Positions 1 through 64,000 of a stretch of 64,000 nucleotides of DNA are shown here, one piece after another. The position numbers and the translations under genes are program-made. The notes below the pieces were generated by a model. That model was not told where the DNA came from. It made no database searches and worked only from the letters and a program-made list of their open reading frames with translations. The first letter of the stretch is position 1. Each line of letters starts with the position of its first letter. The stretch lies in assembly GCF_001083805.1 (NCBI RefSeq), contig NZ_JXSK01000003.1:1-64000 (forward strand). The letters are read 5' to 3'. The stretch is from Photorhabdus luminescens subsp. luminescens. GTDB taxonomy: Bacteria; Pseudomonadota; Gammaproteobacteria; Enterobacterales; Enterobacteriaceae.

Positions 1-96
1 GAACAATCTACTTACGATAAATTCAAAGTTGATAAAGTTGAATCAGCACGAGAAATTACTGTCAAAACAGATAGTAATACAAAAATAAAGGGTTGA
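1..96 (+). CDS. C-terminal tail of a truncated gene (probably the body of a polymorphic toxin)
   Basis: The first 31 codons are open in frame 1 and stop at TGA 94-96, so a gene enters from the left edge. The visible residues are polar and Lys-rich and show no motif. The nuclease-like reading frame that follows begins 1 nt after this stop, in another frame. The two may once have been one toxin gene joined across a frameshift (inference). The function cannot be read from this fragment alone. Confidence 0.45.
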   Translation, partial: EQSTYDKFKVDKVESAREITVKTDSNTKIKG

Positions 97-97
97 C

Positions 98-307
98 ATG
101 ATAGGCAAAGATAAAGAAGGAAACATTATCTGTGTTGAATGTAAAAGCTCATCAACTGCTCCATTAACAACAAATCAAAAGAAAGGTTTTCCTGAACTTG
201 AAACCAAGGGGGGCACTGTCGTTGGAAAAGGAAAACCGGGTTTTGAAGAAGGGAGCAAAATACCGCCAACCAAGGTTGACATTATCAGGCCCACTTCTAA
301 AGATTAA
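98..307 (+). pseudogene. C-terminal nuclease toxin domain fragment (VECK motif)
   Basis: This is a 69-residue reading frame containing the string VECKSS followed by a conserved-looking tail with NQKKGFPE, GKGKPGF and IPPTKVDIIRP. An acidic-x-Lys element on a strand, then this kind of tail, is typical of restriction-endonuclease-fold toxins at the ends of CdiA and Rhs proteins (family knowledge). The domain is too short to be complete, because upstream catalytic segments are missing. It lies directly behind the broken end of another frame, so I read it as the distal half of a frameshifted toxin. The gene 13 nt downstream is its probable immunity gene. Confidence is good for a toxin remnant and lower for the exact nuclease family. 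Confidence 0.55.
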
Positions 308-320
308 GTAAGGAGTTAAT

Positions 321-659
321 ATGTCTATAGAAGATGTGAACAAAATAGATATGATAGGTATACCTAATGACAATGAAAACTTAGTTGTTCTGGGATTAAC
401 TGATCATTTATCGTGGAGTGGTTCGATAGAAGAACATTTACTAAAACTACAAGAAAAAATAAATAGTTATATTCGTTTTATTGAAAGCGGAGAGATATAC
501 GAAAGCTTTCCTGCTTCTTGTGGAAAAAGTGAAATATTAATAGAAGTTTATTTTAAGTATTATATCCCACATGAATGTGCTGATTTTTTGGAAAAGGTTG
601 GGGAAATTCTTGCACCTGTTAATATTCAGTTAAGATATGAAGAAGGTGATATTGCTTAA
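321..659 (+). CDS. Immunity protein, DUF6572-like
   Basis: A 112-residue acidic cytoplasmic protein that follows the nuclease toxin fragment by 13 nt and has a clear ribosome site (AAGGAG, 7 nt before ATG). The pattern of an N-terminal ID.IGI segment, then LTDHLSW, then LLKLQEKINSYIRFIESGEI, is the one I associate with DUF6572 proteins, which commonly sit behind polymorphic nuclease toxins as immunity genes. It presumably binds and neutralises the adjacent nuclease (inference from position). A strong hairpin terminator follows. The gene appears intact although its toxin is broken. Confidence 0.65.
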   Translation: MSIEDVNKIDMIGIPNDNENLVVLGLTDHLSWSGSIEEHLLKLQEKINSYIRFIESGEIYESFPASCGKSEILIEVYFKYYIPHECADFLEKVGEILAPVNIQLRYEEGDIA

Positions 660-692
660 AATAGATGTATTAACTATGTGATCTCAATGACT

Positions 693-738
693 AAATTAGC
701 GCAGAAGGCTTGCTCACTGCGCTAATTTCGATCTTTTT
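693..738 (+). terminator. Rho-independent terminator after the DUF6572 immunity gene
   Basis: A perfect 12-bp stem (AAATTAGCGCAG at 693-704, CTGCGCTAATTT at 717-728) is followed by a T-rich stretch at 731-738. It lies 33 nt after the immunity stop codon and ends the first toxin cassette. Confidence 0.85.
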
Positions 739-783
739 TAACTTTCCAGCTGCAAACTCAATCTTCCGTAACAACTTGAATAA

Positions 784-995
784 TCAATTGTCCCGTTCAA
801 CTCTCACCTGCACCGCCTGTCCGTGGCAAATCCCGCCTCTTCCAGCCAGTGCCTTGAGGTGCAAACTGGGGGCTGGCTGTAAATAGCGAGTGATGCCATG
901 TGGCGGTCGGCATGACATCGGCTGATATAGCCGACTTTATAGCGGCGCTGGGCTTTCGAACTGTTTGAGTTTGCATTACAATCGCGTTCAGCCAT
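784..995 (-). pseudogene. symE: Degenerate SymE-like toxin gene
   Basis: Read on the minus strand from ATG 995, the translation has the SymE hallmarks: an N-terminal RRYKVGY segment, a divergent middle, then HWLEEAGFAT. After that a single frameshift is needed to continue into GQAVQVRVE-like sequence ending at the TGA at 784. SymE is an SOS-induced AbrB-fold, RNase-like toxin. Here the proline-rich middle and the C-terminus are scrambled, so the copy is probably dead. Two further SymE relics occur at comparable cassette borders, near 12.3 kb and 17.7 kb. Confidence 0.65.
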
Positions 996-1069
996 AAATC
1001 AACTCCTACATAGTTGGTTATGTGGTCAGCGGCCATCATGAGGTGCGAACTCATGGTAGCCGCGTCATC

Positions 1070-1468
1070 TCAGCGCTTGGCGCTCTTCATAACAACTTTT
1101 TCCATCATTGACTTGGTGACAAAACTGTCAATCACCATAATCAACGCCTTCTGCTCCTCATCGGATAACGAATCAGCCTGTTGCCAGAGTTCATGCAATA
1201 TGTGGTTACGTATCTTCACATCTTTGCTGGTCTCGCAGCGGCCAACCAGTTCATCGAGAGAAACCTGTAAAACATCAGCCAGCTTAATCAAGGACTCCAG
1301 TTGAGGGACGATGTGTCCCCGCTCCCAGCGGTTATACACTCTGGGTAGTACCTCAATCATCTCGGCAAGCCGTGATTGGGTTAATCCCCGAGCTTCTCTG
1401 AGCATCTTAAGCCGTTCAGAAAATACGGACATATCAATACCTGTTTGCAAAACACAAATGTCCGCCAT
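1070..1468 (-). CDS. XRE-family helix-turn-helix regulator
   Basis: A 132-residue protein. Residues 16-72 form a Cro/CI-type HTH with the canonical LREARGLTQSRLAE, then VYNRWERG and LIKLADVLQVSLDELVG. The C-terminal half is helical and ends in a Lys-rich tail. ATG at 1468 is preceded by AAGGAAGG at good spacing, so I keep it; an internal ATG at 1432 would start directly on the HTH but has a weaker ribosome site. It is divergent from the primase pseudogene with a ~100-bp AT-rich shared promoter region, which suggests it regulates the integrative-element genes (inference). Base composition matches that GC-rich element. Confidence 0.8.
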   Translation of the reverse strand: MADICVLQTGIDMSVFSERLKMLREARGLTQSRLAEMIEVLPRVYNRWERGHIVPQLESLIKLADVLQVSLDELVGRCETSKDVKIRNHILHELWQQADSLSDEEQKALIMVIDSFVTKSMMEKVVMKSAKR

Positions 1469-1566
1469 TGTACCCCTTCCTTTTTAGCTGGCTGTTGTAA
1501 AGTCTCTTTTTGTGATTATTATATATCGCAAACATGTCTATTGACAAGGTTCAAAAGGAAAGACTT

Positions 1567-4500
1567 ATGACCCGCACTCCCGATACCGATTTAGCCCGCT
1601 TAAAGCAGTCCGTCTCATTGCTGGGGCTGGCGCGTAAGCAGGGCCGTCCGATGAAAAACACGCGTGAGGATTATGTGCTGCGCTGCCGTTCCACAATGAG
1701 AAAACGCCTCAATGTCATCTCACCGGCAAAAACCTCTATCACTGCTTGCTGTGCGCCGCGGGTCGGTGCTGGACTGGTGATACAAACGGAAGGGGGACGC
1801 TGAAATTGCTATCCGCCGGCTGCGGAACTGGCGGTTACCGGACATGGACAATGCCGTGGTGGCGCTTCTTCTTTAGCCGCCCAGCCGGAATCACAGGCGC
1901 CCCCTGCCGCGCCCGAAACTGGCCGATCTGGACGATGACGGGCAGGCGCTGTTGCGCCAGGTGGATTGATTTATCATCAGAATTTACTGGCGTCACCGGA
2001 AGCGAAAGAATGGCTGGACGACGCGGACTCAATCATCCTGAACTGGTCAGTCACTTTAAGCTGGGGTACGCGGGCCATCACGGATCGGCGGTTCAGCGGG
2101 GTTATTGCCGTCCAAAGCAGTCAGGAAGGCAGCAACGCGTGACAAGCTATCGGGTCTGGGCGTGTGCGTACGACCACCCGGCAGGATCACTTCCGGGGCT
2201 GCGTCGTGGTGCCGGTGATCGGCTGGGCCGAATCGGCCAGTGTAGCCAGCCGCGGCGGGTGCTGCAACTGTATGGCCGCCGAACCCAGCCGATTACAAGG
2301 TGCTGAAAGACAGCCCGAAGCATCTGTACCTGCCGTCGCCACTGGCGGGGTCTGGAACGAGGAAGCGATGAAAGCGGCTTCGGAAATCATCCTGTGCGAA
2401 GCACTGATCGATGCGATGACCTTCTGGTGCGCCGGTTCCGCAACGTGATCGCCGCCTACGGCGTGAACGGTTTTAACCGCGATCACTCTCGACGCCTTGC
2501 AGTATCACGGCGTGAAACGGGTGCTGATTGCCTTTGACCGGGACGAGCCGGAGACCGTGGCGCGGCCAGTGTGGCGGCTGACTTACTGGAATCCGGCATT
2601 GAGGCGTGGCGGGTGCAGTTCCCGCCGGGCATGGATGTCAATGACTATGCCGTCAAAAGTGGCAACGCCGAACATGCGCTGGGGCTGGCCCTGCAACAGG
2701 CGGTCTGGTTGGGACAGGAACGGCACCAGGTGCAGTGTTCAGTCATGAGCGGCCCGTCTCGTCAGATATGACGGAAAAGCCTCACAATGCAGATGTGGCT
2801 AAACCGGCTGCCTTAGCCGCCCCACCAGAGCTGACTGTTGCCCCCGTGCCTTGTGAGCGCACGGCCTGCGGTGAACTGCTGATGAAAAGCGGGCCCCGGT
2901 CTGGCGGATACGGGGATGAAAAAATCGCCGGTGCCCGATGTGATGAAAGTCAATGTGCAGGTGCGGGATGAAACGTCCGGCCTGTTCCATGTGGATACAC
3001 TGGACATGTATCACGCGCGGCATCGTCAGAACTACATCAGCACGGCGGCGCAAGAGCTGGAATGCGAGCTGTCGGTCATCAAACGCGAAGCCGGGCGGGT
3101 CTTGCTGATGCTGGAGCAGCAACAGGACGCGCAACAGCAGGCCGACGCCGAAGCCTCAGGGACAACCGCAGTCACGGTCAGCGCAGAAGATGAAGCCGCC
3201 GCGCTGGCGTTGCTGACATCGCCAAACCTGACAGAACAGATTATCAACGACATGGCCGCCTGTGGCGTGGTCGGCGAATCGACCAATCTGCTGACCGGGT
3301 ATCTGGCGGCGGTCTCGCGCAAACTGGATAAACCGCTGGCCGTGTTAATCCAGAGCAGCAGCGCGGCGGGGAAATCCTCCCTGATGGACGCCGTGCTGAA
3401 CCTGATGCCGGAAGAGGAGCGTATCCAGTACTCGCGATGACCGGACAGAGCCTGTACTATCTGGGGGAAACCAGCCTGCAACACAAGATACTGGCTATCG
3501 CCGAAGAGGAAGGCGTGCGGCAGGCGGCCTATGCCCTGAAACTGTTACAGTCCGACGGCGAGCTGAAAATCGCCAGCACCGGCAAAAACGAACAGAGCGG
3601 CGAACTGGTGACGCGGGAATACAAGGTGCAGGGACCGGTCATGCTGATGTTAACGACGACGGCCATTGATGTGGATGAAGAGCTGCTGAACCGCTGTCTG
3701 GTGCTGACGGTCAACGAATCGCGCGAGCAGACGCAGGCCATCCACGCGATGCAACGGCACCGTCAGACACTGGCAGGGTTGCTGGCTGACTCAGAGAAAG
3801 GTTATCTGACGCAGTTACACCAGAACGCCCAGCGCTTGTTAAGGCCGCTGAAAGTGGTCAATCCTTACGCCCATCAACTGACGTTCCTGTCAGACAAAAC
3901 CCGGATGCGGCGCGACCATATGAAATACCTGACGCTGATACAGGCCATTGCCTTGCTGCGCCAGTATCAACGTGAAGTGAAGAAAACGACCCACCGCGGA
4001 CAGGTCATCGAATATATCGAAATCACCCAAGACGACATTACCCTCGCCAACCGGCTGGCGCATGAGGTGCTGGGGCGCACGCTGGATGAAATGCCGCCGC
4101 AGACGCGTAAGCTGTTACTGCTGATACAAGAGATGGTGAACGCACAAGCGCAAATCCAGCACTGCCAGCCAAACGAAGTGCGCTTTACCCGGCGGGATAT
4201 CCGCGCCTTTACCCACTGGAGCGACAGCCAGCTCAAGAACCACTGTCAACGGCTGACGGAAATGGAATACCTGTTGTTGCATGGCGGCAGCCGGGGACAC
4301 CTGCTGCATTATGAACTGCTGTGGGACGGGGAAGACAACGGCGCAGCCCACCTGTGCGGCCTGCTGGATGTCGGAGAACCGGACTCAGAAACCGCCGGCA
4401 GTGAACGCAAGTCTGACCCGGAAGGTCGCAAGTCTTCCCCAAGTCCGGGCAAGTCTGGCCTGAGTCTGGGGAAGAAAAACCCGCATCAGCCCGGACAGCA

Positions 4501-4848
4501 CAAGAGTCAGCGGGGGCACAAGTCCGGGCAGATGAAAACGCTATTATTAAGGAAAATAATCACAGAGACGCATTGCCCGTGCCCGACAGGGATAAAACAT
4601 CGGAAGCCATCCCGACAGGTCATGAGAGCAAGTCTGACTTAAATGAACGCAAGTCTGCCTCAAGTCTGGGTCAAGTTAGGGTCAAGTCTGGGGTGAAAAA
4701 ATCCCCATCAGGGCAGACAGAACAAGGGTTCAGCGTGCCACAAGTCGGGGTAACGGAAGACACAGTGATAAAAGGAAAAAAGAAAACGCGCCCCTTGTCT
4801 GCGCCCGCCACTCAATCTCAACCGGAGGTCAATCATGGCAAACCGTAA
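1567..4848 (+). pseudogene. CHC2/Toprim DNA primase-helicase of an integrative element, frameshifted
   Basis: One ancestral gene of about 1000 codons is broken into at least six frames. In order they carry: an N-terminal zinc-finger primase start (MTRTPDTDLARLKQ...), remnants of the CHC2 and Toprim regions with FILCEAL- and AFDRDEP-like motifs, a linker, then an ATPase domain with SSSAAGKSSLMDAV (Walker A, near 3354-3396) and a LLLTTTAIDVDEELLNR segment. The C-terminal tail is Ser/Lys-rich and repetitive. A clean one-base loss near 3436-3438 splits the ATPase domain, and other shifts lie at roughly 1790, 2040-2300, 2450, 2900 and 4560. The start ATG 1567 has AAAGGAAAG before it. Its stop overlaps the integrase start by 14 nt, so primase and integrase were one transcription unit. 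Intact relatives replicate integrative elements; this copy cannot. Confidence 0.8.
4405..4700 (+). repeat. Imperfect GCAAGTCTG tandem tract in the primase tail
   Basis: The nonamer GCAAGTCTG and close variants (AAGTCTTCC, AAGTCCGGG, AAGTCTGGG) recur at least ten times over about 290 bp, encoding a low-complexity K-S-x-x tail. Slippage here could explain the frame change near 4560. It has no obvious structure beyond the simple repeat. Confidence 0.65.
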
Positions 4849-5935
4849 ACCGCGCAAAGGAAGTCTCCTGACCGTCGATGACGTCTACCGTCAGCCGGTG
4901 GGTCCAGCGCATGACCCAAAAAGCCTGTATGCGCTGCTGCTGCGCTTTGTGGCGTGGCGGCAGGAGCGGAACTGGTCGGAGACGACATTGAAAGTGCAGA
5001 CCCATCATACTTACCGCTTTATCCTGTGGGCCACCGAACGGGGCCTGTACTCTGCCGCTGATATCACGCGGCCAATACTGGAACGTTACCAGCGCTACCT
5101 GTACCAGTACCGCAAGACCAACGGGGAGCCGCTGAGTATCCGCACCCAGCGCACGCAGTTGCAGCCGTTGCAGGTGTGGTTCAAATGGCTGACGAAACAG
5201 AACCTGATACTGGCGAACCCGGCAGCGGACATTGAATTGCCGCGGGAAGAAAAACGGCTGCCAAAATATATCCTGAGCATTGATGAAATCGAGCATATCC
5301 TGTCGCTGCCTGACCCGCATACGTTGCAGGGCGCACGCGACCGGGCATTGATGGAACTGCTCTGGTCAACGGGGATACGGCGCAGTGAAGCGGCCCGGCT
5401 CGATATCTACAGCATTGACGGGGCACGCAAAACGGTGACCATCCGGCAGGGCAAGGGCAATAAAGACCGGGTATTGCCCCTCGGCGAACGGGCCTTAAGC
5501 TGGCTCCAGTTCTATCAGCAACAGGTTCGCCCGCAACTGCTGGTCACCCCGGACCTTCAATCGCTGTTCGTGGCGATGGACGGTCTGGACGGGTTGCAAC
5601 CGAACGGTATCACCCATGCCGTGAGCGGCTATATCCGGGCCGCCGGCATTGAGAAAAAAGGCGCCTGCCACCTGTTCCGGCACGCGATGGCAACCCAGAT
5701 GCTGGAGAACGGGGCGGACCTGCGCTGGATACAGGCGATGTTAGGCCATGCCAGCGTGGAATCCACCCAGGTGTATACGCAGGTCTCTATCCGGGCCTTG
5801 CAGGTGGTACATGCCAGCACCCACCCGGCGGAGCAAATGGCCGACGAAAAAGTCAGCGACGCCGATGAGGTGGGTTTACTGGCCGACCTGTACGCCGAAG
5901 CTGACACGCCGCCAGACAGCCCGACGCCGACTTGA
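4835..5935 (+). CDS. Tyrosine recombinase/integrase, XerC/D-like
   Basis: An intact 366-residue site-specific recombinase. A SAM-like N-terminal core-binding domain spans about residues 24-120. The catalytic domain follows with STGIRRSE (first Arg), GKGNKDR (Lys), HLFRH (His-x-x-Arg), GHAS (second His) and a tyrosine in STQVYTQV, so the full R-K-H-R-H-Y set is present. ATG 4835 is preceded by GGAGG at 7 nt. It is the distal gene of the frameshifted primase unit. It is likely to have moved the surrounding GC-rich segment by recombining core sites such as those at 6.1 kb (inference). Unlike its neighbour it shows no damage, so excision or insertion activity may persist. Confidence 0.9.
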   Translation: MANRKPRKGSLLTVDDVYRQPVGPAHDPKSLYALLLRFVAWRQERNWSETTLKVQTHHTYRFILWATERGLYSAADITRPILERYQRYLYQYRKTNGEPLSIRTQRTQLQPLQVWFKWLTKQNLILANPAADIELPREEKRLPKYILSIDEIEHILSLPDPHTLQGARDRALMELLWSTGIRRSEAARLDIYSIDGARKTVTIRQGKGNKDRVLPLGERALSWLQFYQQQVRPQLLVTPDLQSLFVAMDGLDGLQPNGITHAVSGYIRAAGIEKKGACHLFRHAMATQMLENGADLRWIQAMLGHASVESTQVYTQVSIRALQVVHASTHPAEQMADEKVSDADEVGLLADLYAEADTPPDSPTPT

Positions 5936-6799
5936 CACCCCGATATCCGCTGACTGTCCGCCCGCCCCCGTTAAGCTGGGCGGGTTCGGTGTGGGGGCAG
6001 ACCGTGGCCGGACTGCCCGTTGGCATCGGCGCACGCGGGGGTAAATAGTCGTCAGGCGGCTTAACCTCTGGCGTCCCCGTAGAGCCGGTCCAGGCCGCCC
6101 AACGCCTATTCAACATAATGCGAGGGAATTATACGCACTGCGCCGATGAGCAAAGGTAACAACCTGAGCATCCATGAGCGGCTTAATGCGTATAATTGGC
6201 ATTATGTCTGGCGCCCCCGCGGGTTGGCATTGGCGGGTGTGGCGCACAAGGCTGGCGCCTTCTGCTGTCAGCATCTGAGCCGGCCATCGGCAACTCAGCG
6301 TGCTTCTTTAGCTGCCGCGTTATCGTCCAGTCAACACCCCTGAAGGCAGGTCGGCCTGCGGCCTCCGCTAATTTACCGCCCCCCGCCCCAACCCTGCTTC
6401 ACTGGCTGCGCGCGGCTCACACTGCGCTGCGCTCCGTTGCTCGTTCCCGTGCTCGCCATCGCCGCCCCGTGCAGCCCCCCGGGGGGCTTCCCTGAACAAA
6501 ACCGTGTGGTCATGCAAGGCTATGCGCAACCCGAAGCCACAGTGCCTCAGAGCGTCGCAGGGGCGCCGCTTGCGGGCTCTATGCCGCCCGCGCCCGCAGA
6601 ACGGTCACCCGCCGCCCAAGCAAGTTGGGCGACGTTCGCCCGTTGCCGAAAAAGGGACTCCCCTGACAAGGGCACGGCGGGAAAAACCGGCCTTCGGAGG
6701 CGAAAAGCGCGTCAGGGAGTTTTGGGTTCGGCGGTGAACGGACATGGGAAAAAACGGGTTGTAACTGACTGATGGCATTAGGAAAATCGCTGTTCGTCG
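5936..6799. other. GC-rich non-coding stretch of the integrative element
   Basis: About 860 bp without a convincing gene. It is markedly GC-rich compared with the surrounding toxin genes. It holds the paired dif-like sites (6113-6213), several C- and G-runs (a CCCCCCGGGGGG-like palindrome near 6476), and from about 6637 a copy of the segment that precedes VENN cassettes. Open frames here have no family resemblance and are compositional artefacts. Confidence 0.6.
6113..6213. other. Inverted pair of dif-like recombinase core sites
   Basis: A perfect 11-bp inverted repeat (AATTATACGCA at 6127-6137, TGCGTATAATT at 6187-6197) is extended on both sides. Read outward, each copy gives TGCGTATAATT, a short spacer, then CATTATGT: spacer CCCTCG on the minus-strand copy and GG on the plus-strand copy. 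This is the layout of XerCD/dif-type binding arms around a central region. They lie about 180-260 bp after the integrase stop and are the best candidates for its attachment sites. No test of function is possible from sequence alone. Confidence 0.45.
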
Positions 6800-6826
6800 G
6801 TGAGGTTCGCAATGGAATGCGTTGTT
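6637..6826 (+). repeat. Pre-VENN recombination segment, copy 1
   Basis: About 190 bp directly upstream of the VENN codons, containing GGCGGGAAAAAC, then GGTTGTAACTGACTGA, then GGAAAATCG and the ATGCGTTGTTGT start of the VENN cassette. It matches, with moderate divergence, the segment at 17795-17945 in front of another orphan toxin. Shared homology just before VENN would let toxin tails be exchanged. Confidence 0.6.
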
Positions 6827-7777
6827 GTGGAGAATAACTTTTTGAGCGCTGACCAAATCGATGATTTTGCGGCCAGAGCCAAAGGGTGCGAGGCGCGTGG
6901 CGACTGCAATCAGATCGTGAAAGAAATGGAAGATTTGAGTCTGACGCAACGCAATGAGTTGATTGTGACCTGTGCTTCCGATCCTGCGGCTTGTAAAGAA
7001 AAATACGGTGAACTCCCCGCCAACAGTATGTTAGTACGTCAGGCGATTGATAAGGCACTGGGTGAAGATATTCCATGGAGCATGAAGAATGATCTGTCTG
7101 TTTTGCTGATGCAGCAAATGGATGAATCAGGGATTGTGACCAGTACGGAGTTTGCGCAGAAACTTGAGAAACAGTTCGGTCTGGATAAGCAGCGTGCGGA
7201 AATTTTGGCGGGTGCCGCATTAGGGGCTGTAACCGGTGGAATGAGCAACAGAGGGGGTAAGCCTGGTGCCGTCACCGAAGGAAAGAATGTTGTTATCGTA
7301 GACTCAGGTAAGAAGAGGGCTTGGAATAAGACGCTGAATAAACCTGAGCCGAATACGGTCTATCATGTTGATGGAAATAAAACATTCCAGACCGATTCAC
7401 TTGGTCGCACTAGCCTTGCTGAAGGATCTCTGTCTTTGTCCAAGAATGATCGTAATACTTATCAACAGTGTAAAGCCGGTAAATGTGGTAATCCAGGAGA
7501 TGAAGGTGGCCACTTAATCGCCAGTATATTTAATGGGCCTGGTGAAAAATTAAACCTTGTGCCAATGGATGGAAACCTGAATAAAGGTGCTTGGAAACAA
7601 ATGGAAAATACTTGGGCTAGTGCTTTGAAGGAAGGTAAGCAAGTTGATGTTAAAGTTGAACCTGTTTATAAAGGTAATAACGTACGTCCCGAAAGTTTTA
7701 GCGTAACGTATTCCATTGATGGAGGTAGGCCAATAGTGAAAGATATTAGCAATATACCTGGAGGCGGGAAGAAATGA
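6800..7777 (+). CDS. Orphan CdiA-CT toxin: VENN module plus DNA/RNA non-specific nuclease
   Basis: The 325-residue frame opens at GTG 6800 (ATG 6812 is an alternative) almost directly on a VENN motif at residues 10-13, the junction that separates CdiA scaffolds from variable toxin tails. Residues 20-160 are a helical pretoxin linker. The C-terminal 130 residues contain DEGGHLIASIFNGPGEKLNLVPMD (positions 7499-7570), where His and Asn fit the catalytic metal-finger of the Endonuclease_NS_2 group (family knowledge). No signal or secretion domain is present, so it is a silent or recombination-donor cassette unless transcribed from outside. Its immunity gene overlaps the stop by 4 nt. No ribosome site supports either start well. 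Confidence 0.75.
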   Translation: MRFAMECVVVENNFLSADQIDDFAARAKGCEARGDCNQIVKEMEDLSLTQRNELIVTCASDPAACKEKYGELPANSMLVRQAIDKALGEDIPWSMKNDLSVLLMQQMDESGIVTSTEFAQKLEKQFGLDKQRAEILAGAALGAVTGGMSNRGGKPGAVTEGKNVVIVDSGKKRAWNKTLNKPEPNTVYHVDGNKTFQTDSLGRTSLAEGSLSLSKNDRNTYQQCKAGKCGNPGDEGGHLIASIFNGPGEKLNLVPMDGNLNKGAWKQMENTWASALKEGKQVDVKVEPVYKGNNVRPESFSVTYSIDGGRPIVKDISNIPGGGKK

Positions 7778-8106
7778 AGGAATTAGATACTCTTCATAAT
7801 AAAATTGGTCAATTGCTTGTTGATGCTGGCCCAGAGGATGCACGGGAAATAATTGTGTGTGCTAGGTTATCTCCAGAAGGTGATACTTGCGAATATGAGT
7901 ATGATTATACAGATAACAAAGGGCATCAAGACTGGTTTGTCCCTGATAAAAACGCTAGCTATGATCTTAGATTATTATTAGTAGAATTGAGGAAATACTA
8001 CATAGAAAACCATCTCACTAATGGGCTTCCGGCATGGAATGGTTGTTTAGTTAAAGTGGATCTTGAAAAGATGAAGATCAATATAGAATTTAAATACGAA
8101 GACTAA
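7774..8106 (+). CDS. Immunity protein for the NS-type nuclease, YezG/DUF600-like
   Basis: A 110-residue acidic protein whose ATG overlaps the toxin stop (ATGA), indicating translational coupling. The sequence (LYxxIGQLLVDAGPEDAREIIVCARLSPEG...EYEYDYTD) resembles the YezG/DUF600 immunity family that pairs with nuclease toxins in polymorphic toxin loci. Expected role: bind the adjacent nuclease in the cytoplasm. A strong terminator closes the cassette at 8117. The family assignment is moderate; the immunity role is well supported by position. Confidence 0.7.
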   Translation: MKELDTLHNKIGQLLVDAGPEDAREIIVCARLSPEGDTCEYEYDYTDNKGHQDWFVPDKNASYDLRLLLVELRKYYIENHLTNGLPAWNGCLVKVDLEKMKINIEFKYED

Positions 8107-8116
8107 CCAGAAAGAG

Positions 8117-8146
8117 ATCCCAGCCGAGGTGCTGGGATTTTTCCTT
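8117..8146 (+). terminator. Terminator after the nuclease/immunity cassette
   Basis: An 8-bp stem (ATCCCAGC 8117-8124, GCTGGGAT 8131-8138) is followed by TTTTTCCTTT. Confidence 0.85.
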
Positions 8147-8159
8147 TAGTCGTCTACTG

Positions 8160-8210
8160 AATAATGATCTTATCAATACCTATTTCACACGAATGTACGC
8201 AGAGTAAACA
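8160..8210 (+). pseudogene. Fragment duplicating the 3' end of the immunity gene at 11029-11634
   Basis: The stretch beginning ATAATGATCTTATCAATAC and ending ACGCAGAGTAAA is nearly identical to 11587-11636, the last ~16 codons and stop of the deaminase immunity gene. It is a decayed duplicate left just before an IS remnant, and the intact copy is also followed by an IS remnant. This shows that the block [immunity end + IS end + CdiA fragment] was duplicated. Confidence 0.7.
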
Positions 8211-8230
8211 GAAATACCAATCCCAAGCAT

Positions 8231-8331
8231 GTAAACTGCCCCCCCGAAAGTTGGACACCCAACAAGTAAGGGGGAAGTTCTCCATGAAGAATTACAGAAA
8301 ATATTCACTTAAGTTTAAGCGTAAAGTCATG
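8231..8331 (+). mobile_element. IS3-family left-end remnant 1
   Basis: About 100 bp beginning AACTGCCCCCCCGAAAGTT and continuing through a ...GGACACCCAACAAGTA motif to the first codons of an IS3-type OrfA (MKNYRKYSLKFKRKV). It then switches abruptly into CdiA sequence. Only the left end survives, with no transposase body and no right inverted repeat. The same end recurs at 11661, 13317 and 21519. Confidence 0.65.
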
Positions 8332-8356
8332 CCGCATTACCACTGGCCTGAATATC

Positions 8357-9800
8357 CCCGCCAGCGCCAACTACGGCAAAAGTCGTGAAAGCGGCAATGG
8401 TGTTAGCCATAATGAAACTACGCTGGACGCAGGACAAACCGTCACCATCAATGCCGGCCGAGATGCCACGCTTAAGGGCGCTCAGGTCAGCGGCGAACAG
8501 ATTACCGCCGACGTCAAACGCCACCTGACGCTCAGTAGCGAGCAGGACAGCAACCGCTACGATATGAAGCAACAAAATGTCAGTGCCGGCGTTAGTGCCA
8601 CTATCGGTTCAGGTGGTTCATTGAACCTCAGCGCCAGCCGCGACAAAATCCACAGCAACTTTGACTCCGTACAGGAACAAACCGGACTGTTCGCCGGCCA
8701 AGGCGGCTATCAAGTGAAAGTGGGGGAACATACTCAGCTTGACGGCACAGTGATTGCCAGTACCGCAGACAAAGACAAAAACACCCTCGATACCGGTACT
8801 CTCGGCTTTGGCGATATAAAAAACAAAGCGGATTTTAAAACCGAACACCACAGCGTAAGTGTCAGCACCGGCGGTTCAGCAGGCGGCATGTTCCTCAGTA
8901 ACATGGCGGCCAATACTCTGGGCGGCGCTAACCGGGAAGGCCATGCTCAAAGCACTACTCATGCCGCGGTCAGTGACGGCGCCCTGATTATCCGGGATAA
9001 AGACAACCAACAACAGGATATCACCACCCTGAGCCGGGATACTGACCATGCCAATAATGCTCTCAGTCCTATCTTTGACAAAGAGAAAGAGCAACAACGA
9101 CTGAAACAGGCCCAACTGATTGGCGAAATCAGTGCGCAGGTGATTGATATCGCCAGCACCGAAGGAGCCATTATCGCCACCAAAGCCGCCCACGCCAAAC
9201 TGGAGAATATCAGTGAACCGGACAGAAAAGCGGCCATCAAAGTACTGGAGGATAAAGGCGAAACCGACATCACCCCGAAACTCATTCAAGAGCAGATTTA
9301 CAAAACCGCCTATAATCAGGCATTGAATGAATCTGGCTTTGGCACCGGTGGGAAATACCACACCGCTTTACAGGCTGCCACCGCGGCCATTCAGGGACTC
9401 GCAGGCGGCAATATTGGTCAGGCGCTGGCGGGCGGCGCTTCCCCTTACCTGGCTGGCGTGATTAAAGACCTGACCACCGACCCGAAAACTCATCAAGTGG
9501 ATGTCGTAAGCAATACCCTGGCCCATGCGATTCTGGGGGCAGTGGCCGCGGAAGTCAGTGGTAACAACGCGCTGGCCGGCGCGGCAGGCGCGGCGGGCGG
9601 TGAACTGGCCGCCCGGGAACTGATGAAGCACATTCACGGAGAAAATGTTAAAGTCAGTGACTTAAGTGAAGAAGAAAAACAGACCATCAGCACCCTCTCC
9701 ACTCTGGCAGCAGGTCTGGCAGGCGGTATTGCCGGTGACTCGACCGGCAGCGCCGTTACCGGGGCCCAGGCCGGGAAGAATGCGGTGGAGAATAATTTCT
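8357..9800 (+). repeat. CdiA scaffold direct repeat, copy 1
   Basis: A ~1.44 kb block that matches 14471-15914 in constant register (offset 6114) with few differences. Its last 380 bp match 19471-19852. It ends at the VENN codons (9785-9796), after which the downstream toxins are unrelated. Confidence 0.85.
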
Positions 9801-11029
9801 TGGGGGATATCTCACGCGGTGAGCTGGAGAAAAACCGGGAGGCGTTGCGCGAGGGCAAATACACGGAGAAACAGGTTCGTGAGTTGCTGGCGCTTGAAGC
9901 CCGTGACCAAATTAACGATGACCTGCTGAACCAGTACCGGAAAGATCCGTCTTCACTCACGCAAGAACAGCAGCATCTGTTCCAGCAAGAACTGCAACAG
10001 TATGCTTATGAAAATACACAACTGTACGGAGCAGAAACCGCGAAACAATTGGTCACTCAGTTATTAAAAGAAGGTGACTCTCCGCTTATTCCGGGCAAAG
10101 GCTTCCCGTACGCGGGTAGTACAGAGGAGAAGAATGCTTGGGCTGATCGGGAAAGGCAGAAAGCCTATGAGAAGAACGGAGTCATTGGTGCCTTGAACTG
10201 GACTCGAACACCAACGGGAGAAGAAAAACTGTTCAAAAAAGCCGATGGCCTAGCCAATACGTATGGCTACCACAAAGATAATGCATCTATCGGTGATTCA
10301 GCGATACAAGTGTTGCCAGGCGGTGTCGGCAATGCTATCCGGACTAGTACGGGTATGGCCGGGGCGTATGATATCGGCAAGGGCGTTCGTCAGGTTGAAG
10401 ACGGCAATGGCTGGGAAGGTGCGGGCAATATCGTTCAGGGTGCCTTAATGGCCACGGGCAGTACGTGGGTTAGCAAGAACGTGAAGCCCCGTCTGGTCAA
10501 TGCAAGTGGCGAAGTGAACGGGCCATTGCTGCAACAGGAAATAGCCAGTGGGAAGTTCAGCCCTAAAGGACTTGTCGAGGCTATAGATCCTACTGATGAA
10601 GCTATAAAGGCTAAAGCAGGTCAAGCATTATTAGACGTGATTAAAGGGTATAAGTCATCCACTCAGGCTGGCAAGCATGCAACTATGGTCGCTGCATATG
10701 ATCCCGTAACTGGTAAAGTGGCTATAGGAGGAAGTAGTGGTAAAGTAACAGCAGAAATGCTTGACCCTAAGACAGTAGAATTTGTTGAAAAACGACTAGG
10801 GGTAAAAATAGGAGAATCCACAACTTTTTGTAACAATCTAGCCGGATCCTGTGCGGAAATTTTTAGTGCAGATCAACTAATACGGCAAGGTGTTGAGCCT
10901 TCTGCTATTAAATTTACTGACGCATTAAGGCCAAGGGAAGTTTGGAAAAGAAAAGGTTTAGTAAATGATAAAGTCATAATGGATCCTTGTCCAAACTGTA
11001 AAATCGTATTTCCCAAAGGAGAAAAATAA
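8564..11029 (+). CDS. Truncated CdiA-like protein with YwqJ-type deaminase toxin tail
   Basis: An 821-residue C-terminal fragment of a contact-dependent inhibition/hemagglutinin protein. Coding similarity extends upstream to about 8350, where it joins an IS remnant; ATG 8564 is the first usable start. Residues 1-330 are FHA-type scaffold, residues 330-411 a PT-VENN pretoxin module (Gly/Ala-rich, then KNAVENN at 405-411). The variable tail ends in a cytidine-deaminase-like domain with CAEIFSADQL (Cys-Ala-Glu) and DPCPNCKIVF (Pro-Cys-x-x-Cys), the zinc/catalytic pattern of YwqJ-type deaminases. There is no signal peptide or TPS domain, so it cannot be exported alone. The immunity start overlaps its stop by one base. 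Likely substrate: nucleic acid or free nucleotides (family inference). Confidence 0.8.
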   Translation: MKQQNVSAGVSATIGSGGSLNLSASRDKIHSNFDSVQEQTGLFAGQGGYQVKVGEHTQLDGTVIASTADKDKNTLDTGTLGFGDIKNKADFKTEHHSVSVSTGGSAGGMFLSNMAANTLGGANREGHAQSTTHAAVSDGALIIRDKDNQQQDITTLSRDTDHANNALSPIFDKEKEQQRLKQAQLIGEISAQVIDIASTEGAIIATKAAHAKLENISEPDRKAAIKVLEDKGETDITPKLIQEQIYKTAYNQALNESGFGTGGKYHTALQAATAAIQGLAGGNIGQALAGGASPYLAGVIKDLTTDPKTHQVDVVSNTLAHAILGAVAAEVSGNNALAGAAGAAGGELAARELMKHIHGENVKVSDLSEEEKQTISTLSTLAAGLAGGIAGDSTGSAVTGAQAGKNAVENNFLGDISRGELEKNREALREGKYTEKQVRELLALEARDQINDDLLNQYRKDPSSLTQEQQHLFQQELQQYAYENTQLYGAETAKQLVTQLLKEGDSPLIPGKGFPYAGSTEEKNAWADRERQKAYEKNGVIGALNWTRTPTGEEKLFKKADGLANTYGYHKDNASIGDSAIQVLPGGVGNAIRTSTGMAGAYDIGKGVRQVEDGNGWEGAGNIVQGALMATGSTWVSKNVKPRLVNASGEVNGPLLQQEIASGKFSPKGLVEAIDPTDEAIKAKAGQALLDVIKGYKSSTQAGKHATMVAAYDPVTGKVAIGGSSGKVTAEMLDPKTVEFVEKRLGVKIGESTTFCNNLAGSCAEIFSADQLIRQGVEPSAIKFTDALRPREVWKRKGLVNDKVIMDPCPNCKIVFPKGEK

Positions 11030-11634
11030 TGAATATATTAGATGAAAATTGGACACCTGCATGGGGCACCATATTTACTTGGTTTGCAATGGATAATAAA
11101 GGCAAAATTGCGGTCATGGTTAATAATTGCTTAGGTAATTTGCCTAAAACGCTGTTGAAAATTAATGAAGTAGAGTCGTTGCTTGATAGACTTACGGAAT
11201 ATATGTGGGAAGAATCACAAGACTTTACTAATTATCCTAAAAATAAAAATGGCGATTTTTTATTGGATTTGTATTCATCATGGCGTAATCGCCGTAATCT
11301 ATCTAAGCATGAATTGATAGAAGAAATTAATGATGATTTTGCTGAATCGGCTAATTATAGTGATGCTAATCTGGCAAAAAATAAGGGTTTTTTTGTTTAT
11401 AATGGAATAGAAGGGTACAACCCAGGTGAAGATTACCCTGTAGGCTATGAAGGTGAAACGAAAATGGGAGACTATTTTCGGTATCTGGTGCCAACGGTGT
11501 ATGCCTCAATTGATGATTTCCCTGAAGAGTTACGCAGAGGGATTGCAGTATCTGATACGGTTGATTTTACGGTTGATCGTTTACTGGATAATGATCTTAT
11601 CAATACTTATTTCACCAGAATGTACTCAGAGTAA
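11029..11634 (+). CDS. Immunity protein for the YwqJ-type deaminase
   Basis: A 201-residue acidic protein (many Asp/Glu, rich in Asn and Tyr) that starts within the toxin stop codon (TAATG) and has AAAGGAG upstream, so it is translationally coupled to the deaminase. I do not recognise the family with confidence. It lacks membrane segments and signal peptide, as expected for a cytoplasmic inhibitor. Its 3' end is duplicated at 8160-8210. Codon use is AT-rich, unlike the GC-richer CdiA scaffold before it, the usual mosaic pattern of toxin tails and immunities. The gene is called as immunity from position. Confidence 0.7.
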   Translation: MNILDENWTPAWGTIFTWFAMDNKGKIAVMVNNCLGNLPKTLLKINEVESLLDRLTEYMWEESQDFTNYPKNKNGDFLLDLYSSWRNRRNLSKHELIEEINDDFAESANYSDANLAKNKGFFVYNGIEGYNPGEDYPVGYEGETKMGDYFRYLVPTVYASIDDFPEELRRGIAVSDTVDFTVDRLLDNDLINTYFTRMYSE

Positions 11635-11660
11635 ATAAAAATACAAATCCCAGCCTGATT

Positions 11661-11752
11661 GAGCTGCCCCCGAAAGTTGGACACCCAATAAGTAAGGGGA
11701 AGTTCTCCATAAAGAAGTACAGAAAAAATTCGTTTAAGTTTAAGCGTCAAGT
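11661..11752 (+). mobile_element. IS3-family left-end remnant 2
   Basis: The same IS end as at 8231 (GAGCTGCCCCCGAAAGTTGG... then KKYRKNSLKFKRQV-like codons), with the ATG mutated to ATA and one shift. It again abuts a CdiA fragment at the same internal position as remnants 1 and 4. Confidence 0.65.
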
Positions 11753-11866
11753 CACTCCACATTACCACTGGCCTTAACCTCTCCGCCAACACCAACCACG
11801 GCAAAGGCCGTAAAAGTGGCAACAGCGTCAGCCATAACGAAATTACGCTGGATGCTACCCTAAATA
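11753..11866 (+). pseudogene. CdiA scaffold fragment
   Basis: About 110 bp similar to 14456-14545 (translating NLSANTNHGKGRKSGNSVSHNEITLDA). It shows independent substitutions, then breaks off 15 nt before an orphan immunity gene. It is too short to do anything and marks the border of a lost toxin. Confidence 0.7.
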
Positions 11867-11881
11867 AATCGGGAGAAAGGA

Positions 11882-12154
11882 ATGAAAATAGAAAATATTC
11901 GTTATTTATTAGGTTGTTATTTCCATCAAGATTGGAACTGTGAGGCATCTACAGATGAGGGAATTATGAAGCTTTTTGTGGAAAAAGAACAGCCAGAGAA
12001 AGTTATGCTTTTAAAAAAGGAATTTGAAGAAATATTGAATAGTGGTGAAGAATTAACGGAGAGTTTTCTTTATGAAAATAATGGATATTATTCTCCATCA
12101 GCGGATGAATTAACTGTCTTACAATGGCTTAAAAAATTGAATGACGTTTTATAG
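11882..12154 (+). CDS. Orphan CdiI-type immunity protein
   Basis: A 90-residue protein starting IRYLLGCYFHQDWN..., a pattern I associate with the CdiI_2 family of contact-dependent-inhibition immunity proteins. It has a recognisable ribosome site (GAGAAAGG before ATG) and a strong terminator after it. No toxin precedes it: the upstream sequence is an IS remnant and a 110-bp CdiA scrap. It may therefore be a retained antidote that protects against kin carrying the lost toxin (inference). It appears intact and cytoplasmic. Confidence 0.75.
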   Translation: MKIENIRYLLGCYFHQDWNCEASTDEGIMKLFVEKEQPEKVMLLKKEFEEILNSGEELTESFLYENNGYYSPSADELTVLQWLKKLNDVL

Positions 12155-12181
12155 TTAATACCTTTAAAATCCCCACAGTAA

Positions 12182-12219
12182 GGAAGAATCCAGCCTAAAA
12201 GCTGGACTCTTCCCCTTTA
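12182..12219 (+). terminator. Terminator after orphan cdiI
   Basis: Stem GGAAGA-TCCAGC (12182-12194) with GCTGGA-TCTTCC (12201-12213), one mismatch, loop CTAAAA, followed by CCCTTTAT. Confidence 0.8.
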
Positions 12220-12224
12220 TATCG

Positions 12225-12342
12225 CTAGCTTTTCTCAACGAGCCGAATAATCAACAACCTATACTCAATGCAGACCTACACTGGCTGCCCGGTAGCAAAT
12301 CCCTCTTCTTGCAACCAGTTACCCTTCAGGTTCAAGCAGGGG
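12225..12342 (-). pseudogene. symE: SymE-like relic 2
   Basis: On the minus strand the sequence reads LKGNWLQEEGFATGQPV, stop, then LLIIRLVEKS: the C-terminal half of SymE with an in-frame TAG. The N-terminal half is gone. It lies antisense to the start of the next toxin frame. Confidence 0.6.
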
Positions 12343-12756
12343 TGTCGGCGTAGCGGCGGTCATACCAGCAGTGTGGTCGGCACGGTGTGCACTGATAAAG
12401 GTAAAACTGAATATTATTTATCTGTAAATGGTAAAGCGTGGTCTGGTACTTCACCTACAAATGTAAATATTGGTGGGGTTAATTATAAAGTGATTGTAAG
12501 CGATAGCAAAAGCGTCCCTAGTGCACAGAACTCAGATACACAAAGTAATTTCAATCATGCTGAGCAAAAATTGTTTAGCCATATTCAGGATGCTTATAAG
12601 GGCCAAAAAGCGAATGTAAATATCGCGGTACAAAATACCTCTCGAAACGAACCAGGCATGTGCACTGGTTGTGGGAATACAAGCCAAACTTTTGCCGAAA
12701 TGAACAAAGAGTTCAATGTTAATATTTATCAAGGCTCGACAGGTACAAATCAATGA
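12268..12756 (+). CDS. Orphan deaminase-fold toxin tail
   Basis: A 162-residue frame. The first ~33 codons run antisense through a SymE relic and are unlikely to be native protein. The toxin-like part begins around residue 35 (VVGTVCTDKGKTEYYLSVNGK). The distal part has FNHAEQKLFSHI (His-Ala-Glu) and PGMCTGCGNTS (Cys-x-x-Cys), the zinc-binding and proton-donor pattern of nucleic-acid/nucleotide deaminase toxins. The family is not the YwqJ type at 10.8 kb. There is no VENN, scaffold or start with a good ribosome site, so it is an orphan toxin tail. The SUKH immunity gene overlaps its stop by 4 nt. Confidence 0.65.
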   Translation: MQTYTGCPVANPSSCNQLPFRFKQGCRRSGGHTSSVVGTVCTDKGKTEYYLSVNGKAWSGTSPTNVNIGGVNYKVIVSDSKSVPSAQNSDTQSNFNHAEQKLFSHIQDAYKGQKANVNIAVQNTSRNEPGMCTGCGNTSQTFAEMNKEFNVNIYQGSTGTNQ

Positions 12757-13277
12757 TTAATGAAGAACTAATAAACTATCTGCACTCAGTTTACCCTGAG
12801 TTAAAAATCGATATCAGTTATATCAGAGGCTACTCTGTAGAAGAAATACAAAAAATGGAACGTCTTTATGACATTGAAATTAAAGATCAATTATATGACT
12901 TTCTAACTTGCATGGGACGTTGTAGTGGCGGGCTTTTTGGTGACGTTCCTCTAATTTTTTATCAAGAACAAGACACTGTTCGAGGTGATGTATTGTTTCA
13001 ATCAGGTCAACGGGAAGAATTGTGTAAAATTCAACTTCATACCCTGTTAAGACAAAAACCGTTTTTTGTTTCAGTAGAAAGCTATACTCAATATTATTTC
13101 CTATTAACGGCGTCAGATAATCCTAATTTGATTTATCACTATGATGAAAATGAAGAAACTGTTGAGGTCACAAACTGGACGTTTAATGAGTACTTAAGGC
13201 GTGTTGTAGATGTAATCACACGTAACTATAAGGTTAAAACATCCTTTGATCAAAGTGGTGAGTTGATCATTATCTAA
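12753..13277 (+). CDS. SMI1/KNR4 (SUKH) family immunity protein
   Basis: A 174-residue protein coupled to the deaminase by an ATGA overlap. The layout (EIQKMERLYDIEIKDQLYDFLTCMGRCSGGLFGD, then a hydrophobic strand pair and FNEYLRRVVDVI near the end) is the SUKH superfamily fold, one of the commonest immunity folds in polymorphic toxin systems and frequent partner of deaminases and nucleases. It is cytoplasmic and looks intact. It is followed by an IS remnant and not by a hairpin. Immunity function is inferred from family and position. Confidence 0.8.
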   Translation: MINEELINYLHSVYPELKIDISYIRGYSVEEIQKMERLYDIEIKDQLYDFLTCMGRCSGGLFGDVPLIFYQEQDTVRGDVLFQSGQREELCKIQLHTLLRQKPFFVSVESYTQYYFLLTASDNPNLIYHYDENEETVEVTNWTFNEYLRRVVDVITRNYKVKTSFDQSGELIII

Positions 13278-13316
13278 TCTTTTGACGTAAATTTTATGTA
13301 GTAGATCCCGACAAAT

Positions 13317-13400
13317 TGAACTGCCCCCGAAAGTTGAACACCCAACAAGTAGGGGAAAGTTCTGTATGAAGAATTACACTAAGCATTTGCTCACATTTTA
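13317..13400 (+). mobile_element. IS3-family left-end remnant 3
   Basis: Matches the other three IS ends (AACTGCCCCCGAAAGTT... and MKNYTKH-like first codons), but fuses to a different, more upstream point of the CdiA scaffold than the other copies. Confidence 0.6.
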
Positions 13401-13402
13401 AT

Positions 13403-16400
13403 GTGGGCACCGCTTCATCAGACCTGATAGAACACAGCAAACAGACCAGTAAAGGCTTACTCTCCAAATCCTCCGTCGAAACCCATGATGAGGTGCATGA
13501 ACGCCGGGCGCAGAGCACCACACTCAGCGGCGACCGCGTGACCGTACAAACCGGGAATGACCTGAATATCATCGGCAGTAACGTGGCAGGCACTCAGAAT
13601 GTTAATCTGGCTGCCGGCAATCAGCTCACCATCACGACCGCGGATGAAGCCCGTCATGAAACTCACTTCAAACAAGAGAAAAAATCCGGTCTGATGGGCA
13701 CAGGGGGTATCGGCTTCACCGTCGGCAAAGCCAGCCAAAAATCCACCACTGACATCGACAGTAACCTCAACAAAGGCAGCACAGTAGGCAGCAGCCAGGG
13801 CAGTGTGACATTCAGCGCCGGAAAACAGCTCAACATTCACGGCAGTGATGCAGTGGCGGGTCGCGATATGCAGCTTTCCGGTCAAAACATTAACATCACC
13901 AGCGCGGAAAACAGTCACACCGCCATCACCAAAACCGAACAGAAACAAAGCGGCCTGACCGTGGCTCTGTCCGGCACCGCAGGCGGGGCCCTGAATTCCG
14001 CTGTTCAAACGGTTCAAGCCGCCAACAATGAAAGTGACAGCCGTATCAAAGCTTTACAAGGCACTAAAGCCGCTCTTAGCGGGGTACAGGCTGTTCAGGC
14101 AGCCCGTCTGGCCAACGCCAAAGGCGGTGACGACAAAGCCAATAACAATCTGATAGGGGTTAACCTCTCCTACGGCAGCCAGTCCTCCCGGTCAGAACTG
14201 AAACAGCACCAGACCACTCAACAGGGCAGCAGCCTGATGACCGGGGATAATCTCACCCTCACCGCTGCCGGGACACCAGATCAGAACGGCGATATTCGCA
14301 TTCAGGGCGGCCAGTTGCAGGCGGGTAAAGACCTGCAACTTAATGCCAGCCGGGATATCCAGCTCGCCTCCAGCCAGAACACCGAACAGACCACCGGTAA
14401 AAACAGCAGTCGCGGAGGGTCACTGGGCGTCGGTTTCACTGCCGGACCGGGGGGCACAGGTATCAACCTCTCCGCCAGCGCCAACTACGGTAAAGGCCGT
14501 GAAAGCGGTAATGGCGTAAGCCATAACGAAACCACCCTGGACGCAGGACAAACCGTCACCATCAATGCCGGCCGAGATGCCACGCTTAAGGGCGCTCAGG
14601 TCAGCGGCGAACAGATTACCGCCGACGTAAAACGCCACCTGACGCTCAGTAGCGAGCAGGACAGCAACCGCTACGATATGAAGCAACAAAATGTCAGTGC
14701 CGGCGTTAGTGCCACTATCGGTTCAGGTGGTTCATTGAACCTCAGCGCCAGCCGCGACAAAATCCACAGCAACTTTGACTCCGTACAGGAACAAACCGGA
14801 CTGTTCGCCGGCCAAGGCGGCTATCAAGTGAAAGTGGGGGAACATACTCAGCTTGACGGCGCAGTGATTGCCAGTACCGCAGACAAAGACAAAAACACCC
14901 TCGATACCGGCACGCTCGGCTTTGACAACATTCAGAACAAAGCGGATTTTAAAACCGAACACCACAGCGTAAGTGTCAGCACCGGCGGTTCAGCAGGCGG
15001 CATGTTCCTCAGTAACATGGCCGCCAATACCCTGGGCGGCGCTAACCGGGAAGGCCATGCCCAAAGCACCACCCATGCCGCAGTCAGTGACGGCGCCCTG
15101 ATTATCCGGGATAAAGACAACCAGCAACAGGATATCACCACCCTGAGCCGGGATACCGACCATGCTAACAATGCTCTCAGCCCTATCTTTGACAAAGAGA
15201 AAGAGCAGCAACGGCTGAAACAGGCCCAACTGATTGGCGAAATCAGTGCGCAGGTGATTGACATCGCCAGTACTGAAGGGGCCATTATCGCCACCAAAGC
15301 CGCCCACGCCAAACTGGAGAACATCAGTGACCCGGATAGAAAAGCGGCCATCAAGGCACTGGAGGATAAAGGTAAAACCGACATCACTCCAGAGCTCATT
15401 AAAGACCAGATTTACAAGACCGCCTATAATCAGGCATTGAATGAATCTGGCTTTGGCACCGGTGGGAAATACCACACCGCTTTACAGGCTGCCACCGCGG
15501 CCATTCAGGGACTCGCAGGCGGCAATATTGGTCAGGCGCTGGCGGGCGGCGCTTCCCCTTATCTGGCCGGGGTGATTAAAGACCTGACCACCGACCCGAA
15601 AACCCATCAAGTGGATGTCGTGAGCCATACCCTGGCTCACGCGATTCTGGGGGCAGTGGCCGCGGAAGTCAGTGGTAACAATGCGCTGGCCGGTGCGGCA
15701 GGCGCGGCGGGCGGTGAACTGGCCGCCCGGGAACTGATGAAGCATATCCACGGCGAAAATGTTAAAGTCAGTGACTTAAGTGAAGAGGAAAAACAGACCA
15801 TCAGCACCCTCTCCACTCTGGCAGCGGGTCTGGCAGGCGGCATTACCGGTGACTCCACTGGCAGCGCCGTTACCGGCGCCCAGGCCGGCAAGAATGCGGT
15901 TGAGAATAATGCGCTGGCCTCGCGAAACCTGGGGGATTGCAGTACGCTGTCACCGGCAGCGTGCGGCAAGGCCAAAGAACTGAGTCAGCGGATTCTGGAT
16001 AAAGGTCTGCCGTCAGTGGAGGACATGCGCGGTAAACTGGCATCGTGTCAGGATGACAGCTACCGTAAAGGGGTCTGGACGGAATACCGGCAGGCCAGTG
16101 ATGCGACTATCAACACCCTGAAACAGATGGCGTTGAATGGCGAGTTGAGCCGTGAAGAACTGGCCTTTATCAACCATGAACTGGGTAAAGAACTGGCGGT
16201 GTCGGGCTATCGTGCCAATGATAAGCTAGGTCGTTCAGAGCAGAGCAGTTGGCTAAATGGTGGCGGTGGACCACTCTCCGGGTTCTTTAATACGGAATTG
16301 AGGCAAAAAGAGCTGGAGAGCGCCGGATTATCTAAAGCGGATGCGGCGCAGTATGTGAAGGAAGAGCAACGTAATATGATGTTGCTGGAGACTGCAACCG

Positions 16401-17017
16401 GGATTATTGGAGGAGCAGCCAGTAATAAGATACAGGCGAAGCCATCATCTGTACCGTCAAAAAATAATGTTGATAAAGGCGTCCTAGCGGAAGCTACACA
16501 AGTACAGCCTAACCAAACTGCTAATGTGGGAGCAAAAGGAAATAACTCATCTGCACATCAGCCAAATAATGCGGCAAAAAGTACAAAACAGTCGTCTGAA
16601 ACTTATTTCCGAGTTGAGGGCGGAGGCAGTGGTACGCAAACGAGTCAAAACAGAATTAGCGTAAATCCTGATGGAAGTGTAACTATTAATTCAGGTTGTA
16701 GTGGGCAGTTATGTGTTAGTACTAAAGGAGCAAATCATGCTGCTTATTACCTTACAAATAGAAGACAAGATGGAACTGTAGTTGTTTTTGAAGTGGACGC
16801 GGCTCTTCACAAAAAAATAATGGATGCCGCTATTCCTCAAAGGCCAATTCCTGGGGTATCAAGAGACAAAAATGCGCCTAAAATAGTGGACCCGACAAAA
16901 GGCCAGCCAAGCGTAGCTCTCGAATTACCGAAGGTATGGGATAGGTTAATAGAGCAAAATTCATCAAAAGGTCGTGTGCTAACAAAAGAGGAATTTTTAC
17001 GTGAATTTGGAAAATGA
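13403..17017 (+). CDS. Large truncated CdiA/hemagglutinin with unassigned toxin tail
   Basis: At 1204 residues this is the longest scaffold fragment of the array. Residues 1-520 carry FHA-2-type repeats (LSGDRVTVQTGNDLNIIGSNV-like units, TITTADEA, LNIHGSDAVAG), followed by the block repeated at 8.36 kb and PT-VENN (VENN codons 15899-15910). After a Ser/Asn-rich linker (residues 1010-1070), the final ~130 residues contain YFRVEGGGSGT, SGCSGQLCVST, HAAYYLTNR and VVVFEVD. The YFRV start and later strand layout are compatible with an ADP-ribosyltransferase-like fold, but this is a guess and I do not assign it. No signal peptide or TPS domain is present; the frame starts (GTG/ATG region) directly after an IS remnant. 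The immunity gene overlaps its end by 17 nt. Confidence 0.75.
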   Translation: MGTASSDLIEHSKQTSKGLLSKSSVETHDEVHERRAQSTTLSGDRVTVQTGNDLNIIGSNVAGTQNVNLAAGNQLTITTADEARHETHFKQEKKSGLMGTGGIGFTVGKASQKSTTDIDSNLNKGSTVGSSQGSVTFSAGKQLNIHGSDAVAGRDMQLSGQNINITSAENSHTAITKTEQKQSGLTVALSGTAGGALNSAVQTVQAANNESDSRIKALQGTKAALSGVQAVQAARLANAKGGDDKANNNLIGVNLSYGSQSSRSELKQHQTTQQGSSLMTGDNLTLTAAGTPDQNGDIRIQGGQLQAGKDLQLNASRDIQLASSQNTEQTTGKNSSRGGSLGVGFTAGPGGTGINLSASANYGKGRESGNGVSHNETTLDAGQTVTINAGRDATLKGAQVSGEQITADVKRHLTLSSEQDSNRYDMKQQNVSAGVSATIGSGGSLNLSASRDKIHSNFDSVQEQTGLFAGQGGYQVKVGEHTQLDGAVIASTADKDKNTLDTGTLGFDNIQNKADFKTEHHSVSVSTGGSAGGMFLSNMAANTLGGANREGHAQSTTHAAVSDGALIIRDKDNQQQDITTLSRDTDHANNALSPIFDKEKEQQRLKQAQLIGEISAQVIDIASTEGAIIATKAAHAKLENISDPDRKAAIKALEDKGKTDITPELIKDQIYKTAYNQALNESGFGTGGKYHTALQAATAAIQGLAGGNIGQALAGGASPYLAGVIKDLTTDPKTHQVDVVSHTLAHAILGAVAAEVSGNNALAGAAGAAGGELAARELMKHIHGENVKVSDLSEEEKQTISTLSTLAAGLAGGITGDSTGSAVTGAQAGKNAVENNALASRNLGDCSTLSPAACGKAKELSQRILDKGLPSVEDMRGKLASCQDDSYRKGVWTEYRQASDATINTLKQMALNGELSREELAFINHELGKELAVSGYRANDKLGRSEQSSWLNGGGGPLSGFFNTELRQKELESAGLSKADAAQYVKEEQRNMMLLETATGIIGGAASNKIQAKPSSVPSKNNVDKGVLAEATQVQPNQTANVGAKGNNSSAHQPNNAAKSTKQSSETYFRVEGGGSGTQTSQNRISVNPDGSVTINSGCSGQLCVSTKGANHAAYYLTNRRQDGTVVVFEVDAALHKKIMDAAIPQRPIPGVSRDKNAPKIVDPTKGQPSVALELPKVWDRLIEQNSSKGRVLTKEEFLREFGK
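14471..15914 (+). repeat. CdiA scaffold direct repeat, copy 2
   Basis: Second copy of the 1.44 kb block at 8357-9800, same length and register. Differences cluster in short patches (for example 14920-14940, 15340-15420), a pattern compatible with gene conversion. Confidence 0.85.
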
Positions 17018-17603
17018 TTATCAGGATCTACTTGAGGCCATTTTTAATGGTGAAAAGAATATAGCTATTTTTGTTTTAGATGGAAATCATTATTATGTTA
17101 TTGATAATAAAGATAATTATTGTATTGATGTTAGACCTGAATATAAATCTTACATAGATAAAGGATGGATGAAAGAGACGCTTTATGATGAGTCTGTCAG
17201 GTCGTTTAGAAATGGTATTCCCATATTGACTAAGGAGAGTTTTAAAGACTACATAAACAAAAATAATGTTGCTGTTTACTCTGTTGATTGGATGAGATCA
17301 TTCTTTATATCGGGCAAAGATAGTGTATTGCTTGTTAATTTTTATGATTATATTGAGCGATATTTATCCACCCTAACAGACGTAGTATCGTCTGAATGGG
17401 ATAGTTGGCGAATGCGGCTACCTAGCTTTTATATTAATTTCGATAAAAAAATATATCGTCATACTGACTGGGATAGAAGCCATGAATCAACAGTACCATT
17501 TGATTGGAATGCTCAAGCTAATAGCGACTTTGGTCTGTTAGTACCAGATAAGGAACAGTATTGGCTTATTGATGGTATGAATTTTTGGAAGTTACAAATG
17601 TAG
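17001..17603 (+). CDS. Immunity protein for the unassigned toxin
   Basis: A 200-residue protein starting at GTG 17001 inside the toxin gene (17-nt overlap), with AGAGGA at 9 nt; no ATG in frame is better placed. It is acidic, rich in Tyr, Trp and Asp, with no membrane segment. I do not recognise the family. The AT-rich codon use contrasts with the scaffold and matches other immunity genes here. A perfect 11-bp hairpin follows. Called as immunity from coupling and position. Confidence 0.65.
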   Translation: MNLENDYQDLLEAIFNGEKNIAIFVLDGNHYYVIDNKDNYCIDVRPEYKSYIDKGWMKETLYDESVRSFRNGIPILTKESFKDYINKNNVAVYSVDWMRSFFISGKDSVLLVNFYDYIERYLSTLTDVVSSEWDSWRMRLPSFYINFDKKIYRHTDWDRSHESTVPFDWNAQANSDFGLLVPDKEQYWLIDGMNFWKLQM

Positions 17604-17609
17604 TTCAGA

Positions 17610-17639
17610 AATACCGCTCGTATAGCATCGAGCGGTATT
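17610..17639 (+). terminator. Hairpin after the immunity gene
   Basis: A perfect 11-bp stem (AATACCGCTCG, CGAGCGGTATT) with loop TATAGCAT. The downstream tract is poor in T, so termination strength is uncertain. Confidence 0.65.
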
Positions 17640-17670
17640 AAACGCTTAGCAGGAATTTTCTTTTTAGTTG

Positions 17671-17790
17671 TCAGTCGTTCTCAACGAGCCGGATAATCAG
17701 CTGCCCCTGCTCAACGGTGATGTTAACCGCCTGCCCAGTGGTAAATCTGACTTCTTTCAGCTAGTTGCCCTTGAGATGCACACTGACAAT
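17671..17790 (-). pseudogene. symE: SymE-like relic 3
   Basis: On the minus strand: VHLKGN, an amber stop in place of Trp, LKEVRFTTGQAVNITVEQGQ, LIIRLVEND, ending at TGA 17671. It is clearly the C-terminal domain of SymE, killed by one W-to-stop change and lacking the N-terminal half. Confidence 0.7.
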
Positions 17791-17794
17791 GGCC

Positions 17795-17945
17795 CGGCGG
17801 GAAAAACTGGCGTTCAGGGGTGAAAAGTGCGTCTGGGGTTTTGGGTCGGGCGGCGAAGAAGCACCGGAAAAATCCGGTTATAACTGACTGAGTATACAGG
17901 GAAAATCGGCGTTCAGTGGTCAACTTCGCAATAGAATGCGTTGTT
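17795..17945 (+). repeat. Pre-VENN recombination segment, copy 2
   Basis: Matches 6637-6826 (GGCGGGAAAAAC..., GGTTATAACTGACTGA..., ATGCGTTGTTGTCGAG). It directly precedes the VENN codons of the next orphan toxin. Confidence 0.6.
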
Positions 17946-19022
17946 GTCGAGAATAACCTCCTAACCGTCAAAAAGAATGATGCGTTGATTAAAGCCCTTG
18001 ACGACCAAAAAGCGGGCAAAAACCTGCTGGAAGCATCACAAAATATCGTCAGACTCACCAATGAAGACAAAGCCAGTAATGTAATTTTAGGCAAATATCG
18101 TGAAGGTAAATTAGACGAAAAAGGAAAACTGGAGCTGGCTACCTTACTCAACCAATATGGGGCTGAGTTACAGACAGAGTACGGTTTCTCAGGGAAAGAA
18201 GCTGCTGCCGCAATTCAGAATTTAATTAAAGGAGGTGCATTTGTCGCAACCGCCGCAAATGCGAAAGCCTATAACGAGGCACTAAGCTATCTGAAAACAT
18301 ACAGTGTACACTCAGGACAAGCTGCTATCGGAACAGATGCATTAATGGCATTACCCGGAATGCCAGGGACGCTTATTCGGGGAAGCCTTGTTGCCGGGGG
18401 TTCATATCAGGCGGGTACGGGTATTGGGCAGGTTATCGATGGTGAATATAGCCGTGGGGTAACAAATATGAGTCTGGGTTCACTGGCTATATTTGGAGGT
18501 GTTGCCGGTAATAAAGCCATAACCAAGCCGACAGAAGGGATCGTCTCACCAGATAAACTCACAATTCAGGAAAGCAGCAGGGTTTTGGATAAAAAAACTC
18601 ATACATCCATTCCTAAGGTGACAGCAGAGTTAACTGATAAAGAAACCGGGAAAAAATTTACTGACACCAATCAGGGGAATAGACCTGATTATTATCTTGG
18701 GGATAAAAGTAGACCTACACTGATTAATGGTCGGATACAAGCCAAAATAGAGAAATATCCCGGTAAAAATCTTCCTAATAGAAATATGGCATCAGCACAT
18801 GCAGAAGTTGGAACTATCCAACAAGCTTATGAAGACGGGATAACTATAGGTCGAGAGATGACATTGAGGGTATCAAAAGAACCTGTTTGTGGTTATTGCC
18901 GTGGTGACATTGCAGCAATGGCTGACAAAGCAGGACTGAAGTCACTTACAATATATGAAGAAAATACAGGAAAAACATTATATTGGACCCCTGGAATGAA
19001 ATCGATTAAGGAAAAGAATTAA
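17916..19022 (+). CDS. Orphan CdiA-CT: VENN module with HAE/CGYC deaminase toxin
   Basis: A 368-residue frame opening at GTG 17916, ten residues before VENN (residues 11-14). Residues 20-230 are a helical, glycine-containing linker region. The final ~110 residues hold ASAHAEVGTIQQAYEDG (His-Ala-Glu) and PVCGYCRGDIAAMADKAG (Cys-x-x-Cys), a complete cytidine-deaminase-like active site, followed by a conserved-looking LTIYEENTGKTLYW tail. This is a different deaminase lineage from those at 10.8 and 12.6 kb. It lacks any export signal or scaffold, so expression as a secreted toxin would need recombination into a full cdiA. The immunity gene starts 3 nt after its stop. Confidence 0.75.
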   Translation: MVNFAIECVVVENNLLTVKKNDALIKALDDQKAGKNLLEASQNIVRLTNEDKASNVILGKYREGKLDEKGKLELATLLNQYGAELQTEYGFSGKEAAAAIQNLIKGGAFVATAANAKAYNEALSYLKTYSVHSGQAAIGTDALMALPGMPGTLIRGSLVAGGSYQAGTGIGQVIDGEYSRGVTNMSLGSLAIFGGVAGNKAITKPTEGIVSPDKLTIQESSRVLDKKTHTSIPKVTAELTDKETGKKFTDTNQGNRPDYYLGDKSRPTLINGRIQAKIEKYPGKNLPNRNMASAHAEVGTIQQAYEDGITIGREMTLRVSKEPVCGYCRGDIAAMADKAGLKSLTIYEENTGKTLYWTPGMKSIKEKN

Positions 19023-19024
19023 GA

Positions 19025-19405
19025 ATGAATTTTTCTATCAGCTGGACCTTGAATGGAAAAGGAAATAATTATAAATCTCCCACATGGTCTCATATTAAAC
19101 AAATCATACTAGATTTAAAGGACCAATCAGGAACTGTAACATTAGATGTCATCGACAATATAACTGGTGCTGAAATGCTACAGGTAAGAACGGAGGATGG
19201 GTATTATTTACTCACATTAGGTGAAATATTAGAAGATGAATACAATGTTCGTTCTTACTGGGACCCTGAAGAACTTGATCAACAAATTGACATCTTAGGA
19301 GATTATTGGTCAGCTCGCCAACTCACAAAAGATTTCGATTTTGTAGTGAAAGTATTCAAAGAGTTTTTTGATACAGGCAATGTGTCAAAAGAACTTCTAG
19401 ATTAA
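19025..19405 (+). CDS. Immunity protein for the HAE/CGYC deaminase (Imm1/DUF6911-like)
   Basis: A 126-residue acidic protein beginning 3 nt after the toxin stop. The segment GTVTLDVID...GAEMLQVRTEDGYYLLTLGE, then ILGDYWSARQL and FKEFFDTGNVS, resembles the Imm1/DUF6911 group of deaminase-associated immunity proteins. It is cytoplasmic, intact and followed by a strong terminator. Function as the specific inhibitor of the preceding deaminase is inferred from adjacency and family. Confidence 0.65.
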   Translation: MNFSISWTLNGKGNNYKSPTWSHIKQIILDLKDQSGTVTLDVIDNITGAEMLQVRTEDGYYLLTLGEILEDEYNVRSYWDPEELDQQIDILGDYWSARQLTKDFDFVVKVFKEFFDTGNVSKELLD

Positions 19406-19411
19406 GCAATC

Positions 19412-19446
19412 AACCCCGGCCATTGCAAAACCGGGGTTATTTTTAC
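19412..19446 (+). terminator. Terminator after the deaminase/immunity cassette
   Basis: An 8-bp GC-rich stem (AACCCCGG 19412-19419, CCGGGGTT 19431-19438), then ATTTTTA. Confidence 0.85.
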
Positions 19447-19470
19447 CATCAGCATTAATCCGGCAGGGTT

Positions 19471-19852
19471 CAGGCGCTGGCAGGCGGCGCTTCCCCTTAC
19501 CTGGCCGGGGTGATTAAAGATTTGACCACCGACCCGAAAACTCATCAAGTGGATGTCGTAAGCAATACCCTGGCCCATGCGATTCTGGGGGCAGTGGCCG
19601 CGGAAGTCAGTGGTAACAACGCGCTGGCCGGCGCGGCAGGCGCGGCGGGCGGTGAACTGGCCGCCCGGGAACTGATGAAGCACATTCACGGAGAAAATGT
19701 TAAAGTCAGTGACTTAAGTGAAGAAGAAAAACAGACCATCAGCACCCTCTCCACTCTGGCAGCAGGTCTGGCAGGCGGTATTGCCGGTGACTCGACCGGC
19801 AGCGCCGTTACCGGTGCCCAGGCCGGGAAGAATGCGGTTGAGAATAATTTCC
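19471..19852 (+). repeat. CdiA scaffold direct repeat, copy 3 (short)
   Basis: Almost identical to 9419-9800: only a few substitutions are visible across 380 bp, and it is closer to copy 1 than copy 2. It includes the end of the PT-VENN module (VENN codons 19837-19848). Its left end is abrupt, right after a terminator. Confidence 0.85.
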
Positions 19853-20979
19853 TGACGGCCAAAGATGTTTACGAACTGAAAGAAGAATTGCTGGCAGCAG
19901 AGAAGACTGGCACAGATAAGCAGGTAATTTACGACAAGTTTAAAGAGCGCAGCGAGAAAAACCGTCAGGAAGGTGTGGCGGATAGCTGTTCCCATAATCC
20001 GGGCTGTGTGGTGTCCGTTTGGGAAATGATGAACTCTGGATCGGACGCCGCCAGTGGCCTGAACCGAACTTCGTTCTTCTCCAGTCTCAGCAGTGAGGAG
20101 ATGGCACAGTTAAACCGCTTTGTGCAGGCAGAGAATGCGGAAAGTGCTCAGGCGATTTACCAGTCGCTGCCGGATGTAGTAAAGAAAGCTGTTGAGGGAA
20201 AAGAGTTCGCCGAGCAGTTTGGTATAATGCCGAAAGTGGGTAGCAGTAGCGGGATAATTGGACTGGGGATTGCCGGGAAGAAGCCGAAGTCACAAGGTAC
20301 CCCAGAATCTGCTACTAAACCGGGGAATCATTCAGATACGGAAACCGCGCAAACACCGCATAACCAGACTGATAATGCGAGAATAAAAGGAGCCAACTCA
20401 CCTGTAAGCCAGCAGGCTAATACTAGAAATGGGGAGTCAAAAGTATCTAATGCCCAGCATGCAAAACATACAAATGAGACTTTTGAAATTAAGTCACTTC
20501 CTGATATGCACGGTAAAGAGCATATTACTGCCGTAAAAGGTGATGCCAGCATCCCTGTTAGTAAAATCGAGTCATGGCTGCGAGGTAAGGCTGCGGGAGA
20601 TTGGGAAGGGCTTCACGCTCGCAAGAATTCTTTGATGGATGAGAGAAGGGATAACCAGAGAGCTTTTGCTAAAGATCCAGCTAAAAATGCTGAATTAGAT
20701 AATATAAAAGATAATATTAAAAGAATGGAACGCTCTCGTGCTATGGCTGCTGATCTGCAAGCGATAGGAGTTCATGACACGAAAGAAAATAATGTACTAA
20801 TAATGGATAAATTACTCGATTCAGCCAAATCAGTTACAGCCGAAAACCGTAGAAGTTCTATTGTATTAGAAGGTCGTAATGGCAATGGTCACTCTGTCCG
20901 TATAAATGCGGTATGGACGATTTTACCTGATGGTTCAAAACGCCTTTCAACTGTAACAACAGGAAAATTCAAGGAGTAA
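19510..20979 (+). CDS. Truncated CdiA (PT-VENN) with unassigned C-terminal toxin
   Basis: A 489-residue frame from GTG 19510; the scaffold sequence itself begins about 19471. Residues 1-113 are the PT-VENN pretoxin region ending KNAVENN. A helical stretch (114-250) follows, then a Ser/Thr/Asn/Gln-rich linker, then a ~170-residue basic tail rich in Arg, Lys and Asp that ends [20 protein letters not shown], then [20 protein letters not shown]. This strand-rich end with a late Arg/Thr/Lys pattern would suit a BECR-type RNase fold, but I do not claim it. There is no export signal. Its immunity gene starts 2 nt after the stop. Confidence 0.7.
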
Positions 20980-20981
20980 TA

Positions 20982-21473
20982 ATGATGGAAAAAAGTATTG
21001 CAGTACTGCGTGAACAGCTAGATAACTATATACAAAATGGCTATTTGGACATTAATTCCTTTGATAATCCTGATGATGAAGCTGCTGAGGCTCTTACTGA
21101 GTTATCGTGCACAGATAAGGCATTGTGTGAACAATACTGTAGGCTTATTTTAGAGTCATCTGAAATAGGTGATACTTACTTAGATTCGAGATGTCTTGCG
21201 CATTTATTTGACTTAAACAAAAAATATAGTCTCGAATATGTCCAAAAAAATGTTCTAAATATGTCAGCTCCAGTATTAGAGGCTACTATGGAAGGATTGG
21301 ATATGTATAGTAAAACACCATTTAGAACACATTTCTCTACTGAACTAATTGTAAATATCAAGAAGCGTTATGATGAATTAGCTTCAGACGATGCAATTAA
21401 AGATATGCTAGATTACAGCTATGAATGGTTTGAAAGAATGTATTTAATCCCCGCAGGATTACCAAAAGATTAA
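20982..21473 (+). CDS. Immunity protein, all-helical
   Basis: A 163-residue acidic protein predicted to be almost entirely alpha-helical (EAAEALTELSCTDKALCEQY, then LAHLFDLNKKYSLEYV and similar repeats), like the HEAT-like immunity families (possibly Imm30). ATG 20982 and 20985 are both possible; AAGGAG at 20972-20977 fits either. It follows the toxin by 2 nt, so it is translationally coupled. No terminator follows; an IS remnant comes next. Role inferred from position. Confidence 0.65.
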   Translation: MMEKSIAVLREQLDNYIQNGYLDINSFDNPDDEAAEALTELSCTDKALCEQYCRLILESSEIGDTYLDSRCLAHLFDLNKKYSLEYVQKNVLNMSAPVLEATMEGLDMYSKTPFRTHFSTELIVNIKKRYDELASDDAIKDMLDYSYEWFERMYLIPAGLPKD

Positions 21474-21518
21474 TCTTTGTATATATGCGACTATTAACTT
21501 AAAAATCCCAGCACAAGT

Positions 21519-21611
21519 GAACTGCCCCCAAAAGTTGGACATCCAACAAGTAGGGGGAAGTTCTCCACGAAGAAGTACAGGAAAAATTCGCTTAAGTTTA
21601 AGAGTAAAGTC
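21519..21611 (+). mobile_element. IS3-family left-end remnant 4
   Basis: Fourth copy of the IS end (GAACTGCCCCCAAAAGTT..., then KKYRKNSLKFKSKV-like codons with the ATG mutated to ACG), joined to CdiA at the same point as remnants 1 and 2. Confidence 0.65.
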
Positions 21612-21785
21612 ATGCCACATCACCGCTGGCCTGAATATCCCCGCCAGCACCAAACGGCAAAGGCCGTGAAAGTGGCAACGGCGTCAGCCATAACGAAACT
21701 ACGCTGGAAGCAGGACAAACTGTCACCCTCAACGCTGGCCGAGATGCCACACTCAAAGACGCTCAGGTCAGTAACGAACAGGCAT
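21612..21785 (+). pseudogene. CdiA scaffold fragment at the right edge of the array
   Basis: About 170 bp similar to 14456-14630 (the GRESGNGVSHNETTL and AGQTVTLNAGRDATL region) with a small deletion. It breaks off at a run that no longer matches. It marks the end of the toxin array. Confidence 0.7.
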
Positions 21786-21887
21786 AGCAGTGATCTCGCT
21801 GAAATTGTTGGCACCATCAGTAGATCACATAACGTTATGCCTGTCTCATTTTTTCTGAATCTTCCTCAGCGCACGGTGGCGGGGAGA

Positions 21888-22355
21888 TTAAGTTTTATTT
21901 ATTTTATGGAACGTATCAGTTCCTGAGTTTATTGATGCCCATTCGTCTTTAATATACTCAGGTCTACTGGTCATCATCCATAAGGTAGTAATTTTTTCTG
22001 GAAAGCTATTTTTGGCCGTTGTTGGCTCTGTTGTTACAATGAAAGGTGAATTTATATCAATTTGACCTACCCATGAAGTTATCGCAGCATATTCATCCCA
22101 ATTGACAAGAAAGACAATGAGGTTTCCACATATAGTCCCTGTGATACTTCCTCTCGTTGAATCTCCCCCTGCGCTTACAGCGCTAATATATTCACCTGTA
22201 AAAAACGAGCTTTTATTTTGCTGTTTAATTTCTATTGTAGAACCAAGTTCGTTAGCCCATTTTCCTGATATGTCTGCATTATTACTATCTATGTTATCTA
22301 AGCCGATCATTCTCTTCGTAGCGACAGATTTTCTAATTATTTCTTCAAGTAACAT
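21888..22355 (-). CDS. Avidin/streptavidin-family biotin-binding protein
   Basis: A 155-residue protein with a full avidin barrel pattern from residue 29. The biotin-contact set of streptavidin is nearly all present: Asn35 and Ser39 in NELGS (N23/S27), Tyr56 and Ser58 in EYISAV (Y43/S45), Trp86 (W79), Thr93 and Trp95 in TSW (T90/W92), Trp126 (W108), Trp139 (W120, the residue donated across subunits) and Asp147 in GTDTF (D128). Ser88 appears replaced by Ala91. The loop between Trp86 and Trp95 is about four residues shorter than in streptavidin. No signal peptide is visible; the N-terminal 28 residues are polar. GGAGAGGA lies 5 nt before ATG 22355, supporting the start. It is monocistronic, between the toxin array and the helicase operon. 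Likely role: biotin sequestration against competitors or insect host (inference). Confidence 0.85.
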   Translation of the reverse strand: MLLEEIIRKSVATKRMIGLDNIDSNNADISGKWANELGSTIEIKQQNKSSFFTGEYISAVSAGGDSTRGSITGTICGNLIVFLVNWDEYAAITSWVGQIDINSPFIVTTEPTTAKNSFPEKITTLWMMTSRPEYIKDEWASINSGTDTFHKINKT

Positions 22356-22370
22356 AGGTCCTCTCCATTA

Positions 22371-22848
22371 AGTATGATTGAACTTTCTTGGTGTCTTAAT
22401 GACAATGATAAGTATAATTCATATCTTTTATCTTTCGTGTTGTTTTGTTAAAGAAAATTAATTTGTTGATATATATGGATTTATAATCTAATGACACGCT
22501 GATAAATATATATTATGTAAGGTGATTTATTATAGAGATAATAGCGAAATGGTTTTGTTTAATAAGAAAATTATTTTCTTTCATGGTAAAAGTGAAACAT
22601 TGAATTTTTTAGCAATTAGATATGTTTAACTACATTGAAAGTAATAAAACCCCATATGGTAATGGGGTTATGGGAAAAATAGATTATCTGATTAAATTAC
22701 AGACTCTCTGCTTGGATACTAACGTGATTTCGCGAACGTCATCAATCTCTGGGAGGATTAGCAGGCATGGCACCGTGACTTTAGCATAGCCTCGGTGCCC
22801 GCCGCTGTAATCCTTCCGTTCTTTCGGAGAAAACTTTTTAATTTCCAC
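22371..22848. other. AT-rich intergenic region with two hairpins
   Basis: No gene is supported. It carries the promoter of the avidin gene (near 22360-22450). A hairpin with arms AACCCCAT (about 22648-22655) and ATGGGGTT (about 22662-22669) follows. The long imperfect palindrome listed separately at 22751-22817 comes last. Confidence 0.6.
22751..22817 (-). terminator. Long imperfect hairpin downstream of the helicase operon
   Basis: Arms GGGAGGATTAGCAGGCATGGCACCG (split by two small bulges) and CGGTGCCCGCC-GCTGTAATCC-TTCC fold into a ~25-bp interrupted stem. It begins 32 nt past the stop of the 677-residue gene on the minus strand. It may terminate that operon. The absence of a T-run leaves an alternative as a mobile palindromic repeat. 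Confidence 0.5.
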
Positions 22849-24882
22849 CTAGTTTTCAATGTATATCTTAGCTATTTTCTCAAATAAAGAGCTTTTACTA
22901 ACTTCCCTTAACTTTAATATATCGTTGGTAAAAGAACGTAGGAAAATAGATGTGATATTTTGTTCCATAGCATTTATCTGTTTACCCTCTTTATCGATAG
23001 TCAGAATATTGTAAATTAAGTTCTCTTTTGCAATCGTTTGATTAGGTGAATTACATGGTGATACGAAATACAATAAGTCATCTCCCCTCGGTTGAAGATA
23101 AATATGTTCATACTGACTATTCTGTTTAGGCGCTAAGTAATAGGGTAAAACTGTTTCAATCGGATTACATACTCTATTTACTAAACTTTCATCTTCCAAG
23201 GCATATTCAATATTATCTATTTTCTGATTACCGATGATTCTGGGAATTCTATTCGAGTTATATCGACTAAGACATATTTCCTCAACATTATCAAATAAAT
23301 AAAAAGATTCATTATAAAGTTTTGGTATTTTTTTCATAAATTCGCATTTTTCTTCAAGGTCCGATTGACTCTCTACAAGTGAGTGCTTATTAATAAAAAT
23401 CGTTTTATTATGAATATCAATATCAACTATTGATGCAAGTATTTTCTTACTTTTCTTAAACCCCTCTGGAATCCTAATATATACAAGCGTTATCTTTAAG
23501 TCTGGAAGGTCAATATTTTCAATTTTTTTCTCTTTGAAAACTTTCTCTTTTAGCCAAAGTTCACTCTTGATCTTTTGGATTTTTATAAGTATTTTGTCGC
23601 TTAATTTTTCCAATCCAGTTTTCTTATCGTTTTCCACAATATTATTATCTAAATCTATACCCTGAATAACCGTTTCATCTTGTGCTTTAAATCTATTAGA
23701 TTTCAATTTCGTATAGTAATCCGCTTCAACATTATCTATTCCCTTTTCTCTCATAGGTTTAAATGCATCCCATGTCGTGTTTTTAATTTCACCTTCGACT
23801 AATATACTGGTTTTAGATCCATCATCCAATGAATTGAGAACCAAATAGTTTTTATTTTTATCCAATGCATTAAAATCTTTAGCAGAGGAATAAGTTAATT
23901 CTTTTAGTTCAAATATTTCCTTAATCTCTTTTTCCAAAAACATTTTAGATTTACTATCAGCAGAATGCTTTGGAATTCGAGCATCTATTAATACCATAGG
24001 ATGTGATAAATTTTTATTAACAGTAATAAAGTCATGAAATATATAATCAGCTTTAAAATATCTTTCATTAAAAGAAATCTCTGCGTGATTTAATAGTTCT
24101 TTTATTTTTTGTATAATCAAGTTCTGAACATAATTTTTACTATTTCGATATCCTTTCATGAATCGCATAAATTTTTTCTTAGAGTATTCATTGGTATTAA
24201 TATTATCTGTGATCTGAAAATTATTTTCTTTAGTTCTAAATAATAATTGAGTTTCTTCTGTATTGAATGAATCCACTTTTTTTTCAATTCTAAAAACCTT
24301 TCTATGTAAATTTATGACTAACTCTTTTTGATGAATGAAATGAAAACGCGGATAAAAAGTATCAATTATATTACCACGTTTTTCTGCTGATAAATAAATT
24401 CGTGAATTATAAAATACAGGTTCTATTTCATAATTCTCTTCAAGCTCTCTAAGAAAAATTCTTTTAATATGCAATCCCACAATCACAGAAAAAACATTAC
24501 ATAAAAAATTGCTATTTTCTTCAAATTTATCAATAAACCCTTTTATGTCATATTCCTGGTCGGAAAGATAAAAAAAGTGAACTGCTTTATTATGCCAAAA
24601 ACTATCGTAAAACACTTTTTTTGATAGATTTAAATTTAGTTTTTTCCTTATGATTTTTTGTATTTCTTGATCTACTTTAGCATAGAAATCTTTGTCGCTC
24701 TCCCCCTCTTCTTTAACAAAGCTCTTTTGGCCGTGAGTAATATATAATCCACTACCATCATCTACTTCAAATAGCTTTTCTATATTACCCAAAATACTCC
24801 CTCTAATGTCTAAAATATTAGTTTTAGCTACAGGAGAAACGCTAGAACAATCCTTAGCAATATCAACTAATTTTATCATCAT
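22849..24882 (-). CDS. Partner protein of the helicase-nuclease, unrecognised family
   Basis: A 677-residue soluble, strongly charged protein (Lys, Asp, Glu, Asn, Ile-rich), start ATG 24882 within the TGATG stop-start overlap with the helicase gene and AAGGTGG before it. I recognise no family. Visible segments: an N-terminal domain with GSGLYITHGQKSF, a helical middle, HPMVLIDARIPKHSADSKSK near residue 295-315, YLVLNSLDDGSKTSILVEGEI near 350, and a C-terminal part with IETVLPYYLAPKQNSQYEHI then FLRSFTNDILKLREV. There is no obvious Walker, HNH, PLD or TIR motif. A divergent PIWI/RNase H-like or other nucleic-acid-binding fold is possible but not demonstrated. The strict coupling to the helicase implies a joint function. 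GC content is low, suggesting transfer. Confidence 0.7.
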   Translation of the reverse strand: MMIKLVDIAKDCSSVSPVAKTNILDIRGSILGNIEKLFEVDDGSGLYITHGQKSFVKEEGESDKDFYAKVDQEIQKIIRKKLNLNLSKKVFYDSFWHNKAVHFFYLSDQEYDIKGFIDKFEENSNFLCNVFSVIVGLHIKRIFLRELEENYEIEPVFYNSRIYLSAEKRGNIIDTFYPRFHFIHQKELVINLHRKVFRIEKKVDSFNTEETQLLFRTKENNFQITDNINTNEYSKKKFMRFMKGYRNSKNYVQNLIIQKIKELLNHAEISFNERYFKADYIFHDFITVNKNLSHPMVLIDARIPKHSADSKSKMFLEKEIKEIFELKELTYSSAKDFNALDKNKNYLVLNSLDDGSKTSILVEGEIKNTTWDAFKPMREKGIDNVEADYYTKLKSNRFKAQDETVIQGIDLDNNIVENDKKTGLEKLSDKILIKIQKIKSELWLKEKVFKEKKIENIDLPDLKITLVYIRIPEGFKKSKKILASIVDIDIHNKTIFINKHSLVESQSDLEEKCEFMKKIPKLYNESFYLFDNVEEICLSRYNSNRIPRIIGNQKIDNIEYALEDESLVNRVCNPIETVLPYYLAPKQNSQYEHIYLQPRGDDLLYFVSPCNSPNQTIAKENLIYNILTIDKEGKQINAMEQNITSIFLRSFTNDILKLREVSKSSLFEKIAKIYIEN

Positions 24883-27800
24883 CAACCACCTTGCAATAAA
24901 TTTAATATCTGTTTATTAATACGAACTTCTTTAACTAACTCACTTCCTGAACCTATACGAAAATCCTGATCATAATCTTGCTTTTTGTTTCCATACCCAA
25001 AGTATTCTTTAAATAAGTTAAGATAATAAATTTTACTATCTGGAGATACTTCTTGTTCAAGATTTAATGGGTTATTTTCCATACGAGTATTTAAATATAC
25101 GAATTTAACCGATTCATATTTATTATCAATATAACTTAAAATAGTTCCAACTTTTCTTTGAGCATTATCATGTGTTTTTAAAGATTGGTATCTTTTATCT
25201 AAAGTAGATGACCAATTTTTTGTGTCAACACAAATTAAATGCTTATCCACTTCAATATAAAAGTCAAACAACTCATAGGCTTTTTTTCCTATTTTTTCAC
25301 TCAATAATTCAGGTTCTATTGGTTGACAATTAGGTAATCTAGCCAGAAGTAGGGTAAATAAATACTCACCAATATTCCCTTTGAGCAATGGAATAAAAAA
25401 GGGATGTGGAAGGCAATCTTTAAACACATTCTTGTTTAGCATTGCAATTTCTTTTAAAAGATGTGTGACATACTCATCTTTTCTACCACTAACTCGATTA
25501 CCAATACCTGAAAATATCCATTCTTTAGGATGATATATTGAATAACCATGCTCAATATCAGTTAACGTTACTATCCCATCTTCAAGATTTTTAATACTTA
25601 ATTTCAACTGTGGAGTGGTAGATATATCAATATATAATGCATCAACCGCATCCATCATTGCCTGGTATTTTTGAACATGAGGGTTTGATTTCAGTTTTCT
25701 TACATAGTTTGATGGCGATATCAAACTTTCAATAGATCTAAGCTGTTCATTGAATATAATCGCTTCAACATTATCTTTCCTTGCAACTGAGAGCACCTCT
25801 GGAACAAAATCTTCAAAAAACTCTCTAAGTAAAGCCGAATTTCGAGCTATTTTTTTCTCAAATGATTCCCTCTCTTCACACGATTTAAAACTACACATCC
25901 TTCTTTCTTTTTCGCATAGCTGCATAAAATGATGATTTAGTAAAGACATACTCTCTAATATTGGACGATTTTTTTTAATCCGAGTAAATTGATTAAACAG
26001 AACTATTCCATCCTCTACAGCATTATCCGGGATGAATATCTCTGTGTTCATCTTCGTATCTTTACGCTCAACACGACCAATAGCTTGCATTAAATCTTTT
26101 AGTCTAGCAATCATATGCTCACGCATTAAGAACTGGTAATCTTCGCCACTTGATAAATTGACATCAAAATCCTTTAGAAATTTTTCTTCATCTGAATCAG
26201 AACATTGTTTCATTAACAGCAGATAGTTTTGCAACGAGTGAAGTGTCCTATCATTGGTTTTTTCATCCTTAATGATTGAACTCCAAAATGGCGCACTTGT
26301 TAATACTAAACGCTCAAAATCTTCCTCAAATAAATCCCCCTCTTCTCCCGGATAAGTAAGAAAATAATTTAACCCTGTACCGGCACTTTTATAAGAGGAG
26401 AGTAATACAACTTTCGTATTTTCATCCTTTATGTGGGTGAAGTCTCTAATATTACACTCTTTACGTAATTCCGCATCAAATAAAATTACGCGGATTTTAG
26501 ATTTATTTGAAAAAGGAAAATACTCAAATATTTTCCATGAATCATGAATCTTTTTGATATTCTTAATCTTTATTTCTGAGCTGGAAAAATATCTTCTCAA
26601 TTTACGCTGAAAACGATTACTCAATGCCAAACTCATCGTATGCTTACCTTGATAAGCCGCAAGGAGCATAGAACAAAGCTGACGTTCGAACTCTATTTTT
26701 TGGTAGTTATTTAAGCTATTTTTAAATTTTTTATCTAAACCGTAAAGCTCGTTCCTAAGAAAATCAAATTTTATTTTGAAACTCTCATCAAAATCTTTGC
26801 AAAAATCAAATAAAGGAAGATCTGAATTAAATACACCAAAGTCAATAGTTCTCAGTTCCGCTCGTTTATCCCGCAGAGAAGTCAATAAGGCAATATCAGT
26901 ACCACTTCGCTCAATGATTTGGATATCTAAGTTATTTGGTTTACCAGAGCAAAATCGCCGTAAGAAATTACGATTATATTGCCCTGAATAGGTTTCAGCA
27001 AAACCTGTTGTCGCACTGAGACAAATTACGCTATTCCTTGTATTATAGAGACTACGGAGTAAAGCCACTTCGGGCTGCTCTTTAATAAGATCAAGAGTAA
27101 AATTTATATACGTGAGATTACTTAATGTCTCGTCTTGAAACTCTAACTCTTTCATCCGCTCTATGGTAAATACTGTTTTAGATTGAAAATATGTATAGAA
27201 GTAAGAAATCAACATTTCTTCCGACGCAGGATGATCAAACATTTGTTTCAGTTCATTCCTGATTTTTCCTGCCTTCTGGATAAACTTATACATCAAAAAG
27301 TTTTGGCTACTATCCCCCGCCTGCTTAAGTGATTTAGCAAATTGTGAGCGACTGGAAATCTTTGCAGCAGCAGCCAATACGACCATCGCAAGTTGATAAG
27401 TATCATGCAGAGAAGGGTTTTTATCTCGACTATCCGTAGAGTAATATAACTGACAACCACTCCCTCTATGTACAAATTCAATTTTCACCTTCTTGAGTGA
27501 TTCTTCATTAAAAAAACGTTTGGGAGAAAAACTAAATACATTTCTTGTAATATTAATGACTTGTTCAATATCATCACTCTTAATTTGAACAAAATCGATA
27601 TTGCCGGAAAAAAGTTTAAGTAAAGACTCCAAGTTTTGTTCAATAGTGCCTTCTAAAGATAGTTCACAATTCTTTTCCAAATACTCCTTGATATCATGAA
27701 TAAATTCATTTTTCTCAGAGAGAAAAGGTAAATATGGCATCTTAGCAACATCAATATCTTTTACTTGTTGTAATAGACGGTAAGTTACCGCAAAAACATG

Positions 27801-29369
27801 AACAAGTTGTACTTTGTTATCAATTAAATTCACACTACGCGACATTGAAAAAACTTGATAAGCCTCATGTTCTTCATCAATCACTAATGTAAAACTGATA
27901 TTGTGTTTTCTAAAATAGTTTTCGTCGTCGATCTTAAAAAACGCGGTCTTTAAATATTCAATTTGTTCTGCAATCGGGGATTCTAAAAAAGCACTTAATA
28001 CACTGTCTGTGAGTTTCTTTTTCCCACCAATTAAGTAATCAAAAGGCATCGATTTTAAAATATATTTTCCTGCCTTATTTATCCGTGGCATTTTAATCGG
28101 TCTATCAAATTTGCTCGTTGTTGCCAGCAGAATACAAGGCGAAACCATCGCGGCTGCCATAGGTATACAATGAAAGATAATTTCTTTACGCAACTGCTCA
28201 ATCTTGTTATCTGCTCGCATAATAGCAGGTAGATTAACTGCCAACTCTTGTCGGTTTAAAGCAGCCTCAGATAACTCATCAAGCGCCCTCGTTAAATTAG
28301 ATTTATACTTTTTAAGCTGCTCTTCGTAATCCTGAATAAAATCAAATTCATCAACCTGCCGTTTTTGTCTTAAAATTTGACTTTCAATATTATCTATCAT
28401 TCTAACAATAACAGCTAAATTATTGGCTTGCGATGCCAGAGGTGATTTTTTCGCTCTTTTTTCCCATGTTAAATAACGTTTTCTATTCTCAATAATTTCT
28501 CCGTTGCAATCTTCGACCCAGTTTGCAAAGTTCAAGTCTCTCAGATCTTCCTGACCATAAAGGCCAAGAAATTCAATACCTTTTTTCTTCGCCTTTTCAA
28601 TCAGCTTCTTGTCAAAATCAATCTGTGCTTTCTGGGGAGTAATAAATAGAAAATTGGTAAAATCACTGTTTTTCACATTAATAGCAACTGATTCAATGTA
28701 ACGGCTAAGTACGCCATAACTCTTACCAAAACCCGTTCCGTCATTTGAAAATACCAGTTTCGGACTATTATTTTGATATACGCTATAGAGTTCAGATAAT
28801 CTAGCTCTCAATGTGTTAATTTCATCTTTAACCGGCTGTGGGGCCATCTTAGTCGCTAAATAATTAGCAAGGCCAAGTTGTTCTGACTTACGGCTTACGC
28901 TATATGGCTGATATTTTCCATCCAAAAGAATAATCAATTTTTGGCGATACAATTCTTGTATAATGTTTCTTTTCGATCGATTTAATTGCAAGGAAAAGTG
29001 AGCAACAACATCATTTACCAACCACCCCGCCTCAAAAAGCTGATTAACTTTTAAAAATACCTCCCTCTCTTCCTTTTTCAGCGCTTTATAAGATACACGC
29101 AATGTGAAATCATCTTTAGATGCTGTTTTGTCTCTCATCGGCAAAGCGACTTTGCGTGCCTTATCTCTACTCCTTTGATATAGAAATCCCATCTTTGCAA
29201 GCTCAAACATAATCGCAGTAGTTGTCGCTTTATCATGTTTAAGATCTTGTCTAATATCTTCCAAAATTCGAGCATGTTCATCAATAGCATTATCTAACTC
29301 TTTAAATAACTCCAATTTCTTATAAGCGATATCAAAAAGTTTTTCTTTTAAGGTTTCAGACCACCTCAT
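24882..29369 (-). CDS. SF2 helicase with C-terminal PD-(D/E)XK-like nuclease, putative defence protein
   Basis: A 1495-residue protein. Residues 1-190 form a helical N-terminus with a winged-helix-like segment. Walker A is at 210-217 (DGTGFGKS). A ~280-residue Arg/Lys/Glu-rich insertion precedes Walker B at 498-501 (DEEH, in FTLVIDEEHEAY). The second RecA lobe carries VVLLSSYKSAGTGLNY and the arginine-finger motif QAIGRVERKD near residue 1095. The C-terminal 170 residues hold KGNIGEYLFTLLL, LFDFYIEVDKHLICVDTKNW: Glu, Asp and Asp-x-Lys in the order of a restriction-endonuclease fold. This matches the logic of type III Res or similar DNA-translocating nucleases, but no methylase is next to it. 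It is the first gene of a two-gene operon. AT-rich codon use differs from the flanking metabolic genes. Anti-phage or anti-plasmid function is inferred. Confidence 0.8.
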   Translation of the reverse strand: MRWSETLKEKLFDIAYKKLELFKELDNAIDEHARILEDIRQDLKHDKATTTAIMFELAKMGFLYQRSRDKARKVALPMRDKTASKDDFTLRVSYKALKKEEREVFLKVNQLFEAGWLVNDVVAHFSLQLNRSKRNIIQELYRQKLIILLDGKYQPYSVSRKSEQLGLANYLATKMAPQPVKDEINTLRARLSELYSVYQNNSPKLVFSNDGTGFGKSYGVLSRYIESVAINVKNSDFTNFLFITPQKAQIDFDKKLIEKAKKKGIEFLGLYGQEDLRDLNFANWVEDCNGEIIENRKRYLTWEKRAKKSPLASQANNLAVIVRMIDNIESQILRQKRQVDEFDFIQDYEEQLKKYKSNLTRALDELSEAALNRQELAVNLPAIMRADNKIEQLRKEIIFHCIPMAAAMVSPCILLATTSKFDRPIKMPRINKAGKYILKSMPFDYLIGGKKKLTDSVLSAFLESPIAEQIEYLKTAFFKIDDENYFRKHNISFTLVIDEEHEAYQVFSMSRSVNLIDNKVQLVHVFAVTYRLLQQVKDIDVAKMPYLPFLSEKNEFIHDIKEYLEKNCELSLEGTIEQNLESLLKLFSGNIDFVQIKSDDIEQVINITRNVFSFSPKRFFNEESLKKVKIEFVHRGSGCQLYYSTDSRDKNPSLHDTYQLAMVVLAAAAKISSRSQFAKSLKQAGDSSQNFLMYKFIQKAGKIRNELKQMFDHPASEEMLISYFYTYFQSKTVFTIERMKELEFQDETLSNLTYINFTLDLIKEQPEVALLRSLYNTRNSVICLSATTGFAETYSGQYNRNFLRRFCSGKPNNLDIQIIERSGTDIALLTSLRDKRAELRTIDFGVFNSDLPLFDFCKDFDESFKIKFDFLRNELYGLDKKFKNSLNNYQKIEFERQLCSMLLAAYQGKHTMSLALSNRFQRKLRRYFSSSEIKIKNIKKIHDSWKIFEYFPFSNKSKIRVILFDAELRKECNIRDFTHIKDENTKVVLLSSYKSAGTGLNYFLTYPGEEGDLFEEDFERLVLTSAPFWSSIIKDEKTNDRTLHSLQNYLLLMKQCSDSDEEKFLKDFDVNLSSGEDYQFLMREHMIARLKDLMQAIGRVERKDTKMNTEIFIPDNAVEDGIVLFNQFTRIKKNRPILESMSLLNHHFMQLCEKERRMCSFKSCEERESFEKKIARNSALLREFFEDFVPEVLSVARKDNVEAIIFNEQLRSIESLISPSNYVRKLKSNPHVQKYQAMMDAVDALYIDISTTPQLKLSIKNLEDGIVTLTDIEHGYSIYHPKEWIFSGIGNRVSGRKDEYVTHLLKEIAMLNKNVFKDCLPHPFFIPLLKGNIGEYLFTLLLARLPNCQPIEPELLSEKIGKKAYELFDFYIEVDKHLICVDTKNWSSTLDKRYQSLKTHDNAQRKVGTILSYIDNKYESVKFVYLNTRMENNPLNLEQEVSPDSKIYYLNLFKEYFGYGNKKQDYDQDFRIGSGSELVKEVRINKQILNLLQGG

Positions 29370-29833
29370 TCATAAAATCTCTTTTGTTTTATTTTTGCAC
29401 GATCAAACTCTACACAAAATGCATATGATTTGCCAGAGCAAAAACAGAGGACAGAAGAGAGAAGACAGAGAGCAGAAGAAAACAGGAGGATGTTATTTTA
29501 AAATCATAACAGAGTCTAAAAGTAAATAAGATGAAAATAGCCGTCATCTCGTTCATGGGATATTTTATAAACCGGAATACTTATTAGATTAATAACTAAG
29601 TTATCAATGTATAAATTGTCGATAAAAATCATAGTGCCTGTAATTTAAATGATTTTATTTACCTCACGCTTTAATAAATCAGGAAATCTAAACGTCTATA
29701 CTTCTTCACATCTAAAATAAAACTAATATATTCCTTTTGGCTATATATGGTTGCTATTCATTCTTTCAAACAAATACATATACAGAGTTATCCTCCATAA
29801 CTGTCTGAATACAACGGATTATCTGGATATGAT
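29370..29833. other. Intergenic region between the helicase operon and the CBS gene
   Basis: About 460 bp, AT-rich, divergent promoters for both sides. A purine-only tract of ~50 nt (29437-29487, GAGGACAGAAGAGAGAAGAC-type repeats) lies near the helicase start and could form unusual structure or be a repeat relic. No gene seen. Confidence 0.6.
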
Positions 29834-31201
29834 ATGACCACATCACGCTCTGTTCTCGATATGATTGGCAATACCCCGTTGCTGGAGTTAACGCATCTGA
29901 ATACCGGTCCATGCCAATTATTTATTAAGCTGGAGAATCAAAATCCCGGCGGCTCTATTAAAGATCGCGTCGCTCTTTCTATGATTGAGCAGGCGGAAGA
30001 ACAGGGATTACTTCAACCTGGCGGCACAATTATCGAAGCCACGGCTGGTAATACCGGCATCGGATTAGCTCTGGTCGCCGCCTTGAAAGGTTATAAATTG
30101 ATTCTGGTCGTCCCAGATAAGATGAGCCGGGAGAAGGTGTTTCATCTACGTGCATTGGGTACCGATGTGCGTCTTACACGCTCGGATGTCAGTAAAGGTC
30201 ATCCAGAGTATTATCAAGACTATGCCCTACGTCTGGCGCAGGAGATCCCCGGTGCTTTTTACATCGATCAGTTCAACAATCCGGCTAACTCCGCAGCGCA
30301 CACGACCACTACCGGGCCGGAAATCTGGCAGCAAATGGACCACAATGTCGATGCAGTAGTGATTGGTGTTGGGTCCGGCGGTACGCTTGGCGGCTTGAGC
30401 CACTATTTCGCTCAAGTTTCGCCGGAAACTGAGTTTGTTCTGGCAGACCCAAATGGTTCTATCTTGGTGGACTATATCGAACGCGGCAAATATGGCGAAG
30501 CCGGGAGTTGGCAGGTGGAAGGCATCGGCGAAGATTTTGTCCCACCTCTGGGCGATTTTAGTCGGGTACACCACGCATACCGTGTCAGTGATGCAGAAGC
30601 TTTTTCCAGTGCCCGTGATCTGTTGCTAAAGGAAGGTGTGCTGGCAGGCTCTTCCAGCGGAACTTTGCTCGCCGCCGCATTGCGCTACTGCCGTGCGCAA
30701 ACTACCCCCAAACGTGTGGTTACGCTAGCCTGTGACAGTGGAAATAAGTATCTGTCAAAAATGTTTAACGATTATTGGATGCTGGAACAGGGATTCCAAT
30801 CGCGTGTGCCACAGCACGATCTCAGCGATTATATTACTTACCGTTATCAGGATGGCGCTACGGTTTTTATATCGCCGGAAGATACGTTAAAAACCGCACA
30901 TACCCGCATGCGCTTGTATGAAATTTCGCAATTACCGGTGCTGAAAGGGGAGCAAGTGGTCGGCATTATTGATGAGTGGGATTTGATGCACACCGTGCAG
31001 GCTGATCCACGCAATTTTAGCCTACCCGCTAGTCACGCCATGACTCATCAGGTGAAAACGCTGGATAGAAACGCTTCTTTGCAACAATTGATGGCAACTT
31101 TCGATGCCGGACATGTGGCGCTGATCGTCGATAATGGCCGTTTTCTTGGGCTGGTAACTCGCACAGATGTGCTGAACGCATGGCGTCAGCAACTTAATTG
31201 A
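29834..31201 (+). CDS. Cystathionine beta-synthase (PLP enzyme with CBS-domain pair)
   Basis: A 455-residue fold-type-II PLP enzyme that condenses serine (or O-acetylserine) with homocysteine to cystathionine. Residues 1-320: MIGNTPLLEL, NPGGSIKDRVAL (Schiff-base Lys in SIKDR), EATAGNTGIGLA (Asn/Thr loop binding the substrate carboxylate), GVGSGGTLGG (phosphate-binding loop) and SSSGTLLAA. Residues 330-455 are two CBS motifs, as in the eukaryotic enzyme but without the haem N-terminus. Start ATG 29834 lies behind a weak ribosome site. It is followed 18 nt later by the gamma-lyase-type gene, so the two form a reverse-transsulfuration operon making cysteine from homocysteine. A cysteine-synthase activity is an alternative. 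Confidence 0.9.
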   Translation: MTTSRSVLDMIGNTPLLELTHLNTGPCQLFIKLENQNPGGSIKDRVALSMIEQAEEQGLLQPGGTIIEATAGNTGIGLALVAALKGYKLILVVPDKMSREKVFHLRALGTDVRLTRSDVSKGHPEYYQDYALRLAQEIPGAFYIDQFNNPANSAAHTTTTGPEIWQQMDHNVDAVVIGVGSGGTLGGLSHYFAQVSPETEFVLADPNGSILVDYIERGKYGEAGSWQVEGIGEDFVPPLGDFSRVHHAYRVSDAEAFSSARDLLLKEGVLAGSSSGTLLAAALRYCRAQTTPKRVVTLACDSGNKYLSKMFNDYWMLEQGFQSRVPQHDLSDYITYRYQDGATVFISPEDTLKTAHTRMRLYEISQLPVLKGEQVVGIIDEWDLMHTVQADPRNFSLPASHAMTHQVKTLDRNASLQQLMATFDAGHVALIVDNGRFLGLVTRTDVLNAWRQQLN

Positions 31202-31219
31202 TTTTTTAGGAATGACTTT

Positions 31220-32374
31220 ATGATCAAGTTTGATACTAAAACTGTTCACGCTGGCTATACACCGGATCACACTGGCGCAATAATGCCGGCAATTTATGCA
31301 ACATCGACTTACGCCCAATCAGCCCCCGGCCAGCATACTGGTTATGAATATTCCCGCAGCGGCAATCCGACACGTGATGCTCTGGAAAGCGCGATAGCCG
31401 AATTGGAAAACGGTAGCCGAGGTTACGCTTTTAGTTCAGGGCTGGCTGCCAGTTCTACGGTGCTGGAACTCTTAGATAAGGATAGCCATTTGGTGGCCGT
31501 TGATGATCTGTACGGCGGCACCTATCGGCTACTCGAAAGAGTACGTAGCCGCACCGCCGGTTTGCGTGTCACTTATGTGGAAGCCAATGACATTGCCGGC
31601 CTTGAAGCAGCCATTCGTCCCGACACAAAAATGATTTGGGTGGAGACGCCCACCAATCCTTTGCTGAAACTGGCCGATCTGGCGGCTATCGCACAAATAG
31701 CGCAACGGCACGGTATTATTAGTGTGGCAGATAACACTTTCGCTTCACCGTATCTCCAGCGCCCACTTGATCTGGGATTTGATATTGTTGTGCACTCCGC
31801 CACTAAGTATCTCAATGGTCATTCTGATGTGATCGCAGGGCTGGCAGTGGTCGGAAAAAATGCAGAACTGGCCGAAAAACTGGGTTTTCTGCAAAACTCT
31901 GTGGGTGGCGTGCTCGATCCCTTTAGTAGTTTTCTGGTGCTGCGTGGAATGCGGACACTTGCTCTGCGTATGCAGCGCCACATCGATAATGCAGAAAAAA
32001 TCGCGCACTGGCTGGAACAACAGCCTCAGATCGAAACCGTCTTCTATCCCGGCCTCGCTTCCCATCCACAGCATGAACTGGCGAAACGTCAAATGAAGGG
32101 CTTTGGCGGTATGATTTCTGTTCACTTAAAAGGTGATGATGATTATGCCCGCCGGTTAATTCAAGAGCTAAAGCTATTTACACTGGCAGAAAGTCTGGGC
32201 GGGGTGGAGAGTCTGATCGGGCAACCATTTAGTATGACTCACGCTTCTATTCCATTAGAAAAACGTCTTGCTTCTGGGATCACACCACAGTTGGTACGTA
32301 TTTCTGTGGGTATAGAGGATGCAGAGGATCTCATCGCTGATTTAGCTCAGGCGTTGGAAAAAGCCACTCAATAA
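31220..32374 (+). CDS. Cystathionine gamma-lyase / gamma-synthase family PLP enzyme
   Basis: A 384-residue Cys/Met-metabolism PLP enzyme. Visible motifs: YEYSRSGNPTRDALE (phosphate and substrate site from the neighbouring subunit), SSGLAAS, the conserved Asp in VADNTFASPYLQ, and VHSATKYLNGHSDVIAG with the PLP lysine. Length and spacing match bacterial MetB/MccB-type enzymes. Coupling to cystathionine beta-synthase (18-nt gap) favours cleavage of cystathionine to cysteine, 2-oxobutyrate and ammonia, as in MccA-MccB/yrhAB pairs. Synthase activity cannot be excluded. Start ATG 31220 has TAGGAATG at 9 nt. A terminator follows. Confidence 0.88.
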   Translation: MIKFDTKTVHAGYTPDHTGAIMPAIYATSTYAQSAPGQHTGYEYSRSGNPTRDALESAIAELENGSRGYAFSSGLAASSTVLELLDKDSHLVAVDDLYGGTYRLLERVRSRTAGLRVTYVEANDIAGLEAAIRPDTKMIWVETPTNPLLKLADLAAIAQIAQRHGIISVADNTFASPYLQRPLDLGFDIVVHSATKYLNGHSDVIAGLAVVGKNAELAEKLGFLQNSVGGVLDPFSSFLVLRGMRTLALRMQRHIDNAEKIAHWLEQQPQIETVFYPGLASHPQHELAKRQMKGFGGMISVHLKGDDDYARRLIQELKLFTLAESLGGVESLIGQPFSMTHASIPLEKRLASGITPQLVRISVGIEDAEDLIADLAQALEKATQ

Positions 32375-32383
32375 AAGAGCAGT

Positions 32384-32417
32384 GCCAGCCAATTTTTTCA
32401 ACCGGCTGGCATTTAAA
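32384..32417 (+). terminator. Terminator between the transsulfuration pair and deoD (possibly bidirectional)
   Basis: Stem GCCAGCC (32384-32390), GGCTGGC (32404-32410), with T-rich sequence on both sides (ATTTAAAT, AATTTTTT in the loop). It separates convergent operons. Confidence 0.65.
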
Positions 32418-32465
32418 TAAAAAGCGGCTCTTTTTATACAATCAAAAACAAATGTAGAACCAGAG

Positions 32466-33182
32466 TTATTTATCGCCCAACAGAACAGATTCTAGGGCGA
32501 TTTCAATCATTTCATTGAAAGTCGTCCGGCGTTCTTCTGCGATAACTTGTTCACCAGTACGAATATGATCAGAAACGGTACAGATAGTCAGCGCTTTCAC
32601 GCCATATTCAGCAGCAACACTATAGATACCAGCCGCTTCCATTTCTACACCCAGAATACCGTATTTTTCCATCACATCGTACATTTGTTGATCAGGCGTA
32701 TAAAATAGTTCAATAGAGAAGAGGTTGCCTACATGCGCATTAATGTTTTTTGCTTTAGCGGCATCAACAGCGTTACGGACCAGATCAAAATCAGCAATCG
32801 CCGCAAAATCGTGATCTTTAAAACGTATACGGTTAACTTTGGAATCAGTACATGCCCCCATGCCAATAACCACATCACGTAATTTAACATCGTGACGTAT
32901 TGAACCACAGGAACCTACACGGATAAGGACTTTAACGCCGAAATCGGTGATCAGCTCTTTCGCATAGATAGAACAGGATGGGATACCCATACCATGCCCC
33001 ATCACAGAAATCGGGCGGCCTTTATAAGTACCGGTAAACCCTAACATACCGCGTACATCGTTTACCTGCCGCACATTTTCCAGAAAAGTTTCAGCAATAT
33101 ATTTCGCACGTAATGGATCGCCAGGCATCAGAACAACGTCGGCAAAATCACCCATCTCAGCATTAATATGAGGCGTGGCCAT
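32466..33182 (-). CDS. deoD: Purine nucleoside phosphorylase DeoD
   Basis: A 238-residue hexameric PNP that converts purine (deoxy)nucleosides plus phosphate to base and (deoxy)ribose-1-phosphate. [29 protein letters not shown] is the familiar N-terminus in meaning: His5 and Arg in GDPLRAK bind phosphate and ribose. [14 protein letters not shown] (base/ribose contacts) and the TVSDH catalytic Asp are all present. Start ATG 33182 is preceded by AAGGAAT. It is the last gene of the deoC-deoA-deoB-deoD series, 76 nt after deoB. Regulated together with deo genes through the operator region upstream of deoC (inference). Confidence 0.97.
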
Positions 33183-33258
33183 AATTAAATTCCTTATTTT
33201 TTTATTTAATGGTTATTTTTGTAATATATGGCTGCCCAAAAGCAGCCAATAAGTAGGC

Positions 33259-34482
33259 TCAGAGCATTGATTCGCCATATTCCATTGGCGACAGTGCAAA
33301 ATATTTAGCAACTGTCTGCCCAATATCAGCAAAAGTTTCACGATGCCCCAATGAACCAGGTTGTACTTTTGGTCCATAAATCAGCACCGGAATGTGCTCA
33401 CGAGTATGGTCAGTACCAGACCACGTTGGATCACAACCGTGGTCGGCAGTCAGGATTAAAATGTCATCATCTTTCACCAGTTTCAACATTTCAGGCAGAC
33501 GGCGGTCAAACAGTTCTAATGCCGCCGCATAACCCGGAACATCACGACGATGACCATAAGAAGAGTCAAAATCGACAAAGTTAGTGAATACGATGGTGTC
33601 GTCACCCGCTTTTTCCATTTCCACCAGCGTTGCATCAAACAGTGCATCAATGCCGGTCGCTTTTACTTTTTGCGTAATGCCGACATTCGCATAGATATCG
33701 GCAATTTTACCGATAGAAACGACTTCGCCATTTTTTTCATCGACCAATTTTTTCAGCATGGTAGGAGCAGGCGGTTCTACAGCTAAGTCATGGCGATTAC
33801 CAGTACGCTGGAAATTACTCGCCTTGTCTCCAATAAATGGGCGCGCAATAACCCGACCAATGTTATAACCGCCATCAGTCAATTCTTCACGGGCGATTTC
33901 GCACAGCTCGTACAGACGATCTAAACCGAACGTCTCTTCGTGACAAGCAATCTGGAATACCGAGTCAGCAGAGGTGTAGAAAATTGGTTTACCCGTTTTC
34001 ATATGCTCTTCACCCAATTTATCCAGAATAACTGTCCCCGAAGAGTGGCAGTTACCGAGATAACCTGGCAGATTTGCGCGTTCTACCAGTTTATCCAACA
34101 ATGCCTGCGGAAAGCTGTTTTCTTCGTCTTTGAAGTAACCCCAATCAAACAGCACCGGGACACCGGCAATTTCCCAGTGACCTGACGGTGTATCTTTGCC
34201 GGAAGAGAGTTCACTGGCGTAAGCGTAAGCGCCAATAATGTCCGCGTCTTTATCCAAACCGACAGGGAAAGTTCCACAAGACTCCTCAGTCGCTTTACCC
34301 AAACCTAAGCGGCTTAAGTTCGGCAAATACAGAGGCCCTTTGCGACCGACATCAGCATCACCACGGGCACAGGCTTCCGCAATGTGCCCCAAGGTGTTAG
34401 ATCCTTTATCACCAAATTTTTCGGCATCTTCACTGGCTCCAATGCCAAAAGAATCCAATACCATGATGAATGTACGTTTCAT
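33259..34482 (-). CDS. deoB: Phosphopentomutase DeoB
   Basis: A 407-residue alkaline-phosphatase-superfamily metalloenzyme interconverting (deoxy)ribose-1- and 5-phosphate, feeding Deo[17 protein letters not shown] contains the first Mn-binding Asp; [19 protein letters not shown] carries the distal metal ligands. I start it at ATG 34482 because GCAGGAGAAAATT precedes it and it gives 407 residues, the E. coli length. A frame extending six codons further upstream would run through this ribosome site. It lies 52 nt downstream of the deoA stop... on the minus strand the order is deoA then deoB. Confidence 0.97.
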
Positions 34483-34552
34483 AATTTTCTCCTGCGTCAA
34501 ATCACGCTAACAATGCGAAAATGCCACTATTATCTAATAATAAGTATGGTTA

Positions 34553-35875
34553 TTATTCGCTAATTTGGCGATAAACCATCGGTGCGGCTGGTTTGGCTTC
34601 TGTACCCAGAACGATAGCTTTACGTACTGCCTTTGCCGCTTCCTGCCATTCATGCTCATTGTTAGCATGAATAATAGCTAAGGGTGTACCTACATTAACT
34701 TCTGAACCCAGAGCAACGATATTGCTCAGCCCCACACTATAATCAATGCGATCTGTTGCCTTACGGCGCCCTCCACCAAGGGAAACTACAGACATTCCTA
34801 GAGCACGGGTATCCATATGCGTAATAAATCCATGCTGTTCAGCCAATACGGGTTTGCTGAAAACAGCGGTTGGTAAGTAATTGTCATAACGCTCAACAAA
34901 ATCCGTCGGACCTTGTTGTGCAGCAACCATGCGACCAAAGATTTCGGCTGCTTTACCGTTATCTAAGACAGACTGGAGTTTATTGCGTGCGTCTTTACAG
35001 TCGGTTGCCAAATGACCGGATACCAACATTTCAACACACAGTGCCATTGTCACTTCGAGTAAACGTGGATTACGATTTTCCCCCGTCAGAAATCGAACAG
35101 CTTCACGAACTTCAAGCGCATTACCCGCACTGGATGCCAGAACCTGATTCATATCCGTCAACAATGCGGTAGTTTTACAACCTGCCCCATTAGCCACGCT
35201 AACAATTGATTCCGCCAGTTGTTGTGACGCTTCATACGTTGACATAAACGCACCAGAGCCAACTTTGACATCCATTACCAATGCATCCAAGCCCTCAGCC
35301 AGTTTTTTGCCAAGGATAGAGGCGGTGATCAAAGGGATAGAATCCACCGTCGCGGTAATATCGCGGGTTGCATAGAAGCGTTTGTCTGCCGGCGCCAGCG
35401 AATGAGTCTGACCGATAATCGCCACGCCAACATCCTGAATAATGTCACGGAAACGTTGCTCATCAGGAAAAATATCAAATCCCGGAATCGCTTCCAGTTT
35501 GTCCAGCGTCCCCCCGGTATGGCCTAAACCACGGCCGGAAATCATCGGAACATAACCACCACAAGCCGCCACCATCGGGCCAAGCATCAGGGAAGTCACA
35601 TCACCTACCCCGCCGGTTGAGTGTTTATCCACAATCGGGCCGTTCAGATTCAGGCTTTGCCAGTTCAATACTGTCCCGGAGTCGCGCATAGCCAACGTCA
35701 GGGCGACACGTTCTTCCATCACCATATCCTGGAAGTGGATAACCATCGCCAGTGCAGCAATTTGTCCTTCGGAAACGGTATTATCACGCACGCCATTGAT
35801 GAAGAAGCGGATCTCTTCTTCACTCAATGGGTACCCATCACGTTTTTTACGGATAATTTCCTGTGCCAGAAACAA
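34553..35875 (-). CDS. deoA: Thymidine phosphorylase DeoA
   Basis: A 440-residue type II pyrimidine nucleoside phosphorylase that cleaves thymidine to thymine and deoxyribose-1-phosphate. Visible: the phosphate-binding [11 protein letters not shown] loop, [15 protein letters not shown], and the C-terminal GGGRRKATD. Length equals the E. coli enzyme. The start codon is TTG 35875 (MFLAQEII), with AGGAGA five nt upstream; the nearby ATG is out of frame. It is 70 nt downstream of deoC and transcribed with it. Confidence 0.97.
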
Positions 35876-35949
35876 AGCATTCTCCTAATTGTGATTAAAA
35901 TCGGGAAAAATTCAGCCGTTACGCACTGGCTAATGCAGCGCTCGATTCT

Positions 35950-36729
35950 CTAGTAATTGCTGCTTTGTTCTTGATTCTGATGGCCCAGAGTAGTTAGCAA
36001 ACTGCCCAACAAGCTGGAAGCCCCAAAACGAAAATGACGGGCATCAGCCCAGTTGTCACCCATGATATGATCAGCTAGCGCCAGATATTGTGCGGCCTCT
36101 TCAGCGGTACGCACGCCGCCAGCGGGTTTGAAACCAACCGTTTCACCCGCTCCCATCTCATGAATCACCTTCATCATGATTTCAGCGCTTGTCAATGTCG
36201 CGTTAACCGGCACTTTACCCGTAGATGTTTTGATAAAATCAGCACCCGCGTTGATTGAAATTTCAGACGCCTTACGGATCAGAGATTCTTCTTTCAGCTC
36301 GCCGGTTTCGATAATGACTTTTAGCAACACTCCCGCTTCTGCGCAGGCGGCTTTACACGCTTTCACCATGTCAAAACCAACTTGTTCATTACCGGCCATC
36401 AATGCACGGTAGGGGAAAACCACATCGACCTCATCAGCGCCATAAGCGATAGCAGCACGAGTTTCAGCTAAAGCGATGTCAATATCGTCATTACCGTGTG
36501 GGAAGTTTGTCACTGTTGCAATGCGGATTTCAGGTGTGCCCTGTTCACGTAATACCTTACGCGCCAGAGGAATAAAACGAGGGTAGATGCAGATAGCCGC
36601 GGTATTACCCGCCAGGCTTTTCGCCTGATGACAAAGCGCCGTCACTTTTTCATCTGTATCATTATCATTGAGTGTCGTTAAATCCATCAAACTCAGCGCA
36701 CGCTGCGCTGCTGCGGTTAAATCGGTCAT
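35950..36729 (-). CDS. deoC: Deoxyribose-phosphate aldolase DeoC
   Basis: A 259-residue class I aldolase splitting deoxyribose-5-phosphate into glyceraldehyde-3-phosphate and acetaldehyde. FIKTSTGK contains the Schiff-base lysine; VDVVFP and [10 protein letters not shown] carry the Asp/Lys proton relay and phosphate site. Start ATG 36729 follows GGAGAG at 8 nt and gives the E. coli length; an in-frame ATG four codons upstream is less likely. It is the first gene of the deo operon; the CRP-type site and inverted repeats 220-310 bp upstream are likely control elements. The C-terminus ends SSNY. Confidence 0.97.
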
Positions 36730-36944
36730 AAAACTCTCCAACGTTATTATCGCGGCTCGCTTCTGCTAGAGCCACACTGCTGTTAAACGATTGTTTGTTG
36801 GCGAGCGGACTTGGTTCCCTGAAGATGTCGCAATAGTATGCCTACAGCGACGATTGAATTCCTTTTCACCGCACTATGCTCTCTCCGGCTTATGGTCCTT
36901 AATGCGAGCCTCGCCTTGATCCTTGAAATTCGGCATATCTTATA

Positions 36945-36966
36945 TTTGAACATTTCAACGTTCAAA
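36945..36966. promoter_or_regulatory. Inverted repeat in the deo control region (possible CytR/DeoR-type operator)
   Basis: TTTGAAC (36945-36951), 8-nt spacer, GTTCAAA (36960-36966): a perfect 7-bp palindrome between the CRP site and deoC. Its position fits a repressor operator, but it matches no consensus exactly. Confidence 0.45.
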
Positions 36967-37022
36967 AAATTGTGCCAAAAATCACACTAATTACATGTAA
37001 TTTGCAAGATAATAATTTCAAA

Positions 37023-37038
37023 TGTGATTCTTATCACA
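37023..37038. promoter_or_regulatory. CRP binding site upstream of deoC
   Basis: TGTGA-TTCTTA-TCACA is a perfect match to the CRP half-sites with 6-bp spacing. deo promoters in enterobacteria are CRP/CytR controlled, so catabolite activation is expected. Confidence 0.8.
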
Positions 37039-37151
37039 TAAAACTATATTTATCGTGGGATTTACCGGCAAATCCAACTTGCTTATCATCAAATAATACA
37101 CGACAAAAAATATAACTCACGAATTAAGGATCAACCGGTAGGAAAACAGAT

Positions 37152-37186
37152 TGCAGGCGGGATTATCCCACCTGCCTATTTCAACA
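37152..37186 (-). terminator. Terminator of nupC
   Basis: On the minus strand, directly after the nupC stop, GCAGG-TGGGA / TCCC-GCCTGC folds around a short loop (37152-37174). It is followed by AATCTGTTTTCC, so it is only moderately T-rich. Confidence 0.6.
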
Positions 37187-37189
37187 ACG

Positions 37190-38467
37190 TTACAGAGCCA
37201 GGAAGAAACCGGCGATAGTTGCACTCATTAAGTTAGATAGTGTGCCCGCCATAACGGCTTTCATCCCCAAACGAGCAACATCCCCACGACGGTTAGGCGC
37301 CATACCGCCCAGACCACCTAGCAGGATAGCGACGGAAGAAAGGTTAGCAAAACCGCACAATGCGAAGGAGATAATCGCTTTGGTGTGACCTGACAACACC
37401 TGCAAGCCCGCAGCCGCAACCTCATCATCCGGTTTCAAATACTCACCGAAATTCATAAAGGCAACAAATTCATTCACAACCAGTTTTTGACCGATGAAAG
37501 AACCCGCAACTGTTGCTTCATTCCACGGAACGCCAATCAGGTAAGCAATCGGCGCACAAACCCAGCCCAACATCAGTTCAAGAGAAAGTTGTGGATATTT
37601 GAACCAACCACCGATACCACCGAGAATACCATTTAACAATGCAATCAGGGCCACAAACGCCAATAACATTGCACCGACGTTCAACGCTAATTGCATACCA
37701 GAAGCGGCGCCAGACGCGGCTGCATCAATGATGTTAGCAGGACGATCCTCTGCCGCAACCAGTGACATTGCATCAACAGTATCAGACGTTTTTTCAGTTT
37801 CAGGCACCATCAATTTAGCGAACAACAGGCCGCCTGGCGCCGCCATAAAGGAAGCCGCGATCAGATATTCCAAAGGAACACCCATTGATGCATAGCCAGC
37901 CAGTACCGAACCCGCAACAGATGCCAAGCCGCCACACATGACCGCAAACAGTTCAGATTGGGTCATGGTAGCAATATAAGGGCGAACAACCAGCGGCGCC
38001 TCAGTTTGACCCACGAAAATATTCGCTGTCGCAGACAAAGATTCTGTACGTGAAGTGCCGAGAATTTTTTGCAGACCGCCACCCAATATTTTGATCACTA
38101 GCTGCATAACACCGATGTAGTACAACACAGCAATCAATGAAGAGAAGAAAACAATAATAGGCAGTACACGCAGGGCGAAAACAAATCCCCCGCCGCCAAA
38201 CAGTTCAAACATTTTGGGGGAAACTAATCCACCAAAAATGAAATCCATTCCTTGTTGACCATACTGGATAACACTGGAAACTCCCTCAGACATACCCATT
38301 AATATTTTCTTACCTGCGGGAACATAAAGTACGAAAGCACCGATAGCGACCTGAATCAAAAAGGCCCCAAGGACAGTACGAAGTTTAATAGCACGATAAT
38401 TACTGGAAAAGAGTACTGCGATCAAGATCAGCACTGCCATCCCGACCAGGCTCATAAGGAGTTGCAT
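37190..38467 (-). CDS. nupC: Concentrative nucleoside transporter NupC-type
   Basis: A 425-residue inner-membrane CNT permease importing nucleosides with protons or sodium. It has N-terminal hydrophobic helices, then [27 protein letters not shown] ([14 protein letters not shown] is the substrate-binding hairpin of CNT proteins), the gate region [18 protein letters not shown], and [20 protein letters not shown] near the end. ATG 38467 has a weak AGGGAT site. It lies upstream of deoC in the same orientation with its own CRP site and a hairpin after it. Import plus Deo enzymes form one nucleoside-scavenging module. In E. coli nupC is elsewhere; paralogues nupX/psuT are an alternative name. Confidence 0.9.
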
Positions 38468-39063
38468 TGGAAGAATCCCTGTTCACTTAATAATAAATTA
38501 AATATGTCAGTTGAACGTAAATCGTTCACTGACGATGAGTCGGCGCTGATTATACTCAGTCATTGGAATGAACAAGCTATTGACATCACAAATATCTACA
38601 GAAAAAAGCAATAAAAAAATGATAAATGTGATGTAAATCACATAAAATTACAAAGATAATCTGCAATAGATAATCTAATCTTGGAATGGCAAAATAATCA
38701 ACAATTAAGAAATAATTATCAGGTAAGCGCAATTAAAGTGTGGTGGTTATGATCCGCAGACAACCAATCTGCTATATATATTCACATCTATAGATAAGCA
38801 GCGAAGTAATGTTTCAAAGATAAATCTAAGTAAATAAGCTCATGTCTAAATTACGAGTCATTCCTCTATGGAGATAGCAATTTATTTTCAAATAACCATT
38901 AAACAATCGTGCAAGAATAATTAACTTAATAACATCCAACCTACAACGGTTAATAAATTCCCGTTAACGCCTTAGATACTAATATTTAGTTATTTTTCTA
39001 CTGCATTTCAACTATACTAACAGATAACAGAAGACATATTACACCTTCAAGTAGGTGAAAATA
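38468..39063. other. AT-rich intergenic region upstream of nupC and the HD gene
   Basis: About 600 bp, no gene supported. It holds the CRP site at 38627-38642 for nupC and the promoter of the HD-domain gene on the right. The stretch 38690-39000 shows nothing recognisable. Confidence 0.6.
38627..38642. promoter_or_regulatory. CRP binding site upstream of nupC
   Basis: TGTGA-TGTAAA-TCACA, perfect half-sites and spacing, 160 bp upstream of the nupC start. Confidence 0.8.
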
Positions 39064-39720
39064 ATGAAAGCTAATATTTTAGAAGAACGTCTGAAAGAGT
39101 TTTTAAAACATCGACTCGTAAACTCTAATGATAACGCTCATGATATTGGGCATCTGATCCGTGTTGCAAATAACGCGAAAAGAATCATGGAGAAAGAAGG
39201 AGGTGATCCTTTAGTTATCATTGCCTCAAGTTATTTACATGACATCGTGTCATTACCAAAGAATCATCCAGAGAAAAAACAGTCCTCAAAACTTGCAGCA
39301 CAGGAAGCCATCAGGATTCTGTCTACAGAATTTCCAGCATTCCCAAAAGAACTTTATAGTTCGGTAGAACACGCAATTCTAACCCATAGCTACAGTGCAA
39401 ACTTAACTCCAGAAACCATAGAAGCCAAAATACTCCAGGATGCAGACCGATTGGATGCATTAGGCGCTATTGGACTCGCCAGAGTATTTTATATCGCGGG
39501 TATGCTCGGCCAAGGGCTTTTTCATCATGATGATCCCTTTGCACTTAATCGCCCTTTGGATGACAAATCCTATACAATCGATCACTTTCAGACAAAGCTA
39601 CTTAAGCTCCCTGGAAAAATGAACACCACAGAGGGCAAGAAGCTCGCACAATCGAACGCCCAATATTTGATTGACTTTTTAAGCAAACTATCGAGCGAAA
39701 TTAAAGGCGATGTGGATTAA
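39064..39720 (+). CDS. HD-domain phosphohydrolase, YedJ-like
   Basis: A 218-residue predicted metal-dependent phosphohydrolase. The HD pattern is present: HDIGHLIRV (first His), SYLHDIV (His-Asp) and LQDADRLDALG (distal Asp). Length and motif order fit the YedJ/YpgQ group of nucleotide or phosphate-ester hydrolases; the substrate is not known. I start at ATG 39064, because AGGTGA sits 6 nt upstream; an in-frame GTG at 39055 would overlap that ribosome site. It stands alone, convergent with the LysR gene. Confidence 0.82.
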   Translation: MKANILEERLKEFLKHRLVNSNDNAHDIGHLIRVANNAKRIMEKEGGDPLVIIASSYLHDIVSLPKNHPEKKQSSKLAAQEAIRILSTEFPAFPKELYSSVEHAILTHSYSANLTPETIEAKILQDADRLDALGAIGLARVFYIAGMLGQGLFHHDDPFALNRPLDDKSYTIDHFQTKLLKLPGKMNTTEGKKLAQSNAQYLIDFLSKLSSEIKGDVD

Positions 39721-39737
39721 ATTTTTGATCAATATTT

Positions 39738-40631
39738 CTATCGCTCTTGTGGGAATAAGTTATCTACCATGAAATCGACAAAAACTTTAACTTTAGGTAG
39801 GACCCAGCGGTTAGACGGCCATAGAACACGGAAAGTACTCGACGTATCAGACCATTTATCCAATACGGTCAATAACGTACCGTCAGCTAATGCTTGCTTA
39901 ACAGTAAAATCAGGCAAACAGGCGATGCCGTGGCCTTGAAGCGCCATGTAAAGTAGTGTTTCGATATGATTGCAGGTCATCTTTGCTTGAAGATGTATAT
40001 CTACTCCAGATTCTCCTAAGCATAGCGGCCATTTCTCCAAAAGATTTGTCGTTGGAAACCGGTGCATTAAGCATGCATGATGGAGTAAGTCTTTCGGTTG
40101 TGATGGCTTACCATGTTGTGCAAAGTAACTGGGAGCGCCAACGTATAAAAAACGGCTAGATCCGATACGTTTGTTCATCAAGCGTGAATCATTGAGTTCT
40201 CCCGTTCGCACCACAGCATCAAACCCTTCATCAATGACATCAACGAGTCGATCACTAAAGTCCAAATCCAATTCTATTTGTGGATAACGCACAGTAAAGG
40301 CTGACAATACGGGTAGCATCAGGCTGCTGACTAGTGGCAGACTCACCCGCAAACGGCCTTGAGGCGCAGAGATAGAACTCAATAATTCGTTTTCTGCCGA
40401 GGTGATTTCGTCCAAGATACGTTTGCAACGTTCAAGGAATAGAGTGCCTTCCGACGTTAAACTGACGCTACGAGTGCTGCGTTGGAGCAGACGTACCCCC
40501 AATTTCTCTTCTAACCGGGAGATGCTTTTACTGATGGACGAAGGGGATAGCCCAAGTTGATTGGCTACGGCTGTGAAGCTACGAGCTTCGGCTACACGAA
40601 TGAAAATCATGAATCTACTCAAACTATTCAT
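39738..40631 (-). CDS. LysR-family transcriptional regulator
   Basis: A 297-residue LTTR. Residues 1-60 are the winged HTH (FIRVAEARSFTAVANQLGLSPSSISKSISRLEEKLGVRLL), residues 90-290 the co-inducer domain of the small CrgA/DntR-like subgroup (FDAVVRTGEL, HGIACLPDF). ATG 40631 follows CAGGAAACCC. It is divergent from an MFS exporter, with 170 bp between the starts, the classical layout in which the LysR protein controls the divergent gene and itself. Whether it also controls the biosynthetic operon 2 kb away is unknown. Confidence 0.92.
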   Translation of the reverse strand: MNSLSRFMIFIRVAEARSFTAVANQLGLSPSSISKSISRLEEKLGVRLLQRSTRSVSLTSEGTLFLERCKRILDEITSAENELLSSISAPQGRLRVSLPLVSSLMLPVLSAFTVRYPQIELDLDFSDRLVDVIDEGFDAVVRTGELNDSRLMNKRIGSSRFLYVGAPSYFAQHGKPSQPKDLLHHACLMHRFPTTNLLEKWPLCLGESGVDIHLQAKMTCNHIETLLYMALQGHGIACLPDFTVKQALADGTLLTVLDKWSDTSSTFRVLWPSNRWVLPKVKVFVDFMVDNLFPQER

Positions 40632-40801
40632 CTGGGTTTCCTGGGCTTTTTTAGATCACAATTAATGACAAAATAGTCACTTCAGAAATGATTATAGGCC
40701 TATTTATCTGCCATTAGTGAATCTGTAGTATGAAATAAAATACATCTTGCTCTAGCTGCTATACAGCGACAAGCCACACGTACTCAGGGCAGAAAATCGA
40801 A

Positions 40802-42325
40802 ATGGTGATGAAATCTCAAATAAATATAGGATCAAGCGCAAATAAAGCACCGCTGGTCTTGACTGCCTGTCTTACCGCCGCTGTTATTCCTTTGAGCATT
40901 GCAGGACCTGCGGTCGTGGTGCCTTCAATCAACAAAGCGCTTGGTGGAAGCGCAGTAGAACTCAGTTGGATAATTAATGCTTATATTCTTACTTACGGCA
41001 GTGCAACAATGGCTGCGGGTAGCTTAGCCGACACTCACGGACGCAAGAAACTCTGGCTATTCGGTTTATTTCTCTTTGCTGTTGTTACTGCGGCGATACC
41101 TTATATGCCGTCCGTTTTTTGGGTTGATATTTTACGGCTTATACAGGGATTGGGAGCAGCGGCGGCCTTTGCCGGTTCAATGGCAGCATTGACTCAAGAA
41201 TTTGATGGTCATCAACGTACACGCATTTTCAGCCTGATTGGCACAACATTTGGGGCCGGAGCAGCTTTTGGTCCCTTTTTGGCAGGACTGCTAATTGACT
41301 CGTTAGGATGGCCTTGGGTTTTTTGGCTACCTGCTTTGGTGGCATTAGTTGCCAGTATATTGGTGAGTATTTATGCACGAGAAACGCGTGATCCCGACGC
41401 AGAAGGGCTAGATTGGCCCGGCGCAATAACATTTACCTCATCTTTAGCCGCTTTTACTTATGGAATCATTCTGGCGCCTGAAAAAGGATGGGGAGACAGT
41501 ACGGTACTGGCGACACTGATATGTTCCATTATTATTTTCATCATATTTATTATTATTGAACGACAGCGTTCAAGACCTATGTTAGATCTCTCGTTATTTG
41601 CCAATGCGCGCTTTGTCGGTGTGCAACTTCTTGCTATCGCGCCAGCGTATGCTTACGTTGTCTTGCTCGTTATATTGCCGGCACGTTTTATTGGTGTCGA
41701 AGGGTACAGCGCATTTGAAGCAGGCCAAATGATGATCACCTTGTCCGCACCTTTACTAATAGTCCCCTTTATTGCCGGTCAATTAGCTCGCTGGATTAAT
41801 GTCGGCGTTATTTCAGGTATGGGGCTTATCATCGCCGCTGGCGGCTTATTCTGGCTAGGTTATGGGATTTCCGGCGCGACAACGGCGGAAAGATTATGGC
41901 CAATGTTGGTTATCGGAATTGGGATTGGCCTGCCTTGGGGATTGATGGACGGTTTGGCGGTGAGTGTCGTTCCTAAAGAGCGAGCGGGTATGGCGACTGG
42001 AATTTTCAATGCTGTCCGTTTAGCAGGAGATGGGATCGCATTGGCGGTGGTAGGCGCTATTCTCTCTGCGCGTATATCTTCAGGTTTAAGTACATTAAGC
42101 GCTATTCCGGCTGATATTTTATCTGAAATATCCACACGGCTTGCAATGAGCGATCTAAGTAATGCGGTTGCCATTTTCCCTTCATTAGATCAATCATTGC
42201 TGCATAAAGTATACGAAGAAGCATTTCGATATCAATTCGTTGCACTTGCAGTAGCGGCAGCGATTACCGCAATGTTAGTGTTTATTTTATTGGGTAAAGT
42301 AAAATCTCACAGTGAAAGTAAATAG
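40802..42325 (+). CDS. MFS multidrug exporter, DHA2 (14-TM) family
   Basis: A 507-residue inner-membrane proton antiporter. It has ~14 hydrophobic segments, the DHA2 antiporter signature early (SWIINAYILTYGSATMAAG, then GSLADTHGRKKLW), motif C-like GTTFGAGAAFGPFLAGLL, and a terminal helix near residue 480. ATG 40802 or 40808 are both possible starts. Divergent from the LysR gene and directly upstream (540 bp) of the biosynthetic operon, separated by an intergenic repeat. It could export the operon's product or protect against aromatic toxins (inference from context). The gene is complete. Confidence 0.9.
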   Translation: MVMKSQINIGSSANKAPLVLTACLTAAVIPLSIAGPAVVVPSINKALGGSAVELSWIINAYILTYGSATMAAGSLADTHGRKKLWLFGLFLFAVVTAAIPYMPSVFWVDILRLIQGLGAAAAFAGSMAALTQEFDGHQRTRIFSLIGTTFGAGAAFGPFLAGLLIDSLGWPWVFWLPALVALVASILVSIYARETRDPDAEGLDWPGAITFTSSLAAFTYGIILAPEKGWGDSTVLATLICSIIIFIIFIIIERQRSRPMLDLSLFANARFVGVQLLAIAPAYAYVVLLVILPARFIGVEGYSAFEAGQMMITLSAPLLIVPFIAGQLARWINVGVISGMGLIIAAGGLFWLGYGISGATTAERLWPMLVIGIGIGLPWGLMDGLAVSVVPKERAGMATGIFNAVRLAGDGIALAVVGAILSARISSGLSTLSAIPADILSEISTRLAMSDLSNAVAIFPSLDQSLLHKVYEEAFRYQFVALAVAAAITAMLVFILLGKVKSHSESK

Positions 42326-42344
42326 AAAAATAATTGATTTACAG

Positions 42345-42467
42345 TATACCCAATGGATTTCAAAATGCATCGCGACGGCAAAGGAACGAATTCCCGGGAG
42401 CATAGCTAACGATGTGACCGAAGTGAGTGCAGCCAACAAAGAGGCAACTTAAAAGAGGACGGATATA
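42345..42467 (-). repeat. Photorhabdus-type intergenic repeat, left copy
   Basis: About 123 bp bounded by TATACC(C) and GGATATA. It contains on the minus strand GCCTCTTTGTTGGCTGC, GGTCACAT, CCCGGGAATTC and GCGATGCATTTTGAAATCC. The copy at 53173-53289 is in opposite orientation. Confidence 0.8.
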
Positions 42468-42868
42468 AATGGTTTTTCTATTCTCTGAGTATATTAATAA
42501 ATGATCGCTTTTTTACAGAAGCGAATAATAATGAAACTAAAATAATTTATAATAATAACATTACTGAATATTCATTATTCTGTAATTTAAGAAATTTCTT
42601 TTATCATCAGGAGAAATGCCGACACTCTCTATTACCTTTGTAAACAGGGTGAAATTCCCCCGCACATTTCCTCACATTGGAAAAATAATAAAAAAACACT
42701 TTCAGGAGGATATTATCACACACCATTTTAATATTATTAAATAAAAAATTTAAAGTTTGGGTGTTTATCGACACAAGAAAAACCGAAGATATGACAACAA
42801 CTTATTGTCATTCATTTAAAAATTACTATTTGAAGAAATTATCTTGTATTTCACAGGGGATTTTTAAT
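42468..42868 (+). promoter_or_regulatory. Leader region of the aromatic biosynthetic operon
   Basis: About 400 bp of AT-rich sequence between the intergenic repeat and the first biosynthetic gene; promoter elements must lie here. A 42-codon open frame (42616-42744) has AGGAG only 2 nt from its ATG, so it is unlikely to be translated well. The stretch 42640-42670 contains ACAGGGTGAAATTCCCCC. No riboswitch or terminator can be shown. Confidence 0.45.
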
Positions 42869-44176
42869 ATGAGCAAAAATATCGTTAGCGTACCCAAAGA
42901 GGCAGTTAGTATCGCATCTGGAAATTTTGAGACGTCTGAAATAATCGCTAAAAGAGCATCTATAAGATTAAACAGTCCAGGCAAAGAGTATAATTCTAAG
43001 CGTGAAGATTTAAATGGGCCAATAATTTGGTTTGACACTGCAAAATTGTCAGCCCAGAGGCCAGACGATAGTATTTTCATCAGGGTCATAAATTCTCTTT
43101 ATAGTGGTATAGTTTTATATCCAGATAATATCTCAACTTTCATTAATGCAATACCCAAAAGAATGCAAATAGTTCTGAAAGTGAGAACCCATGAAGAACT
43201 TAATAAATTTAAAGAGAGCGAACATTTCGCTTTATTTAAACCTTCTAATACAAACTCAAATAAATGTATTTGTTCCAATGACATAGCCACTTTGAAGAAA
43301 CTTAAAGCAGAGTCTATTGCGACTTGTTATGAAAGTTATGTTGATGATCAAGATAGTCTTCTTAAAACAATCAATGAAGGAATGGAATTCAATTTTCTTT
43401 GGATTCTTTTTCGTGATCCAACCAATATTCCTCTTGAGCTGGTCATTGCATCATTACAGTCTACCGGAACTATTTTATTAAAAGAAATTAGCGATCCTGA
43501 TGATGTCGATGATGCAATCGTCTCTTATGGCGTTATGGAATATGGCGCGGAAGGCGTTATTTTCTCACCCAATAAACATGATGTCATGAGCGACTTTATC
43601 GATCGTTTATCATATAACAGAAAAGAATCACTGCAACTACAAGTCGGAATCATTACAGAAAGTCGTCCTGTCGGTATGGGATATCGGGCTTGTATTGATA
43701 CATCCACGTTATTCAGCGAGAACGAAGGCATGCTGGTAGGTAGTACTTCTCAAGGCGCCCTGTTGTGCTGCCCGGAAGTATTCTTTTTGCCCTATATGGA
43801 ACTGAGACCATTCCGTATTAATGCTGGCGCAATACACGCCTATGTATATAACTTTAATAACCGAACAGATTATATGAGTGAATTAAAAGCCGGCTCATCA
43901 GTCATGGCGGTCAACTCAAAGGGTGAAGTACGGCATATAACGGTTGGTCGCGTAAAAATAGAACAACGCCCTCTTCGGTTAATTGAAGCAGAATTTCCAG
44001 GGAATAAACGGGTGAATGTTTTGATGCAAGATGATTGGCATGTGAGAATTTTTTCTAGCGAAGCAAAACCTTTAAACATCTCTGAACTTAAACCTGGAGA
44101 CAAGGTGCTTGGTTATATTACAGAGCCTGGTCGTCATGTTGGCATTAAAATTAATGAATCTATTATTGAAAAGTAG
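42869..44176 (+). CDS. 3-dehydroquinate synthase II family enzyme (GriH-like)
   Basis: A 435-residue NAD-dependent enzyme of the archaeal DHQ synthase II/GriH family. The C-terminal half shows the family signature: CIDTSTLFSENEGMLVGSTS, the RPFRINAGAIHAYV motif, ELKAGSSVMAV, VGRVKIEQRPL and the ending GRHVGIKI...IEK. In bacteria with a normal shikimate route, GriH turns the GriI product into 3-amino-4-hydroxybenzoate (established for grixazone). The start ATG 42869 has AGGGGA at 8 nt; an upstream in-frame GTG at 42761 would add 36 unlikely residues. Even so, about 50 residues precede the first conserved segment, an N-terminal extension. It is the first gene of the operon and ends one nt before the next frame opens. 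Confidence 0.85.
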   Translation: MSKNIVSVPKEAVSIASGNFETSEIIAKRASIRLNSPGKEYNSKREDLNGPIIWFDTAKLSAQRPDDSIFIRVINSLYSGIVLYPDNISTFINAIPKRMQIVLKVRTHEELNKFKESEHFALFKPSNTNSNKCICSNDIATLKKLKAESIATCYESYVDDQDSLLKTINEGMEFNFLWILFRDPTNIPLELVIASLQSTGTILLKEISDPDDVDDAIVSYGVMEYGAEGVIFSPNKHDVMSDFIDRLSYNRKESLQLQVGIITESRPVGMGYRACIDTSTLFSENEGMLVGSTSQGALLCCPEVFFLPYMELRPFRINAGAIHAYVYNFNNRTDYMSELKAGSSVMAVNSKGEVRHITVGRVKIEQRPLRLIEAEFPGNKRVNVLMQDDWHVRIFSSEAKPLNISELKPGDKVLGYITEPGRHVGIKINESIIEK

Positions 44177-44185
44177 GTGATGATT

Positions 44186-44974
44186 ATGGGATACATCGGA
44201 AGAAAATTAAGAGAAAGCAGATTGTTATTTCCCAAATCAAGCCGAGGATTAATAGTGCCGATTGATCACGGGTTAACTATGGGGCCAATCTCTGGTTTAC
44301 AAAGTGTTTATGCAGTTGAATCGTGGATCAATAGCAACTATGTGAGCGCTGTTCTGGCCCATAAGGGGATATTGGAAAAACTCATTCTGCGTGGAATGTT
44401 GCGCCCATCGACAGGTATTATTCTTCATATGAGCGGCATGCCAACGATATCAGAATCACCGGATACTAAAATATTAGTGGCGAGCATAGAAGCTGCTCTT
44501 CAACTTGGTGTGGATGCTGTTTCTATACAGGTAAATTTCACTGAAACAAATTTCGAACATAATTTATCTATATTGGGATCTGTCACAGACATCGCGCATG
44601 AAGCGGGGCTTCCTGTACTCACAATGCTATATGACAAAGTTGTTTCCAAATCGTCAGAAATAAAGATGGAAAGGCTGCACCATCTTATAAGGATTGTCAC
44701 TGAACTGGGATCTGATGCAATAAAAATAGGTTTCCCTGACTCTGAATCCGCTATTTCAGAAATCGTAGATCTTCATGGTTCTGATATTAAGATTTTCTTC
44801 GCCGGGGGAGAAAAAACGTCTGACGAAATACTGATTAATAATACCAAAGCCGCTATTTCGTCTGGAGCTTGCGGATTATGTGTTGGCAGAAATATTTTTC
44901 AAAATCTCAACCCACAATCCCTGCTTCACCATTTATATGAATGTATAAATTCAGAGTCAATATCTTTGGCTTAA
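44186..44974 (+). CDS. DhnA/GriI-type aldolase (class I, fructose-bisphosphate-aldolase-like)
   Basis: A 262-residue TIM-barrel aldolase. Visible: RGLIVPIDHGLTMGPISGL near residue 20, the barrel strand DAIKIGFPDSE with the probable Schiff-base lysine, FFAGGEKTSD (phosphate site) and CGLCVGRNIFQN at the end. In the grixazone pathway GriI joins aspartate semialdehyde to dihydroxyacetone phosphate; the archaeal homologue makes the shikimate precursor ADH. I choose ATG 44186 because TAGGTGAT lies 5-6 nt before it; GTG 44177 and ATG 44180 are in the same frame. It follows the DHQ synthase II gene by 9 nt, and the two should make 3-amino-4-hydroxybenzoate or a close relative. Confidence 0.87.
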   Translation: MGYIGRKLRESRLLFPKSSRGLIVPIDHGLTMGPISGLQSVYAVESWINSNYVSAVLAHKGILEKLILRGMLRPSTGIILHMSGMPTISESPDTKILVASIEAALQLGVDAVSIQVNFTETNFEHNLSILGSVTDIAHEAGLPVLTMLYDKVVSKSSEIKMERLHHLIRIVTELGSDAIKIGFPDSESAISEIVDLHGSDIKIFFAGGEKTSDEILINNTKAAISSGACGLCVGRNIFQNLNPQSLLHHLYECINSESISLA

Positions 44975-45030
44975 TAAAAGCCTGTATATCATAGATTTCA
45001 CGCAGTTGAATATGACTAAAAGGGTTTATC

Positions 45031-47466
45031 ATGGAACTCGTTATCAATACTCAAAACGAACCTAAAAAAGCAACAGGTTATTCTTTATCACCATTATGGG
45101 AAGACATTTTTTCTAAAGATGTATTGGAAGAAATTAATACCAATGTATTTTTGGCGGCTTGCCGTTCTGGAAAAGCCAACCAGAATTTACTAAGAAAATT
45201 CATGATCCAGCACCAGTACTATTCACAATATTTCACCAGATATCTGTGTTCGTTGATGGGAAACTTAGTTGATCAAAATGATTTTACGCTTCTTTCTCAT
45301 AATTTGCTGGAAGAGCTAACAGGAACTGATGCTGCAAAGATATCTCACGTAGAATTATATAAAAAGGCGATGGCGGCAATTAATGCGGTTCCTAAAAGTC
45401 ACCCGATTCTTAGCAGCACTCAGCAATTGATTAACACTATGTTTGACCATTGCCGGAGTAATAATTCTTTAAAGGGACTCGCTGCGCTGTGCCTGGGTGC
45501 TGAGGCGATCGTGCCTTTAATTTATGGCCCAATTTTAGATGCATTGCGAGCAATGAAAGCGCCTGATGACGCATTGCATTTCTTCAAAATCCATGTTGAG
45601 GAGGATGAAGAGCATGCCATAGTGATGAGGAAAATTATTGATCGCATGATTGAAGGAAATCCTCGCGGAAAAGCAGAAGTTATGGCTTTTGGTGAAGAAG
45701 TAATACGTGTTCGGATGGCGATGCTAAATGAGATATATCAAAGTAGTATCGGGATAGCTCCAAACGTAACGACTCTTTTATCTGAACGTGATTTAGTCTG
45801 TTTGCGTAATGATAACATGTTAGGTAGCGGTAATTTTCTCGACCGCTGTTTATCGCTAAGTCGTACCCCGACTGTGGATTTTATTTTTACAGATACACCT
45901 ATAACTATTGCCAGTCAACGTAATATCCAACAATTCAGCTTAGCTACCTTGGCAAATATTAGACGTGAGCTTGCGGGCTGGTATTTAGCTAATGGGATTA
46001 AAACCGGGGATGTGGTTGCTGTTTGTGTGCAAGATGGAATTAGTCCATTTCTGCATTACATTGCCATCACGAGTATTGGCGCAACAATTGCGTTAATTAA
46101 TCCGGCGATGCCGTCGGATACCGGCATCGCTTACATCAAAGAGAACGGTTTTAATACACTCGTCACCGATGAATCTTCTTTTAATAATAATTCACTGATA
46201 AAGAGTTTACGGAATGCCGGTGATATATGTGAAATTCTCAATGTTTCAAATTTCAATACCGAGGTGGAATATAACTTGCCTTCCTGGTGGCCGTATATTC
46301 CGGTGGATACAACATTACTTATGTTGAGCCATACTTCTGGTACGACGGGCATACCCAAGGCAGTAAAATTTGAACATCGTCAATTCTTTATGGGAAAACG
46401 CGCCAGACTTGGGCGTTTTGTCGAATCACCAGATGAGCGTTTGCTGACCGTTTTGCCGCAGTCTCACTCCTCTGCTATTAGTCATCTTGAAACAGCGATA
46501 TTGCACGGTCTCCCAACTTATGTACTCAGTAGCCAGGAGGGCGAACCGGTAAGGAAAGCGATAAAAGATTTTTCTCCTACAACGGTTGTTGCGTTTCCCA
46601 AAAGCTACGTTTCTTTACTGGAGCGCGAGGTATCGTATGCTGAATTCCCGTCAATACGGCGATGGTTTAGCATGGGTGATGCAGCCCATCAGAGTCACAT
46701 TAGCCGTTTACTGGCGGGTTCGCCGGGCGCACGTTTTATCGATGCATTTGGAAGTTCAGAGCTTGGTATGGCTCTGTTTCAAAGTGTATCCACGGCAGAT
46801 CGAATTGCACCATCTCGTTCAATTGGGCGTCCCGTTGATATCGTTACAGCCAAAATATTGGACATGACTTCTGGTGATGAAGTGTCGCCAGGACTTGTTG
46901 GAGCGCTCGCTGTCTGTTCACCAACAATTACTTCTGGCTATTGGAAGCAGAACCAAAAAACCGCCGATGCATGGCGAAATGGGTATTTCTTGACCGGAGA
47001 TGTCGGATATTGCAAAGACAATGTTTTTTATCAAATTGATCGTGTGGTTGATGTTGTTCATACCCCTGACGGCTCGTTGTATACCCTGCAACTGGAAGAG
47101 ACGATACAGACAATCGAAAGTGTCTATGATGCAACAATTATAGGATTGAATTTACCCTGTGCTGAAAATGAAAAAATAACATTAGTCGCATTGGTTCTAT
47201 TGAGTAAGAAATTAACGGAGGATGTCGATCTTGTTACAGACAAAACGCTTCATCTCATGCAGGAAAATAATGAAATAGGGAATGCTATTGGAGAATATAT
47301 TGTTATTGTTGTTAATAGTTTCGATCAGATTCCCATTGGCGTAACCGGTAAGGTTTTGAAACGCAGATTAAGGGATCTTCTGCCTAAAATTCTTGAGGAA
47401 TATGAAAGAAATAAAGAAATTCCAAATGGAATTTTAAAAATCATTCGCCATATACCCACTAATTAA
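45031..47466 (+). CDS. Fusion of a haem-oxygenase-like diiron oxidase with an adenylate-forming ligase
   Basis: An 811-residue two-domain protein. Residues ~25-245 are an HDO/TenA-like helical bundle with the metal pattern Glu95 (LLEELTG), His106, Glu158 (LGAEAIV) and His188-x3-Asp192-x2-His195 (HVEEDEEH), the ligand set of UndA/BesC/SznF-type non-haem diiron oxidases. Residues ~280-811 are an ANL ligase with SHTSGTTGIPKAVKF (ATP loop, ~430-445), GSSELGMALFQ, TGDVGY (~655) and the C-terminal lysine in GVTGKVLKRRL (~771). The ligase probably adenylates an aryl carboxylate and the oxidase modifies nitrogen or carbon on it (inference). I know no family with this exact fusion. The upstream 56-nt gap contains no convincing ribosome site except AAGGGTTTATC. 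Operon gene 3. Confidence 0.85.
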   Translation: MELVINTQNEPKKATGYSLSPLWEDIFSKDVLEEINTNVFLAACRSGKANQNLLRKFMIQHQYYSQYFTRYLCSLMGNLVDQNDFTLLSHNLLEELTGTDAAKISHVELYKKAMAAINAVPKSHPILSSTQQLINTMFDHCRSNNSLKGLAALCLGAEAIVPLIYGPILDALRAMKAPDDALHFFKIHVEEDEEHAIVMRKIIDRMIEGNPRGKAEVMAFGEEVIRVRMAMLNEIYQSSIGIAPNVTTLLSERDLVCLRNDNMLGSGNFLDRCLSLSRTPTVDFIFTDTPITIASQRNIQQFSLATLANIRRELAGWYLANGIKTGDVVAVCVQDGISPFLHYIAITSIGATIALINPAMPSDTGIAYIKENGFNTLVTDESSFNNNSLIKSLRNAGDICEILNVSNFNTEVEYNLPSWWPYIPVDTTLLMLSHTSGTTGIPKAVKFEHRQFFMGKRARLGRFVESPDERLLTVLPQSHSSAISHLETAILHGLPTYVLSSQEGEPVRKAIKDFSPTTVVAFPKSYVSLLEREVSYAEFPSIRRWFSMGDAAHQSHISRLLAGSPGARFIDAFGSSELGMALFQSVSTADRIAPSRSIGRPVDIVTAKILDMTSGDEVSPGLVGALAVCSPTITSGYWKQNQKTADAWRNGYFLTGDVGYCKDNVFYQIDRVVDVVHTPDGSLYTLQLEETIQTIESVYDATIIGLNLPCAENEKITLVALVLLSKKLTEDVDLVTDKTLHLMQENNEIGNAIGEYIVIVVNSFDQIPIGVTGKVLKRRLRDLLPKILEEYERNKEIPNGILKIIRHIPTN

Positions 47467-47509
47467 CATTAATAATAGTTAACATTAATAATAGAGAAGG
47501 TAAATTACA

Positions 47510-48205
47510 GTGAATGAAGATCTTTATGAAAAACCGGTTATCGACGCTATAAAACAAAAATTGATTCTCGCTGAATCCTCCGATATTTCTGAGTTTGAAT
47601 GTATGGGCAGGTTATTTAACATTCATAAAAATGTGTTCCCTCCCACTCATTTCCAATCCACCGGTATTTTTACCCGGAATATTCCTTATGCACGAAATAG
47701 CTCTTTTTTGGAGTTAGGCTGTGGTGCGGGAGTGACAGCTATTACAGCGGCGCTAGCAGGATGTTATCCCGTTGTTGCTTCTGATATTAGCGAAGAGGCA
47801 GTGAAAAACACCTTATTTAATGTGACCCGGCATCGGGTAAATAATTTAATTTCTGTCAGGCATGGAGATTTATTTGACATATTAAAAGATGGTGAAAGTT
47901 TTGATATTATTTTCTGGAACTCTAATTTCTTATTTGTTCCTGAAAATTACACTTTTAAAGAGGAAATTTATCACGCATTTTACGACCCAGGATATATAAC
48001 CCATAAACGTTTCCTGCAAGAAGCAAGAAAATATCTTAATCCTCAAGGGAAGATACTCATCGGGTTTAGCAGCCAGGGAAATGAAGCCGCATTTAGTGAG
48101 TTACTCACAGAACACGGCTACAACTATTTTGTTTTATATGAGGAACAAGGAACAGGTAAAAATGCACAGATATATAAAATCTTTCAACTGACATCTTTAA
48201 TCTAA
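47510..48205 (+). CDS. SAM-dependent methyltransferase, PrmC/HemK-like
   Basis: A 231-residue class I methyltransferase. Motif I is FLELGCGAGVTAITAAL, motif II VASDISEEAV; an acidic GDLFDIL follows. The position where HemK-type N-methylases have NPPY reads WNSNF, so it is unlikely to methylate glutamine; a small-molecule O- or N-methylation on the aminohydroxybenzoate product is more likely (inference). The start is GTG 47510 with GAGAAGG at 9 nt; the only nearby ATG is out of frame. It follows the fusion gene by 43 nt. Confidence 0.8.
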   Translation: MNEDLYEKPVIDAIKQKLILAESSDISEFECMGRLFNIHKNVFPPTHFQSTGIFTRNIPYARNSSFLELGCGAGVTAITAALAGCYPVVASDISEEAVKNTLFNVTRHRVNNLISVRHGDLFDILKDGESFDIIFWNSNFLFVPENYTFKEEIYHAFYDPGYITHKRFLQEARKYLNPQGKILIGFSSQGNEAAFSELLTEHGYNYFVLYEEQGTGKNAQIYKIFQLTSLI

Positions 48206-48245
48206 GTCGTTAATTGCCACGGGTCATGATTAAGGAGGGTTAATT

Positions 48246-49907
48246 TTGACTATAGAAAATGAATCTCCAGTAGCCATCGTCGGCGGCGGACCCGTTGGCT
48301 TAATGCTGGCTTTATTTCTGGATTTATACGGTATTCGTTCGGTTATTTTTAATTTGGACGAGGAAACCCGATGGCACCCCAAGGGTAATACCCATAATGC
48401 TCGCACGATGGAACATTATCGTCGTTTAGGGATATCTCAAGCTATTCGGGCATTAGGATTGCCAAAAGAGTTTCCGCTGGATGTGTCATATTTTACCCGG
48501 CTTAATGGATGGGAACTCGCTCGTATCAATATGCCGTCAGGAATACAGAAAATATCCAGGCTCCAACATACTATTTCGACCGATCCCGTTCCAGAACCCT
48601 TGATGCGGGTCAACCAAATGTATGTTGAAAAGTTTTTACTACAACATGCCCGTAGTCGTCCAAATATCACCATGAAATATGGCTGGCGCGTTAAAGATTT
48701 TATCCAGCTTAAAGATGACGTAAAACTTTATGCAGAGTGTATTCAGGGAAAACATCCCGATGAAGTCTGGCACACAAGCTATATGATTGGCTGCGATGGT
48801 GGACAAAGTTTTGTTCGTTCCAAGCTTGGTATCGCATATGAAGGAACGGTTGAAGCTAAAATAGGTTTTCTGACTGGCGGCATGATATCCAGTTATATCC
48901 GTATCCCTGGGCTTCACCAAGGGATATTAAAAGACAAAGAATCTTGGATGTACAATATCATCTGCCCGATGTTGAGAATGTTATTTATCAGCCTGGATGG
49001 CAAAGATGATTTTTTACTTATGACTCAAAGTGAACATGGAAAGGTTATCAATGAGTCAGAATTAATTCGTATGGCTCAGGCAGGAATAGGCTCAGATCTC
49101 GAAGTATCCGTTCTGAGTAATTCGGTATGGAAAGGTGGCGTGGCGCTTGTCGCTGAAAGATTCTCTGACGGAAAAATATATTTAGCAGGCGACTCCGCTC
49201 ATTTATTTTCGCCTACCGGCGGCTTTGGCATGAATACTGGCATTGATGATACGAGTAATTTAGCCTGGAAACTTGCTGCGTCTATCAAGGGTTGGGCAGG
49301 TAATGCGTTAATGGATTCTTATGAAAGCGAACGCCGCCCAATTGCATTGAGAAATACCGCTGCCGCCCGTTTTTTAACGCAGCGGGTCTCATCATTATCC
49401 ATACCGACAAATCTAGAAGATGCAGATTCCGCAGGGAATTTGGCCCGCAAAAAAATGGGGATTGAGCTAAGTACTTTCCGCAGTCAATTTTCTTCTATCG
49501 GTGTTGAACTTGGCGCCAGATATGACCATTCTCCCCACATTATTAATAGTGCGCCAATACCGGATGATGACTTTATTCATTATCAGCCAAGTCATGTGCC
49601 AGGAGGCCGATTGCCGCATCTGTGGCTCACACCGGTTCCTGGAGCAAAAATATCGCTATTCGATATTTTAGGCACTGGCTTTAGCTTACTTCGGGTAGGG
49701 GCTTATTTCCCAGAGGTATCTGAACTATTAGATCAGGCATATCAACGTAAAATTCCGATCAAGATTATTGATCTTTCCGGTAGTGATGCCTGGCAATTGT
49801 ATCAAGCAAGGCTCCTTTTAGTACGTCCCGACCAATATATTGCCTGGAAAGGCGATAAGGTTCCTAACAATATAGGTTCAATACTGGATAAGATTATAGG
49901 TAAATAA
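48246..49907 (+). CDS. FAD-dependent aromatic hydroxylase 1 (PheA/TfdB type)
   Basis: A 553-residue group A flavin monooxygenase. It has the Rossmann GGGPVG at residues 13-18, the DG motif (GCDGGQSFVRSKLG) and the GD motif GDSAHLFSPTGGFGMNTGIDD near residue 313, plus the thioredoxin-like C-terminal domain (PGGRLPHLWLT..., LVRPDQYIAWKG). The role would be ortho-hydroxylation, or oxidative decarboxylation, of the aromatic intermediate. The start is TTG 48246, supported by AAGGAGGG 6 nt upstream; no ATG lies nearby in frame. Operon gene 5, 40 nt after the methyltransferase. Confidence 0.88.
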   Translation: MTIENESPVAIVGGGPVGLMLALFLDLYGIRSVIFNLDEETRWHPKGNTHNARTMEHYRRLGISQAIRALGLPKEFPLDVSYFTRLNGWELARINMPSGIQKISRLQHTISTDPVPEPLMRVNQMYVEKFLLQHARSRPNITMKYGWRVKDFIQLKDDVKLYAECIQGKHPDEVWHTSYMIGCDGGQSFVRSKLGIAYEGTVEAKIGFLTGGMISSYIRIPGLHQGILKDKESWMYNIICPMLRMLFISLDGKDDFLLMTQSEHGKVINESELIRMAQAGIGSDLEVSVLSNSVWKGGVALVAERFSDGKIYLAGDSAHLFSPTGGFGMNTGIDDTSNLAWKLAASIKGWAGNALMDSYESERRPIALRNTAAARFLTQRVSSLSIPTNLEDADSAGNLARKKMGIELSTFRSQFSSIGVELGARYDHSPHIINSAPIPDDDFIHYQPSHVPGGRLPHLWLTPVPGAKISLFDILGTGFSLLRVGAYFPEVSELLDQAYQRKIPIKIIDLSGSDAWQLYQARLLLVRPDQYIAWKGDKVPNNIGSILDKIIGK

Positions 49908-49964
49908 GAGATGATTTTCCGGGGATATGGGTATTAACATGAATTAAATACGGAACACAATATT

Positions 49965-51689
49965 ATGATTGAGACAGATGTTCTTATCGTAGGTAGTGGC
50001 CCTTCTGGCTCCGCAGCAGCTTTGTTTCTGAGTAGTTATGGGATTAATACAATGGTCATCACTAAACATCGGTGGTTGGCTAATACACCTCGTGCACATA
50101 TAACAAATCAGAGGACAATAGAAATATTATCGGAGTTTGGTGTTGGTGATGAATTAATGGCAAGCTCAGTACTAAATGAGATAATGGGCAATAGTATATT
50201 CTGCGAGACGTTGGCAGGAAACGAGATTGCGAGAATAAAATCATGGGGAGCGCATCCAGAACGTTTAAGTGATTATAAAATAGCGAGTCCATTTAGTATC
50301 TGTGATATACCACAAACTTACCTTGAACCGATATTGATTGGCCGTGCTATTAAAAATGGAGCACATGTTAAATTTTCGTCAGAATATATACAGGCCACAC
50401 AAGATAAACAGGGTATTACGGTAACGGCTTTTGATCGCTTAGAAAAGCGGGAGTACCAAATACGGACTAAATATCTTATTGGGGCTGATGGCGCCAGAAG
50501 TAAAGTTTGTTCCGATGCACAACTGCCGATGAAAGGCGAATTGAATCTTGCTGGCTGTATAAATATTTTCTTTGATGCTGATCTATCTGCTTTAGTTTCT
50601 CATCGGCCCGGCGCGTTATTTCTCATTTTTAATAATGAAGCTATTTCTGGTGGAATTGGCCTGGGTGCATTAAGAATGGTGCGTCCGTGGAAAGAATGGC
50701 TGGGAGTATGGAATTACGACATCACCCAACCGCCGCCCATAATTACCGAGAATGATGCGGTCAATATTCTTAAAAAGCTTATCGGCGATTATGATGTGGA
50801 TATAGATATTAAGTCAATATCGACCTGGACGGTAAATAATATGTATGCGGAGGAGTATTCTAATCAACGAATATTTTGTGTTGGCGATGCGGTTCATCGG
50901 CATCCACCCAATAATGGGTTGGGATCTAATACCTCGATTCAAGATTCTTATAATTTATGTTGGAAACTTGCCTATGTTCTCAAACATTATGCAGGACAGG
51001 AATTGTTAAAAACTTATAATCAAGAGAGAGTTCCAGTAGGAAAAGCGGTTGTTGCCCGAGCAATGCAAAGTATAAGTGAAAGCCAAGAACTGAGTCTTTC
51101 ATTAGGGTTGGATAAACCTACAGTCTCTACCGCAGAATTTCTTTCCTCTGATGAGGATATTGGCATAACGAGAAGGAGTAGATTTTATAAGGCATTAAGA
51201 TTAAAGAACTATGAGCTTAATGGGCATGGAGCTGAGCTAAACCAATGTTATAGATCGGCGGCTATTTTGAGCGAAAGAGTTTCTAACGAAGAAGAAAAAA
51301 GTGACGATCTATTTTTCATGTATCACTCTACATTTACACCTGGCGCGCGAATTCCACATGTTTGGTTAAGCCAAAAGGGAAAAATTATATCTTCAATTAA
51401 TTTAGTTGGTCATGGGAAATTTTCATTGTTCACCGGAATAGCGGGAAAGAAATGGATTTCGGCAGTAGAAAAATATAACCAAGAACATGCTTGCAAAATA
51501 AATGCATATATTATTGGTCCTGGCGAAGAAATTAACGACATTTATGGTGATTTTTATGGTCGCTGTCATTTTGATGAAAACGCCTGTGTTCTTGTCAGAC
51601 CTGATGGACATATCGCATGGTATTGCCGGGATAATAGAGAGCATGATAAACGCCTGGCAGAAGATATGGCTAAGTTACTTTTAAAATAA
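49965..51689 (+). CDS. FAD-dependent aromatic hydroxylase 2 (PheA/TfdB type)
   Basis: A 574-residue paralogue of the preceding gene (same fold and length, but clearly diverged): GSGPSG at residues 9-14, the DG motif IGADGARSKV, and GDAVHRHPPNNGLGSNTSIQD near residue 307. C-terminal thioredoxin-like region with FTPGARIPHVWL and VLVRPDGHIAWY. ATG 49965 is an adequate start though its ribosome site is poor. Two tandem hydroxylases imply two successive oxidations of the ring (inference), for example hydroxylation and decarboxylative hydroxylation. Confidence 0.88.
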   Translation: MIETDVLIVGSGPSGSAAALFLSSYGINTMVITKHRWLANTPRAHITNQRTIEILSEFGVGDELMASSVLNEIMGNSIFCETLAGNEIARIKSWGAHPERLSDYKIASPFSICDIPQTYLEPILIGRAIKNGAHVKFSSEYIQATQDKQGITVTAFDRLEKREYQIRTKYLIGADGARSKVCSDAQLPMKGELNLAGCINIFFDADLSALVSHRPGALFLIFNNEAISGGIGLGALRMVRPWKEWLGVWNYDITQPPPIITENDAVNILKKLIGDYDVDIDIKSISTWTVNNMYAEEYSNQRIFCVGDAVHRHPPNNGLGSNTSIQDSYNLCWKLAYVLKHYAGQELLKTYNQERVPVGKAVVARAMQSISESQELSLSLGLDKPTVSTAEFLSSDEDIGITRRSRFYKALRLKNYELNGHGAELNQCYRSAAILSERVSNEEEKSDDLFFMYHSTFTPGARIPHVWLSQKGKIISSINLVGHGKFSLFTGIAGKKWISAVEKYNQEHACKINAYIIGPGEEINDIYGDFYGRCHFDENACVLVRPDGHIAWYCRDNREHDKRLAEDMAKLLLK

Positions 51690-51762
51690 AGTGTTTTTAA
51701 CGTTATCTCAAAATAGTAAAAAAATGCAAATTTTGGAATAAGAGACGATATTAGAGGTAATT

Positions 51763-52215
51763 ATGGTGAAAATGAATCATTTCTCCTCTGGAGATTTTAA
51801 TAAAATTCCTGATGAATTAATTGAAGATAAACCAAAGCAATTAATTCATGAAAATGTATTAAATTCTGAAATTAGCCAAGATTTGAATTTCTCAAATGAA
51901 AGACGTCATAAAGTGGCTATGGTTAATTTACCCAGTAAAGTTTTGAGTATGACATTAGGAGGATTACAACCTGGAGAATCCACGCGTAAACACAGACATA
52001 GCTATGAAACGATCATCTATATCGTGAATGGAGAGGGATATTCATTAATTGGCGAGCAACATGTTTCATGGAAAGCCGGTGATGCGATATATGTGCCTGT
52101 ATGGGCATGGCATCAACATATAAATAGCAGTGTCACTGATGAGGCTCTCTATATTGCATGTGAGAATGCACCCATGTTGCAAAACTTGGGGCTTGCAGTT
52201 CGTGAAGAACTTTGA
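51763..52215 (+). CDS. Cupin-domain protein
   Basis: A 150-residue single-domain cupin. His77, His79 and Glu82 (KHRHSYE) and a later His in PVWAWHQHIN form the metal site; GEGYSLIGEQ is the inter-motif loop. The N-terminal 45 residues are polar. Roles in such operons are ring-cleaving dioxygenase, isomerase or cyclase; it is too short for gentisate dioxygenase and the reaction is not predictable. Start ATG 51763 has GAGGTAATT before it. Operon gene 7, between the hydroxylases and the dehydrogenase. Confidence 0.82.
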   Translation: MVKMNHFSSGDFNKIPDELIEDKPKQLIHENVLNSEISQDLNFSNERRHKVAMVNLPSKVLSMTLGGLQPGESTRKHRHSYETIIYIVNGEGYSLIGEQHVSWKAGDAIYVPVWAWHQHINSSVTDEALYIACENAPMLQNLGLAVREEL

Positions 52216-52283
52216 ATTTAGCAGGATATACATCAATTAAAAGCCTATCCTAGTAGGCATTTTTTAAGAGGAATGAAACAATC

Positions 52284-53030
52284 ATGTTTAGACTATCGGG
52301 GAAATATACCTTAATTACCGGAGGAACAACCGGTATTGGTTTCGAAACGGCAAAAAAATTCCATGCTGAAGGAGCTAATGTTGCAATTACTGGAAACAAT
52401 CCAGAGACATTAGATTTTGCCCAGAGATTCTTTGGCAAGGATGTTTGGGTTATACCCAGTGACGCAGGGTCTTTGGCATCACAAGTAATCTTAAGGGATA
52501 CAATTAAAGAGCGCTGGCCGCAGATTGATGCGCTTTTTCTTAATGCCGGAATTGTGACGAGTCATAAATTAGAAGAAGAAAGTGAAGAGGGTTTTGATCG
52601 CCTCATGTCGATTAATTTAAAAGGGCCGTTTTTCCTCTTACAATCCATGCTCCCTCTTCTTGCGAGACCATCTTCCATCATTCTGTCCGGCTCAGTCAGT
52701 GGTCATATCGGTAAAAGTGGAACAAGTGCGACTTATTCAGCAAGCAAAGGAGCTTTATTAGCTATGGGACGTGCTTTAGCTGCGGAGTTCGTAGATCGTC
52801 AGATTCGAGTTAATAGTATTAGCCCCGGCCCAATAATGACTCCGGCATTCGACAAATTAGGGATAAACAATACTCAACGTGTATATCAGGAAGTGAGCGC
52901 TATGATTCCAGCCGGACATCTAGGAACCCCGGCGGATGTCGCAGATGTGGCCGTTTTCCTCGCTTCAGATGAGTCTAAGTTTTTGTTGGGAACTGACATT
53001 ATTATCGATGGCGGTATGGTTAATATTTAA
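52284..53030 (+). CDS. Short-chain dehydrogenase/reductase
   Basis: A 248-residue classical SDR. TGGTTGIG at 12-19 binds the cofactor; NAGIV, the catalytic Ser in LSGSVSG and YSASK (Tyr-x3-Lys near residue 151) complete the active site; the C-terminus has the usual LGTDIIIDGGM. Start ATG 52284 with AAGAGGAATG at 10 nt. It is the last gene of the operon and likely performs a keto/hydroxy redox step on the product (inference). A weak hairpin and T-run follow at 53144. Confidence 0.92.
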   Translation: MFRLSGKYTLITGGTTGIGFETAKKFHAEGANVAITGNNPETLDFAQRFFGKDVWVIPSDAGSLASQVILRDTIKERWPQIDALFLNAGIVTSHKLEEESEEGFDRLMSINLKGPFFLLQSMLPLLARPSSIILSGSVSGHIGKSGTSATYSASKGALLAMGRALAAEFVDRQIRVNSISPGPIMTPAFDKLGINNTQRVYQEVSAMIPAGHLGTPADVADVAVFLASDESKFLLGTDIIIDGGMVNI

Positions 53031-53143
53031 GTAAAAGCAGATTTTACGAATAACTGTACCGTTGGTTTATGCAATCCACGAATAAAATTTCTCAAGATTA
53101 TTTGGAAAATGGACGGCGCCTCAAACGTTGAGCAACTAAACTC

Positions 53144-53166
53144 ACGGTTGGGGTACCGTTTTTTTA
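53144..53166 (+). terminator. Probable terminator of the biosynthetic operon
   Basis: A 5-bp stem ACGGT/ACCGT (53144-53148, 53155-53159) followed immediately by seven T. Short stem, but a clean U-tract. Confidence 0.5.
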
Positions 53167-53172
53167 ATTGCA

Positions 53173-53289
53173 TATACCCGTTATCTTTCAAGTCGCCTCT
53201 TTGTTGGCTGAACTCGCTCACCCCGGTCACATGCTCCAGGGGATTCACTCCCTTGCCGTCGCGATGCATCTTGAAATCCATAGGGTATA
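53173..53289 (+). repeat. Photorhabdus-type intergenic repeat, right copy
   Basis: About 117 bp from TATACCCGTTATC to CATAGGGTATA, with GCCTCTTTGTTGGCTG, GGTCACAT and GCGATGCATCTTGAAATCC. Inverted relative to the copy at 42345-42467. The two bracket the biosynthetic operon. Confidence 0.85.
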
Positions 53290-53387
53290 TATCATAGCTT
53301 CGACGCCTTGAGTGTTAATCCGCCATCATTTTATCCAATTTCAGTTAACCACACCTTTGCTAACGATGGTTAAAATCACTCTATAAA

Positions 53388-54161
53388 TCATATAACCAAT
53401 CGAAACAATTCAACACTGTTATGATAAAGTTGATTAGCAATTTCATCAGGAGATTCGCGACGAAGTTCACATAACGAAGCAAAAACTCCAGCAATTTTTT
53501 CCGGCCGATTAGGCTCTCCCTGAAAGCCGAAAAGTGGCATATCCGGGGCATCGGTTTCCAATACCAGAGACGTTAATGGAAGTTCAGCCATTACTCGACG
53601 TGTTTTCTGCGCTCTTTCATAAGTAATGGTTCCCCCTACCCCAATGTAATATCCCAAACTAATAAAAGCCTCTGCCTGCGATAAGCTACCCGCAAATCCA
53701 TGTATTACACCGGTACAGGGAAGGTTGATTTTTCTTAGAATCGCGGCCAATTGATCATGGCTTTTTCGGGAATGAAGGATAACCGGTAATTCATACTGTT
53801 TTGCTAACCGCAATTGAGCACATAACAATGCTTTCTGCTTTTCAAACTGTGGTTCAGCCATATAGAGATCAAGCCCAATCTCCCCAACCGCCACCAACTT
53901 CTCATGTTTCTGTTTCAGAAATTGTTCCAGATCCGCAAGATGCGCTTCCCGATGTTGATCGATATAAAGAGGATGCAAGCCCAACGCAGCATAAATTGCT
54001 GGATAAGAATGGGCCAATTCAGATACCCGCTGCAAATTTGCCCTACTGATAGCAGGAACAATAATTTTATCCACACCAACCTGTGCCGCCAGTTGCAGGC
54101 TCTGCTGTTCATCACCACGAAACGGCGGGAAATCAAAATGGCAATGGGTATCAATAAACAT
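53388..54161 (-). CDS. yjjV: TatD-family metal-dependent hydrolase YjjV
   Basis: A 257-residue TIM-barrel metallohydrolase. FIDTHCHFDFPPF (His-x-His), VGEIGLDLY (Glu), LHSRKS, HGFAG and ETDAPDMP are the TatD metal and catalytic motifs. Probable DNase or phosphoesterase. I start at ATG 54161, 15 nt after the yjjU stop, because the conserved protein begins MFIDTHCH; the frame upstream reads through yjjU. Same neighbour order as E. coli (yjjU-yjjV). Confidence 0.93.
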   Translation of the reverse strand: MFIDTHCHFDFPPFRGDEQQSLQLAAQVGVDKIIVPAISRANLQRVSELAHSYPAIYAALGLHPLYIDQHREAHLADLEQFLKQKHEKLVAVGEIGLDLYMAEPQFEKQKALLCAQLRLAKQYELPVILHSRKSHDQLAAILRKINLPCTGVIHGFAGSLSQAEAFISLGYYIGVGGTITYERAQKTRRVMAELPLTSLVLETDAPDMPLFGFQGEPNRPEKIAGVFASLCELRRESPDEIANQLYHNSVELFRLVI

Positions 54162-54175
54162 GAATCTATCCGTTA

Positions 54176-55219
54176 TTAATCTTGTTCCGACGATGCGGCT
54201 AAAGCGGTCAGTAACGCATTTTCTTCGTTCTGGCACAAGGTGTTACCGCTTAAACGGTCGTTGTTATCCTTAGCAAGACTAAACTTATTACCACTAAATA
54301 AGTGGCCCACTGTCTCCAGAAAATAGCGCCCACAGCGACGCCCAAGGTAATAGTCCCTATTCAGTGCCGGCAAACGGCTACCTAATGCACTGCTAGTTAA
54401 AGGAGCAGGCGGGTAGATCTCAAAAATCTGTACATCATCGGGTGGATTTTCAATAAATTTCTGGATGCGGTAGTAGCTTTTCGCATGTTGTTGTAGCATC
54501 CGCACCATCTTTTGCAGGCCGCTATCCCCCAACCAACGTTCCATTCGTTGCACCCAATCAGGCGTGTAATAGAGCTGTGAAGGGACTGTACGGATCACCA
54601 CGATGGTATCAGCTCCACGCCGATACGCCTCTTCTACTGGAATAGCATCACTGATGCCGCCATCATAATAAACAACATCATTGATCGTCACACCATTGCG
54701 ATAAAACCCAGGAATGGCGCTTGATGCCTTAATCACTTCCAGCCAGTTGTTCTCATCAGGCTGGAAATAGGTAGGCTCAAAATTATCTGAACGACATGCA
54801 CACGTATAAAATTCACATCCTGCTGCAAATTTACGTAAAGCTGTCGGGATATCCAATGGCAGGTCCTGAAAAGCGGTCTGCACAAACCAATCTAAATCAA
54901 CTAAATGACCACCACGTACAAAACGCAAAGGGTTAAAGAAGGCTGGATTAGTTGTATAGCGACTGATAGCACGCCGGGCATATCCACGCTGCCCACAAAT
55001 ATAAGCTGAAAGGTTCTGAGCGCCTGCCGAAGTGCCAAGCAGTAGATCAAACGGGTTGAATTCAACACGCATAAATTCATCCAACACGCCCGCAGTAAAA
55101 ATGCCGCGTTGACCTCCACCTTCACAAACAAGCGCAACCTTTCCAGATTTAATAGACGACTTATATTTATAGGATAATAGATCAATATTCCCCAACGTTA
55201 TCGGTATACGTTTTCCCAC
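54176..55219 (-). CDS. yjjU: Patatin-like phospholipase YjjU
   Basis: A 347-residue patatin-family lipid hydrolase. EGGGQRGIFTAGVLDEF is the oxyanion hole, LLLGTSAGA contains the nucleophile Ser (GxSxG), and VVYYDGGISD the catalytic Asp (DGG). No signal peptide. It lies between the osmY-like gene and yjjV, same order as E. coli. Start ATG 55219 has GAAAACG... only, a weak ribosome site. Confidence 0.92.
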   Translation of the reverse strand: MGKRIPITLGNIDLLSYKYKSSIKSGKVALVCEGGGQRGIFTAGVLDEFMRVEFNPFDLLLGTSAGAQNLSAYICGQRGYARRAISRYTTNPAFFNPLRFVRGGHLVDLDWFVQTAFQDLPLDIPTALRKFAAGCEFYTCACRSDNFEPTYFQPDENNWLEVIKASSAIPGFYRNGVTINDVVYYDGGISDAIPVEEAYRRGADTIVVIRTVPSQLYYTPDWVQRMERWLGDSGLQKMVRMLQQHAKSYYRIQKFIENPPDDVQIFEIYPPAPLTSSALGSRLPALNRDYYLGRRCGRYFLETVGHLFSGNKFSLAKDNNDRLSGNTLCQNEENALLTALAASSEQD

Positions 55220-55415
55220 ACAGCCCCCAAGAAAATAAATGACGGATAGAGAGCATAACTTGGAAAGTTATTATCCGTCATTATATTATGGTGCTACATA
55301 GTCAATATTTTGATAAAAGTACCCCTGGTGAGGGCGCATATCTGGTTAGTGCTATTCGATTAGTACAACACAAAATTATTTGAATGGAAAACAACCACTC
55401 AATTAACAAAATATA

Positions 55416-55793
55416 TTATTTTTTTATGGTCAGACCATTTTGAATCGACTTGACCCCTTTCACTGTAGAGATAATCTCTATAATTTCTCTGGATTGTTTC
55501 TCGCTTTTCACAAAACCAGAAATATAAACGACTCTCCCCTCTGTTTTTACTGAGATATCACTACTGTTGATCCCTTTTGCCGCCAACAACTCACTTTTAA
55601 TCTTCGCCGTGGTAGCACTGTCACCCATATAACCATCGATGTTTTTCATTGAATCATCGATTTTCTGACCAGCACTGTCGAGTGCTTGTGTCGCTTTATT
55701 TTTAAAAGACTCCTCCGCCAGTACACTATTGCTAACTAAAGTGGTACCCAAGGCAATAGCCGCTAACAAGTGAGCCAATTTAACATTCTTCAT
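55416..55793 (-). CDS. osmY: OsmY-like periplasmic protein with a single BON domain
   Basis: A 125-residue protein: a signal peptide (LAHLLAAIALGTTLVSNSVLA, cleaved before EESF) and one BON domain (DSATTAKIKSELLAAKGI... YISGFVKSEKQ...VKSIQNGLTI). E. coli OsmY has ~200 residues with two BON domains, so this is a one-domain version in the same genomic place. It probably acts as a periplasmic chaperone/lipid-binding stress protein. Start ATG 55793 with AAGGAAGG upstream. Confidence 0.85.
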   Translation of the reverse strand: MKNVKLAHLLAAIALGTTLVSNSVLAEESFKNKATQALDSAGQKIDDSMKNIDGYMGDSATTAKIKSELLAAKGINSSDISVKTEGRVVYISGFVKSEKQSREIIEIISTVKGVKSIQNGLTIKK

Positions 55794-56084
55794 TCTATAC
55801 CTTCCTTATTGCCGGTTAGATTTCTGAATCTATAAAGCCATTCAAGCTGTCTTTACACATCTCTTTGCACAACATAACCTAAGTCATCTAAACAGAATCA
55901 CAACCCTCGTTAGGATTAGAAAATAGGTTATCCCTTCCAATAAAATCGGAAAATAAAAACAGCAACACAGTAAAGACCGAGGAAATAATAACAGGAAAAT
56001 AAAGCAAAGCGCTATAAAAGTAAGTCGGATCTTGCCGACTAAATTATAAATTATTCTTGTGTTACATATATTTTTGTAAAGAAA

Positions 56085-56107
56085 AAGGCTAACTCATTGT
56101 TAGCCTT
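56085..56107 (-). terminator. Terminator of prfC
   Basis: Perfect 9-bp stem AAGGCTAAC / GTTAGCCTT with 5-nt loop; on the minus strand it is followed by TTTTTC. Located just past the prfC stop. Confidence 0.9.
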
Positions 56108-56114
56108 AAAAATA

Positions 56115-57704
56115 TTAATGTTCCCGCGTTTTACGGAAATTGACGTCAGGATAACGTTCACCCGTCAGATTTAGGTTAACCATCGTTGGAGCAATATAGG
56201 TCAGGTTGTCACCACCATCGAGCGCCAGATTTTGCTCATTCTTACGTTTAAACTCTTCCAGCTTCTTAGCGTCATGACACTCAACCCAACGCGCCGTTGA
56301 GACGTTTACCGGTTCATATAACGCTTCAACGTTGTATTCGCTTTTTAAACGAGCAACAACCACATCAAACTGGAGAATACCCACGGCTCCCACAATCAAA
56401 TCGTTATTTGCCAGTGGACGGAATACCTGTACAGCGCCTTCCTCAGATAATTGAACCAATCCTTTCAGCAGTTGTTTTTGTTTCAGAGGATCACGCAAGC
56501 GAATACGACGGAACAATTCCGGGGCAAAGTTAGGAATACCGGTAAATTTCAGATCTTCCCCTTGAGTAAAGGTATCGCCAATCTGAATTGTCCCGTGATT
56601 ATGCAAACCGATAATATCTCCCGGATAGGCATGATCCACATGAGAGCGATCACCCGCCATAAATGTCAGCGCATCAGAAATCACCACATCTTTCTTAATT
56701 CTGACCTGATGCAGCTTCATGCCTTTTTCATATTTACCTGACACAACACGTAAGAAAGCCACGCGGTCGCGGTGTTTAGGGTCCATATTGGCCTGGATCT
56801 TAAAGATAAAACCGGTAAATTTATCTTCCTGAGCGGAGACTTGGCGAACATCTGTCTGACGCGGCATCGGCGCAGGCGCCCATTCCACCAAACCATCTAA
56901 CATGTGATTAACGCCGAAGTTACCCAACGCAGTACCGAAAAATACCGGTGTCAGTTCACCTTGCAAAAACGCCTGATGATCAAATTCATGGGAAGCCCCC
57001 TGCACCAGTTCCAGTTCCTGACGCAACTGTTCAGCCAAATCTTCACCAATCGCGGCATCCAGTTCAGGATTATTCAGCCCCTTAATGGCGCGGACTTCCT
57101 GAATCGTGTGCCCTTTTCCGGTCTGATACAGGTAAATTTCATCAAGATAGAGGTGATAAACCCCTTTAAAAGACTTACCGCAGCCAATCGGCCAGGTGAT
57201 CGGACAACAAGCGATATTCAACTCATTTTCCACTTCATCCATCAGTTCCATTGGATCACGGATATCGCGGTCAAGCTTGTTCATGAACGTTAAAATCGGG
57301 GTATCGCGCAGACGGGTTACTTCCATCAATTTACGTGTCCGATCCTCAACCCCTTTAGCGGCATCAATGACCATCAAGCAACAGTCAACCGCCGTCAATG
57401 TGCGATAAGTATCTTCGGAGAAATCTTCATGCCCCGGCGTATCCAACAGGTTAACCAGACAATCTTGATAAGGAAACTGCATCACAGAAGTGGTAATGGA
57501 AATACCACGCTGTTTCTCCATTTCCATCCAGTCAGATTTCGCGTGCTGGTTTGAACCACGACCTTTCACCGTACCGGCTTTCTGAATCGCCTGTCCAAAC
57601 AGCAACACTTTTTCAGTAATCGTCGTTTTCCCTGCGTCAGGGTGAGAAATGATAGCAAAAGTTCGCCGTTTAGCGACTTCCTGCTGAAAAGGGGAATTTG
57701 ACAT
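56115..57704 (-). CDS. prfC: Peptide chain release factor 3 (RF3)
   Basis: A 529-residue translational GTPase that recycles RF1/RF2 from the ribosome. [13 protein letters not shown] (P-loop), RGISITTS (switch I), [14 protein letters not shown] (switch II) and NKLDRD (guanine recognition) are intact; length equals E. coli RF3. Start ATG 57704 ([16 protein letters not shown]) chosen over an in-frame codon three residues upstream by homology. It is monocistronic with its own terminator; in E. coli yjjG lies upstream, here absent. Confidence 0.97.
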
Positions 57705-57860
57705 CAATAACAATCTTCTGCTTTCTATACGGGCTTGTATTCAACATCAGACGCTTCCCCGCAAGGAAAACCGTTGCCAAACCCGTGGGTGAATGAAAAA
57801 TTGGCGCTCATTTTCGCTGAAATTGGCGTTATAAACAATCAATCAATTTTATAGCACTTA

Positions 57861-58307
57861 TTAGGCAAACAGCGGCAACGCCATGATGACAGCATCCTCT
57901 TTACCTGTCGCAGTAGGATAGTAGCGCTTACGAACAGAGACTTGGTTAAACCCTGATTGTTCATACAATCTAATAGCGGAATGATTCGATTGTCTGACCT
58001 CTAACCATAAGGTATTCACCCCTTTACCCGGCAGAATTGAGATTAAATATTCTAATAATGCTTTACCATAACCTTTACCTTGATAGCCAGGATGAACAGC
58101 AATATTAAACAGGGTTGCTTCATCTAATATCACTTGGGTTATCGCAAAGCCAATAAGTTGTTCCTTAATCGCAATCTTATAATTCAAATACCGCTCACCC
58201 TGATTGCTGAAAAATGTTTTTTCACTCCACGGGAACGCGTGACTGGCTTTCTCAACCAGAAAAGCGGACGGGAGATCAGCGGGAGTTAATAGCGAAATGT
58301 TGTTCAT
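57861..58307 (-). CDS. rimI: Ribosomal protein bS18 N-alpha-acetyltransferase RimI
   Basis: A 148-residue GNAT acetyltransferase. AHAFPWSEKTF and the acetyl-CoA loop YQGKGYGKALLE (Q/R-x-x-G-x-G/A), plus the end YYPTATGKEDAVIMALP, match RimI. ATG 58307 is chosen by homology and gives the E. coli length; the frame is open 19 codons further upstream within holD. It overlaps holD by 32 nt, as in E. coli, so the two are translationally linked. Confidence 0.95.
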   Translation of the reverse strand: MNNISLLTPADLPSAFLVEKASHAFPWSEKTFFSNQGERYLNYKIAIKEQLIGFAITQVILDEATLFNIAVHPGYQGKGYGKALLEYLISILPGKGVNTLWLEVRQSNHSAIRLYEQSGFNQVSVRKRYYPTATGKEDAVIMALPLFA

Positions 58308-58689
58308 GTTGAGAAATCTGTCGCCAGAGAGAACGTTTTGCCTGTCCATCACAATATAAATCATTTAATGCCGGGCTTCTCAAAGAAATTCCCGGCCATG
58401 ATAGTGTAATATCCACACCTAACAACCAATATGGGCAATTAACCTGTTCCGGTAACATTGCAACATTATTTGCTGTAATGCAGTAAACAGAGGATTTATC
58501 CAGTCCCATAGCGGTGAAAATATCTATTAATAATGAATTAGTTAAATCAATGTGGTCATTGGTAATAATCAGCAGACGGGTGGTATCAGGTAAGTGAACA
58601 GCTAATTCACCTTGTAAAACTGCCGGATTACGTAAGGTCCATTGGGTAATCCCCAATTGAGCTAATAACCTGTCGCGCCGGGTTATCAT
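58276..58689 (-). CDS. holD: DNA polymerase III psi subunit
   Basis: A 137-residue protein; MITRRDRLLAQLGITQWTLRNPAVLQGE is the family N-terminus by segments (RRD...LGITQW.LR.P..LQGE). Psi links the clamp loader to chi and SSB. ATG 58689 is chosen by homology and AGGTGG upstream; the frame is open further into the rsmC promoter. The rest of the sequence is divergent, as usual for HolD. Divergent from rsmC and overlapping rimI. Confidence 0.93.
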   Translation of the reverse strand: MITRRDRLLAQLGITQWTLRNPAVLQGELAVHLPDTTRLLIITNDHIDLTNSLLIDIFTAMGLDKSSVYCITANNVAMLPEQVNCPYWLLGVDITLSWPGISLRSPALNDLYCDGQAKRSLWRQISQHEQHFAINSR

Positions 58690-58818
58690 ATTTATACCAC
58701 CTGCTGTAAAAAATAATCGGCGATATGTTATCAGAGGCCACAATCTGCGCCAATATTGGGTGTTAGATTTATCATTCCCTGATACTTGGACACAAAACAT
58801 AAAGGAGCTTATAGACAC

Positions 58819-59835
58819 ATGTCTGCGTTAACCCCCGCCAGTGAAGTTATTTTGCGTCACCGTGAGCAATTTAACTCTCATCACCTGCTCTTCGCCGGTG
58901 ATATTCAGGACACACTGGCAACCCAAATTGATGCTGCCAGTGTGCGAGTGCACACTAACCAATATCATCACTGGCAATCACTGATCCGTACTTTAGATGA
59001 TCACGCCTGGTTTGGCCTGGTAGCCGAAAAAGCATTTACCCAGGGTTGTGACACCCTGATCTACTACTGGCCTAAAAGTAAACAGGAAGCTCGCTTTCAA
59101 TTACGCAGCCTATTCTCTATTTTGCCAAAAGGTATCAATATTTTTATTGTCGGAGAAAACCGTAGCGGAGTACGTAGTGTAGATAAACTGATGGAAGGCA
59201 TGGCGACGTTTCGAAAAATCGACAGTGCCCGTCGTTGCAGCCTGTTTTACGGCCAGTTAGAACATGAAGTGCAGTTCGAACAGGATAACTGGTGGAACAG
59301 TTATCAGGTGGAAAATGTCATCGTGAATACGTTACCTGGAGTATTTAGCCAAGATAAACTGGATGTTGGCAGCCGTTTATTGCTTTCTACCTTTGACAAA
59401 CCGCTCTCTGGCAATTTACTGGATATCGCCTGTGGCGCAGGTGTTCTGGCTGCGGTATTGGGTAAGAAAAATCCTGAGTTAGCACTGACTCTCAGTGATG
59501 TTAATGCAGCGGCCATTGCCTCCAGTAAAGCAACCTTAAAAGCCAATAAACTGGAAGGTCATGTGGTTGTCAGTAACGTTTATTCCAATATTGAAGATAA
59601 ATTCAACTGGATTATCTCTAATCCTCCTTTCCATGAAGGATTAAAAACCAGTTTACTGGCCGCCGATGATCTGATCCGTCAGGCTCCCAACCACCTCAAG
59701 CCCGGAGGAAAATTGCGGATTGTTGCCAATGCCTTCTTGCCTTATCCCGATTTACTGGATAAAACTTTTGGCACTCATGAAGTCATTGCTCAGACAGGGA
59801 AATTCAAAGTTTATCAGGCGACAAAAAGATTCTAA
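58819..59835 (+). CDS. rsmC: 16S rRNA m2G1207 methyltransferase RsmC
   Basis: A 338-residue protein with an N-terminal RNA-recruiting half-domain and a C-terminal SAM methyltransferase: [16 protein letters not shown] (motif I) and ISNPPFHEG (NPPF catalytic motif for N2-guanine methylation). The start is ATG 58819 ([10 protein letters not shown]), with AAAGGAG about 12 nt upstream; a TTG further upstream is less likely. Divergent from holD as in E. coli, followed by a strong terminator and the leucine tRNAs. Confidence 0.95.
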
Positions 59836-59842
59836 TTGACTC

Positions 59843-59876
59843 AGCCTGTCCTTGATCCAAGGACAGGCTATCTTTA
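59843..59876 (+). terminator. Terminator of rsmC
   Basis: Perfect 11-bp stem AGCCTGTCCTT / AAGGACAGGCT (59843-59853, 59859-59869), then ATCTTTAAT. Confidence 0.9.
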
Positions 59877-60013
59877 ATAACAAAACAATAGAAGAATGAT
59901 GATTTTTACGACAACCATGCAACGCTACAATTAAATAATGATTGACGTCTGCTAAAAAACCACTAAAATCCGCCTCCGTGCTGTCAATCAACAGATTGAT
60001 AGTGTCTGAATTT

Positions 60014-60099
60014 GCGAGGGTGGCGGAATTGGTAGACGCGCTAGCTTCAGGTGTTAGTGTTCTTACGGACGTGGGGGTTCAAGTCCCCCCTTCGCACCA
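60014..60099 (+). tRNA. leuP/Q/V: tRNA-Leu (anticodon CAG), copy 1
   Basis: A cloverleaf with GCGAGGG acceptor, D-loop AATTGGTAGA, anticodon loop TTCAGGT (CAG), long variable arm typical of tRNA-Leu, GGGGG-TTCAAGT-CCCCC T-arm and encoded CCA. It is 86 nt, one shorter than the next copy: only six bases pair on the 3' acceptor side after the T-stem. This lies in a C-run. Same location as the E. coli leuQPV cluster. Confidence 0.93.
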
Positions 60100-60168
60100 A
60101 ATCAGACAGCCGCTGATTGAATTCGGCCAATATTAAATTAGGCAATAAAAAGTAGAATGACAGTACCT

Positions 60169-60255
60169 GCGAGGGTGGCGGAATTGGTAGACGCGCTAGC
60201 TTCAGGTGTTAGTGTCCTTACGGACGTGAGGGTTCAAGTCCCTCCTTTCGCACCA
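60169..60255 (+). tRNA. leuP/Q/V: tRNA-Leu (anticodon CAG), copy 2
   Basis: 87 nt, same body as copy 1 with T-stem GAGGG/CCCTC and a full 7-base acceptor 3' strand (CTTTCGC), CCA encoded. Separated from copy 1 by 69 bp, presumably one transcript. Confidence 0.97.
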
Positions 60256-60308
60256 ATCTGTTCATTTTCCGTATTGAGTTTCCCATCCATCTTTTCTGCA
60301 ATAAAACA

Positions 60309-60575
60309 TCAAAAACAGCCAAACTGATGTATTCCCGCCAATAAAGCACACAACACAGCAAACCCTGACGGTATCAACAAAAAATGGCGTGACTTCTGGT
60401 TTAACAGCATAAATAGCGTCAGCAGCATCGCTAATACCACCCCCATTTTGAACTGCTCAATGCCGGGATTAATGATGACGAACAGTATGCCAGCCAAACT
60501 AGATAAACCTATTCCCCACAAGCTGGTGATACCCTGCCAGAAAAGCGATTTCTCTCTGCCTTTAATCCTGATCAT
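60309..60575 (-). CDS. Small membrane protein, DUF1435 (YjjZ-like)
   Basis: An 88-residue protein with about three hydrophobic segments (FWQGITSLWGIGLSSLAGIL, KMGVVLAMLLTLFMLL, LLIPSGFAVLCALLAG). Position next to the leucine tRNAs and preceded by a Fur box matches E. coli yjjZ (DUF1435), a Fur-controlled gene of unknown function. Probably iron-repressed inner-membrane protein. Start ATG 60575. Confidence 0.75.
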   Translation of the reverse strand: MIRIKGREKSLFWQGITSLWGIGLSSLAGILFVIINPGIEQFKMGVVLAMLLTLFMLLNQKSRHFLLIPSGFAVLCALLAGIHQFGCF

Positions 60576-60594
60576 AACTTGCGCCCAACCAAAT

Positions 60595-60613
60595 GATAAT
60601 GATTACCAATATC
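60595..60613. promoter_or_regulatory. Fur box upstream of the DUF1435 gene
   Basis: GATAATGATTACCAATATC matches the 19-bp Fur consensus GATAATGATAATCATTATC at about 15 of 19 positions, 20 bp upstream of the start. A weaker match (AATAATAATGATAATTTTA) lies near 60782-60800. Confidence 0.7.
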
Positions 60614-60824
60614 ATATACAAAAAAGTGTGAAGTACAAGCCAGTTGCAATTACTAATCTGGCAGATCAAATCAATATCTTGTGACACCAGTTCAAATTAT
60701 TTCGATTCAACATACTACAGAGTTGAATACATCTCGTCATAACGGAACTCAATCGAAAGCGAGCCAAATTCTAACTTAATAATAATAATGATAATTTTAC
60801 TACTCAGAATAAGTACTCCTTTAA

Positions 60825-62045
60825 TCAACTAACATGTGACCCTTCGTTAATTTTCCTATTAACTGCATTGTTTCGCAAATCAATTAAAACAAACAATGAA
60901 AATAACAACCCCATAGTAATTATTGATGATACTATAATTGCTGAATTAAATAATTTTCCAGTAAATGCCCATCCTGAAATAAGAACACTGAAACTGAAAA
61001 AAATAAGTCGAAAAAAAGTTAATAGGGATGATGCTGAACCAACTAACTCAGGATACAACGCCAAAGAACGAGAGAACACCATACTATATTGAAAAGCAGA
61101 ACCTATACAAATAACGGCCATCGACAATGTGAAAGGTATTGCAGATTCGGGATAAATATTACTGAATATCATTAATGAACTACAACCTATCAAACAAATT
61201 ATAATACTCAAATAGATACAATTAGCTGATCCAATCTTTCTATTCAAAGCGCCAGAATAAAATCCAGCCACTGCTAAACATATCCCTAATATCGATTGAT
61301 GTACTGCAAATATGTAGTAACTCATTCCCATTTTATCTATATATAAAAAGGGAACAACAGATACATATGCAATACATGCAGATACTAATAGCCCAGGAGT
61401 AAAAGCATATATTAAGAAACGCGGATTGAATATAAGTTGACAATAACTTTTGACGACCTTATTCACCCTCAACTTTACCGTATTACGATTTGTTTCAGGA
61501 ATGATGAACACAGCCATAAGAGAAAGAAAGCTCAGTAAAGCCACTAAGTGGTAGGTAAATCTCCAATTATAATGTGCAACAATAAGAGAACCAGCAATGG
61601 GAGCTATAATAAGGGCCATTGATATTGCTGCGTTGAGAATTCCAAAAACCTGTACTGACTCCTCATCTTTATAAGTATCCGAACAAATTATAAACCCGAC
61701 AACCCAAATAGCACTGCACCCAGCCCCTTGGATAAACCTAAATAAATACAACTGATTAAGATCAACCACAGTTGAACAACCTACGCTACCAATAAAGAAT
61801 AGAGCAGCTCCGATTAAAATTATTTTTCTTCGCCCATATGATTCTGAAAGTGGACCAAAAATAGGCGTGAATAGACACAGCCCTAAAAAATTGACTATTA
61901 GAGTAAATTGCACTGCCGATTCAGTCGAAGAAAAAAACTTTAGCATTTGGGGAAATGCTGGCAACGTGATGTCAACTTCTATAAATGATGGAACCATTCC
62001 AATGATAAGTATTATTGGTAATAACCTTAAGATTAACGGTGGCAT
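60825..62045 (-). CDS. MFS drug-resistance transporter, Bcr/CflA-like (DHA1)
   Basis: A 406-residue 12-TM antiporter. N-terminal IEVDITLPAFP, motif A-like GPLSESYGRRKIILIG and FRFIQGAGCSAIWVVGF are the DHA1 Bcr/CflA pattern. Start ATG 62045 with AGAGGTGA 8 nt upstream. The gene is markedly AT-rich and flanked by AT-rich non-coding DNA between core genes, suggesting recent acquisition. Substrate unknown. Confidence 0.85.
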   Translation of the reverse strand: MPPLILRLLPIILIIGMVPSFIEVDITLPAFPQMLKFFSSTESAVQFTLIVNFLGLCLFTPIFGPLSESYGRRKIILIGAALFFIGSVGCSTVVDLNQLYLFRFIQGAGCSAIWVVGFIICSDTYKDEESVQVFGILNAAISMALIIAPIAGSLIVAHYNWRFTYHLVALLSFLSLMAVFIIPETNRNTVKLRVNKVVKSYCQLIFNPRFLIYAFTPGLLVSACIAYVSVVPFLYIDKMGMSYYIFAVHQSILGICLAVAGFYSGALNRKIGSANCIYLSIIICLIGCSSLMIFSNIYPESAIPFTLSMAVICIGSAFQYSMVFSRSLALYPELVGSASSLLTFFRLIFFSFSVLISGWAFTGKLFNSAIIVSSIITMGLLFSLFVLIDLRNNAVNRKINEGSHVS

Positions 62046-62637
62046 AAATCAATTCACCTCTGAACATTATGAATCCTATGTAATATAAACACAAAAAGCT
62101 GCCATCAAACAACATCTATAGATCAAATTTACTGAATGGATGGCTGCTCATACATGACATTATAAAACCAAGTTATTCTGAGCAAGAAACCTTCAATGAG
62201 AATAATTCCCTAAAAATTGGAAAAATTTCAGTCTTTAAACCTTTATTATATCGGGATGATATATCTAACCCTTCCTTATCTTCATCCTGTGCCAATTTAG
62301 ACCATTCCGATGACAGCTTTACTTATTTAATCAACTTATGCTTTCGAATTACCCATTATATACTTATCCTCAATGGTAATTTTACTTTCAATTCTATATC
62401 CAATTTCCTGCTTATGGGCATTATTAGGAAAGACTTTACATCTTGCGCATATGCAAAGTAGTTATATACAGCCTAATTATTTTTTTAAAATAGCATCACT
62501 AACTTTAATGGCTTTTTCCATATCACTACTTTATTCATCAAATTTAGAGTATATCTCTAAATAACTTTGTTTAGTTCAAAGCCGGATTTTTCCTACTGGT
62601 ATGATTAGAGAAAAATATATACGAAAAAGCACAAAAA
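62046..62637. other. AT-rich intergenic region
   Basis: About 590 bp. Apart from a possible 63-residue membrane peptide frame (62373-62564), nothing is recognisable. Confidence 0.5.
62373..62564 (+). CDS. Possible small membrane protein
   Basis: A 63-residue frame with two hydrophobic stretches (VILLSILYPISCLWALLG and IASLTLMAFSISLLYSSN). There is no clear ribosome site and I know no family. It may be chance in AT-rich DNA. Confidence 0.25.
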   Translation: MVILLSILYPISCLWALLGKTLHLAHMQSSYIQPNYFFKIASLTLMAFSISLLYSSNLEYISK

Positions 62638-62668
62638 AATTAAGGCCAGAGAATATCCGGCCTTAATT
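62638..62668 (-). terminator. Terminator of phoA
   Basis: Perfect 10-bp stem AATTAAGGCC / GGCCTTAATT; on the minus strand followed by seven T. Directly downstream of the phoA stop. Confidence 0.9.
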
Positions 62669-62693
62669 CGTTATTCCTCAACCACGCACAAGA

Positions 62694-64000
62694 TTACTTT
62701 AACTGCATCGCATCACGTATCGTGAAGAACAGATCTGTCTGGTCAGTCAGACCCACAACATTAGCTGCCTGAGGACCATAAGCGGCCACCCTGAGTTGAG
62801 TACCAGTATGTTCCTGTTCCTTACCCTCAGAAGTACCGTAATTTACCGCCATCACCCCACCATCTTTAGTGATTAATGCCTGAGTCAGCCCCGGAGATTT
62901 TATATGGGCTTCAATAATCTGGCTGGAGTGAGCATGATCCGCAGTGACAATCACTAATGTGTCACCGTGCTTACGCGCATATTTCAAGCCAACTTGTACC
63001 GCCTCATCCAATGCGACAGTTTCACCAATCTGCCCACAAGGATTAGCTTTGTGATCCTGCTTATCAATAGAAGCACTCTCCACTTGTAAGAAGAAACCTT
63101 TTTTATTCCCTTTTAACAGATCAATGGCTTTATCCGTCATCTGCGCCAACGTCGGCGTATCAGGATTCCGTTTCGAGTTGACTTTACAAGTCACTGGGGG
63201 ATTATCAATATTACCGTGATAAACTGCTTTAGGCCCTTCCCAAGCAATGTCCATATTGTCTTCATGGAACAAGCCCAACAACGGTTTTTTCTGATCCGCT
63301 CTGGTAACGGATGCCAGTGACTTAGCATCCCGAACCAACTGATAACCCTGTTCCTGTGCCTGCTGTTCCAGCGTTTTATCCTTGCCAGCGCCGGCAACCG
63401 ATTTCTGGGCGAAAATCTTGGCGCCCCCACCTAATGTGACATCAGCACGAGCCGCTAATAATTGCTCTGTGATCGAACCACGCCCGCCATTTTCTAGCGC
63501 ATTAGTTGGACATTTTTCTATTGTCTCTTGCGGGCCATAACAATCACGGTTAGTGACATGCGCATACTGCGCCGCTGGCGTTGCATCCTGTATCCTAGCC
63601 GTCGTTATGTTGCCTGTTGCTTTACCATTCGCTTTTGCCAGCTCAAGCAGGGTTTGATGATCTTTTCCAAATACATCGACACCCAACGCGCCATTATAGG
63701 TTTTTATACCAGAAGACCAGGCAGTGGCAGAAGCGGCTGAATCCGTCGCATAGTTGGGTTTACGCGTCTTTTTATCCAGAGAATAGTGAGTGTATTGGCC
63801 GGTAAATGGCAAGGCATCAATTCCTTTAAAAAATCCACCCGCACCTTCCGCATAGTTACGGGCAATAGTAATCTCAGAATCCCCCATACCATCACCAATA
63901 AACAAAATAACGTTCTTAGCTTTATGATTATTTATCGCTGCTTTTAATGCCTCGGTCTGGTTTTGAGTCATACGGCGAGCGCCGCCAAATTCCGTAATAT
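62694..64000 (-). CDS. phoA: Alkaline phosphatase PhoA (5' end outside the window)
   Basis: At least 435 residues of the periplasmic Zn/Mg phosphomonoesterase. [13 protein letters not shown] binds zinc, the nucleophile Ser is in [22 protein letters not shown] and the His in EHTGTQLR are further metal ligands. The two Cys pairs of the E. coli enzyme (DCYG/EKCP, TCKVN/NPCGQ) are present. The frame stays open to the window edge (EFGGARR precedes the Met at 63971), so that Met is internal and the signal peptide lies beyond 64000. Pho-regulated in relatives. Confidence 0.95.

Follow-up and report, generated by a model that had tools for sequence, protein, structure and literature searches.

Nitrous acid is supplied in the known diazo pathways by CreE and CreD (ANS), and passages of Kawai et al. 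(PMC10777205) report that avaE/avaD are missing from 72 of 134 ava-like clusters, state the source of nitrous acid in diazotase clusters lacking ANS as an open question and list exogenous nitrous acid among the possibilities. A locus of the insect-associated bacterium Photorhabdus luminescens subsp. luminescens, located in the window studied here (the whole stretch of 64,000 nucleotides that was analysed), raises this question in a particular form: can a heme-oxygenase-like diiron oxygenase (HDO), fused to a diazotase-family domain, take the place of ANS? As two separate fusions of these domains exist, in opposite orders, we consider the HDO a specific candidate answer.

The ORF list of the window contains eight consecutive ORFs on the + strand, from 42869 to 53030, with intergenic gaps of 0, 56, 43, 40, 57, 73 and 68 bases from gene 1 to gene 8 (Table 1); an alternative GTG start at 42761 is possible for gene 1. 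The gene order is conserved in three further Photorhabdus genomes (G004, G006 and G008, the last with gene 3 split into two overlapping ORFs) and in P. akhurstii DSM 15138 (locus L046), and a Burkholderia draft contig (L047) carries genes 3-8 in identical order, so that the operon cannot be a chance arrangement. The eight-gene, single-strand operon proposed in the preliminary description of this DNA is thus confirmed by the ORFs, by Pfam and NCBIfam and by the order across genomes. The LysR-family gene and the MFS exporter gene that precede it are found with the intact copies L022, L028, L029 and L046 and belong to the operon.

Table 1. Features of the operon and the evidence for their assignment (positions in the window)
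Feature	Position	Strand	Evidence
LysR-family regulator, divergent from cluster	39738..40631	-	Pfam HTH_1 and LysR_substrate
MFS exporter, DHA2/EmrB-like	40802..42325	+	PF07690; top NCBIfam model efflux_EmrB, below cut-off
Gene 1, DHQ synthase II homologue	42869..44176	+	PF01959, 306 bits
Gene 2, DhnA/ADH-synthase-type aldolase	44177..44974	+	PF01791; PRK07226, 180 bits, below cut-off
Gene 3, N-terminal half, HDO domain	45031..45801 (boundary approximate)	+	PF14518
Gene 3, C-terminal half, ANL domain	45802..47466 (boundary approximate)	+	NF058622 best model, 261 bits
Gene 4, class I methyltransferase, HemK2/PRK14968-like	47510..48205	+	Pfam/NCBIfam
Gene 5, FAD monooxygenase (FMO1)	48246..49907	+	PF01494
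Gene 6, FAD monooxygenase (FMO2), MbnF/RdmE-like	49965..51689	+	PF01494; NCBIfam
Gene 7, single-domain cupin	51763..52215	+	PF07883
Gene 8, short-chain dehydrogenase/reductase (SDR)	52284..53030	+	Pfam/NCBIfam

Gene 3 is a single ORF of 811 amino acids in which Pfam and NCBIfam recognise both a Haem_oxygenas_2 and an AMP-binding domain. The best NCBIfam model for the ANL half is that of the AvaA6 diazotase (NF058622), with 261 bits against a cut-off of 975 bits for the AvaA6 3-aminoavenalumate diazotase equivalog; by its sequence, the ANL half is a member of AvaA6's wider family and a different enzyme from AvaA6 itself. Compared with PDB sequences, it matches Tri17 with 217 bits. In a tree of 70 of 87 rows (17 distant rows were dropped, and two others had been skipped earlier for an internal stop) it groups with the N-N-bond-forming ANL enzymes, apart from the acyl-CoA ligases, the references for this family being the AvaA6 model and Tri17, without CreM or AvaA6 sequences. 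The SGTTGxPK and TGKxLK columns, which we take to be the ATP-binding loop and the C-terminal lysine of the ANL fold, are invariant across nine aligned diazotase-family members. There is strong support for placing the ANL half in the nitrite-dependent, N-N-bond-forming diazotase family (CreM/AvaA6/CmaA6/Tri17), and it would be predicted to use ATP and nitrite to diazotise an aryl amine. Of the "diiron-oxidase/ligase fusion" described earlier, the diiron half therefore stands, whereas the "ligase" is placed by models, PDB matches and tree in the N-N-forming family; the accompanying proposal, that the fusion activates and N- or C-oxidises the aminohydroxybenzoate, is set aside, as diazotisation of the amine is likelier and the ANL half does not appear to be a carboxylate-activating ligase.

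The amine itself may originate from genes 1 and 2. Gene 1, the only PF01959 match in its genome, probably encodes a subunit of a 3-amino-4-hydroxybenzoate (3,4-AHBA) synthase of the GriH/CreH type, and the putative aldolase encoded by gene 2 would be of the GriI/CreI type, neither protein passing the cut-off of any NCBIfam model. DHQS-II/DhnA pairs adjoin diazotase-family genes at many loci, and an origin of 3,4-AHBA via this pair is plausible; the 3,4-AHBA-derived product foreseen in the preliminary description keeps this plausibility, with the missed cut-offs weighing on the other side.

The N-terminal half of gene 3 is, on the evidence of its Pfam match and conserved residues, an HDO. Residues E94/E95, H106, E158, H188 and H195 are invariant in 18 aligned HDO rows and the HxxxDxxH pattern occurs in 17 of them (L031 lacks it). 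The alignment and the predicted fold of a homologue, the HDO-cupin protein of locus L055 (mean pLDDT 72.7, pTM 0.58), agree with the set of three histidines and three carboxylates given for the family in passages of PMC13108848. The nearest PDB sequences are pABA synthases; SznF is absent from the PDB sequence matches to the HDO half and from the 50 matches listed for the L055 predicted fold, in which the cupin half is barely covered. A self-sacrificing pABA synthase was considered and rejected, because Leu41 and Ile168 occupy the positions aligned with the sacrificial Tyr27 and Lys152 of CADD.

Other sources of nitrous acid were searched for with a CreD query (a nitrosuccinate lyase above its own NCBIfam cut-off) and a CreE query (an FAD/NAD(P)-binding protein without NCBIfam match, presumed to be CreE from its annotation and the adjoining nitrosuccinate lyase). 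The operon contains no homologue of either, and no match at 1e-10 was obtained in the four Photorhabdus genomes with an intact operon (G000, G004, G006 and G008), so that a hidden ANS pathway in these genomes was considered and dropped; in the Burkholderia genome the presumed CreE is matched three times, at 34-41%, outside the operon. Neither narG nor napA exceeded the cut-off in 12 Photorhabdus genomes, and dissimilatory nitrate reductase was discarded on this basis as the Photorhabdus nitrite source; HDO and narG are both present in G463, G464 and G549. HDO and ANS are found together in none of 57 diazotase-family loci, a pattern that is not significant (Fisher p = 0.09) and that tracks phylogeny, the 57 loci not being independent, and 33 of the 57 have neither within the stretch examined.

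We give about even chances to a pathway of the cremeomycin kind, to a diazo compound (or by way of a transient diazonium), with the HDO, probably assisted by the cupin, as nitrogen donor instead of ANS. Judging from their families, genes 1 and 2 would convert aspartate semialdehyde and dihydroxyacetone phosphate to 3,4-AHBA, which would be hydroxylated by genes 5 and 6 and methylated by gene 4. In the role of CreE/CreD, the HDO half, probably with the gene 7 cupin, would N-oxygenate a donor amine and so furnish the diazotase half of its own polypeptide with nitrous acid, or with another NO donor of like function; the ANL half would adenylate nitrous acid and then couple it to the aryl amine. 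Gene 8 would reduce an intermediate, the LysR protein would regulate the operon and the MFS protein would export the end product, presumably a hydroxylated and methylated 3,4-AHBA derivative formed via, or ending as, an ortho-quinone diazide. The chances fall a little short of even for gene 3 being a self-contained diazo-installing enzyme, in which nitrous acid, or a nitrosyl donor held on the protein, is formed from an amine by the HDO half and passed to the attached diazotase.

The HDO-first fusion occurs in Photorhabdus and Burkholderia, and a fusion in the opposite order, of separate origin according to a careful tree of 27 chosen rows, in a relative of Chromobacterium; at other loci HDO and diazotase genes are clustered but unfused, and in Chromobacterium L055 a gene-7-type cupin is fused to an HDO, near a diazotase. 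These two fusions, with the overlapping genes, point to a joint function and argue against the best-surviving alternative, which we consider unlikely: HDO and cupin would form an independent tailoring module, for instance for aminophenol oxidation or ring cleavage, and the true diazotase would use outside nitrite, for example from host nitric oxide. For outside nitrite speak the 33 loci with neither source and its mention by Kawai et al., and against it the narG/napA result. The independent module draws support from the cupin, which matches 3bu7 with 84 bits among PDB sequences and whose relatives are gentisate and 5-aminosalicylate dioxygenases, and from decayed copies of the operon. Eight extra HDO copies closely similar to that of the window were found (in G000, G001, G002, G004, G005, G006, G007 and G009), and the neighbourhoods of the six outside G002 and G004 were read (L021, L023, L024, L025, L030 and L032). 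In all six, the HDO and cupin ORFs are full-length and under purifying selection (pairwise dN/dS 0.06-0.19), while the genomes with decayed copies G001, G007 and G009 give no diazotase match at 1e-30 and G005 only a diazotase fragment. The pair must therefore have some use without the diazotase, which counts against the HDO as the diazotase's nitrogen donor. Our preferred reading is also weakened by loci L129, L147 and L148, where an HDO lies beside a class II aldolase without any match to the gene 3 ANL half (L143-L148 were gathered by an HDO-cupin protein search, a biased sample outside the 57-locus count), by the non-significant HDO/ANS exclusivity with its many loci having neither, by the co-occurrence of HDO and narG, by the presumed-CreE matches in Burkholderia, and by the affinities of the cupin to ring-cleaving dioxygenases and of the HDO to pABA synthases rather than SznF.

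It is rather improbable that the HDO oxidises the aryl amine itself, taking 3,4-AHBA to the N-hydroxy, nitroso or nitro compound, with the ANL half activating the product or coupling nitrogens (azoxy/azo). Certain HDOs, HrmI and SznF, are N-oxygenases, a fusion fits one substrate handled twice, and this was the reading of the preliminary description; but the ANL half groups with nitrite-activating enzymes and not with activators of aryl substrates, and HDOs of this family are also present in clusters where neither DHQS nor diazotase is matched. More improbable still is that diazotisation serves only to remove the amine, hydride replacing the diazonium as in ava and cma, to give a product without N-N bond. 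Such deamination is established for these two pathways according to passages of PMC10777205, AvaA7-like reductases lie beside related enzymes of Klebsiella, Pseudogulbenkiania, G549 and G903, and gene 8 is a reductase; against this, an AvaA7-like match is absent from the intact Photorhabdus copy L046 and from L047, and gene 5, with homologues of 43-47% identity at eight actinobacterial diazotase loci, has relatives in cremeomycin-like loci. That the ANL half works as a common ligase of aryl acids (CoA/acyl transfer) without N-N chemistry, as its AMP-binding fold and the missed AvaA6 cut-off might suggest, is very improbable and was rejected on the model ranking, the PDB ranking and the tree.

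If the HDO is indeed the donor, biosynthesis would have a second enzymatic route to nitrous acid besides ANS, one that beta- and gamma-proteobacteria have linked to diazotases on more than one occasion and whose partner is a cupin in some cases and a class II aldolase in others. The two fusions make the nitrous-acid question testable with one purified enzyme. Photorhabdus would gain a diazo-type metabolite, and the fusion might provide a one-protein tool for enzymatic diazotisation. The open-licence literature searched yielded no description of such a metabolite from Photorhabdus or of an HDO-diazotase pathway of this kind, nor any characterised cluster with this gene set, in agreement with what had been noted at first.

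Among known systems, the operon shares with the cremeomycin (cre) cluster of Streptomyces cremeus, as described in parts of PMC11429834 and PMC11705231, homologues of the 3,4-AHBA synthase pair (below the NCBIfam cut-offs), the CreM-type diazotase family and a methyltransferase, but it lacks CreE/CreD, has an HDO fused to the diazotase and possesses a cupin, two FMOs and an SDR; a search at 1e-6 with the O-methyltransferase from the cre-like locus L042, in place of CreN, matched nothing in the intact copy L046, gene 4 included. With the avenalumic acid (ava) and p-coumaric acid (cma) pathways it would share the 3,4-AHBA origin and the AvaA6/CmaA6-type diazotase family, whereas type II PKS components are absent from its eight genes, ANS genes are missing and L046 gave no AvaA7-like match. 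Unlike SznF (streptozotocin), GrbD (gramibactin) and HamA/HamB (fragin), the HDO of the operon shares its polypeptide with an ATP-dependent domain of the diazotase family, and the cupin is a separate, gentisate-dioxygenase-like protein; the SznF-type combination of HDO and 3-His cupin is fused in L055 and divided between two proteins in the operon, whose HDO has no SznF among its PDB sequence matches. This HDO differs from the self-sacrificing pABA synthases CADD and NePabS at the two sacrificial positions. Among solved structures, the closest identified relative of the ANL half is Tri17, the triacsin N-nitrosylase, which differs in that it acts on a hydrazone in its pathway, works with ANS partners and carries no fused HDO.

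The operon consists of eight successive ORFs, as the preliminary description had proposed; the intergenic gaps measure 0-73 bases, and domain searches recovered the DHQS II, DhnA-type aldolase, methyltransferase, two FAD monooxygenases, cupin and SDR that it had named. Gene 3 is an 811-aa ORF joining a Haem_oxygenas_2 domain (a heme-oxygenase-like diiron oxygenase, HDO) to an AMP-binding (ANL) domain; genes 1 and 2 fall below every NCBIfam cut-off. Two upstream genes, one for an MFS exporter and a divergent one of the LysR type, go along with the intact copies of the operon (L022, L028, L029 and L046), so that the cluster comprises ten genes. Across it, Photorhabdus akhurstii DSM 15138 (L046) has 91-99% protein identity to the window, and a profile search found PF01959 (gene 1) in 4 of 12 Photorhabdus genomes. 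The intact cluster is flanked by nupC/HD and tatD/patatin genes in P. akhurstii and in genomes G000 (apparently that of the window), G004 and G006, and adjoins glnS instead in G008.

Positions of the operon, of other features of the window and of related ORFs in other loci
Feature	Sequence	Position	Content	Remarks
Eight-gene operon	window, + strand	42869-53030		
Two large ORFs	window	8564-17017	pre-toxin VENN (PT-VENN) domains in both; hemagglutinin repeat in one	contact-dependent-inhibition-like region; 51-60% G+C stretches close by
Two adjoining large ORFs, 1495 and 678 aa	window, - strand	22849-29369	no Pfam match at 1e-5	28-35% G+C stretch
Two tandem tRNA-Leu (CAG) genes	window	60013-60255		
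Truncated second diazotase-like ORF, 421 aa	L027 (Photorhabdus G004)	11250-12515	about 39% identity	adjoins aminotransferase-like regulator ORF; arrangement like that of Klebsiella
HDO ORF	L026 (Photorhabdus G007)	7591-11118	apparently fused to class III aminotransferase	
HDO ORF	L125 (Pantoea plasmid)	11938-13938	apparently fused to class III aminotransferase	

The ANL half of gene 3, previously read as a ligase, is placed in the diazotase family by NCBIfam ranking, PDB ranking and phylogeny alike. Its best NCBIfam model is 3-aminoavenalumate diazotase (261 bits, under the model's cut-off of 975), against 178 bits for the generic CoA-ligase model, and four distinct PDB sequences match it at 200-224 bits, after which the scores drop to 81 bits. 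Two of the four are Tri17, reported as a nitrite-activating N-nitrosylase (PMC11705231), and the others are 9xb8 and 8ztz; published enzymes of this kind are described as AMPylating nitrous acid and then coupling it to an amine (PMC10777205; PMC11705231). In an ANL tree of 70 rows, the 57 of the diazotase family split from the other 13, which are more distant, at an SH-aLRT of 100. Diazotase-family genes stand beside DHQS II and DhnA aldolase genes on plasmids of Klebsiella michiganensis and Sinorhizobium medicae, and also in Pseudoduganella, a gamma-proteobacterial MAG and several actinomycetes. Homologues of gene 5 (43-47% identity) occur in 8 actinobacterial diazotase loci, one of which (the Streptomyces locus L042) encodes a nitrosuccinate lyase above the NCBIfam cut-off, adjoining a presumed CreE. 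We conclude that the biosynthetic cluster is genuine, conserved and in part decayed, and that its product, presumably derived from 3,4-AHBA, very probably goes through diazotisation.

Some related loci differ in gene content. The Klebsiella plasmid locus (L040, NZ_CP048110.1; source Bactrocera dorsalis) carries DHQS, aldolase, AvaA7-like reductase, MFS and diazotase-family genes, with no nitrous-acid (ANS) genes in the locus and no PF14518 match on the plasmid; its route possibly leads from 3,4-AHBA to 4-hydroxybenzoate via diazotisation and hydride replacement. L042 and L044, on Streptomyces plasmids, are clusters of a diazotase with CreE/CreD-type genes; both also contain methionine/SAM-cycle genes and one for DNA-methyl repair, to which L042 adds an Ada-type gene, as if the product methylated DNA. 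On a Leisingera plasmid, L043 groups pabB and genes for a class IV aminotransferase and a 4-hydroxybenzoate 3-monooxygenase with one for a distantly related diazotase-like ANL protein (28%), perhaps for an aminophenol derived from pABA.

Association of HDO with diazotases takes several forms. In Photorhabdus the HDO is fused N-terminally to the diazotase; in Burkholderia WS-FJ9 (draft contig) the N-terminal HDO shares its reading frame with about the first 100 residues of the ANL, the remaining ANL being in another frame. A separate HDO ORF overlaps the diazotase ORF by 26 bases in G008 and by 16 bases in genome G549, and in Pseudoduganella both genes lie within the same cluster. In G903, a relative of Chromobacterium, an 801-aa protein (L146) has the reverse order, with the HDO fused C-terminally. 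Both fusion groups fall within a 13-row beta/gamma clade of a second, more careful ANL tree (100/99), two rows of which (Klebsiella L040 and Pseudogulbenkiania L058) have no HDO in the locus; the window's ANL groups with that of Burkholderia (100/100), and the L146 protein with the Klebsiella enzyme (100/99), then with that of G549 (97/96). It follows from these groupings that the two fusions are separate events. In four genomes the Chromobacterium HDO, fused to a gene 7-like cupin, lies about 5 kb from the diazotase. In the HDO tree it groups with HDO-aminotransferase proteins (97/95), and the HDOs of Pseudoduganella, G549 and G903, which have class II aldolase genes as neighbours, cluster together elsewhere in it (100/100), so different HDO lineages have been joined to diazotases. 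PF14518 is scarce (one match in genome G463, two in G549, three above cut-off in G464), and were such genes placed uniformly, a given gene would have one within 10 kb with a probability of about 0.002-0.012 per genome. Among the open-licence papers searched, none dealt with an HDO-diazotase fusion or a Photorhabdus diazo compound.

Six more copies, adjoining glnS, are decayed (L021, L023, L024, L025, L030 and L032); the window's genome contains one of these. HDO and cupin ORFs are full-length in all six, LysR in five, FMO1 (gene 5) in four and the methyltransferase in one, and DHQS, aldolase, diazotase, FMO2, SDR and MFS in none. Pairwise dN/dS, from 15 pairs for each gene, spans 0.061-0.172 (HDO) and 0.079-0.188 (cupin), so these ORFs, which adjoin a lost or decayed diazotase gene, are under purifying selection. 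Two of the six genomes (G000 and G006) have an intact operon at another site; G001, G007 and G009 gave no diazotase match at 1e-30, and G005 has a diazotase fragment only. Full-length ORFs, low dN/dS and genomes without an intact diazotase together indicate that selection on HDO and cupin outlasts the diazotase, which is the strongest argument against a role purely serving the diazotase: in the decayed copies they must have another use.

In L129, L147 and L148 an HDO gene adjoins a class II aldolase gene, accompanied by a DhnA-type aldolase in the latter two and by an AurF-type oxygenase in L129, and the ANL half had no match at 1e-4 in these three loci. The gene 7 cupin is nearest to gentisate dioxygenase (84 bits). 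Gene 7-like cupins on Gluconobacter, Chroococcidiopsis and Hymenobacter plasmids (L126, L127 and L128), with 52-57% identity to the Chromobacterium cupin (L055), adjoin a dihydrodipicolinate-synthase-family gene.

Using queries from L042, neither CreD (at 1e-10) nor the presumed CreE had a match in G000, G004, G006 or G008, and the ANS-bearing genomes G469-G472, our positive controls, matched both at 1e-135 or better. No narG or napA above cut-off was present in the 12 Photorhabdus genomes. Away from the operon, the presumed CreE has three matches (34-41%) in the Burkholderia genome, and Pseudoduganella, Chromobacterium and G549 possess both HDO and narG. HDO and ANS occur together in none of the 57 diazotase-family loci (Fisher p = 0.09, not significant), a split that tracks phylogeny, and 33 of the 57, some with short flanks, have neither. 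The HDO may itself be the nitrogen donor, a reading to which we give an even chance or slightly less. Nitrous acid in known diazo pathways is reported to come from CreE and CreD (PMC10777205; PMC11705231), and most of the beta/gamma diazotases examined are accompanied by an HDO instead of ANS.
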